The position numbers and the translations under genes are program-made. Positions 1 through 35,563 of a stretch of 35,563 nucleotides of DNA are shown in pieces. The notes beneath the pieces are model-generated. The model was given only the letters and a program-made list of their open reading frames with translations, made no database searches and was not told the DNA's origin. The stretch's first letter is position 1, and every line of letters starts with the position of its first letter. Source of the DNA: an uncultured Verrucomicrobiota bacterium (GTDB taxonomy: Bacteria; Verrucomicrobiota; Verrucomicrobiia; Opitutales; Opitutaceae); contig CAJCBL010000287.1 of the NCBI GenBank assembly GCA_903960515.1, forward strand, positions 1-35,563. Reading direction: 5' to 3'.

Positions 1-105
1 CCCATCCAGGAACCAGCCTGCCCCGGAGGATACCAGCCGCTCGTTCGAGGCCGGTTCCCGGGCAGCGATCTCCCGCAACGGATTTCCCGGCGAAGCGCCC
101 CCCTC

Positions 106-129
106 CCAGCGCGCTGGAGAGCGCGCTGG
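106..129. repeat. Perfect 10-bp inverted repeat (hairpin) upstream of the hybrid kinase
   Basis: The arms 106-115 (CCAGCGCGCT) and 120-129 are exact reverse complements, with a 4-base loop GGAG. No T-run follows on either strand, so it is not a classical intrinsic terminator. It could end a gene lying left of the window or sit in the 5' region of the kinase at 245. The remaining bases of 1-244 show no recognisable gene. Confidence 0.5.
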
Positions 130-244
130 CCGGGGAAGGGTTTCGACTGGAAGTGATCGCTGCCACGGTCGCAGAGGCTGCCGTGCCGCCGCGCTGCGGC
201 CACTTTCCCAAATACCAGAGTCCGGTGACGGGCTTGCCATTTAT

Positions 245-3200
245 TTGGCAAATGCCGAGCCTCGCCCCGTGTCGCCAGTCACAGCCCGGAGGCGCAGTCC
301 GCTGCTTCGCTCGGGTCGCACCCTGTTCAGTCTCGCCCTCCTCGCCTGGTCCGCCGGCGGGCTGTGCGCGGCTCGCTGGGACGACCCGGGGCTGGGCCTG
401 CCCTGGGTGCGTTGCTACACCGCACGCGACACCGGTTCGCTCTCCCCCAGTCACTGCGCCTTGGCGACACGCGATGGCCTGCTGCTGCTGGGGCAGGATG
501 GCCTGCTGTGCTTCGACGGGGAGTCGTGGCGGCCGCTGCCTGTTCCCGAGGGCCATGCGGTGCGCTGCCTCGCCGAGGACGACGCCGGCCGCGTATGGGT
601 GGGCGGCGACGGGTTGCTGGGCTACCTGACCTTTGCGCCCGAGGGCGGGGCCAGTTTCACCTCCGCCCTGGAGCGCCTCCCCCCCGAGCAGCGCGCCCTG
701 GGCGAGGTGGGCGCGGTCTTCGCTTTGCCTCAGAACACCGTGGTCGCCGTCACCGAAAACCGGGTGCTGCGCCTGCGGGCCTCGGGGGCGCAGGTCTGGT
801 CGCTGCCCGCCCCGCGCCGCCTCAGCGCCTGGCGCGACAGCGACGGGGCCGTGGTCATCGCCCAGCCCGACTCGGCCACCCTGCGCCTGGGCGAGGTGGG
901 GCTGGAGCCGGCCGCCTTCCCCGAGCCTTTCGCGCGGGCCGGGATCGAGTGGTGTGTGCGTTTCCCCGACGGGAGCAGCCTGGCCAGCGCCGGTGGCCGG
1001 TTGGTGGGCAACCACTCGGGCCGCTGGGCGCCGCTTGAGGGAGCCGCCGCCAGCCTCTTGGCCCAGGACCGCTCCAGCGGCGCCGTGGTCCTGCCGGGCG
1101 GGTTCGCCGTGATCGCCACCCGCAGCCACGGGCTCCTGATTTTGGATTCGGCGGGCAATACCATCTCCGCCCTCGACCAGGACGGCGGGCTGCCCTCCAA
1201 CCGTATCGCCCACCTGGCGATCGGTATGGACTCCTCCCTGGCGGTCACCACCCAGGAGGGGGTGTCGGTGCTCTGCGGCGGGCGGTGCGCGAGCTTCTTT
1301 GACACCCGCAACGGGCTGCACCACCGGCGCCTGCCGGCCATCGCCCGCGGAGCCTCCGGATTGTTCGCCGCCGGCGATGCGGCCACCTACCGCCTCGCGT
1401 CACCGCCGGCCGGCGACGCCTCGCCCGCTGGGCAGTGGTGCCCGCAACCCGGCGCTCCGCCCGCCCTGAGGCAGCTCTTCCCCCTGGCGGGCAGGCTCCT
1501 GGGAGTAGGCGGCGCCGGGCTGTGCGTGGTCGACGAGGCCGGCGGCCCTCCGGCCCTGCTGCGCCCCGGCGACATCGCGGCCGCCACCGCCTGGAGCGGC
1601 CAGGACGGCGGCCTGGCCTGGGTGGAGGGCACCCGTTTCCTTCGCGGGCGCCTCTCCGAGGGTATCCTGCTACCCACAACCCAGGCGCTCGAGCTGGATA
1701 CCGAGGTGGTCAATCTCGTGGAGGACTCGGCCGGCGCCCACTGGCTGGGCACCCGCCAGAGCGGAGTGCTGCGCATCGCCCCCGCCCAGGCCGGAGGGGG
1801 CAGCCCCGCGCTGCGCCGCTACCGCGACAATCTGCGGCCCGCCCCCGGCAGCCCGCTGCGGGTGTTGCGGGTGGGCAACCGCATCCTGGCGACAATCGAG
1901 GGCGGCCTGGCCCTCTACAGCGAGGAGGTCGACGGTTTCATCCCCTGCCCGGGCATCGCCAACGCCCGCATACACGCACTCTCCGCCCCGGAGCCCGACG
2001 GCACCGTGTGGATGGCCGTCAGCCAGCGCGACCGCTACCCGTTCCAGGTGCGCATCGCCCGCCTGCAGCCGGAGGGCAGCGGGGTATCCTGCGAACTGGT
2101 GCAACTGCCCGCCCTGCCGCCGGGCGAGGAGCCCACCGCGCTCTTCGCCGAGCCCGGCCCGGCGCCCGGCTCGCGGGTGTTCTGGCTGGGCCTGCCCGGG
2201 CGCATCGAGCGCGTCGAATCCTCCGGGGCTCTCGCCTCCAAGCCTCCGATCACCCCCGCCATCGCCGCCCTCACCGTGATCGACCAGGATCTCGCCGGCC
2301 TGGACCTGGACCGTTCCCCGGGGGCGGCACCGGGGCGGCGCCAAGGCTGCATCGACTTCGACAACACCGGGGTGCGTCTGGATGTCTCCGTGCCCCAAGG
2401 CCGGCTGGCCCAGCGAGTCCACCTCGAGTGCCGCATGCCCGAGCTCGACGCTGCCTGGGTGCCCCTGGGGGAGATACCCTCGCGCCTCTTCCGCGGCCTG
2501 CGCGATGGCACCTACCATTTCGAGGCTCGCACCGTCGACGCCCTCGGCCGCCCCTCCCCGGCGGCGAGCCGGGAGTTTGTTGTCCTGCCACCCTGGTGGC
2601 GCTGCGGCCCCGCCTACACCGGCTACGCCCTCGGGCTGGTGCTGGTGTGCGCGCTGGTGTTTCTCACCCGCCTCAAGCTCGCCCGCGCCCACCGCGGCCA
2701 GCTCGAGGAGCTGGTTGCCCAGCGCACCCGCGAACTGGCTGCCGCCAACGCCGCCAAGTCCGACTTCCTCGCCCACATCAACCACGAGATCCGCAACCCG
2801 CTCAACGGCGTGGTGGGCCTCTCCGAGATGCTCGCCAACCGCAACCACGACGAGGGCTCCCGCCAGCTCGCCCGCGCTCTGAAGTCCTGCGCCGGTTACC
2901 TGGGGTCGGTGGTGGACAACGTGCTCGACCTCGCCCGCATCGAGGCGGGCCGCGCCGAGCTCTGCGCCCAGCGCTTCGAGCCCCGGCTGCTCATCGAGGA
3001 CATCGCCGAGATGTTCCGTATGCAGATCGAGGAAACCGGGGGCCACGTAGCCTGCTCGGCCGACCCCGAGCTGCCCCGCCTGCTGGTGGGCGACGTGCAC
3101 CGCATCCGGCAGGTGCTTGTCAACTACACAGCCAACGCCGCCCGCTACGCCCGGGGCGGCCAGGTGCGCCTCTCCGTGCGCCGGCGCACCCAGACGGCCA

Positions 3201-4576
3201 CCACAGTGGAGGCCGTCTTCACCGTGGCCGATACTGGCCCCGGGATCACCCCCGAGGAGCAGGCACGCATCTTCGAGAAGTTCGCCCGCGGCCACGCCGC
3301 AGCCGGCGCCCCCCGCGGCTATGGCGTGGGCCTGGCTCTGGTACGCGACCTCGCCGAGCTCATGGGCGGCCAGGCCGACGTCGACTCCGCGCCCGGCCGA
3401 GGGGCGAAGTTCCGCCTCACCGTGCCGCTGGAGCTTGCCGTACCCGAGAACCAGGCACCGCCTGCAGCCCCCCAGCCACGGCCGGCGGCCCTGCGCGTAT
3501 TGGTGATCGACGACCAGGCCTTCAACCGACTGGTCCTGCGCGACCACCTCGAGCGGCTGGGCTGCCATGTAGAGGAGGCCGGCGACGGCACCAGCGCACA
3601 CCTGCTGCTGCAGGCCCGCGCCCACCACCTCGCCTTCGTCGACCTCGACCTGCCCGGCCTGGACGGCCTGGCCCTCATGGGCCGCGTGCGCCGGGAATGC
3701 GGCGAGCCGGGAGTGTTCTTGGTGGCCACCACCGCCTCGGCCACCAGCGGTATCGAGCAAACGGTGCGCGCGGCCGGCGCCCACGCCTTTCTGCCCAAGC
3801 CCATCGCCCTGGCGCGTCTGGCCGCACTGCTGGAGGAATGCGCCGCCCGCCCGGCCGCCCTCGGCCCCAATGCAGCACTACGGCAGCCCGCCCCTGCGCC
3901 GGCCGCGCCGGATGCGGGCATTTGTCCGGGCGTGCCCGCAACATCCGCGCCAGCGGCTACGCCGGCGCAGATCCCCCCAGCGCACACGGCCGCCGCAGCC
4001 GCGCTACTCACGCATCCCACCGGTCATTACTTGCAGCCCGCCCCGGCTTCGGTGCCACTCCAGCGACCGAGTACCCGGCAGACCGCCACCGCCGCAACGC
4101 CGCCGGCCCCGCGCCACTCCGGGTTGCCGGCCACGCTGCCGCCCCCCACACCGCACCCCGAGGCCCCGCTGCCCGCCACCGGCCTATTCGCCGAGCTTTC
4201 CCTCACCACCGAGATGCTCCGACTGCTACACTCCGAGCTCGACGCGGAGACCCAGGCCCTCACCGAAAATTGGCGACAGGGCAACGCCCCCGCCGCCCGC
4301 CGGCAGGCCCACCGCATCGCCTCTCTGGGGATAATCGCCCGCGACGACGTTCTCCTGCAAGCCGCCCGGCGAGCCGAGGAAGCGCTACAGCCCGAGCGAG
4401 CGGGCCAGCCGCTTGAGTCGGCCAGCGGCGGGTCCCCCTCCCGGCCCGCCAGAGGACAGCCCGGTGCCGATACCTGCGGCGCCGACAAAGCCCAGGCCGC
4501 CATCGAGGAGCTCGAAAGAGCCGCCCGCGATCGGCTGAGCCAACTCGCCGCCCCCGTCAACGCCGCCGCCGACTGA
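245..4576 (+). CDS. Hybrid sensor histidine kinase with periplasmic propeller/Y_Y_Y domain, receiver and Hpt-like tail
   Basis: This is a 1443-residue one-protein phosphorelay. An arginine-rich start and hydrophobic stretch (about 17-42) look like a signal peptide or anchor. Residues about 45-630 resemble the Reg_prop/two-component propeller, followed by a Y_Y_Y-like domain (about 640-775). A membrane helix lies near 785-805, then a short coiled coil. The HisKA box has the phospho-acceptor His near 847 (NHEIRNP). The HATPase has an N-box, DTGPG, and GYGVGLAL. The receiver (about 1082-1200) has the DD pair (VIDDQ), Asp near 1133, and Lys in LPKP. A Pro/Ala-rich linker of about 120 residues leads to a helical Hpt-like end with His near 1356, where the usual HxLKG is degenerate (AHRIASLG). 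The start is TTG at 245. GTG at 269 is an equally good alternative and no clear ribosome site decides. The ligand is unknown; related proteins often control polysaccharide use. Confidence 0.88.
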   Translation: MANAEPRPVSPVTARRRSPLLRSGRTLFSLALLAWSAGGLCAARWDDPGLGLPWVRCYTARDTGSLSPSHCALATRDGLLLLGQDGLLCFDGESWRPLPVPEGHAVRCLAEDDAGRVWVGGDGLLGYLTFAPEGGASFTSALERLPPEQRALGEVGAVFALPQNTVVAVTENRVLRLRASGAQVWSLPAPRRLSAWRDSDGAVVIAQPDSATLRLGEVGLEPAAFPEPFARAGIEWCVRFPDGSSLASAGGRLVGNHSGRWAPLEGAAASLLAQDRSSGAVVLPGGFAVIATRSHGLLILDSAGNTISALDQDGGLPSNRIAHLAIGMDSSLAVTTQEGVSVLCGGRCASFFDTRNGLHHRRLPAIARGASGLFAAGDAATYRLASPPAGDASPAGQWCPQPGAPPALRQLFPLAGRLLGVGGAGLCVVDEAGGPPALLRPGDIAAATAWSGQDGGLAWVEGTRFLRGRLSEGILLPTTQALELDTEVVNLVEDSAGAHWLGTRQSGVLRIAPAQAGGGSPALRRYRDNLRPAPGSPLRVLRVGNRILATIEGGLALYSEEVDGFIPCPGIANARIHALSAPEPDGTVWMAVSQRDRYPFQVRIARLQPEGSGVSCELVQLPALPPGEEPTALFAEPGPAPGSRVFWLGLPGRIERVESSGALASKPPITPAIAALTVIDQDLAGLDLDRSPGAAPGRRQGCIDFDNTGVRLDVSVPQGRLAQRVHLECRMPELDAAWVPLGEIPSRLFRGLRDGTYHFEARTVDALGRPSPAASREFVVLPPWWRCGPAYTGYALGLVLVCALVFLTRLKLARAHRGQLEELVAQRTRELAAANAAKSDFLAHINHEIRNPLNGVVGLSEMLANRNHDEGSRQLARALKSCAGYLGSVVDNVLDLARIEAGRAELCAQRFEPRLLIEDIAEMFRMQIEETGGHVACSADPELPRLLVGDVHRIRQVLVNYTANAARYARGGQVRLSVRRRTQTATTVEAVFTVADTGPGITPEEQARIFEKFARGHAAAGAPRGYGVGLALVRDLAELMGGQADVDSAPGRGAKFRLTVPLELAVPENQAPPAAPQPRPAALRVLVIDDQAFNRLVLRDHLERLGCHVEEAGDGTSAHLLLQARAHHLAFVDLDLPGLDGLALMGRVRRECGEPGVFLVATTASATSGIEQTVRAAGAHAFLPKPIALARLAALLEECAARPAALGPNAALRQPAPAPAAPDAGICPGVPATSAPAATPAQIPPAHTAAAAALLTHPTGHYLQPAPASVPLQRPSTRQTATAATPPAPRHSGLPATLPPPTPHPEAPLPATGLFAELSLTTEMLRLLHSELDAETQALTENWRQGNAPAARRQAHRIASLGIIARDDVLLQAARRAEEALQPERAGQPLESASGGSPSRPARGQPGADTCGADKAQAAIEELERAARDRLSQLAAPVNAAAD

Positions 4577-4723
4577 GGCGAATACATGCAGTCGGGGGGA
4601 TTCCACTCCTACTCAGGCAAACATTACGGTGGCCGGATGAATCGGCGTGCTTTCGAATTGGGCACCGGACCGCATGCTCGCACGCTACTGCTACACAACT
4701 GCCACATCCCGGCCGGGCCCGGT

Positions 4724-5374
4724 TCAGAACTGGGTGGCGTCGGGGCGCACGAACCCCTTGCGCAGAGCGTAACGGATGAGCTCGGCCTGCGTGGCCACCC
4801 CGAGCTTCTTCATGATGTTTCGCCGGTGAGAATGAACAGTCCACGCAGTGAGCCCCATCTTGGCCGATGCATCCTCGTTGGAGAGCCCCCGCCCCAGCAG
4901 TTGCAGCAGCTCCTGCTCGCGCTCGCTGAGAACCTTGGCGAAGGCCACAGGATCGCAGCGCATCGCCTGCTGCACGCGCTGCACCACCTCCGCGTAAAAC
5001 ACCCGGCCAGACGCCACCGTCTCGATGGCCTCGCGCAGCGTCTCGGGGCGCTGGGCGTTCTTGTCTACAAATCCCTGGATACCAATTTGGCGGATGCGGT
5101 GGATGGTTACCTCATCGTGCAGTGAGGTGAGGGCGAGCACGCGCAACCCGGGCATGCTCTCCAACAGACGCTCGGCCACATCCAAGCCGTCACCGTCGGG
5201 CAGTTGCAGGTCGAGCAGGAGCAAGTCGGGGGCAGCGGGCGGCACCCGGGCAAGCGCCTCGACGGCGCCTCCGGCCTCACACACCACGGTGTAGCCGAAC
5301 TGCTTGGAACACAGCTCCACCAGCAACCGGCGGAACAGTTCCTGATCCTCAACGATGGCCAGTTTTATCGACAT
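4724..5374 (-). CDS. LuxR/NarL-family response regulator
   Basis: A 216-residue two-domain transcription regulator. The N-terminal receiver has the acidic pocket (VED at 8-10), phospho-acceptor Asp55 in LLLLDLQLPDGDG, a Thr/Ser position in ALTS, and Lys105 in GFVDKN. The C-terminal part (about 150-215) is a LuxR-type helix-turn-helix, with LSEREQELLQLLGRGLS and the recognition helix TAWTVHSHRRNIMKKLG. The start was set at MSIKLAIVED because receivers begin there. An in-frame ATG at 5410 has a GGAG ten bases upstream and could be used instead, adding 12 residues. It is convergent with the hybrid kinase, which has its own receiver, so pairing between them is only a guess. Its target genes are unknown. 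Confidence 0.9.
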   Translation of the reverse strand: MSIKLAIVEDQELFRRLLVELCSKQFGYTVVCEAGGAVEALARVPPAAPDLLLLDLQLPDGDGLDVAERLLESMPGLRVLALTSLHDEVTIHRIRQIGIQGFVDKNAQRPETLREAIETVASGRVFYAEVVQRVQQAMRCDPVAFAKVLSEREQELLQLLGRGLSNEDASAKMGLTAWTVHSHRRNIMKKLGVATQAELIRYALRKGFVRPDATQF

Positions 5375-6203
5375 CGACGCGGGCCGCAGCCCGGCGTCAT
5401 AGAGAGGCAACTCCGCACCGGCGGCAAGCCTGCCCTCAACACTGTCGAAACGAAATATCCAAGGGCCTAGGGTCCGAACACCAAAAAGGAGAAATCACCA
5501 ACTTCCTGCGCACGGGCCCAATTAGCCTGACAGGCTCTTATGTTGGCTCGCCCTTGTCTCCCTCATTCCTAATCCGCTACGCGGCCTGCATCAAGCGGCT
5601 GTTCGTCACCCCTCAAACATGATTCCCGGGTGGGAAGCTACGATTTTTTTCTGAGGCACGACACGCCAACCACCCAGCACACTGCAACACGCAGCCCCCA
5701 CTATGCGAGGAGCCCCTGCCAAGGGAACGAAACCTTCAACACAGCGATTCAGCTCGTCCACCGCCAAGTCAGTCTATCGCAATCCGGACAAAAGGCAGGA
5801 AGCCCCAAAGGCTGCCTCGTCACTGCCCTTACCGTCCGGCGGACTGCCGCCTACGACCGTATCCCCGGCGGTCAACCAGTCCGGGCGAATAATGCTCCTC
5901 GCGCCCAGCGCGCAGCCACGGGCGGGCACGGCCACTGCCTACTTTCCGATCCCACGAACCGACTCTACTGCGGGGGCGCATCCCCGACAACTGCTGTACG
6001 GCACCGCCCTCATGGGCGACTCGCTGCGTGGGTTCCCCGAACACTTCTCTGGCCGTGCCCGCCGCTGCTTCGAGGAACGTATAGATCGTGCCGTGTTTCA
6101 TAAGCACCCCCGTGTGGGACCGGGAACACGCTAATCCGTTCTCCACGTTGCGCCAGCGGCGGCGTGAAAATTCCTTCAAAAACTTATGCGCCCCACCCGC
6201 CCG
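5375..6203. other. Long intergenic stretch without a recognisable gene
   Basis: About 830 bases lie between the response regulator (reading left) and the terminator of the peptidase gene. Open frames exist on both strands (for example 5829-6179 on minus, 5630-6103 on plus), but their translations are low-complexity or Arg/Pro-rich and match no family I know. A small inverted repeat, AGCCTG-A-CAGGCT, lies at 5524-5536. The region could hold the regulator's promoter, a decayed gene or an unknown small RNA. Nothing more can be supported. Confidence 0.5.
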
Positions 6204-6230
6204 GAAAAAAGGCGCACCACAGGTGCGCCT
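6204..6230 (-). terminator. Rho-independent terminator of the oligoendopeptidase gene
   Basis: On the minus strand a 9-bp perfect stem, AGGCGCACC / GGTGCGCCT (arms 6222-6230 and 6210-6218), with loop TGT runs straight into a T-tract (the A6205-A6210 run on plus). It lies 29 bases beyond the stop codon of the gene ending at 6259. This is the clearest intrinsic terminator in the window. Confidence 0.85.
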
Positions 6231-6258
6231 CGCTAGTATCCGTCAACTAGAGTCACAA

Positions 6259-8139
6259 TCACTTCTGCCGCTTCGCCAGGATCGATTCCACCTCGTCCAT
6301 GATACGGTTCATCCGCTTCACCAGTGCTCGGTAAGGCTCCGGCGTTGCTAGATCAACGCCGGCCTTCTTCACCAGTTCGTAGGGATGATCGCTACCCCCG
6401 GCCTTGAGCAGCCCAAGATAGGTATCCACAGCGCCAGGCTCGCAAGCAATGATCCGCTCGGCAAAGGCCTGAGAAGCCGCTATCGAAGTGGCATACTGGT
6501 AAACGTAGAAGTTGCGGTAGAAATGCGGGATATAGGCCCACTCGATCGTCACCAGATGGTCGATCTTGAGTACCCCATCGGCATCGCCATGGTAGCGCTT
6601 GAGGATGTCGGTGTACAGGCGAGTGAGTTCTTCGCCCGAAAGCGCTCCTCCCTTTTCGACCTCTTCGTGGATGCGCAACTCAAACTCCGCGAACATGGCC
6701 TGCCGGAAGAAGGTGCCGCGCAACTGCTCCAGCGCGCTGCCCAGGTAGAAGAGGCGCTCGTCGTCGTCCTTGGCCACTTTGAGCATGTGTTCAAGCAACA
6801 GCGCCTCATTGCAGGTGGAGGCGATCTCGGCCGTGAAGATGCTGTACTGGGACAGCGGCGCAGGCAGGGTTCGGTTGGCTAGCACGGAATGCTGTCCATG
6901 GCCCCATTCATGTGCGGTGGTTGAGACCGATTCGTAGTCGTTGTTGTAATTAAGCAGAACGTACGGATGGGCGTCATGGACGCTGCCGCTCATGTAGGCG
7001 CCCGAACGCTTTCCGGGCTGCGGGTAAACATCCGTATAGCGCCCGGCAAAGCTCTTGGTAATGTCGGCCACGTAGTCCTCACCCAACGGATGCACAGCGT
7101 CGATGGTGAGCTGTTTGGCCTGATCGTAGGTGAACACCTTGTCGGATTTCACCATCGGCGGATAGATGTCCCAGTAGCGCAGATCGGAGATGCCGAGCAT
7201 ACGACCGCGTAGTTTAAAGTAGCGATGCAAGGTGGGCAGGTTCGCATTCGTCTCGGCCAACAAGGTGCGATAGACGGCCTCGGGCACGTCGCTCTCGGCC
7301 AGCGCGGCCGCCAGAGAGCTCCCGTATTTGCGTACGCTCGCGTTGAACCAGTCGGTCTTCACTTGGGAGAACAGGGCCACGCCGAAGGTACGCTCGTACT
7401 CGCGTATCTTGCCCCAGAACGCAGTGAACACAGCCTGCCGGTCCGCTCGATTGTTGACCGCGCGCCAGCGCGTGTATCCGGCCTGATCGAGGCGCGCCTC
7501 GGTGCCATCGCTCAACTTGATGGTTGGCCAAGGCAAGTCGGCGTTGGCGAGAATGCCGTAAAGCGAACTGGCGGTATCGGTGATCATGCCAGTGGAGGAA
7601 AGCACCGACTCGGCCTCGGCGCCGAGAGTGTGCGGGGCGTTGCGCAGCACGTCGAGAATCGGGAATCGGTAGACAGCCAGCCCGGCCTCGGCATCGAGAT
7701 ATCCACGCAGCTTGGACTCGCCGACGGCGAGCAACTCGGGGTTCACGAAGCTGGCCACACGGGAATACTCTGTGCCAAGCATGTCCAGTTCCTGGGAACG
7801 CTCGAGCGCGGGTGCGTTGCGCGTGTTCTCGTCCGATGCCTGCGAGGCGTAGGAGGATAGCCGGGTGAGCTGCGCACTCAGGTCGGTAAGCAACTCCATC
7901 GCAGCTAGCAGGCTCGCCGGGCTCTCGCCCAGATGGCCCTCGAAACGTTTCAACCTGGGGAGATCGGCGGTGAGCTTCGCCTTGGCCGATTGGAATGCCG
8001 CCTCGTCGGGATAGAGCAACGTGAGGTCCCAGCGAAAAGCGGGGGCAGGCGTGCCGTCGGTAGAAGCCAAAACTGCGGGCTCGGCATTGAGGTAGGGTAG
8101 CATAGTGAAAGCGAGGAGGAGCAAACGCGCGGAGTGCAT
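6259..8139 (-). CDS. pepF: Oligoendopeptidase F-like M3B metallopeptidase with a signal peptide
   Basis: A zinc metallopeptidase of family M3B, which cuts oligopeptides. The 626-residue product has the active-site motif HEWGH at 410-414 (two His ligands and catalytic Glu) and the downstream Glu in CNEALLLEH, with the family's typical C-terminal helices (YLGLLKAGGSDHP). Start ATG 8139 is chosen because AGGGG lies a few bases upstream and the encoded N-terminus (MHSARLLLLAFTML, then AEPAVLA) is a good signal peptide; the open frame extends to 8301 without coding character. Most PepF proteins are cytoplasmic, so export is notable and suggests a role in degrading peptides in the periplasm. It is a single gene with its own terminator at 6204-6230. 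Confidence 0.93.
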   Translation of the reverse strand: MHSARLLLLAFTMLPYLNAEPAVLASTDGTPAPAFRWDLTLLYPDEAAFQSAKAKLTADLPRLKRFEGHLGESPASLLAAMELLTDLSAQLTRLSSYASQASDENTRNAPALERSQELDMLGTEYSRVASFVNPELLAVGESKLRGYLDAEAGLAVYRFPILDVLRNAPHTLGAEAESVLSSTGMITDTASSLYGILANADLPWPTIKLSDGTEARLDQAGYTRWRAVNNRADRQAVFTAFWGKIREYERTFGVALFSQVKTDWFNASVRKYGSSLAAALAESDVPEAVYRTLLAETNANLPTLHRYFKLRGRMLGISDLRYWDIYPPMVKSDKVFTYDQAKQLTIDAVHPLGEDYVADITKSFAGRYTDVYPQPGKRSGAYMSGSVHDAHPYVLLNYNNDYESVSTTAHEWGHGQHSVLANRTLPAPLSQYSIFTAEIASTCNEALLLEHMLKVAKDDDERLFYLGSALEQLRGTFFRQAMFAEFELRIHEEVEKGGALSGEELTRLYTDILKRYHGDADGVLKIDHLVTIEWAYIPHFYRNFYVYQYATSIAASQAFAERIIACEPGAVDTYLGLLKAGGSDHPYELVKKAGVDLATPEPYRALVKRMNRIMDEVESILAKRQK

Positions 8140-8400
8140 GGCCCCTAGATTAGTGGAAATCCCCGAATAACCAGCACAAACCGTGGACCCGCCCATGGTA
8201 TTCAACCCGCTCCTGCACCCGTCCACCGGGACAGCTCCAACTTCTGCCCCGACCCGAAAAACCTCCCCCAGTCCAGTCCTGGAGCGGAGGCGAATCATCA
8301 TCCCCTAATCTTGCTCCAGAGCCTTGGTCCTTTGCCACCTTCGAGAAGCCCCCTCCTTACGCCGTTGACCGCCGCGCGTTTGCCTCTCCGGATCTGCGCC

Positions 8401-9087
8401 ATGCCTCGCAGTGTCGTCTCCCGTCCCGGCCCTCGTTGCCCCGGTTGCCGGATGCCCCCTCGCTGGTGCATCTGTGAGGGGCTGCGCCCGCTGGACTGCC
8501 CGCTGGGAATCGATGTGCTCATGCACTTCTGCGAGGCAAACAGGCCCAGCAGCACCGGCCACCTCATCAACCGGCTCATTCCCGATTCCCGCATACACCT
8601 CGCCGGCGGGGGCCGCCAACCCGACCACACCCAGATCCTGCGCCCCGGCAAGACCCTCTGGATACTCCACCCTCAGGGCCACCTGCCGCCGGCCGGAGCC
8701 ACTCCGGAGAACCTGCAGGTGCTCCTAATCGACGGCAGTTGGAAACAAGCCTCCGACCTCATGCGCTCAGTCGGCACGCTGGGCAAAGCCATCCGGCTCC
8801 CGATGTCGGGCGAAAGTCGTTACCGCCTTCGCGCCCAGAAAGACGATGGCAAGTTTTCCACGATCGAGGCGCTCATGTTCCTGCTCTCCACACTCGGGCT
8901 GCATCGCGAGGAGGAGCAACTCCGGCTCGACTTCGAACTCCATGTCTACGCCGGCCTGCTGGCCCGGGGCCGCCCGCCCGACGCCCGACGCTTCCTACTC
9001 GATTCGCCGGTGCGCACGGCATTTCCCCACCTGGTCGCCAGGCTGGATCCTTGGCGACCGCAAGGCGACGTCATCGTTGACGGATGA
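8401..9087 (+). CDS. DTW-domain protein, probable tRNA-uridine aminocarboxypropyltransferase
   Basis: A 228-residue protein of the DTW/TapT family, which transfers the 3-amino-3-carboxypropyl group of S-adenosylmethionine to a tRNA uridine. A zinc-binding cysteine set opens the protein (C13, C16, C23, C25). The eponymous motif is present as DGSW at 111-114, followed by SRYRLR and STIEA, all family hallmarks. ATG 8401 was chosen because the protein family begins just before the cysteine cluster. An upstream in-frame ATG at 8311 would add 30 unlikely residues. It stands alone, divergent from pepF and convergent with the next gene. The exact tRNA position modified cannot be read from sequence. 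Confidence 0.88.
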   Translation: MPRSVVSRPGPRCPGCRMPPRWCICEGLRPLDCPLGIDVLMHFCEANRPSSTGHLINRLIPDSRIHLAGGGRQPDHTQILRPGKTLWILHPQGHLPPAGATPENLQVLLIDGSWKQASDLMRSVGTLGKAIRLPMSGESRYRLRAQKDDGKFSTIEALMFLLSTLGLHREEEQLRLDFELHVYAGLLARGRPPDARRFLLDSPVRTAFPHLVARLDPWRPQGDVIVDG

Positions 9088-9356
9088 CAGCGACACCCAG
9101 TGTAGCGGCGTGGCTCTACCTCGCGTACCAGCCGGGATACGTCCCCACGCCCACATTTCACACGCCCACATGAGACACTCCTTGCCCCGGTCGAAGAAGA
9201 CCAGGGGCCAACCGTAGGCCCGCCTGCCACAGGGATTCAAGTACCGCGGACAAACACGCTTCCATGCAATCCCCGGCGCCACCATGAACGCCCCGTATCG
9301 CGGCAACTGGAGGGTCTCCGCCCAGGGAAAGAATCCCCCAGTTGCAGGCGCACCGC

Positions 9357-10433
9357 TCAGTTCGCCCCGAAGCGGTAATGATACTTGCCAGGGACAAACT
9401 TCCCGCCGTCCACCGCAGGCACCAACTGCGCTTTTTGCAGGGCCTCGGTGATCGGCTGTACGAGTTCCTCGGGCAAATCAGCTCCGGGCGCCATCGACAC
9501 GCCGGTCACAGCCCCTTCGGCCGATACGAAGAGGGTGGCCTCGAAGCGCTTGACCAAGAGCTCCCCAAGTTTCGCCGGATTGAGCGGATCGCCGACCAGC
9601 ATCGGCTCGCATTTGTCGGTGGCGTGCAGCGCCGGCTGCACCGCTTTCCAATAGTACACCCGGTCGGCCCACGCCTTGGGGTTGCCCGAGTTGAGCAACT
9701 CCAACAGGCCGCCCACGTCTGCCATGATTTTCTGGGCACCCTCGTCAGTCTCCCCTGTTACCGGAGGGAAGAGCGGGACTCCACCGGAGTTGCATACCGT
9801 GACACCGTAACCGTAGCTCGGGATCAACCGTCCGATCTTTTCCATCCGGTACTCGTCGTCGCGGCGCGCCACCAGATAGGACAACTTCGATTGGGTGGCC
9901 ATATTGGCGTGCTCGATGTTTGAATGCTTCAGCCCGAACATCAAACCCTCGACCAGGCCTGGGTGTTTCTTCTGCAGTTCCTGAAAGGGCCACCCCGTCT
10001 TGCCGAGCATCTCCCATGACTTGGGTTCGCCATTGTCGACGTAGAACAGCACGTAGAAGCGCGGCTCCGGGCGGCCCTTCAAATCCGCCGCGACCAACTT
10101 GGCCCCCTCGACCCGCATCGCGTACCCATAAATCTCGCTGCCGATAGCAGTATTCGACTGGGCCCAGTCGGCCGCCGGTACTGGCAGCGCCCGCACCTGC
10201 TGGGCGAACCGAACGCAGTCCGCCGGGCTGAGCATGCGGAACGGCAACAGCTTGCCGCTCTTGTTGGGCAACCGGAACAAGGCCAGAGGCCCGAGCGCCT
10301 CCGCCGGCTCAGCCTTGAAGGCGTTGCCCTTGGTGTCGGTCCACTGCTCCATCTTCGCGAAGCCGGTGGAAAACATTCCGAGACTAGCCGCGATCAGGGC
10401 GCAGCTCTTCAGATAACCGTATCGAGTTGGCAT
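9357..10433 (-). CDS. Secreted protein with SHD1-like N-terminus and TonB-C-like C-terminus, function unknown
   Basis: A 358-residue protein. The N-terminus (about 1-26, ending in GFA) is a signal peptide. Residues about 28-75 (WTDTKGNAFKAE, then LLPFRMLSPAD) resemble the SLA1-homology-domain-1-like module common in secreted proteins of Verrucomicrobiota and Planctomycetota. The middle is unassigned. The C-terminal 80 residues, with AEGAVTGVSM, LQKAQLVPAVDGGKFVPG and a final beta strand, look like the fold used by TonB C-termini, but there is no proline-rich arm or anchor, so it is not a normal energy transducer. It is a single gene upstream of the M29 peptidase on the same strand, 143 bases apart. 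The role is unknown; an envelope protein is the most that can be inferred. Confidence 0.7.
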   Translation of the reverse strand: MPTRYGYLKSCALIAASLGMFSTGFAKMEQWTDTKGNAFKAEPAEALGPLALFRLPNKSGKLLPFRMLSPADCVRFAQQVRALPVPAADWAQSNTAIGSEIYGYAMRVEGAKLVAADLKGRPEPRFYVLFYVDNGEPKSWEMLGKTGWPFQELQKKHPGLVEGLMFGLKHSNIEHANMATQSKLSYLVARRDDEYRMEKIGRLIPSYGYGVTVCNSGGVPLFPPVTGETDEGAQKIMADVGGLLELLNSGNPKAWADRVYYWKAVQPALHATDKCEPMLVGDPLNPAKLGELLVKRFEATLFVSAEGAVTGVSMAPGADLPEELVQPITEALQKAQLVPAVDGGKFVPGKYHYRFGAN

Positions 10434-10576
10434 GGGTATTTGGGGAGGCGTCCAAGAAGCTGTATTTCACCTAAAACGCAACGTTGAGTGGCCCGCCAAA
10501 CCCAAAAAAGGAAGCCAACACCGGGCTCGGGAGAATCCCTGGGAAAATCCTGATCCAGCAGCCCCAGCAATCGTGC

Positions 10577-11749
10577 TCATGTGAGGACTACCTCGGCATC
10601 GACAGGTAGATCGACGTGCACCCCACTGCGGTTCAGCGACTCGGCCGCGCTCGCGTCGGCAGTGAAGCCATAGGCGTCCCCCAACGCCACATGCGGCAGC
10701 GCATTCTCGTCAAACAACGGATGGAGGAAGCACCGCCCCATGCGCGCGACCGCCGTACCCTGCGGCACCAGCGCCACCTCGCCCAACCTCGACGCGCCTC
10801 GATCGGTATCCAGCAGTCGCTCCAAAACTTCAGCACCACGCCTGGCGGTGGCCCGCACCACGCTGCCGCCATGGAATTCCAACTCCACGCCCTCCAGAAG
10901 CGACCCGCCGTAACACACCGCCCGGGCCACCCGCAACCGCCCCTCGGCTGATCGCTGGTCCGGAGCCGTGAATACCTCCTCCGTGGGCAGATTGGGCACG
11001 AAGCGCAGCCCCTCCATCGTCACCAGACTCGCGGCACACCAGCGGTGTCCCCGCGGCAGCGCCAGGGTCAGGTCCGTGCCCGGCCCCATCAGCCGCACGG
11101 AGCGCACCCGGCGGGTATTCAACTCGTCTCGCCTGCGCTCCAACCCCGCCACGTGCTCGCGCCAGGAGGCCACCGCGTCCACAGCCTCGGTGCGGCAAGC
11201 CGCGCCCACCGCCCGCCACAGCGCCACCAACCTCTCGGCGTCCGGGAGTTCGGGAAACACCGCGTGCGCCCATTCGGGGGCCGGGGCCGGCACGGCCGTC
11301 CAGTTCGTAGCCCCCGCCAACAAGTCCGGCGCCACGCGACCATAAAGCTCGCCGCAGAACGCGCGCATCTTGGCCACCTGCTTCACAGGCAGATCCACCC
11401 CAAGTTCTGGATGCGCCCCCTGGAGAAAGAGCAGCGCCGCACCGTCCGCCACCGCTTGCACCAGCCGCTGCGTATTCACCTGCAACTGTTCGCGGAAGCG
11501 CCGGTCCGGCCAGCCGCTCGCCGCTCGCCGCCATTCCGCCTCGTCGCCCCAGATTGTCTCTACACGCGAAGCCCCGGCATCAAGCGCCGCCCGCTCCACA
11601 GCGGCAACCAGTGGCGCAGCGCTGCGGACCACGCCCTGCAACAGAAACGGCTCTGCTATGAGCAGCCGCTGCCCAGGCTGCAGATTCAGGCCCACCCGCA
11701 CCGCCACCTCGGCCAACCGGCGTGCATGCTCTCCAATTTCGGGCTCCAT
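10577..11749 (-). CDS. M29-family aminopeptidase
   Basis: A 390-residue metal-dependent aminopeptidase of family M29 (AmpS/PepS/aminopeptidase T type), which removes N-terminal amino acids from peptides in the cytoplasm. Family metal ligands are in place: Glu258 in NLPTEEVFTAP, Glu324 in RLGEVALVP, His353 in FDENALPHVALG, and the terminal HVD motif (His378, Asp380). The length is normal for the family and there is no signal peptide. It begins at ATG 11749 with the usual MEPEIGEHARRLAE opening. It is divergent from the quinone reductase at 12072. No link to hydrogenases is evident. Confidence 0.9.
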   Translation of the reverse strand: MEPEIGEHARRLAEVAVRVGLNLQPGQRLLIAEPFLLQGVVRSAAPLVAAVERAALDAGASRVETIWGDEAEWRRAASGWPDRRFREQLQVNTQRLVQAVADGAALLFLQGAHPELGVDLPVKQVAKMRAFCGELYGRVAPDLLAGATNWTAVPAPAPEWAHAVFPELPDAERLVALWRAVGAACRTEAVDAVASWREHVAGLERRRDELNTRRVRSVRLMGPGTDLTLALPRGHRWCAASLVTMEGLRFVPNLPTEEVFTAPDQRSAEGRLRVARAVCYGGSLLEGVELEFHGGSVVRATARRGAEVLERLLDTDRGASRLGEVALVPQGTAVARMGRCFLHPLFDENALPHVALGDAYGFTADASAAESLNRSGVHVDLPVDAEVVLT

Positions 11750-12071
11750 TGCCCCATGCCATGCGCTCTGCGCCCGGCCATCAAAGCCAAAAGCCGCCGC
11801 GTGTCCGCATATCTCAGTCTCTCAGGGTTTCCGAATACTCCGCTCTGCCATCTTACCCCGACGGCTTCCGTACCTGACCTAGCTCTCCTGCGCGCGGAGG
11901 CGAAGCGTTCCGGAAGAGAAGCGCTGCTGCACGAAAGCGAAGCGCTCCCGCGACCAATGACTCCGCCGGCACCGGCACTCCGTCACCGAAAACTCGTGCC
12001 ACAAAGCGTGTCCGCACGCACATTGCGCGCTCGACGCCCTAACGGCGTTTGGTTCCACTGCGACCACCTCC
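11750..12071. promoter_or_regulatory. Divergent intergenic region with three GAAGCGYT repeats
   Basis: This 322-base gap separates the M29 peptidase (minus) from the flavodoxin-fold reductase (plus) and must hold both promoters. GAAGCGTT or GAAGCGCT occurs at 11902, 11918 and 11939, the first and last inside a longer GCGAAGCGYTCC repeat. Spacings of 16 and 21 bases could mean a regulator-binding array, but this is weak. No -35/-10 pair can be assigned with confidence. Confidence 0.35.
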
Positions 12072-12668
12072 ATGCGCATCCTCGTCGTCGTTGCCCATCC
12101 CAACCCGGCCAGCTTCAACCACGCCCTCGCCCAGGCCGCCGCCTCCGCGCTACGCACACTGGGCCATGAGGTGCAGTTGCAGGACCTCTACGCCGACGGC
12201 TTCGACCCGCTGATGCCCGCCGCCGAGTTTGCCAAGGACGCCCCTCTGCCGCCCGACATCGCCCGCCGCTGCGCCGAGCTCTCGGCGGCCGACGGCCTCG
12301 TCATCGTGCATCCCAACTGGTGGGGCCAGCCGCCCGCCATCCTCAAGGGCTGGCTCGACCGCGTGGTCCGGCCCGGTGTGGCCTATGAGTTCCGTATCCG
12401 CTCCGACGGTAAGCCCGGTCCCGTGGGTCTCCTTAAACTACAGGCCGCGCTCGTGCTCAACACCGGCAACACGCCCCTGGAGGTGGAGCGGGCCGTCTAC
12501 GGCGACCCGCTGGAAAACCTCTGGCGGACCTGCGTCTTCGGTCTGTGCGGAATCGCGCGCGTGGAACGCCTCAATTTCGCCTCTGTGATCGTGAGCACAC
12601 CCGAGCAGCGCGCCCGCTGGCTCGCGGGGGCGGGCGCCAGCGCCTGCTCCCTATTCCCGAGCCGTTGA
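12072..12668 (+). CDS. NAD(P)H-dependent quinone/flavin oxidoreductase, flavodoxin-like fold
   Basis: A 198-residue protein of the NQO1/KefF/YwrO family, FMN or FAD enzymes that reduce quinones with two electrons from NAD(P)H. It opens with the flavodoxin-like strand MRILVVVAHPNPASFN, has the flavin-contacting VHPNWWGQPPAILKGWLDRV, and then GVAYEF, all characteristic of the family. The length is typical. It begins 322 bases from the divergent peptidase and ends 18 bases from the convergent hypD. It could protect against electrophiles or oxidative stress. A link to hydrogenase electron flow is possible only by proximity. Confidence 0.88.
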   Translation: MRILVVVAHPNPASFNHALAQAAASALRTLGHEVQLQDLYADGFDPLMPAAEFAKDAPLPPDIARRCAELSAADGLVIVHPNWWGQPPAILKGWLDRVVRPGVAYEFRIRSDGKPGPVGLLKLQAALVLNTGNTPLEVERAVYGDPLENLWRTCVFGLCGIARVERLNFASVIVSTPEQRARWLAGAGASACSLFPSR

Positions 12669-12686
12669 GCGGTCGCCCGTTGCCGA

Positions 12687-13778
12687 CTACCGCCCCCGTA
12701 GGCGGTAACGGTAATACGCAGCACACGCACCCTCGGTGGAGACCATCGGTGCGCCCAGCGGATGCTCCGGGGTACAACGGATGCCAAACACCGGGCAATC
12801 GTGCGGCTTCTTGATGCCGCGCATGATCTGGCCGCTGATACAGTCGGCGTCCTCGCGGCCGCCGCCTCCACCAAGGCCAAACTTCGTCACCGCGTCGAAG
12901 GCACGCAGCTCCGCCCGCAGCGCATATCCGCTTGCTGGGATCATCCCCAAGCCCCGCCAGTTGCGGTCGGTCACCTCGAACACCGCACGGATGGCCTCCA
13001 TCGCGCGCACATTGCCCTCGGGCCGCACCGCCCGGGCGTAGGCGTTGGCCACCTCGGCCCGCCCTTCCTCGAGCTGCTCGATGCAGCACAGCACTCCGTG
13101 CAAAATGTCCACCGGCTCGAAGCCCGTCACCACCATCGGCACGCGGAAGCGCTCGGCCAGCGGCCCGTATTCCGCCGTACCCATCACGGCGCATACGTGC
13201 CCTGCGGCGAGAAAGCCCTGCACTCGATTGTCAGGCGCCGAGAGGATCGCCGCGATCGCCGGCGGCACGAGCACATGGGAGACCAGCAGCGTGAAATTGC
13301 GCAGCCCGAGCTTCTGCGCCTGCAGCACGGCCAGTGCGTTGGCCGGAGCGGTCGTTTCGAAGCCTACGGCAAAGAAGACCACCTCCCTCGCAAGGTTCTG
13401 CGCAGCGAGCGCCACGGCATCGAGCGGCGAATACACCATGCGCACATCTCCTCCGCGAGCCCGGGCTGTTAGCAGGTCAGTCGTCGAACCGGGCACGCGC
13501 AGCATGTCGCCGAACGAGCACAGGATCACCTCGCGCCGAGCCGCCAGCGCTACGGCTGCGTCGATCAACTCGACCGGCGTGACGCACACCGGGCAGCCCG
13601 GCCCGTGCACCAGCGTGATCGAGGGTGGCAGCAGCTCATCTAGCCCGAACTTGACGATGCTGTGCGTCTGGCCACCGCAGATCTCCATGATCGCCCACGG
13701 CCGCGTCACGCGGCGGGCGATCTCCTGGGCCAACCTGCGGGCCGGCGCCGCATCGCGGTACTCGTCAACGTACTTCAT
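12687..13778 (-). CDS. hypD: Hydrogenase maturation protein HypD
   Basis: HypD, with HypC, is the scaffold on which the Fe(CN)2CO part of the [NiFe] site is built in the cytoplasm. The product of 363 residues has the key cysteines: Cys34 in CGGQTH, and Cys62 and Cys65 in GPGCPVC. It also has the C-terminal cysteines of the [4Fe-4S] cluster ([22 protein letters not shown]). The start is taken at MKYVDEYRD (13778), which overlaps the end of hypC by 14 bases. An upstream in-frame ATG at 13796 would add six residues. It is the last gene of the hya/hyp operon that begins at 19360. There is one HypD for all three hydrogenases in the window. Confidence 0.96.
12688..12707. terminator. Hairpin between convergent reductase and hypD, possible bidirectional stop
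   Basis: A perfect 7-bp stem, TACCGCC / GGCGGTA, with a 6-base loop overlaps the hypD stop codon and lies 20 bases past the reductase stop. There is no T-run on either side, so termination is only suggested by its position between convergent genes. Confidence 0.35.
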
Positions 13779-14049
13779 CGACGGGCGGGGAGGCATCCGA
13801 TGAAGGGGCGGTGAGCTCCTCTAGATCGCCCATCTCCTTGAGGTAACCAAAGATCTCCTGCGCCTCCTTCTCGTCGACGATGCTCAGCGCCATGCCTACG
13901 TGCACGAGCACATAGTCGCCCGGCTTCGCCTCGGCTACGCAGGAGAGGTTCACCTGTTTTATGATACCGCCGAAGCTCACCCGTCCGGAGAGGAAGAGCG
14001 GATCATCACCTTGGATCGTCAGGATCTGGCCGGGAACAGCGAGGCACAT
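13765..14049 (-). CDS. hypC: Hydrogenase maturation chaperone HypC
   Basis: A small (94-residue) chaperone that carries the Fe(CN)2CO unit with HypD and delivers it to the hydrogenase large subunit. The start must be ATG 14049, because the essential cysteine directly follows Met in MCLAVPGQI; the open frame upstream (to 14088) would bury that cysteine. The OB-fold strands ([31 protein letters not shown]) are complete. The C-terminal tail is acidic. It lies 32 bases after hypE and overlaps hypD, consistent with one transcript. No second hypC is visible for the other hydrogenases. Confidence 0.95.
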
Positions 14050-14081
14050 GGGTTGGAGGGTAATGGGTTGGCTGCACGGAT

Positions 14082-15167
14082 TCAGCAAATACGCGGCAAC
14101 TGTTCGCCGCTCAGGCGATCGAGGATGCGCTCCACGCCGATCTGGCTGCGTATGGTCGTCTGCCCGCGCGGAGCCGCCCGGAATTTTCCAATACGAGCAG
14201 GAGGCCCGCCGGGCGCGCAGCGGGCAATCAACTCGAGGGCGCGGGCCGCATCCGCCGCAGCGACAATGGCGACAAACCGCCCCTCGTTGGCCACGTACGC
14301 AGGATCGAGTCCCAGGATTTCACAGGCACCACGCACCGGCTCGCTCACAGGAATGAGGTTCTCGTCCAAATGAGCCGCCAGTCCCGCCGCCTCGGCGATC
14401 TCGATAACTGCGGTCGCCAGACCGCCGCGGGTGAGGTCGCGCAGGCAATGCACTTCGATGCCGCCCTTCAGCAGCGCCTCCACCGCCGGCCACAACAGCG
14501 CCGAGTCGCTCTCGATCGGCGACTCGAAAGCGAGCCCTTCGCGCTCGGCCAAGATCGCCATCCCGTGCCGCCCGATATCGCCGCTGAGCAAGATCACATC
14601 GCCCGCCCGCACCGACGCCGGAGCGATCAAGGTGGGGCTCTCAACCAGGCCTATCCCGGAAGTGGTTACATAGAGCCCGTCGCCCTTGCCGCGTTCTACG
14701 ACTTTGGTGTCGCCGGTGACGATCTCGATGCCGGCGCAGCAGGCCGCGGCGCCCATCGACGCAACCACGCGTTCGAGGGTCGCCATCGGCAGTCCCTCCT
14801 CCAGCACAAAGCCCACGCTCAGCCAGCGAGGCCGCGCCCCGCACATCGCCAGATCGTTGGCTGTGCCGTGCACCGCCAGGGCGCCGATATCCCCGCCGCG
14901 AAAGAACAACGGACTCACTACGTGGCCGTCGGTAGTGAACGCCAACGCGACGCCAGGCGGTGGCGACAAGATCGCGCCGTCGTGCCGCGCCCCGAGCGCG
15001 GCGTTGCGGAAGGCCGGGATGAATACCCGGTCGAGCAGATCCTGCGTTAGCCGCCCGCCCCCGCCGTGGGCCAACTGCATCTCCTGCGGCCGACCGAGCG
15101 GAACCGGGCACGTGAAAGCCAAAGAAACCTGGGCGGGGGCATTCACGGGATCGTTCGGCACGGGCAT
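14082..15167 (-). CDS. hypE: Carbamoyl-dehydratase HypE
   Basis: HypE takes a carbamoyl group from HypF onto its C-terminal cysteine and dehydrates it with ATP to a thiocyanate, the source of the cyanide ligands. The 361-residue product ends in the invariant PRIC, with the terminal cysteine as the acceptor. The PurM-like ATP-binding core is visible in LAHGGGG, TTDGHVVSPLFFRGGDIG, HGTANDLAMCGA, and LSGDIGRHG. The N-terminus is about 28 residues longer than LAHGGGG; ATG 15080 (MQLAHGGGG) is an alternative start. It begins 25 bases after hyaD in the hya operon and works with HypF, encoded on the opposite strand at 20744. Confidence 0.96.
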   Translation of the reverse strand: MPVPNDPVNAPAQVSLAFTCPVPLGRPQEMQLAHGGGGRLTQDLLDRVFIPAFRNAALGARHDGAILSPPPGVALAFTTDGHVVSPLFFRGGDIGALAVHGTANDLAMCGARPRWLSVGFVLEEGLPMATLERVVASMGAAACCAGIEIVTGDTKVVERGKGDGLYVTTSGIGLVESPTLIAPASVRAGDVILLSGDIGRHGMAILAEREGLAFESPIESDSALLWPAVEALLKGGIEVHCLRDLTRGGLATAVIEIAEAAGLAAHLDENLIPVSEPVRGACEILGLDPAYVANEGRFVAIVAAADAARALELIARCAPGGPPARIGKFRAAPRGQTTIRSQIGVERILDRLSGEQLPRIC

Positions 15168-15192
15168 GTTCTCCAGGAAATCGGCTACGTGC

Positions 15193-15687
15193 TCAAGCTT
15201 CGGGTGACTCCACCAACCGCCGCACCTGCGCCCCCACCGCGGCCAACGCCGCCGCCACCGGCGGCGATAGCTCCAAACACATCGGACGCAGCTCCTCGAT
15301 CGCGACCGTCACCACATGCAGTTCGCCCCAACCGCCGAGCAGGGCAGCCGCCGACAACAAATCTCGCAGTCCAATGTCGTGGGCTCCGAGCGCCGGGGGG
15401 CAGTCCTGCGGCATCCGCGCGCGAAAGGTGCGGACGGTGCCCGCCGGCGCACCGTCGCGCGTGGCATCGATGAGGACGATTCGCCGGAAGGACTGGAAAT
15501 ACTCCAGCAACTGGAACCCGCCGGTGCCGCCATCCAGCAAGGTCACATGCGCCGGCCATTTCTCAGCCTCCAGCGCGTTCACGGCATGAATACCCACCCC
15601 CTCGTCGCCGACGAGCAGATTGCCCACGCCGAGGACGAGCATCGGCGTGGGCCCCGTGACACCGTCCAAGGAGATGGGACCGGGCAT
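15193..15687 (-). CDS. hyaD: [NiFe]-hydrogenase maturation endopeptidase (HyaD/HupD family)
   Basis: This protease removes the C-terminal peptide of the large subunit after nickel is inserted, which closes the active site. The 164-residue product has the nickel-contacting residues in their family contexts: Glu29 in GVGNLLVGDEGVG, Asp74 in VLIDATRDG, and His103 in GAHDIGLRDL. It is directly downstream of hyaC (6-base gap). Its clear substrate is HyaB at 16460, the only one of the three large subunits here with a removable tail. The two other hydrogenases in the window would not need it. ATG 15642 is a possible internal start. Confidence 0.95.
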   Translation of the reverse strand: MPGPISLDGVTGPTPMLVLGVGNLLVGDEGVGIHAVNALEAEKWPAHVTLLDGGTGGFQLLEYFQSFRRIVLIDATRDGAPAGTVRTFRARMPQDCPPALGAHDIGLRDLLSAAALLGGWGELHVVTVAIEELRPMCLELSPPVAAALAAVGAQVRRLVESPEA

Positions 15688-15693
15688 GAAGGG

Positions 15694-16455
15694 TTAGGAT
15701 TCGCTCTTGGGGGCGGGAGCCTTGGGGCGAGGCGCGAACCACGACTTCCCATCGGCCGGCCGCGCCTGCTCGTCGACGTGCGTCTCCACGAACTTCCAGC
15801 CCCCCACCATCGAGGACATCACGCCATGCCCTTCGACATAGTCGTGGTAGAAGACCAGGTACACGTGAACGATCGTGAAGATCATGAAGAACCACGTCGC
15901 GCCATAGTGCCACTGGCGCAGCCCGTACTCGCCGCCGAAAAGCGGCGTCGCCCAGGCGAACAGTTGCGGGAACCACGACTGGCTCATCGGCGCGTACATC
16001 GCGAAGCCGCTGATCACCTGAAAGAGAAACACCAGGAACATCGCAAAGTAGGTGAAGTAGGCCAAGGCGTTGTGGCCCACCGCATGGACCGCCTCGCTCC
16101 GCGACTGGAACACGTCGACCCGCAGCACCGCCAACACCTCACGGAACTGCGCGCGCCGCCATGGGAGGAAGTTCTTCCAGTCCGAATACCGGTTGCCCAC
16201 GAAGCCCCAGTAGATCCGGACCGCGAAGTTAAACAGGAATACGTACGCCGTGATGAAATGGATGAAACGAACCGTACCGAACCAGTAGCTGAACGACGCC
16301 TCGGTAGCCCGCGTCAAGGCCAGCGGGTGCGCAATGAGCATCCCCGTTACCGCCAAGACGAGGATACAGAGCGCGTTGATCCAGTGGTAGAACCGCACCG
16401 GCAGTTCCCACACGTAGACCCGCTTGAATCCATGAGATTGGACTTCGGTGGCCAT
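15694..16455 (-). CDS. hyaC: Hydrogenase cytochrome b subunit (HyaC/HupC family)
   Basis: A di-heme cytochrome b that anchors the hydrogenase dimer in the inner membrane and passes its electrons to quinone. The 253-residue protein has four hydrophobic helices, near residues 20-45, 60-90, 130-155 and 185-210. Histidines suited to heme binding lie in VRFYHWINA, FIHFITAY, and QWHYGATW...IVHVYLVFYHDY. The start is ATG 16455 (MATEVQSHGFKRVYVWE), four bases after the hyaB stop; longer upstream frames lie inside hyaB. The C-terminal 40 residues are Pro/Lys-rich and likely cytoplasmic. This is the only membrane electron partner among the three hydrogenases. Confidence 0.94.
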   Translation of the reverse strand: MATEVQSHGFKRVYVWELPVRFYHWINALCILVLAVTGMLIAHPLALTRATEASFSYWFGTVRFIHFITAYVFLFNFAVRIYWGFVGNRYSDWKNFLPWRRAQFREVLAVLRVDVFQSRSEAVHAVGHNALAYFTYFAMFLVFLFQVISGFAMYAPMSQSWFPQLFAWATPLFGGEYGLRQWHYGATWFFMIFTIVHVYLVFYHDYVEGHGVMSSMVGGWKFVETHVDEQARPADGKSWFAPRPKAPAPKSES

Positions 16456-16459
16456 GGCG

Positions 16460-18202
16460 TCACCTCCCGGAGGCCGTGCCCACCGGGCCCGTCTCCACCG
16501 AGTTGAGCGGCTGGCCGTGGTCGTCGAAAAGGTGGACCGCACAGGCTAGGCAGGGATCGAACGAATGAATCGTGCGCAAAATCTCGAGCGGTTGCTGGGG
16601 ATCGTGCACCGGGGTGCCAATGAGTGCCGCCTCGTAGGGAGAGCGCTGTCCCTTGGAGTCGCGCGGCGAGGCGTTCCACGTCGTGGCGACTACGAGTTGA
16701 TAGTTCTCGATCCGCTGGTCTTTGATCACCAGCCAGTGGGCGAGCGCGCCGCGGGGCGCCTCGGTCGCGCCCACGCCGCGGGCGGTCGCCGGCCAAGTCG
16801 ACGGCTCCCACAGCTCCTTCGTAAACGTGCGCGTGTCGCCATTGCGGATATTGGCCAGCAGTTGCTGGTAGAACTCCATCGCCCAACGCGCCACGAGCCG
16901 AGTCTCGATGCCTCGCGCGGCGGTGCGGCCGAGCGTCGAGAACAGCACGGTCGCCGGTGCCTTCAAGGCCGCGAGCGTCTCGGTCACGGCGTCCTTGATC
17001 TCGGCGTTGCCCGCGGCATAGCCCACGAGCATACGTGCGAGCGGACCAACCTCCATCGCGTGCCCCTTCCAGCGCGGAGTCTTCAGCCACGAGTATTTCC
17101 CCTCGACGGTGAGATGCTCGTAGGGCGGCTTGGGCCCGGTGTAGTTGAACTCCGTCTCTCCATCCCAGGGGTGCAGCCCCTTCTCGTCACCTCCGCGGTA
17201 GCGATACCACGAGTGGCCGACCTCCTCGCGCACACCGTCCGGATCGTGCGGATCAACCGGGTGGATCCGCGAGAGATCACGATCGAGGACCACACCGCGC
17301 GGGAATTTGAAGCGCCCGATGTCGGCATAGCCGTTGGTCGGCAGATCGCCGTAGGAGAGGTAGTTCGACACGCCACCGCCAATCTCCGTCCAATCGAGGT
17401 AATGCGGCGCGATGGCGAGCAGGTCCGGGAGGTAGACCTGTTCGATAAAACGTTGGCCCTCCTCGAGCAGGCGGCCCACGTAGGCAAGGCGCTCGGCGTT
17501 GAGGGCGTTGGCCTCGTCGATATTGATCGCGCAAGGGACGCCGCCGACCAGGTAGTTGGGATGCGGATTCTTGCCACCGAAAATGGTGTGGACCTTGACC
17601 ATCTCCTTCTGCCACTCCAGCGCCTCGAGGTAGTGCGCCACGCCGATGAGATTCACCGCCGGCGGGAGCTTGTAGGCGGGATGCCCCCAGTAGGCGTTGG
17701 CGAAAATGCCGAGTTGCCCGCTCTCGACGAACTTCGTCAGCCGCTTCTGCAGGTCGCGGAAATATCCCGGCGAACTCTTTGGCCACGCCGAGATGCTCTG
17801 CGCGACGCGCGAGGTCTCCTCGGGGTCGGCCTTCAGCGCGCTCACGAGATCGACCCAGTCGAGCGCGTGCAGATGGTAAAAATGCACCACATGGTCCTGC
17901 ATATAGAGAGCGCAGAACATGAGGTTGCGGATCAGCTCGGCGTTGGGCGGCACGACGATATGCAGCGCATCCTCAACCGAGCGCACGGAGGCGAGCGCGT
18001 GCACCGTCGTGCACACACCGCAAACACGTTCGGCAAAAGCCCAGGCATCGCGCGGATCGCGGCCCTTGAGGATGGTCTCGATACCGCGCACCATGGTGCC
18101 GGCGCTCCACGCGTCGACGATGCGGCCGTCCTTGACCTCGGCCTCGATGCGCAGGTGCCCTTCGATGCGGGTGATGGGATCAACTACCACTCGTGTGCTC
18201 AT
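16460..18202 (-). CDS. hyaB: [NiFe]-hydrogenase large subunit, O2-tolerant group 1 type
   Basis: The catalytic subunit carrying the NiFe(CN)2CO centre. The 580-residue product has the N-terminal metal motif RVCGVCTTVHA (Cys61, Cys64, His68) and the C-terminal motif DPCLACAVH (Cys551, Cys554, His557). Twenty-three more residues follow His557; they form the assembly peptide that HyaD would cleave. The protein lacks its own signal and would be exported with HyaA, whose Tat signal serves both. It lies 6 bases after hyaA and 4 bases before hyaC. The close match in gene order and motifs to E. coli hydrogenase-1 supports uptake of H2 for respiration. Confidence 0.97.
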   Translation of the reverse strand: MSTRVVVDPITRIEGHLRIEAEVKDGRIVDAWSAGTMVRGIETILKGRDPRDAWAFAERVCGVCTTVHALASVRSVEDALHIVVPPNAELIRNLMFCALYMQDHVVHFYHLHALDWVDLVSALKADPEETSRVAQSISAWPKSSPGYFRDLQKRLTKFVESGQLGIFANAYWGHPAYKLPPAVNLIGVAHYLEALEWQKEMVKVHTIFGGKNPHPNYLVGGVPCAINIDEANALNAERLAYVGRLLEEGQRFIEQVYLPDLLAIAPHYLDWTEIGGGVSNYLSYGDLPTNGYADIGRFKFPRGVVLDRDLSRIHPVDPHDPDGVREEVGHSWYRYRGGDEKGLHPWDGETEFNYTGPKPPYEHLTVEGKYSWLKTPRWKGHAMEVGPLARMLVGYAAGNAEIKDAVTETLAALKAPATVLFSTLGRTAARGIETRLVARWAMEFYQQLLANIRNGDTRTFTKELWEPSTWPATARGVGATEAPRGALAHWLVIKDQRIENYQLVVATTWNASPRDSKGQRSPYEAALIGTPVHDPQQPLEILRTIHSFDPCLACAVHLFDDHGQPLNSVETGPVGTASGR

Positions 18203-18208
18203 GGCGGG

Positions 18209-19360
18209 TCAGTCTTGGGATGGGGCGGAAGAGGGCGTAGCGGAGTCGCCGGCATTCTCGCCCGGATGCGGTCCGATCTCGTCGTGTTTGCGGATATTGG
18301 TCATCACCGCGTGGGCCGCGGCACCGGCGACTGCGGCGGCGCCGACGGCCAGGCCGATCTTGTCGGCGGTCATTTCGATGCCGAAACCGGGGAAGCTCTT
18401 AAGCCGCGCGTAGAACGGGCTCGCGTCCCAGAATCCTGCCTCCGAGCATCCGATACACGGATGCCCCGACTGAATCGGGTAGCTCACCCCGCTATTCCAG
18501 CGCATCACACCGCAAGCGTTGTAGGTGGTCGGGCCCTTGCAGCCCATCTTGTACAGGCAGTACCCACGCCGCGCATTCTCGTCGTCGAAGGTCTCGACGA
18601 ACAACCCGGCGTCATAATACGGCCGGCGGTAGCAGGTGTCGTGCACCCGGCGCGAGTAGAAGGCCTTCGGGCGGCCGAGGGCGTCGAGCTGCGGAATTCG
18701 CTCGAAGGCGAGCAGGTGGACGACCACCCCGGCCATGACCTCGGCAATCGGCGGGCATCCCTGGACATTGATCACCGGCTTGCCGGCGATGACCTTGTGG
18801 ATCGGCGTGGCCTGCGTGGGATTGGGCCGCGCCGCCTGCACACACCCGGCGCTCGCACAATTGCCCCAGGCGATGACGGCCTTCGCCCCCGCAGCGGCCT
18901 CCTGCACGATATCGAGCATCGACCTACCACCGATGCAGCAATACGCCCCATCCGCCCCCAGCGGCACCGACCCCTCGATCATCAGAATGTAGTTGCCGGG
19001 ATTCTCACGCATCGTCTTCGCCTTGCACTCCTCGGCCTGGTGGCCGGCGGCGGCCTGCAGCGTCTCCGAATAGTCGAGCGACACCTTGTCGAGCAGGATG
19101 TCGGCAACGATCGGATGCGACGACCGGATGAACGACTCGCTGCAACAGGTGCATTCCTGCCCGTGGAGCCAGACGATGGGCAGGCGCCGCTTGGTCTCTA
19201 GGGCGCCAATGATGGCGGCCACCCCGGAGTGCTCCAACCCGAGCATCGCGCCCATCGCAGTGCAGAACTTCAAAAAATCACGCCGGCTCACGCCGCGCGC
19301 ACGCATCTCTTCCCAAAGCGTGGGTCCTCCGGTCTGGGTCGGAGTAGGCAAAGCATTCAT
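18209..19360 (-). CDS. hyaA: [NiFe]-hydrogenase small subunit with six-cysteine proximal cluster (O2-tolerant type)
   Basis: The electron-transfer subunit. It has a Tat signal with SRRDFLK at 25-31 and a C-terminal membrane helix near 338-357. The proximal cluster cysteines are C70, C72, C73, C168, C173 and C202. The two extra ones (C72 and C173) have the same spacing as Cys19 and Cys120 of E. coli hydrogenase-1, the [4Fe-3S] signature of O2 tolerance. At the medial cluster the aligned position is proline (GVSYPIQSGHPCIGC), giving a normal [3Fe-4S]. ATG 19360 was chosen to place the Tat motif about 25 residues in; the open frame runs to 19438. It is the first gene of the hya-hyp operon and divergent from hypA. 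Confidence 0.96.
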   Translation of the reverse strand: MNALPTPTQTGGPTLWEEMRARGVSRRDFLKFCTAMGAMLGLEHSGVAAIIGALETKRRLPIVWLHGQECTCCSESFIRSSHPIVADILLDKVSLDYSETLQAAAGHQAEECKAKTMRENPGNYILMIEGSVPLGADGAYCCIGGRSMLDIVQEAAAGAKAVIAWGNCASAGCVQAARPNPTQATPIHKVIAGKPVINVQGCPPIAEVMAGVVVHLLAFERIPQLDALGRPKAFYSRRVHDTCYRRPYYDAGLFVETFDDENARRGYCLYKMGCKGPTTYNACGVMRWNSGVSYPIQSGHPCIGCSEAGFWDASPFYARLKSFPGFGIEMTADKIGLAVGAAAVAGAAAHAVMTNIRKHDEIGPHPGENAGDSATPSSAPSQD

Positions 19361-19629
19361 GGATTCGCTGCTGGGGCCGGAAAGAACGACACCGCGTGTG
19401 GCCGGATCGCGGTGAACGGGTAGCAGGGTCGGCCCCACGTTGAATCCAGATCCCTATTTGTCGAACCGAAGGGACAATTCCCCGAATACCTAGGCCCTTC
19501 CCGCATCCATGTCCCCCTCGTACAGGTGCGGTAGCCGGCGTATCCAACAACGACAAGCTGGCCGCGCCGCAACCATTCCCCTCCGCTGCCCGCTCGACAA
19601 CTCCGCCCGCCTCCGCAACCTCAAGCCCG
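19361..19629. promoter_or_regulatory. Divergent intergenic region between hyaA and hypA
   Basis: This 269-base gap must carry the promoters for the hya operon (minus) and hypA-hypB-hypF (plus). An 11-base word, CCTAGGCCCTT (19487-19497), recurs in the same sense on the minus strand upstream of the response regulator (complement of 5462-5472). No standard -35/-10 pair can be assigned with confidence. Confidence 0.4.
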
Positions 19630-19974
19630 ATGCACGAGTTGGGAATCGCCCAGGCGGCCCTGCAACACGTCCTCGCCCAAGCGGAGCGGGCCGGCGCCGC
19701 ACGAGTTGGCCGCATCGTGCTGCGCATCGGCGAACTCTCGGGCGTCGACCCCGATTCATTACGCTTCGCCTTCGAGGCGATCCTGCCCACCAGCGCGGCC
19801 GCTGACGCGCAATTGGAAATCGAGGCCATCACCGCCGTCGCGCGCTGCCGGAGCTGCAACCTCGAATACTCCCCCGGCCCCACCGCGCTCTTCGAATGCC
19901 CACACTGCCGCGCGCTCGGTGCCGACATCCTGCACGGCCGCGAACTCGACCTCGTGCGCATCGACTTCACGTAA
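19630..19974 (+). CDS. hypA: Hydrogenase nickel incorporation protein HypA (first copy)
   Basis: HypA binds nickel through its N-terminal MHE and, with HypB, inserts it into the large subunit. The 114-residue product starts MHELGIAQ, which fixes the start at ATG 19630. It has the structural zinc site CRSC...CPHC near 74-92. It is 7 bases before hypB. A second, divergent copy at 24102 shows a different sequence and a shorter link to its own HypB, so the two are old paralogs rather than a recent duplicate. This copy probably serves the hya enzyme. Confidence 0.96.
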   Translation: MHELGIAQAALQHVLAQAERAGAARVGRIVLRIGELSGVDPDSLRFAFEAILPTSAAADAQLEIEAITAVARCRSCNLEYSPGPTALFECPHCRALGADILHGRELDLVRIDFT

Positions 19975-19981
19975 CCTTTCC

Positions 19982-20740
19982 ATGGAAAACGCCCCCCAGC
20001 CCAGCCCCACAGCCGCTACCGACGACGTGGTCATCGTCGATGTCCGCGATCCCGCCGACACCCTGCCCGCCCCTCCGGGCGATCTCCTGCCGGGCGCGCT
20101 CCGAGTAGACCTGCAGATACCGCTGCTCGACGCCAACGACCGGCGGGCAGCCGAGAACCGGGCCACCTTCGCCGCCCGGCGCATCCAGGCTCTGAATTTC
20201 GTCTCCTCTCCCGGCGCCGGGAAAACCACCCTGCTCGGCCGCACCCTCGACGCACTCGCCGGCGTGATACCCTGCGCCGTCCTCGTGGGCGATCTGGAGA
20301 CGGCCAACGATGCCCGCCGCCTGCGCCGCCCCGGGGTGCCCGTCGCGCAGATCACCACCGGAGGCTGCTGCCACCTCGACGCCTCCATGGTGGCTCGCGG
20401 CGCGCAGGCGCTCACCCTCGACGGCGTTCGCCTCCTCTTCATCGAAAATGTCGGCAACCTGGTCTGCCCCGCCTCCTTCGACCTGGGCGAAAACCGCCGC
20501 ATCACCCTCGTCTCCTCCACCGAGGGCGAAGACAAACCGCTCAAATACCCGCCGATGTTCAGCAGCGCCCACGTCGTGATCCTGACCAAGATCGACGTCG
20601 CCGAGGCCATGGACTTCGACCGCGCCCTCGCCCGCGAAAACATCCGGCGCGCCGCGCCCCAGGCGACCATTTTCGAGGTATCCGCGAAAACCGGCGAGGG
20701 CCTCGACGCCTGGCTCTCCTATCTGCGGGCCATGCTCTGA
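19982..20740 (+). CDS. hypB: Hydrogenase nickel incorporation GTPase HypB (first copy, no N-terminal metal motif)
   Basis: HypB is a GTPase that powers nickel delivery. The 252-residue product has the P-loop GAGKTT at 78-83, the switch and metal motif GGCCHLDASMV, IENVGNLVCP, LTKIDV, and SAKTGEGLDAW. Unlike the second HypB in this window it lacks the N-terminal CxxCGC and any histidine-rich stretch, so it can bind nickel only at the GTPase-domain Cys/His site. ATG 19982 follows the hypA stop by 7 bases; the same frame is open further upstream inside hypA but without family similarity. Its stop is followed 3 bases later by hypF. Confidence 0.95.
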   Translation: MENAPQPSPTAATDDVVIVDVRDPADTLPAPPGDLLPGALRVDLQIPLLDANDRRAAENRATFAARRIQALNFVSSPGAGKTTLLGRTLDALAGVIPCAVLVGDLETANDARRLRRPGVPVAQITTGGCCHLDASMVARGAQALTLDGVRLLFIENVGNLVCPASFDLGENRRITLVSSTEGEDKPLKYPPMFSSAHVVILTKIDVAEAMDFDRALARENIRRAAPQATIFEVSAKTGEGLDAWLSYLRAML

Positions 20741-20743
20741 ACT

Positions 20744-23152
20744 ATGTCCGACTCGCCGCAAGACCCGGCGGATTGCGACCACCTCATCACCGTCGCCGGA
20801 ACGGTCCAAGGCGTGGGGTATCGCCCTTTTGTCGCGCGCGTCGCCACGCGCCTGGGTATTCGCGGCTGGGTGCGCAACGATCTCCACGGAGTTCAGATCC
20901 GGGCTGGGGCCGCGAGCCCGGCGCTGGATACCTTCACCCGCGCGCTGCAAGAAGAAGCCCCTCCAGCCGCCTGCGTCACCGCGGTTACCGTGCATCCGAT
21001 CACGGCCCATAGCCGCGACCTGCCCACGGCTGGCAGCGTTTTCGAGATTCTCGCCAGCCCGGAATCCGCCGGCGCCGCGACCACTTCCGCCACTCCCGAC
21101 CTCGCGCTCTGCGACGACTGCCGCCGCGAACTCCTCGATCCGCACAATCGCCGCCACGGATACCCGTTCATCAACTGCACCAACTGCGGCCCCCGCTACT
21201 CCATCCTCCTCGAACTGCCGTACGACCGGCCCCACACCACGATGCACACCTTCGCGATGTGCCCGGAGTGCGCCCGCGAATACCATGACCCGGCCGATCG
21301 CCGCTACCACGCCCAGCCCAACGCCTGCCCGGTGTGCGGTCCCCGCCTCGAACTACTGGTCTCCGCTGGCCAACGCCTTGCCACCCACGACGCTGCGCTC
21401 ACCGCCGCGGTCGCTGCCCTCCTCGCCGGCCGCATCGTGGCCGTCAAAGGCATCGGCGGTTTCCACCTCATGGTCGACGCGACCAACGACGCCGCCGTGC
21501 GCGAGCTACGCCGCCGCAAACACCGCGAGGAAAAGCCGCTGGCCGTGATGTTCCCCGATCTCGCCGCAGTGCGCACTGTAGCCGAGGTGCCGCCGGAATC
21601 CGCCGCTCTCCTCCAGTGCCCTGCCGCGCCCATCGTGCTGGTTCGGGGAAGAGCGCCCGCCGATCGATCGGTTCCGACCGATCGGTCCGATGCCGCCGCT
21701 GAGGCCCTCGCCGCCGCCCCCCTCGCGCCCTCCATCGCGCCCGACAATCCCTGGATCGGAGCCCTTCTTGCGTACTCGCCGCTCCACCTCCTGCTTCTCG
21801 CCCGCGTAGGCCGTCCCCTCGTCGCCACCAGTGCCAACCTTTCCGAGGAACCACTCTGTACCGACAACACCGAGGCACTCAACCGCCTCCGCGGCATCGC
21901 CGATTGCTTCCTCGTCCACGACCGCCCCATCGCACGGGCGGTCGACGATTCCCTGTTACGCCCTGCCTTCGACATCCCGCCGATCGTCCTGCGTCGCGCC
22001 CGAGGACTCGCTCCTGCCTCCTTTGCTCTGCCCTCGCCCGCCTGTGGCGGCGAGCCGCTCCTCTGCGTTGGCGGACACATGAAAAACACCGTCGCGCTGG
22101 CCACCGATTCCTCCGTAGTGCTCAGCCCGCACATCGGCGATCTGGCTACCGTCGCCTCGCAACAGGCCTTCCAACGCCACATCGAGTGGCTCATCTCGCT
22201 CCAGCGCACGCATCCCAGACGCATCGCCTGCGATGCCCACCCCGACTACGACTCCACCCGCTACGCTCTAGCCTCTGGTCTCCCGGTCACCACGGTTCAA
22301 CATCACCTGGCACACGTCTTCGCCTGCCTCCTTGAGCACAACGGCGGTCCCGATCAGGTGCTCGGCGTGGCGTGGGACGGCACCGGTTACGGGGGCGACG
22401 GCACGATCTGGGGCGGCGAGTTTATCCACGTCGACCGCGCTGCCAGCACCGCCCGTCGCGTGGCCTGCCTGCGCCCCTTCCGCCTGCCTGGAGGCGATGC
22501 CGCCATCCGCGACCCACGCCGCAGCGCGCTGGCCCTGCTGTATGAGCTCCACAACGGCGAACGCGAACCGCTCCGCCGCGCAGCCACCGACCTGGGCCTC
22601 CCCCCAGCCGAGGCGGAAACCCTGCTCACCCTCCTCGCCAGCGGTGCCCACGCTCCGGTGACAACCAGCGCCGGCCGACTCTTCGACGGCGTCGCCGCCC
22701 TTCTAGGACTGTCCCAGCGCAACAGCTTCGAGGGGCGGGCGGCCATGCAACTTGAGTTCGCCGCCGACCGTGCCACAGGCGAAACCGGCGCGCTGCCGTT
22801 CACCGTAGCACCCGTGGCTCGAGCGAGCGGCACGCGCCTTGAGCTCGACTGGCGCCCGGCAATCACCGAGCTACTCGCGCTGCGCGCCACCCAACCCGCC
22901 GACGTCCTGGCCGCCCGCTTCCACCGCGGCTTGTACTTTGCGATCACCGACGTGTCGCGAGCGATCGGAGTCGGTGCCATCGCGCTCAGCGGAGGCTGCT
23001 TCCAGAACCGCCTTCTGCTTGAAGGTACGCGCAACCACCTCGCCTCCGCCGGCTTCAGCGTTCTCTGCCACCGCGAACTCCCACCCAACGACGGGAATCT
23101 CTCCGCTGGTCAGGCCCTCGCCGCCCGCTTGGGCATCACGGATGTTCTGTAG
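20744..23152 (+). CDS. hypF: Carbamoyltransferase HypF
   Basis: HypF turns carbamoyl phosphate into carbamoyl-adenylate and passes the carbamoyl group to HypE for cyanide-ligand synthesis. The 802-residue product has every family domain. The acylphosphatase-like start (VQGVGYRPFV) is at about 15-100. Two zinc fingers follow (CDDC...CTNC and CPEC...CPVC, about 122-205). The YrdC-like domain carries the KHREEKPLAVMF element. The Kae1-like C-terminus has HHLAHVFACLLEH and WDGTGYGGDGTIWGGEF. It is slightly longer than usual, mainly a 20-residue Ala/Asp-rich insert after VRGRAPADRS. It ends the plus-strand hyp operon and is convergent with hypB2. Confidence 0.96.
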   Translation: MSDSPQDPADCDHLITVAGTVQGVGYRPFVARVATRLGIRGWVRNDLHGVQIRAGAASPALDTFTRALQEEAPPAACVTAVTVHPITAHSRDLPTAGSVFEILASPESAGAATTSATPDLALCDDCRRELLDPHNRRHGYPFINCTNCGPRYSILLELPYDRPHTTMHTFAMCPECAREYHDPADRRYHAQPNACPVCGPRLELLVSAGQRLATHDAALTAAVAALLAGRIVAVKGIGGFHLMVDATNDAAVRELRRRKHREEKPLAVMFPDLAAVRTVAEVPPESAALLQCPAAPIVLVRGRAPADRSVPTDRSDAAAEALAAAPLAPSIAPDNPWIGALLAYSPLHLLLLARVGRPLVATSANLSEEPLCTDNTEALNRLRGIADCFLVHDRPIARAVDDSLLRPAFDIPPIVLRRARGLAPASFALPSPACGGEPLLCVGGHMKNTVALATDSSVVLSPHIGDLATVASQQAFQRHIEWLISLQRTHPRRIACDAHPDYDSTRYALASGLPVTTVQHHLAHVFACLLEHNGGPDQVLGVAWDGTGYGGDGTIWGGEFIHVDRAASTARRVACLRPFRLPGGDAAIRDPRRSALALLYELHNGEREPLRRAATDLGLPPAEAETLLTLLASGAHAPVTTSAGRLFDGVAALLGLSQRNSFEGRAAMQLEFAADRATGETGALPFTVAPVARASGTRLELDWRPAITELLALRATQPADVLAARFHRGLYFAITDVSRAIGVGAIALSGGCFQNRLLLEGTRNHLASAGFSVLCHRELPPNDGNLSAGQALAARLGITDVL

Positions 23153-23272
23153 GTGTCACGACCGCCAAGGCCGATGACCCAATCGGTGCGCCAAGCCAGC
23201 CATCGGCTGTGCGGGTGAAAAGAGTGCGCGCCGGAGGTAGCACCGCCCCACGATGCGACAGAATGGTTGCCC

Positions 23273-24073
23273 TCAGCGGCTACCAGGCAGCAGCGCTTCG
23301 AGATGGGCGATCCACGCGTCGAGACCTTCGCCGGTGCGCGAGGATAACTCGAAGATGGCGGCACCGGGCGCCACTTGCGCAACTGCGGCACGGGCCCGGA
23401 CCCGATCGAACCCAGCAGGCTCGGCCAAATCGGTCTTGGAGAGCACCACTGCCTCGGCACCGTTGAAGATGGGCGGGTATTTGAGGGGTTTGTTTTCCCC
23501 TTCTGTGGAGGCGAGCAGCACGATGCGATGGGCCTCCCCGAGGTCGAACGAGGCTGGGCATACGAGGTTGCCCACGTTTTCGATGAAGAGCAGGCGAATG
23601 CCGGTGCGGGGCAAGGTTTCCAGGGCAGCGGCGACCATGCGCGCGTCGAGGTGGCAAACCGTGCCGGTGGTGATTTGCACGACGGGCGCGCCAGTGGGGC
23701 GCAGCGCCTCGGCATCGGCCTGGGTTTCGAGGTCGCCCACGATCACCGCGCAACCAATACGCGGGTGGAGGCGTTCGAGCGTGCGGCGCAGGAGGGTGGT
23801 CTTGCCGGAACCGGGCGAGGAAACGAGGTTGAACGCGATGATGCCTCGCTCGTTGAACAGCGTGCGGTTGCTCTCCGCCTGCCGCTGGTTGGCATCCAAG
23901 ATCGGCTGCACATGCCCTTGGTTACCGTGGCGATGCCAGCTATGGCTGCCATCGTCTGCGGTATGGGCGTGCCAGCCGTCGTCGGCAGTGGCGAACGGCG
24001 CTTGGGCGTGTCCTGAACTAGTAGAGTGGACACGGAAGGATTCGGATTCGGCGCAACCGCAGTCTCGGCACAT
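23273..24073 (-). CDS. hypB: Hydrogenase nickel incorporation GTPase HypB (second copy, with metal motif and His-rich region)
   Basis: A 266-residue HypB. The N-terminus carries the high-affinity nickel motif MCRDCGC (C2, C5, C7) followed by a His-rich stretch to about residue 60, which could store nickel. The GTPase domain has GSGKTT, TGTVCHLDARMV, IENVGNLVCP, LSKTDLAE, and SSRTGEGLDAW. The start is fixed by MCxxCGC at 24073. It is 28 bases after hypA2 and is the last gene of operon 2 (large - small - HAF - hypA2 - hypB2). Its presence with the extension-free hydrogenase suggests a dedicated nickel-loading pair; whether it also serves operons 1 and 3 is unknown. Confidence 0.95.
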   Translation of the reverse strand: MCRDCGCAESESFRVHSTSSGHAQAPFATADDGWHAHTADDGSHSWHRHGNQGHVQPILDANQRQAESNRTLFNERGIIAFNLVSSPGSGKTTLLRRTLERLHPRIGCAVIVGDLETQADAEALRPTGAPVVQITTGTVCHLDARMVAAALETLPRTGIRLLFIENVGNLVCPASFDLGEAHRIVLLASTEGENKPLKYPPIFNGAEAVVLSKTDLAEPAGFDRVRARAAVAQVAPGAAIFELSSRTGEGLDAWIAHLEALLPGSR

Positions 24074-24101
24074 GATGGAAGAAGGATTGGAGGAGAAGGT
24101 T

Positions 24102-24446
24102 CTATCCGGAGGAGGGAGTTACACCGCAGAGGAAGAGATCCCGGCTGGCATGCAAGAGGCGAAGGGGGCCGCCGCAACGGGGACAGACAAATTCGAGGCG
24201 GTCGTGGTCAATTTCGCCACAGGTGATGCAGGCGAAGCGCGCGGGTTCGGTTTCAAACACCAGTGCGGAGCCCTCGGCCACCGTGCCGGCCGCCAGTGCG
24301 GAGAAGGCAAACTCCAGCGCTTCGGGGGCCACTCCGGAGAGCAGGCCGACCCGCAACCGGACCTCCTGCAACCTGGGCCAGTCGCGCCGGGCGGCGAGGG
24401 TCGTGAGCTGCCCGAGGAGCGCCTCGCAGATGGCGGCTTCGTGCAT
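24102..24446 (-). CDS. hypA: Hydrogenase nickel incorporation protein HypA (second copy)
   Basis: A 114-residue HypA. The start is set at ATG 24446 because nickel binding needs MHE at the very N-terminus (MHEAAICEALL); an upstream ATG at 24473 would add nine residues and block this. The zinc site is CITC...CPRC near 70-90. It lies 7 bases downstream of the HAF-repeat gene and 28 bases upstream of hypB2. It differs clearly from the first HypA at 19630, so the copies likely came with different hydrogenase operons. Confidence 0.94.
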   Translation of the reverse strand: MHEAAICEALLGQLTTLAARRDWPRLQEVRLRVGLLSGVAPEALEFAFSALAAGTVAEGSALVFETEPARFACITCGEIDHDRLEFVCPRCGGPLRLLHASRDLFLCGVTPSSG

Positions 24447-24453
24447 CGGAGTG

Positions 24454-25764
24454 TCAGGGGCCGGCCCGGACAACGAGGCGGTAGAAACAGGCGGGGGCGT
24501 CGATGGTGGTGTCGATGAACTGCTCCAGGCCGTCGCCGGTCACCGAGGCGCCGAGATCGGTCCAGGGAACGCGGGCAAGATCGGTGGTCTTCTGTACTTG
24601 GTAGATGAAGCCGGCATCGGTGGGGAAGCGCAGGTACACGGTGTTGGCCTCGATCTGGATCTGTACGGCCGGAGTGGGGATATTCGCGAGCAGGGCGCGC
24701 AGGCCGGTGAGGCGCCAGAGGACCTGGGTCTGATCCGGCGCGATGGCGTCGCCGGCGATGGTGTCGCCATCCTCCGAGAGCACCGGGCGACAGTAGGTGA
24801 AGCGGTAGTTGTCGAGCGGAAGGCCCGCAGCGCGGGTGATGGCCGAGAGGCTGCGCATGCCTCGGGAGGGTTCCCAGACGAAGACCTCACCGTCGGCGGC
24901 GGAGGTGCCCAGACCCACGACGATAGTGCCGTCGCCACTCACCGCGGTGGCGCTAGATTGATACGCACCACCGGGCAGATCGCCGAGCCCGACCATGCCG
25001 GTACCGGTCGTCCAGCGGAAGGCCTCAATCCCCAGGCCGGAGTGTGAGCGGCCCACCACGACAGCTCCGTCGGCTGAGACGGCGAGCGCCTCTGAAAAGA
25101 CGCGTCCGCCGGACAGATCTCCGAGCGAGACCATGGTGCTGCCGGATGGTGCCCGAAACGCCACGACACCTGCGGCGCTGGTGGCCCAACCGACGATGGT
25201 GGTGCCATCGGCCGAGATGCGGGTGGCCTCGGAGTGGGTGAGCCCGCCGGGCAGATCTCCGAGGGAGGTGGCTACGCCGGTGGCAGTGGACCAACGGGCG
25301 GCGGTGCCGTAGGCAGTGTTGCTGTTGGACGTGGCGTTGCGGCCGACAGCGATCGTGCCGTCGCGGCTCACATCGAGGGCGACGGCGTTGTTGAGTGAGG
25401 TGAGGGCGCGCGGTGCACCGTTGACCCAGCAGGCGGCGCGACCGGTGGAGTTGAAACGCCAGCCGGCGAGCACGGTGCCGTTGGCCGAGACACCCCAGGC
25501 GGCGCCGGCGGCAGGGGTGGTGGCAGTATCTAGACGTCGGGCACCGTCGAGAGGCGTCCATTTCACAGCCTGGGGCCCCCAGGAGGCCAAGGACCAGCCG
25601 GCGGCGGCTACGGTGGCGCCGTCGGCCGAGATGGCGCCGATCTGGCCCATGCCGACGAAGTCCCCGGAAGCGGGGAGCACTTCAAAGGTCGCGGCCGAGA
25701 GGCCGGTGGCGAGCGCCGCAGGGAGCAGGACGCGGAACAGGGCGAGACGGAGCGGGGAGTTCAT
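24454..25764 (-). CDS. Secreted HAF-repeat beta-propeller-like protein coupled to hydrogenase 2
   Basis: A 436-residue exported protein. A signal peptide (about 1-24, ending LSAA) leads to about six repeats of roughly 50 residues with SADGxxVVG and LGDLPGG elements, the style of HAF-repeat extracellular proteins that likely fold as a propeller. The last 70 residues (VYLRFPTDAGFIYQVQKT, FYRLVV) resemble the C-terminal module common in secreted verrucomicrobial proteins. There is no CxxCH and no obvious metal site. ATG 25764 overlaps the stop of the hydrogenase small subunit (ATGA), so translation is coupled, and hypA2 follows 7 bases later. A HAF protein inside a hydrogenase operon is unusual. 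It could hold or dock the exported enzyme, but its function is unknown. Confidence 0.8.
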   Translation of the reverse strand: MNSPLRLALFRVLLPAALATGLSAATFEVLPASGDFVGMGQIGAISADGATVAAAGWSLASWGPQAVKWTPLDGARRLDTATTPAAGAAWGVSANGTVLAGWRFNSTGRAACWVNGAPRALTSLNNAVALDVSRDGTIAVGRNATSNSNTAYGTAARWSTATGVATSLGDLPGGLTHSEATRISADGTTIVGWATSAAGVVAFRAPSGSTMVSLGDLSGGRVFSEALAVSADGAVVVGRSHSGLGIEAFRWTTGTGMVGLGDLPGGAYQSSATAVSGDGTIVVGLGTSAADGEVFVWEPSRGMRSLSAITRAAGLPLDNYRFTYCRPVLSEDGDTIAGDAIAPDQTQVLWRLTGLRALLANIPTPAVQIQIEANTVYLRFPTDAGFIYQVQKTTDLARVPWTDLGASVTGDGLEQFIDTTIDAPACFYRLVVRAGP

Positions 25765-26675
25765 TGGGCGACGGGCCAATGGTGGAAGCTGGATTGGGCG
25801 AAATTTTGGGAGGTGCACCCGATGCAGGGCGCATGGGAATGCAAGCAACTGGTGGCGACACCGTTCCAGCCGCGGGACACGCAGTCGGCGTAGGTGGAAG
25901 GGCCTTTGCAACCGTACTCCTCCATGCAGCCCGGGGGACCGGAGGGGCTGGCGTCCTCCATTTCGCGCAGGGGGCACATACTATGGACGGTCTTGCTGTA
26001 GAATTTCAGCGGGCGGAGCTGGCTGTCGAGCGGCGGCATGCCGTATTGGATAAGGTGAACCAGGGTGCCGATCATCCAGTCGGGATGAGGCGGGCAGCCG
26101 GGGACCCGGACAAAGGGCTTGCTGATGCCTCGGGACTGTAGGAACGAGATGGCGTCGACTGCACCGGTGGGGTTGTTCGGGGCGGCAGGGATACCGCCAA
26201 AGGCGGCGCAACTGCCCACGGCCACGATGTGGCTGGCGCCTTGGGCGGCGCGCTGAAGATGATCGCCGAAATTCTCCCCGCCGAAACGGCACGCACTGGG
26301 GATGGTGACGGGCACCGCCCCCTCCACCACCAGCAGGTATCCACCTTGGGCGATGGTGTGGTTGACCAGATCAACGGCTGGCGCGCCTTGGATGGTGGAA
26401 AGCGTCTGGTGAAACTGCAGCGAGAGGTGCCGAGTGAGCACAGAAAGCGGCAGCACCGGATAACTGTTAAGAAGGGAAATGGAGCAGCCGGAGCAATTCG
26501 AGCCCTCCAGCCAGAGCACGGGCGCGCGGCCGGTGGAGAGGGCCTGAATCGAGGCAGCCAGCGAAGTCACAGCGCTGCTGCCCAATCCCCACAAGACGGC
26601 TACGCGGCCGGCCAGGGAGAGGAAGTCGCGCCGGGACATGCCGGCGGGCGAATCGGTGTGAGAGGAGGGGGGCAT
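25761..26675 (-). CDS. [NiFe]-hydrogenase small subunit 2, Tat-exported, no membrane anchor
   Basis: A 304-residue electron-transfer subunit. The Tat motif SRRDFLS is at 14-20. The proximal [4Fe-4S] ligands are C61, C64, C156 and C194; glycine holds both positions that are extra cysteines in O2-tolerant enzymes. The distal cluster has H231, C234, C250 and C256. The medial cluster has C265, C277, C284 and C287; C277 stands where ordinary group 1 enzymes have proline, so a [4Fe-4S] cluster is expected as in [NiFeSe] hydrogenases. There is no C-terminal membrane helix; the protein ends FHHWPVAQ. It follows the large subunit by 13 bases. Its electron acceptor is not encoded nearby. Confidence 0.94.
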   Translation of the reverse strand: MPPSSHTDSPAGMSRRDFLSLAGRVAVLWGLGSSAVTSLAASIQALSTGRAPVLWLEGSNCSGCSISLLNSYPVLPLSVLTRHLSLQFHQTLSTIQGAPAVDLVNHTIAQGGYLLVVEGAVPVTIPSACRFGGENFGDHLQRAAQGASHIVAVGSCAAFGGIPAAPNNPTGAVDAISFLQSRGISKPFVRVPGCPPHPDWMIGTLVHLIQYGMPPLDSQLRPLKFYSKTVHSMCPLREMEDASPSGPPGCMEEYGCKGPSTYADCVSRGWNGVATSCLHSHAPCIGCTSQNFAQSSFHHWPVAQ

Positions 26676-26688
26676 GGCGAGGAGTCCG

Positions 26689-28206
26689 TCAGTGGACGGC
26701 GCAGGAGAGGCAGGGATCGAAGGAGCGAACGACGCGCACGGTCTCGACTGGCGAAGTGGGATCGGCCACTGGGGTGCCTACGAGGGCCTGCTCCATCGCA
26801 CCGGGCTGGCCGCGATCGTCGCGGGGCGAGGCGTTCCAAGTAGTGGGTACCACGCACTGGTAACGGGAGATCACGCCGCCGCTCACCTGCATCCAGTGAC
26901 CGAGGGCGCCGCGAGCCGCCTCGGTCAGGCCGATGCCCTGACAGGAGGAGGGAATTGTGAAAGGGGTGAACCCGATGGCGTCGGCCGTGAGCTGCTCGAG
27001 CCACTGTTCGCAGCGGTCGGCGATGATCTTGGTCTCGACTGCGCGGGCGGCATGGCGGCCCATGACGGAGTTGAGTTCGCCGAGGGAGCGGCCGGTGGCG
27101 AGCAGGAGGGCGTCGACCTGAGCGGTGAGCGCGGGGTTGGTGCCGCTCTGGTAGGCGATGAGGACGCGGGCCAGGGGGCCCACTTCCATGACGTGCCCGT
27201 TGTAGCGCGGGGCCTTGATCCAAGAGTAGGCGCCAGCCTTGTCGGGGGCGGGAGTAGTGTCGCCGGATAGCGGATGCTGGCCCGAGCCGGAGGAGAACCA
27301 GGAGCAGCCCACATCCTCGGTGATGCGACTCTGGTCGAGCGCACTGTAGACGCCCCCGGTGAGCACGCCGGAGGGCAGGAGCTTGTTGGTGCCGGCGGCG
27401 TCCTCGTGGAAAACGCCGAATGCGAGGTAGTTTCCGGGCCCGGCGCCGATGCCGTAGTACGAGGAATACGCGGACGCCACGGCGAGCACATCGGGGATGT
27501 AGCAGCGCTCGATGAAGTCGCGCAGGCGCTGGATGAGCGAGATGCAGTCGGCGATGATGCGCCCGCCAACGCGGATCGTGGCGCCGCCCGGGATGATGGA
27601 GGCGACGTGGGGCAGCTTGCCTCCGAGGAGGGCGCCGAGCTTCGAGGCTTCGCTGCGCAGCTCGAGGGCCTGGATGTAGTGGCGGAGCGCGCCGAGATTG
27701 AGTTCGGGATCGGCGGCGTAGTCGCCGTTCATCCGCGGAAGAAAGGGCGCGGCGGGATAGTAGTTGGTGGAGCGCAGTTCGGACTGCACCCAGCCCTTCA
27801 GGTAGCCCAGCGCCGGATCTTGGCCTTGATACTTGAGCACAGCGGTCACGTCGATGAAGTCGATCGCCGAGAGCGTGTAGAAATGGAGGATGTTGGACTG
27901 GATGAAATTCGCCGCAGCCACGATGTTGCGGATGAGGCGGCCATTGGTGGGCGGGGTGATGCCATAGGCGGCGTCCTGGGCAAGTACGGACGCGATGGCG
28001 TGCTCGACCGGGCACACACCGCAGATGCGTTGCGTGATGTACTGGGCGTCGAGCGGCTTGCGGCCTCGAAGGATGGCCTCGAAGCCGCGGAAGGATTCGC
28101 CGATGGACTCGGCGGAGGTCACCCGGCCTTGGTCGACCTGCACCCGGATGGAGAGGTGGCCTTCGATCCGGGTAATGGGATCGATCAGAATGGATTGCGC
28201 TGCCAT
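26689..28206 (-). CDS. [NiFe]-hydrogenase large subunit 2, without C-terminal extension
   Basis: A 505-residue catalytic subunit with the N-terminal motif RICGVCPVEHA (C62, C65, H69), TTWNASPRD, and the C-terminal DPCLSCAVH (C499, C502, H505). The stop TGA follows His505 directly, so the protein is made in its mature form and no protease step is possible. It is a close paralog of the large subunit at 28694: long stretches such as SVLAQDAAYGITPPTNGR are identical. Here the large subunit precedes the small, the reverse of the usual group 1 order. It is the first gene of operon 2 and divergent from operon 3. Confidence 0.96.
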   Translation of the reverse strand: MAAQSILIDPITRIEGHLSIRVQVDQGRVTSAESIGESFRGFEAILRGRKPLDAQYITQRICGVCPVEHAIASVLAQDAAYGITPPTNGRLIRNIVAAANFIQSNILHFYTLSAIDFIDVTAVLKYQGQDPALGYLKGWVQSELRSTNYYPAAPFLPRMNGDYAADPELNLGALRHYIQALELRSEASKLGALLGGKLPHVASIIPGGATIRVGGRIIADCISLIQRLRDFIERCYIPDVLAVASAYSSYYGIGAGPGNYLAFGVFHEDAAGTNKLLPSGVLTGGVYSALDQSRITEDVGCSWFSSGSGQHPLSGDTTPAPDKAGAYSWIKAPRYNGHVMEVGPLARVLIAYQSGTNPALTAQVDALLLATGRSLGELNSVMGRHAARAVETKIIADRCEQWLEQLTADAIGFTPFTIPSSCQGIGLTEAARGALGHWMQVSGGVISRYQCVVPTTWNASPRDDRGQPGAMEQALVGTPVADPTSPVETVRVVRSFDPCLSCAVH

Positions 28207-28693
28207 GTGGGGAATGGGCTGGGGAAAGCGGGCTGTAGCAGTTGCTGGCTTAGATCGCTCGGTGCTTCAAGCAATCCTCGGAGGTTGCAAACTATTGTGA
28301 AACCGGCGTATCCCGGCAGAGAAGTTGCAACGACGGCACCAGAGCACCGGCCCGATGCGACCCCACTTCCCCCGAAACCACATCCATTCGTCGTCGCTCG
28401 AATGCGGATGGGGCAAGGGGACTGCGGTGTAGCGAAGTTCCACCGCCGCCCCGCCCGCGTCCAGTGTCGGGCCCGCGAAAGCGCGTCCTCTAGCAGATTT
28501 TGCCTAAACCCCGTCCTGATCCGGCCGATAACCCGCTCGCCGACACCACTCCGCGAGGCCCCAACGCCCCGCGCCGTCGTTGTCGGCCCGAGTTGGTGGC
28601 TCGTGGCGAAGGTGCGCTTGCGGCCCTTCATCATCGGTTGATCGACCGGCCCTCTTCGTTTTCCGCCCGCCCTAACGCTTTCCCGACTCGCCC
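28207..28693. promoter_or_regulatory. Shared 487-base region between the two divergent paralogous hydrogenase operons
   Basis: This is the only space for promoters of operons 2 (minus) and 3 (plus). No gene is evident in it. GTTGCAA occurs twice in the same sense (28285-28291 and 28324-28330), in the left part near operon 2. A possible sigma-54 element lies at 28326-28341 on minus (separate entry). No standard promoter for operon 3 can be named. Confidence 0.5.
28326..28341 (-). promoter_or_regulatory. Possible sigma-54 (-24/-12) element ahead of hydrogenase operon 2
   Basis: On the minus strand TGGTGCCGTCGTTGCA keeps the GG-N10-GC spacing and the TTGCA of the -24/-12 consensus, with three mismatches in the rest. 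It lies about 120 bases before the start of the large subunit. Sigma-54 control of uptake hydrogenases is known in Proteobacteria; here it is only a sequence resemblance. Confidence 0.25.
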
Positions 28694-30208
28694 ATGAAAG
28701 AGACGATCTCCGTCAGCCCCGTAACGCGCATCGAAGGCCACCTCGGGGTCAAAATTGAGACCGACAACGGACGCGTCGCCAGCGCCCAGGTCGTGGGCGA
28801 GATGTTCCGCGGTTTCGAGCAGATCCTGCGGGGCCGCGACCCGCTCGACGCCCAGCAAGTCACCCAGCGCATCTGCGGGGTGTGTCCGGTCGAGCATGGC
28901 ATCGCCTCCGTCCTCGCCCAGGACGCCGCCTACGGCATCACCCCGCCGACCAACGGCCGCATCGCCCGCAACCTCGCCCAGGCGGCCAACTTCATCACCT
29001 CGCACATCACCCATTTCTACCTGCTGTCCGGGCTGGACTTCGTCGATGTGGCACAAGTTACCACCTACGCGGGTGCCGACCCCGCACTGGTCGGCCTGCG
29101 CGACTGGGCGAAATCGGAGATCGCCAACAACACCGTAAACGCCGGCGGACCCTTCCTGCCGCAGTTCCCCGCCCAGCTCATCCGCGACCCTGCGATCAAC
29201 CTCGGAGTGCTGCGGCACTACCTTGAGGCCATCGAAATCCGGCGCGACGGCCACAAGCTCGGCGCCCTCTTCCTGGGCAAACTGCCCCACGCCGCCGCGC
29301 TCATCCCGGGCGGTGTCACCGAAAAGGTGAGCGCCATCCTGATCGCCTCGGCCCGGGCACTGCTGGGCCGGCTGCGGACCTTCATCGACAACGTCTACCT
29401 GCCCGACGTGGTGACTGTGGCCGGTGCCTTCCCCGCCTATTTCGAACTCGGCCGCGGCTGCGGCAACTTCCTCTCCTTCGGGGTCTTCCCGGAAAGCGAC
29501 TCGGGCGGCTCGCCCTTCCTGCCCGCCGGAGTGCTCATCGACGGCAAACTCCAACCGGTGGACACCGCCGCGATCACTGAGGACGTGCGCTACTCGTGGT
29601 ATTCCTCCGCCTCCGGCCGCCGGCCCACCGAGGGCGAGACCACTCCCGACGCCACCAAATCCGGTGCGTATTCGTGGCTCAAAGCCCCCCGCTACGCCGG
29701 TCGTGCGCTCGAGGTAGGCCCGCTCGCCCGCCTGCTCGTCGCCTACCACGACGGCCGCAACCCCGCGGTAAAAACCGCCGTCGACGGCCTGCTGAAAGCC
29801 CTCGACCGCAGTCCCGCCGATCTCGTATCCGTACTGGGCCGCCACGCCACCCGCGCACTTGAGGCGAAACTGTTGGCCGACCGTTGCGCCGAATGGCTCG
29901 ACCAACTCGTGCCCGACCAGCCCACGAACCGCGACTTCACCATCCCCGCCTCCGGCTCCGGCGTCGGCCTCACCGAGGCGGCCCGTGGCGCGCTCGGCCA
30001 CTGGATCGAGATCCGCGACCACAAGATCGCCAACTACCAGTGCGTCGTCCCCACCACTTGGAACTGCTCTCCCCGCGATGACCGCGGCGAACCCGGCCCC
30101 ATGGAGCAGGCGTTGGCCGGTACTCCCGTCGCCGATGCGAAAGCCCCGATCGAGGCCGCCCGCGTGATCCGCTCCTTCGACCCCTGCCTCGCCTGCGCCG
30201 TGCACTGA
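28694..30208 (+). CDS. [NiFe]-hydrogenase large subunit 3, without C-terminal extension, in operon with MCPs
   Basis: A 504-residue catalytic subunit. N-terminal motif RICGVCPVEHG (C61, C64, H68), TTWNCSPRD, and C-terminal DPCLACAVH (C498, C501, H504). As in its paralog at 26689, the TGA stop immediately follows His504, so there is no peptide to cleave. It has no signal and would be carried out with the Tat-bearing small subunit at 30324. That gene begins 115 bases later, with a heptanucleotide repeat in the gap. ATG 28694 gives the family N-terminus (SPVTRIEGHLG). The operon continues into two chemotaxis receptors, which makes a sensory role a serious possibility. Confidence 0.96.
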   Translation: MKETISVSPVTRIEGHLGVKIETDNGRVASAQVVGEMFRGFEQILRGRDPLDAQQVTQRICGVCPVEHGIASVLAQDAAYGITPPTNGRIARNLAQAANFITSHITHFYLLSGLDFVDVAQVTTYAGADPALVGLRDWAKSEIANNTVNAGGPFLPQFPAQLIRDPAINLGVLRHYLEAIEIRRDGHKLGALFLGKLPHAAALIPGGVTEKVSAILIASARALLGRLRTFIDNVYLPDVVTVAGAFPAYFELGRGCGNFLSFGVFPESDSGGSPFLPAGVLIDGKLQPVDTAAITEDVRYSWYSSASGRRPTEGETTPDATKSGAYSWLKAPRYAGRALEVGPLARLLVAYHDGRNPAVKTAVDGLLKALDRSPADLVSVLGRHATRALEAKLLADRCAEWLDQLVPDQPTNRDFTIPASGSGVGLTEAARGALGHWIEIRDHKIANYQCVVPTTWNCSPRDDRGEPGPMEQALAGTPVADAKAPIEAARVIRSFDPCLACAVH

Positions 30209-30271
30209 GGCCACGCGACGAATACTAGGCAGCCACAGAGCATCCGCCTCCGAAAACGCCCTCGCGCCGCC

Positions 30272-30313
30272 GCTCCGCATTCCGCACTCCGCACTCCACA
30301 TTCCACATTTCGC
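30272..30313. repeat. Heptanucleotide tandem repeat between large and small subunit genes
   Basis: Six 7-base units in a row with consensus AYTCCRC (GCTCCGC, ATTCCGC, ACTCCGC, ACTCCAC, ATTCCAC, ATTTCGC). I have the impression that such heptamer arrays are common between genes in Verrucomicrobiota and environmental genomes and often give false reading frames on the other strand. Here it sits 10 bases before the small-subunit start, where it could influence translation of the small subunit and the receptors downstream. Confidence 0.75.
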
Positions 30314-30323
30314 AAACCCACCC

Positions 30324-31244
30324 ATGGAGCCGATCACCCGCCGCTCGTTCCTCACCCTCGGCCTGCGCCTGGCCGCCGTCATGGGCCTGGGCGCCGCAGC
30401 AGCCCCCGCGATGGCCGAGGCGCTGGAGCGTATCGTCCGCGGCCGCGCACCCGCACTCTGGCTGCAGGGGCAATGCTGCTCGGGCTGCTCGATCTCGCTG
30501 CTCGACTCCGAACCGCTCGGGCCCGACCAACTGATCACCCGCCACCTCGCACTGGCCTTTCATCAGACACTTTCCGGCGCCACGGGCCACCAGGCAGTAG
30601 ATACCGTCAACCGTGCGATCAGCGCAGGCGGCTACATTCTCATCGTCGAGGGCAGCGTGCCGGTAGGCATCCCCCGCGCCTGCATCTTCGGCGAGGAAAC
30701 CTTTGCCGACCAACTCACCCGCGCCGCCCGCGCCGCCAAGGCGGTGGTCGCCGTGGGCACCTGCGCCACCGCAGGCGGCATCCCCGCCGCCGAGGGCAAC
30801 GCCACCGGCGCTCTGAACGTACCCGCTTTTCTCAAACAGGCCGGCATCGCAGTGCCGTGCATCTCCATCCCCGGCTGCCCGGCACACCCCGACTGGATCG
30901 TGGGCACGCTGGCGCACGTGCTCCAATTCGGCCTGCCCCCGCTCGACACGCTCGGCCGGCCCAAGGCATTTTTCAGCAAACTGATCCACGATCAGTGCCA
31001 ACGCTTCGCCGACTACGAACGCGAGAACTTCGCCCAAAACTTCGGTGACGACGGCTGCCTGTTCCGCCTCGGCTGCGCCGGCCCGATCACCAAAGCCGAC
31101 TGCAACGTCCGCCAGTGGAACGGCGGCACCAATACCTGTATCAAGGCCGGCGCGCCCTGCATCGGCTGCGCCTGGGAGGGCTTCGCCGCCAAACGCGATT
31201 TCCCCTTCTACCTCAAGAACGGCCAGCTCCGAAAGGATGGCTGA
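30324..31244 (+). CDS. [NiFe]-hydrogenase small subunit 3, Tat-exported, no membrane anchor
   Basis: A 306-residue electron-transfer subunit. The Tat motif TRRSFLT is at 5-11. The proximal cluster has C52, C55, C147 and C185, with an additional neighbouring Cys51. The distal cluster has H222, C225, C245 and C251. The medial cluster has C260, C272, C279 and C282; C272 replaces the usual proline, predicting a [4Fe-4S] cluster. The end ([14 protein letters not shown]) is hydrophilic, so the dimer should be soluble in the periplasm or held by a partner. Its stop lies 8 bases before the first MCP start. With no cytochrome b or c gene nearby, the heme-bearing receptor domains are the closest candidate electron partners. 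Confidence 0.95.
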
Positions 31245-31252
31245 CGGCTCGC

Positions 31253-32773
31253 ATGAAGCTCCACGTCAAACTCACGCTCTCCCTGCTGTCGGGGTTGCTG
31301 GTCATCGTGCTACTGGCCCAGACCTTGCAACTGCTGCGCAGCTCGGCCGCGCTGCAGACCCAATCCAGTGATGATCTCAAACGCCTGGAAGCCCGCGAAT
31401 GGCAGAGTGCCGAGAACATCGGCCAGACCGTCGAATACGCCGTCGCCGGTTCCCTGGAACGCGGCGAGATGGTGAAGTTCGAAAAACTCCTCGCCGCCCA
31501 ACGCCAGATCAAGGGCCTGCATGAGTTTTCCCTCTACGACGAGGGTGGCATCGCCCTCTACTCCTCCGAGCCGTCCTTCGTAGGTAAGAACCTGCCGGCC
31601 GACGTGAAGCAGCAACTAAAGGACTCGCCCAAACGGCTCGCCCGCCGCAGCGCCGACGCTTTCGAAATCTATCAACCGCAGATTGCCACCGCCGAGTGCC
31701 TGCGCTGCCACACTGGCTGGAAGCAAAACAGCATCTGTGGCACCACCGCCTTCCGCTTCTCCAGTGCCGCACTCACCGAAGCGGAAACCCGCGCCGCCGC
31801 TTCACTCGCGAGTCTGCGTCGCGATGGGATGGTTACCACCGCATCCACCGCACTGGTGATCATCGTGGTGTTCATCGGCCTGGCCTACTTCGTCGTCCGC
31901 AGACTCGTCACCCGCCCCCTGACCAGCGTCATGGACGAGCTCACCGCCGCATCACAACAGGTCACCGCCGCCGCCTCCCAGATCCTCTCGTCGAGCGAAA
32001 CGCTCGCCGACGGTGCCAACAAGCAGGCTGCCTCGCTGGAGGAAACCAGTTCTTCCCTCGTCGAAATCGCCTCGATGACCAAGCGCAGTGCCGAGACCCC
32101 CCAGAAGGTGAAGGACGCCACCGACCAGACCGTCCAAGCCGGCACTGCAGGGACCGTCGAAATGCAGGCCATGAATGAGGCGATCGCCGGCATCAAGACG
32201 GCCAGCGATGACGTCGCCAAGATCCTCAAGACCATCGACGAAATCGCCTTCCAAACCAACATTCTCGCGCTCAATGCCGCCGTCGAGGCCGCCCGCGCAG
32301 GTGAAGCCGGAGCCGGGTTCGCTGTAGTCGCGGAGGAAGTTCGCAGCCTTGCCCGCCGCAGCGCCGAGGCAGCCCGCGAGACCGCCGCCAAAATTGAAAA
32401 CTCCGTACAGCGCAGTACCCGCGGCGTGCAGATCAGCGCCGAGGTTTCCAAGCGCCTGCACGAGATCGTCGACCGAGCCCGACAGGTGGATACCCACCTG
32501 AGCGGCATCGCCTCCGACTCCCGCGAGCAGAGCCAGGGTATCGAACAGATCAGCACCACAGTCGCCTCCATGGACGGCGTCACCCAGAACAACGCCTCCA
32601 CCGCGGAAGAAACCGCCAGCGCGGCGGTGCAGCTCCACTCCCAGGCCGAGGCGCTGCTGCGCGCGGTGGACCGCCTCGGCGATCTGGTGGATGGCGACGG
32701 CCAACGCCCGGCACCGCCGCAGCCGAAGACCAAGACGCCCAAGCAGCAAGCCGCCCGGCACCTAGTCGCATGA
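31253..32773 (+). CDS. Methyl-accepting chemotaxis protein 1 with periplasmic Tll0287-like heme domain
   Basis: A 506-residue receptor. Transmembrane helix 1 is near 8-25. A periplasmic domain (about 26-192) of the Tll0287-like/DUF3365 type follows, with the c-heme motif CLRCH at 149-153. Helix 2 is near 195-215. No HAMP domain is evident; the chain goes straight into a helical signalling domain whose tip (about 327-350, [18 protein letters not shown]) is the canonical CheA/CheW-contact hairpin. ATG 31253 gives [10 protein letters not shown], matching the start of its twin; the open frame upstream lies inside the hydrogenase gene. An AAGGATGG stretch precedes it. It lies 8 bases after the hydrogenase small subunit. 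Likely signals are redox state, O2 or, by context, H2. Confidence 0.93.
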
Positions 32774-34470
32774 AACTGCACACTAAGCTCACACTTGCCC
32801 TGCTCTCCGGCCTGCTGGTCATCGTGCTGCTGGCCCAGACCTACCAGCAACTGCGCAGCTCGGCCGCGCTCAAGGGGCAAACCGGGGAAGACCTCAAGCA
32901 GCTCGAAGAGCGCGAATGGAAGAGCGCCGAGAACATCGGCCGCACCGTGGAATACGCGGTAGCCGGTTCCCTCGAACGCGGAGAGATGGCGAAGTTCGAA
33001 AAACTCCTCGCCGCCCAACGCCAGATCGAGGGCCTGCTGGAGTTCTCCCTCTACGACACCTCCGGCGTAGCACTCTATTCCTCCGATCCCTCCCTGGTGC
33101 GCAAAAGCCTGCCCTCGGACGTGCTCAAGCAACTCCAGTCATCTCCTCAACGCCTCACCCGCCGCAGCGCTGTAGCCTTCGAAATCTACCAGCCCCAGAT
33201 AGCAGTGGCTGAGTGCATCCGCTGCCACACCGGCTGGAAGGAGAACTCACTCTGCGGCACCACCGCGTTTCGCTTTTCCAGCGCGGCCCTCGCCCAGGCC
33301 GAGGCCCGCTCCGCCGCCTCGCTCGCGGGCCTGCGTCGGGAGGGGCTGCTCACCACCGCTCTCACCGCGCTCGTAATCGTCGCCGTCTTTGTCGTACTGG
33401 CCCACCGGGTTGTCCGCTGCATGGTCGTGCGCCCCTTGGCCAAACTCGCCGCCGGGCTCGGCCAGATCGCCACCGGCGACACCACCACCCGCATCGCCAT
33501 CGCCACGCGCGACGAGATCGGCGACCTCGCCGCCACCGCCAACCACATGGCCGAGTCGCTCGACGCCAAGGCCCTCCTCGCCCACCAGATCGGCGAGGGC
33601 GACCTCACCCAGGAGGTCCAGCTCACCTCCGCGCAGGACCGGCTCGGGCTGGCGCTCCAGACTATGGTGACAAATCTACGCGACGTCGTCGCCAACGTCC
33701 GCTCCGCCGCCGAGAATGTCGCCACAGGCAGCGGCCAGTTGACCGGCACCGCCCAGAGCATCTCCACCGGCTCCGCCTCCCAGGCAGCCTCCGTCGAGGA
33801 GGTCTCCGCATCGATGACACAATCCAGCGCGAGCATTGTGCACAACACCGCCAGCGCCCGGCGCACAGAGGCCATCGCCGTGCAGGCAGCCACCGACGCC
33901 ACCACCGCAGGCCGCTCGGTCACCCAGACCGTGCACGCGATGAAGGACATCGCCGGCCGCATCGCCATCATCGAAGAGATCGCACGGCAGACCGACCTGC
34001 TCGCCCTCAACGCCGCCATCGAAGCCGCCCGCGCCGGCGAGCACGGCAAGGGCTTTGCGGTGGTCGCCGCCGAGGTGCGCAAGCTCGCCGAGCGCAGCCG
34101 CAACGCCGCTGTCGAGATCGGCCGGCTCTCCGGCTCAAGCGTTGCGGTGGCCGAGCAGGCTGGCGACATGATCGAGCAGCTTGTCCCCCGTATCCGCGAG
34201 ACGGCGCAACTGGTGCAGGAGATCGCTGCCGCCAGCGAGGAGCAGAACACAGGCGCCACCCAAGTGACCCAAGCCGTGCAGGCCCTCGACAAGGTCATCC
34301 AGCAGAACGTCACCGCCTCCGAGCAGATGGCGTCCTCCGCCGAGGAGTTGGCGGGCCAGGCCGAACAACTCCAGAGCGCAATCGCCTATTTCCATACCAC
34401 CGCCGACAGCGCCATGGCCGCGCCGCGAGCATCCGCGCGGAGCGAACGGATACCAGTCGGGCAGGATTAG
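32770..34470 (+). CDS. Methyl-accepting chemotaxis protein 2 with periplasmic Tll0287-like heme domain
   Basis: A 566-residue receptor whose start overlaps the stop of MCP1 (ATGA), so the two are translationally coupled. Residues 1-210 are a duplicate of the MCP1 sensor (77 percent identical by hand count without gaps) with CIRCH at 149-153. Here helix 2 is followed by a HAMP domain ([20 protein letters not shown]) and a second HAMP-like stretch to about 300, then a signalling domain with tip [18 protein letters not shown] near 400-425. The output half differs strongly from MCP1, so sensor and output evolved separately. Both would report the same type of signal but may couple differently to the CheA array or form heterodimers. 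Confidence 0.93.
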
Positions 34471-34566
34471 GCGGCTCCGGGTGCCTCGCTTGCCGGCCAC
34501 GCTGCCACGCGCAACGCCCCGGCACTCGCGGGCTCACGGCCTCGCGACATTCCATCGAAGGCAGCG

Positions 34567-34589
34567 AATCCCAGCCGGCTTGGGATTTT
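34567..34589 (+). terminator. Probable intrinsic terminator of the hydrogenase-MCP operon
   Basis: A 7-bp stem, AATCCCA / TGGGATT (arms 34567-34573 and 34581-34587), extended by a G-T pair, leads into TTTT. It lies about 100 bases after the MCP2 stop. The T-run is short, so strength is uncertain. Confidence 0.5.
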
Positions 34590-34946
34590 ACCCACCTCCG
34601 GCCCACATTGAGGTTCGGGACGCAGCAAGGGATGTCGCCGACGTGGGTGGGTGTTCGTATGCTGCTTTATAGCCTGAATCGAGGATACCGTTCTGCGATG
34701 CGAGTGCCCCCGCCCATCGGTTCTATTACCCGAAGCTGCGGCTGAGCGGGTTGGCCGCATTTTGTCTCCCATTGCTGTTGGATTGTTTGTGGTATGGTGC
34801 CCCGATTCTTTCGGGGGCTCGCTGGTCGAAGGGAGCCGAGCAGTCTGGCATGATCGGCGGCCTTGGGTGTTTTCGCTCCCAACCCCGGGGAACCGAGTGT
34901 GCATCCACTTAGGGCTCCGAGCCTAGCGAATCGGTCGCCTTTTCCG

Positions 34947-34958
34947 ACTAAAGTTAGT
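34947..34958. promoter_or_regulatory. Short palindrome upstream of the substrate-binding protein gene
   Basis: ACTAA-AG-TTAGT is an exact inverted repeat about 75 bases ahead of the start at 35031. It has the size of a dimeric regulator half-site pair. The binding protein, if any, is unknown. Confidence 0.25.
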
Positions 34959-35030
34959 GTTGGGGCGGTCGATCCTAATCGACTCCGCATGTATTCCACA
35001 GACCACCCCGTCAGCAATCAGCACACACCC

Positions 35031-35563
35031 ATGCAAAGTATCGTCAAAGCCGCCGCCCTTACCGCTCTTGTCACCCTCGCCTGTAGTTCACCGGCGCAGC
35101 AACTCAAAGGCAAGAAGGTCTACTATATCAACGCCTACCACACCGGATATGCTTGGAGCGATGGCGAGGAGCAAAGCGTTATAAAGGGATTGGAACCTCT
35201 GGGCGTTGAGGTGAAAATCGCGCGGATGGACACCTATAACGACAAAACGCCGGAGCACCTTGCAAAAGTATCCGCCGAATGTCAGGCGACCATCGATGAA
35301 TGGAAGCCGGATGTTGTCGTGGTATCCGACGATGCACCAATGAAGGCGGTCTACAAGCCGTTCTATAAGGACAAGGATGTGCCTTTCGTATTCTGCGGGG
35401 TGAACTGGACGGCCGAAGCTTATGGCGTCCCCAACAAGAATGTAACTGGCATGCTAGAGATTTGCCCAGTGCAGGACCTGGTGGCGGAAATGAGGAAGAT
35501 CACGCCAGGAAAGACCATCGGATTCCTAGCCGCAGATGCCTTTACCCCACGCAAAGATGGCGA
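35031..35563 (+). CDS. ABC_sub_bind-like periplasmic protein, 3' end outside the window
   Basis: The frame is open from ATG 35031 to the end of the window (177 residues seen). A signal peptide (about 1-22, cleavage likely after SPA) precedes KKVYYINAYHTGYAWSDGE, which is the start of the ABC transporter substrate-binding-like family (ABC_sub_bind) that also forms sensor domains of kinases and receptors. Strands such as PDVVVVSDDAPMK and VPFVFCGVNWT support this. An in-frame ATG at 34989 would add 14 residues before the signal. Codon use is less GC-rich than in the genes to the left. Whether it is a free binding protein or the sensor part of a larger signalling protein cannot be seen. Confidence 0.75.
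   Translation, partial: MQSIVKAAALTALVTLACSSPAQQLKGKKVYYINAYHTGYAWSDGEEQSVIKGLEPLGVEVKIARMDTYNDKTPEHLAKVSAECQATIDEWKPDVVVVSDDAPMKAVYKPFYKDKDVPFVFCGVNWTAEAYGVPNKNVTGMLEICPVQDLVAEMRKITPGKTIGFLAADAFTPRKDG

Follow-up and report, generated by a model that had tools for sequence, protein, structure and literature searches.

What does a [NiFe]-hydrogenase do when it is encoded in one array with two methyl-accepting chemotaxis proteins (MCPs)? The question is raised by four genes on the forward strand at 28694-34470 of contig CAJCBL010000287.1, from an uncultured Verrucomicrobiota bacterium of the family Opitutaceae; the window is the whole stretch of 35,563 nucleotides that was analysed. The genes encode a hydrogenase large subunit (LSU), a small subunit (SSU), MCP1 and MCP2 (Table 1). 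We think, with a probability of about 0.7, that they form a hydrogen chemoreceptor system in which the H2 signal is passed on by reduction of the receptor heme. Hydrogen is a major currency between anaerobes. Chemotaxis toward it is reported for Methanococcus maripaludis (Brileya 2013, as cited in the text of PMC4266047), a passage of PMC12004927 suspects it in a sulfate reducer, and no named receptor for it was found in the literature that we searched on H2 taxis.

Table 1. Features of the hydrogenase-chemoreceptor array, in window coordinates.
Feature	Position	Strand	Description
[NiFe]-hydrogenase large subunit (LSU)	28694..30208	+	504 aa; PF00374, 506 bits; both CxxC ligand pairs
[NiFe]-hydrogenase small subunit (SSU)	30324..31244	+	306 aa; PF01058 and PF14720; Tat leader, no membrane anchor
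Chemoreceptor MCP1	31253..32773	+	506 aa; MCPsignal; two membrane segments, periplasmic heme Cache domain; no HAMP found
MCP1 Met73 codon, proposed distal heme ligand	31469..31471	+	proposed from conservation and analogy to Met60 of GSU0935 as described in PMC8396549
MCP1 heme attachment motif C-L-R-C-H, residues 149-153	31697..31711	+	contains Arg151, proposed hydrogenase-docking residue
Chemoreceptor MCP2	32770..34470	+	566 aa; HAMP and MCPsignal; sensor type as MCP1, signalling part different
MCP2 heme attachment motif C-I-R-C-H, residues 149-153	33214..33228	+	
Terminator-like hairpin 3' of MCP2	34737..34759	+	matches the consensus only; 28150-34900 has 7 sites of this kind, where 4.7 are expected

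The initial annotation had described a one-directional array with MCP1 starting 8 bases past the SSU stop, an ATGA overlap between MCP1 and MCP2 and no cytochrome gene beside the hydrogenase, and the array agrees with it in each respect. The LSU and SSU genes are spaced by 115 bases, and a promoter scan of 28150-34900 found no sigma-70-like promoter. The window's own genome holds seven CheW-domain matches and two flagellin matches.

By sequence, the enzyme is a [NiFe]-hydrogenase of NiFeSe/group-1-like type. PF00374 is the sole catalytic-domain match of the LSU, which thus has no [FeFe] catalytic domain; the hydrogenase passes NCBIfam NF033181 (631.8 bits against a cut-off of 600), and both NiFe ligand motifs, RxCGxC and DPCxxC, are present, as they are in 82 of 84 rows of the LSU tree (the exceptions are L103, with RICGLC, and L075, with an in-frame TGA). 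This tree was built by a quick method (LG+G4), and its outgroup did not form one side of a branch; a cytochrome-b-type pair sits within the clade at a branch length of 1.45, and we read this placement as a long-branch artefact. The active-site residue is Cys. The closest solved structures for both subunits are the periplasmic [NiFeSe]-hydrogenases 2wpn, 1cc1 and 4kl8, which we take to be Desulfovibrio-type hydrogenases. Enzymes of the [NiFeSe] kind have an extra medial-cluster cysteine, and SSU Cys272 suggests such a fourth ligand here. Plasmids yielded 124 records with SSU matches, all below 60% identity, and the eight among the matches listed are annotated 'hydrogenase small subunit'.

The LSU terminates exactly at DPCLACAVH. 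Its last residue is this final His in 79/79 members of the clade, against 15-23 extra residues in four ordinary LSUs, and a missing C-terminal extension is described as a trait of H2-sensing (regulatory) hydrogenases in the text of PMC7294309. The Tat signal and the lack of a membrane anchor noted earlier are both borne out: the SSU has a twin-arginine leader (TRRSFL), with R6 and R7 invariant in 77 SSUs, and hydropathy shows a C-terminal membrane segment neither in the window SSU nor in any of the 77 aligned SSUs, while the ordinary SSU elsewhere in the window (18209-19438) has one at residues 361-379. All 12 listed ligand positions for the proximal, medial and distal clusters are present; ten are invariant in 77/77 SSUs, including the distal-cluster His and Cys, and C55 and C260 are found in 74 and 75. 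We considered an energy-conserving uptake hydrogenase and rejected it, because the array holds no anchor, cytochrome or maturation protease and the LSU has no C-terminal extension.

Both receptors are MCPs by their signalling domain and two hydrophobic segments, which flank a single periplasmic domain whose CxxCH occupies residues 149-153, and they are 76% identical over their first 223 residues; a HAMP domain was found in MCP2 and none in MCP1. The sensor had been called a Tll0287-like domain with CxxCH. The motif and the fold hold, the Pfam family does not: PF11845 (Tll0287-like, sCache_heme) scores 13.5 bits on MCP1 (E=0.1; curated cut-off 24.1) and nothing on MCP2, so that membership of DUF3365 was rejected. 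Nor does PF11845 figure in the list of families that the 55 aligned sensors match at E<=0.01; these sensors show no consistent family (PF21563, Mcp40H-20_sensor, in 2/55). A PDB sequence search with the sensor profile gave no credible match, the best being a designed protein at E 0.077. The AlphaFold2 model (pLDDT 91) has a Cache/PAS-like fold and aligns with Tll0287 5b82 at Z 10.2 and rmsd 2.7 over 112 residues; it places CxxCH in a short helix (147-150) between strands 136-144 and 161-170, the last strand. On this modelled evidence the label suits the fold of the sensor. Foldseek also matches the model to the Geobacter heme receptors GSU0935 and GSU0582, at rmsd 13.5-14.6; the chains of both form swapped dimers. 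GSU0935 does not appear among the 50 VIA-align rows shown, and a missing row was not read as absence.

Linkage in other genomes had been proposed as a check, and it is present in several phyla. Among 80 loci retrieved by LSU similarity alone, with an MCP counted as beside the hydrogenase when within -400 to +500 bases of SSU or LSU, a CxxCH MCP adjoins the hydrogenase in 55, and on this count we rejected a chance neighbourhood. Another 14 have an MCP without CxxCH: 12 of these carry a homologous heme-less sensor, in L060 the receptor is cut before the motif, and L033 has only an upstream MCP without this sensor type and an SSU that ends at the contig end. No intact MCP lies beside the hydrogenase in 8/80 loci, namely three ordinary hydrogenases, L105 (a different partner), L087 (a broken frame with MCP fragments) and L043, L058 and L068 (no MCP). 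Going by their record titles, linked loci are found in taxa including Desulfobacterota, Verrucomicrobiota, Planctomycetota, Omnitrophota, Magnetococcales, Calditrichota and Riflebacteria, and among the carriers Desulfocarbo indianensis SCBM (L059) is a named strain. The SSU-to-receptor gap, measured in 53 of the 55 loci with receptor starts estimated from the sensor alignment, has a median of 15 bases, is at most 50 in 44/53 and is an overlap in 10. No MCP was seen in 17 ordinary hydrogenase loci of the window's order (16 from other genomes and one from the window), within flanks of only about 1.5 kb.

We also searched from the sensor side, where the top 7-8 candidates in each genome were scored (the top 3 in LSU searches) with flanks of about 1.5 kb; a place is called unlinked when these flanks, or a longer stretch where one was taken, hold no hydrogenase. 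In 345 genomes of Desulfobacterota, the phylum of Desulfocarbo, 25 places score 130 bits or more, and 17 of them lie next to hydrogenase genes; seven of the other eight have no hydrogenase in the stretch read, and one has an SSU gene about 4.8 kb off (L145). Below 130 bits, 17 places were examined (L127-L138, L146-L150), of which three are linked (L127, L128, L129) and 14 unlinked. Heme-less sensors in 392 Planctomycetota genomes adjoin hydrogenase genes at 8/8 places, in a sample that shares genomes, certainly G388 and G389, with those behind the query alignment. In Verrucomicrobiota, three sensor places in two genomes have no hydrogenase within about 1.5 kb, and the hydrogenase type is rare in this phylum (2/387 genomes at E<=1e-150). 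Around L157 and L158, stretches of 12 and 9 kb contain nothing that matches a hydrogenase. One related heme sensor unlinked to hydrogenase, L155, lies beside a multiheme cytochrome gene.

Chemotaxis genes accompany some of these arrays. CheA or CheW genes occur in the examined stretch of 14/80 loci: 12 have CheA, which is a fragment at a contig end in one locus and lies on the opposite strand in two, and another two have only CheW; five are Pfam-confirmed. In L051 the order is CheA-CheW-LSU-receiver-SSU-MCP-MCP-CheB. Across the 42 loci in which all four segments are complete, SSU divergence correlates with that of the sensor at r=0.869 and with that of the signalling domain at r=0.438; the difference between the two has a bootstrap 95% range of 0.277 to 0.590. 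A reading of H2 for chemotaxis by this hydrogenase is strongly supported by these sequence comparisons, because the MCP-linked clade recurs in several phyla, has che neighbours at some loci, shows co-divergence of sensor and hydrogenase and carries a sensory-type LSU.

How the signal would reach the receptor is suggested by conserved residues. M73, C149, C152 and H153 occur in 55/55 aligned heme sensors (from 53 loci plus the two receptors of the window; the contig-end-cut L045 and L065 were left out) and in 0, 0, 0 and 1 of 12 heme-less sensors. Since Met73 and CxxCH are retained or lost jointly, Met/His heme ligation as in Geobacter GSU0935 is suggested. In a comparison of linked and unlinked sensors, with reading frames chosen by sensor match, M73 is also present in 16/16 unlinked heme sensors. 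R151 is found in 71/71 rows of linked heme sensors, two of which do not differ in the core that was compared, and 12/12 linked heme-less ones against 2/16 unlinked heme sensors, and W156 in 61/71 linked against 1/16 unlinked. Arg151 is therefore a candidate docking residue for the hydrogenase; the candidate residues were picked post hoc among 226 positions of related sequences. The heme-less linked receptors retain the fold, with the same secondary-structure order in models and a profile match probability of 99.9. They form one clade (support 99) nested among the heme types, and because of this nesting, whose forks have support of 83-92 only, heme looks ancestral and lost in the nested clade.

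From these features we infer the following route. The hydrogenase dimer would be exported by Tat to the periplasm and act as the H2-detecting subunit of both receptors. H2 would be oxidised at the NiFe site, and electrons would run along the three iron-sulfur clusters as far as the distal one in the SSU, which may dock near the heme motif of the receptor Cache domain. The receptor heme could then take electrons from this cluster and become ferrous, whereupon Met73, which directly follows the long first helix extending from the membrane, would bind the iron opposite His153. This shift would alter CheA activity via the receptor, from which a behavioural response and its sign would follow. Periplasmic oxidants would reset the heme, so that the receptor would read H2 supply against the local oxidant. 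The H2 couple lies at about -414 mV at pH 7. The potentials given for GSU0935 and GSU0582, -251 and -156 mV, are both above it, so reduction of the heme by H2 would be feasible, and a redox-driven Met60/His switch is described in the same text (PMC8396549).

The initial annotation had proposed that the hydrogenase reads H2 for chemotaxis by reducing the receptor heme. The chemotactic role gains from the cross-phylum linkage, the che genes, the co-divergence and the LSU without extension; heme reduction as the only mode of coupling does not stand, since 12 linked receptors have neither heme nor Met73. The coupling might instead be contact, where an H2-dependent shape or redox change of the hydrogenase lets the SSU push the docked Cache domain, and heme tunes or gates the response. 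The 12 heme-less receptors, which keep their fold, Arg151 and adjacency, speak for this, as do LSUs built like those of regulatory hydrogenases (as described in PMC7294309), which are thought to act on their kinase by contact. We nevertheless regard it as unlikely for the system as a whole: the 55 aligned heme sensors all have the heme motif, Met and His, the distal-cluster ligands in 77/77 SSUs fit electron exit, and the heme-less receptors are a single nested clade in which heme looks lost. A contact route would be needed for that clade.

It is less likely still that the hydrogenase feeds general periplasmic carriers whose redox state the receptors read, the genes being neighbours since both serve anaerobic life. 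GSU0582 and GSU0935 are indeed described as redox sensors, with no hydrogenase mentioned in that part of PMC8396549, and related heme sensors do exist apart from hydrogenases, one of them next to a gene for a multiheme cytochrome. Against such energy taxis, sensor divergence tracks the hydrogenase far more closely than the signalling domain does, Arg151 and Trp156 are mostly missing from unlinked sensors, and the window's array lacks a cytochrome gene. We find it very hard to believe that the receptors sense nitric oxide beside a separate uptake enzyme of the same operon. The related sCache_heme domain of Pseudomonas azotoformans, which is fused to signalling parts, has a high affinity for NO and is a proposed NO sensor according to the text of PMC12889525, yet NO sensing predicts no hydrogenase-receptor linkage, whereas this linkage spans several phyla, includes heme-less receptors and has che genes at some loci. 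We therefore return to a periplasmic sensory [NiFe]-hydrogenase that reports H2 to chemoreceptors, probably by heme reduction.

We lean slightly towards a wider statement: that this is a class of periplasmic sensory [NiFe]-hydrogenases in several phyla with a dedicated output chemoreceptor, in which the signal is the electron itself, a c-heme reduced by H2 oxidation drives swimming through a redox-gated methionine switch, and one nested clade, having lost its heme since, relies on protein contact for signalling. If true, enzymes can serve as ligand-detecting subunits of chemoreceptors, and hydrogen taxis would have a molecular receptor. The hydrogenase-linked MCP family is a concrete candidate for it, and the recurring pairing suggests that bacteria may steer by hydrogen. 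Met73, His153 and Arg151, the natural heme-less control clade and Desulfocarbo indianensis SCBM offer handles for experimental studies.

The claim that no hydrogenase-MCP complex of this kind has been described needs a qualifier. A 2025 neighbourhood survey tabulates MCP genes near [NiFe] large subunits, without discussion in the portion concerned (PMC12727194), and the HydDB text lists [FeFe] group C2 as 'Chemotactic (putative)', predicted, as here, to pass H2 information to MCPs (PMC5037454). Group C2 is an unrelated [FeFe] enzyme with a putative role, and that text mentions no periplasmic heme receptor; the window enzyme is a [NiFe]-hydrogenase. On the receptor side, GSU0935 and GSU0582 of Geobacter and DcrA of Desulfovibrio also join a periplasmic Cache/PAS-like c-heme domain to MCP output, with Met/His in GSU0935, but no hydrogenase partner is mentioned in the relevant part of PMC8396549, and they are too distant from the window sensor for a PDB sequence match. 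The sCache_heme/DUF3365/Tll0287 family (PF11845) shares the Cache fold and short helix with CxxCH of the modelled window sensor, which falls below the Pfam threshold and has Met as conserved candidate ligand, whereas Tll0287 has Cys/His ligation as given in PMC12889525.

Among hydrogenases, group 2b regulatory enzymes are not known to have a Tat leader. The periplasmic [NiFeSe]-hydrogenases are Tat-exported like the window enzyme, which differs from them by its active-site Cys, the lack of a C-terminal extension, the LSU before the SSU and the MCPs after. The regulatory [NiFe]-hydrogenases 2b/2d, with HoxBC and the kinase HoxJ of Ralstonia eutropha described in the texts of PMC7294309 and PMC6978683, are likewise NiFe sensor subunits of a signalling protein, and their LSU also lacks the C-terminal extension. 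HoxBC is described as cytoplasmic and acts with a histidine kinase, whereas the window enzyme, NiFeSe/group-1-like and carrying a Tat leader, is linked to MCPs and paired with chemoreceptors whose sensors are periplasmic.

The initial annotation described an array of [NiFe]-hydrogenase large and small subunit genes (LSU, SSU) and two chemoreceptor genes (MCP1, MCP2) on one strand, and gene calls and Pfam matches bear this out. The SSU indeed carries a Tat leader and lacks a C-terminal anchor. HAMP is found in MCP2 alone of the two receptors, MCP1 having no Pfam match to it. The two sensor domains are 76% identical, and therefore the receptors look like a tandem duplication with differing output parts. 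For both LSU and SSU the nearest solved structures are periplasmic NiFeSe enzymes (2wpn, 4kl8), and the window LSU has an active-site cysteine where these have selenocysteine. All 77 aligned SSUs of the clade have Cys272, whereas it occurs in just 2 of the 20 counted as ordinary. In NiFeSe enzymes this cysteine goes with a four-iron medial cluster, which suggests such a cluster in the window-type SSU.

Features of the window and their Pfam matches or composition
Feature	Position	Strand	Pfam match or composition
LSU	28694-30208	+	NiFeSe_Hases
SSU	30324-31244	+	Oxidored_q6 and NiFe_hyd_SSU_C
MCP1	31253-32773	+	MCPsignal
MCP2	32770-34470	+	MCPsignal and HAMP
Divergent paralogous hydrogenase, same clade, with HAF-repeat protein	24454-28206	-	LSU2 26689-28206, SSU2 25761-26675
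Hyp maturation region around ordinary cytochrome-b-linked group 1 hydrogenase	12687-24473		Hydrogenase 16460-19438, 15694-16542
Protein with signal-like leader (by eye)	35031-35563, runs off window end	+	5' part only

The array holds no maturation protease gene; one lies at 15193-15687. The Hyp region encodes HypC, HypD, an AIRS-domain HypE-like protein, HypF and a HycI-type protease, and by reading only, HypA- and HypB-like genes apparently occur twice (19630-20740, + strand, and 23273-24473, - strand). In the paralogous hydrogenase, the gene after SSU2 overlaps it by ATGA and encodes a HAF-repeat protein (ATG at 25764) rather than an MCP, a partner swap. The same trio occurs in an Akkermansiaceae MAG (L105), with a 50% identical partner that also has an autotransporter-type repeat. 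The part of the protein from 35031 that lies in the window has no Pfam match at E<=0.01.

The hydrogenase-receptor linkage recurs widely. Genome contigs were searched with both window LSUs, and of the 80 loci kept from 148 confirmed candidates, 55 have an adjoining CxxCH MCP, 14 an MCP without CxxCH and 8 no MCP, while 3 lie at contig ends. In 12 of the 14 the sensor is homologous to the heme (CxxCH) type (profile comparison probability 99.9, E 1.9e-37); we call these heme-less. Among the eight loci without an MCP, the SSU precedes the LSU in L066, L075 and L080, with maturation-type genes nearby as judged by reading; L105 has its different partner; L087 is frame-broken and followed by MCP fragments; and L043, L058 and L068 have no MCP beside the hydrogenase. 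In L087 (10554-13737, Desulfothermus okinawensis), an array of the heme-less type, frame changes in the draft disrupt both SSU and MCP, through either sequencing error or decay. By NCBI rank of record titles the heme type is found in Thermodesulfobacteriota (21), Myxococcota (11), Pseudomonadota (9), Verrucomicrobiota (5), Riflebacteria (2), Omnitrophota (1) and Calditrichota (1), plus unplaced records; these names are rough, Myxococcota most, as the records are mainly loosely labelled MAGs ('Deltaproteobacteria bacterium', for example). No MCP was seen in the short flanks of 17 ordinary hydrogenase loci from the window's order.

Searches were also started from the sensor profile. In 345 genomes of the Desulfocarbo phylum, 46 have matches, and hydrogenase genes adjoin 17 of the 25 places scoring at least 130 bits. 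Six of the eight unlinked places are in genomes that also have a linked copy (G418, G620, G722, G740); those in G575 and G597 have no hydrogenase within 12 and 9 kb. All 8 heme-less places (7 genomes) among 392 Planctomycetota genomes are beside SSU and LSU. The sensor is rare in Verrucomicrobiota, with matches in four of 387 genomes; it is linked in the window genome and in G875, and unlinked in G228 and G232. Of the 26 genomes reached via hydrogenase loci, in each of which 9 to 38 first-look candidates were scored, 23 contain the sensor, 18 as a single match.

Pairwise distances, compared over the 42 loci where all segments are complete, give correlations of 0.948 for LSU-SSU, 0.869 for SSU-sensor and 0.438 for SSU-signalling domain. 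The difference between the last two is 0.445 (bootstrap 95% range 0.277-0.590), so sensor and hydrogenase travel together, whereas outputs are exchanged. Shared ancestry contributes, but it acts on both receptor halves.

All 79 LSUs of the clade end directly after DPCxxCxxH (56 of heme type, the window's among them; 13 heme-less, counting the broken L087; 2 HAF-linked; 3 without MCP; and 5 cut by contig ends); four ordinary LSUs of the same set run 15, 15, 22 and 23 residues further. A fifth, L075, was left out, having an in-frame TGA at that place. In this Bacteroidetes MAG gene (L075:415-2030) the TGA falls on the first cysteine of the final motif, where a selenocysteine enzyme would have it. 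The C-terminal extension is absent from H2-sensing groups 2b and 2d, and the examples named there include no group 1 enzyme (PMC7294309).

The sensor had been called Tll0287-like, which does not hold as Pfam Tll0287 membership, the score being too low. An AlphaFold2 model from 55 aligned sensors (53 loci plus both window sensors) is confident (pLDDT 91.4, pTM 0.78) and predicts a long helix (3-69) beginning in the membrane, a Cache-like core and a short helix, preceding the final strand, that carries CxxCH. The top Foldseek hits are WalK sensor domains; GSU0935 (E 1.9e-5) and GSU0582 (E 4.1e-4), heme chemoreceptors of Geobacter, are matched too, both at large rmsd. VIA-align gives Z 10.2 against Tll0287 (5b82; rmsd 2.7 over 112 residues), equal to several other Cache domains, and therefore this match shows the fold and not the function.

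All 55 sensors are invariant at R70, G71, M73, L94, C149, R151, C152 and H153 (MCP1 numbering). The heme-less sensors form a single clade (support 99) within the heme type, the nesting forks being supported at 83-92, and their model has the same predicted element order (pLDDT 79.6). In the 12 linked heme-less sensors C149 is always Met, L94 always aromatic, C152 changed, H153 retained in one, and M73 absent from all. Since M73 is lost together with the heme, it behaves like the distal ligand; all 16 unlinked heme sensors have it. GSU0935 has Met60 and His144 as ligands, with Met bound in the reduced form, and potentials of -251 mV (GSU0935) and -156 mV (GSU0582) are given (PMC8396549). R151 is found in 71/71 linked heme sensors (two of them identical in the core compared), 12/12 linked heme-less and 2/16 unlinked heme sensors (L126 and L151). 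By these counts the ligands thus follow the heme and R151 the hydrogenase, in a comparison of positions chosen after inspection and of sequences related by descent. R70 tracks neither cleanly: it is present in 71/71 linked heme but 4/16 unlinked sensors, and Pro replaces it in 8/12 heme-less ones.

In L151 (6627-9449, Omnitrophota genome G387) the linked-type heme sensor, its motif with Arg, is part of a hybrid histidine kinase that also contains two receivers and Hpt. G387 also has a linked MCP array, and H2 might feed a two-component system there. At L155 (5499-9847) the neighbour of an unlinked heme-sensor MCP is a large gene for an MtrC/MtrF-like multiheme cytochrome, a hint that this sensor type has other redox partners.

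With L051 proteins as probes, 12 of the 80 loci have CheA within the sequence retrieved; these include a contig-end fragment (L081) and two with CheA on the other strand (L071, L076). CheW without CheA is found at L054 and, weakly, L062. Pfam confirms CheA and CheW at L051, L032, L055, L079 and L076, and CheB at L051, where the order is CheA, CheW, LSU, receiver-domain protein, SSU, heme MCP, second MCP, CheB. Seven che-gene loci are close kin (L079, L081-L084, L090, L094); with L032, L051/L054, L055, L071 and L076, at least six lineages are represented. Part of this proximity arises because MCPs often sit near che genes; the loci were nevertheless chosen by hydrogenase. In the genome of the window there are 7 matches to the CheW domain, two of them in open frames of CheA-like size (843 and 775 aa), and 2 to flagellin, which makes a motile output plausible.

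The earlier proposal was that the hydrogenase reads H2 for chemotaxis; its H2-sensing part is supported by the recurrence, the che genes in some neighbourhoods, the LSU end and the co-divergence. The hydrogenase would oxidise H2, with electrons leaving via the distal cluster; the SSU would dock on the side of the heme motif where R151 lies, and the heme would be reduced; Met73 would then bind and pull on the long helix. This chain is the simplest that uses all conserved parts, of which the list alone is shown. For the heme-less clade a second mode, based on contact, is required, perhaps docking with no electron step.

No paired NiFe hydrogenase and chemoreceptor was found described in the open-access literature searched; subscription journals were largely outside this scope, and absence is not proven. 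A 2025 neighbourhood analysis has a cluster of 87 MCP genes near [NiFe] LSUs in one of its tables, without discussion in the accessible text (PMC12727194). A 2026 paper presents sCache_heme domains joined to signalling parts as NO sensors, and the word hydrogenase does not occur in the text available (PMC12889525). Membership of group 2b, [FeFe] C2 or Pfam PF11845 was considered and rejected, as the array lacks defining features of each. The putative chemotactic class of HydDB consists of [FeFe] enzymes (PMC5037454), whereas the window array has a [NiFe] hydrogenase. Regulatory NiFe hydrogenases signal to kinases (PMC6978683), and we regard the array as a variant of the H2-sensing hydrogenases.
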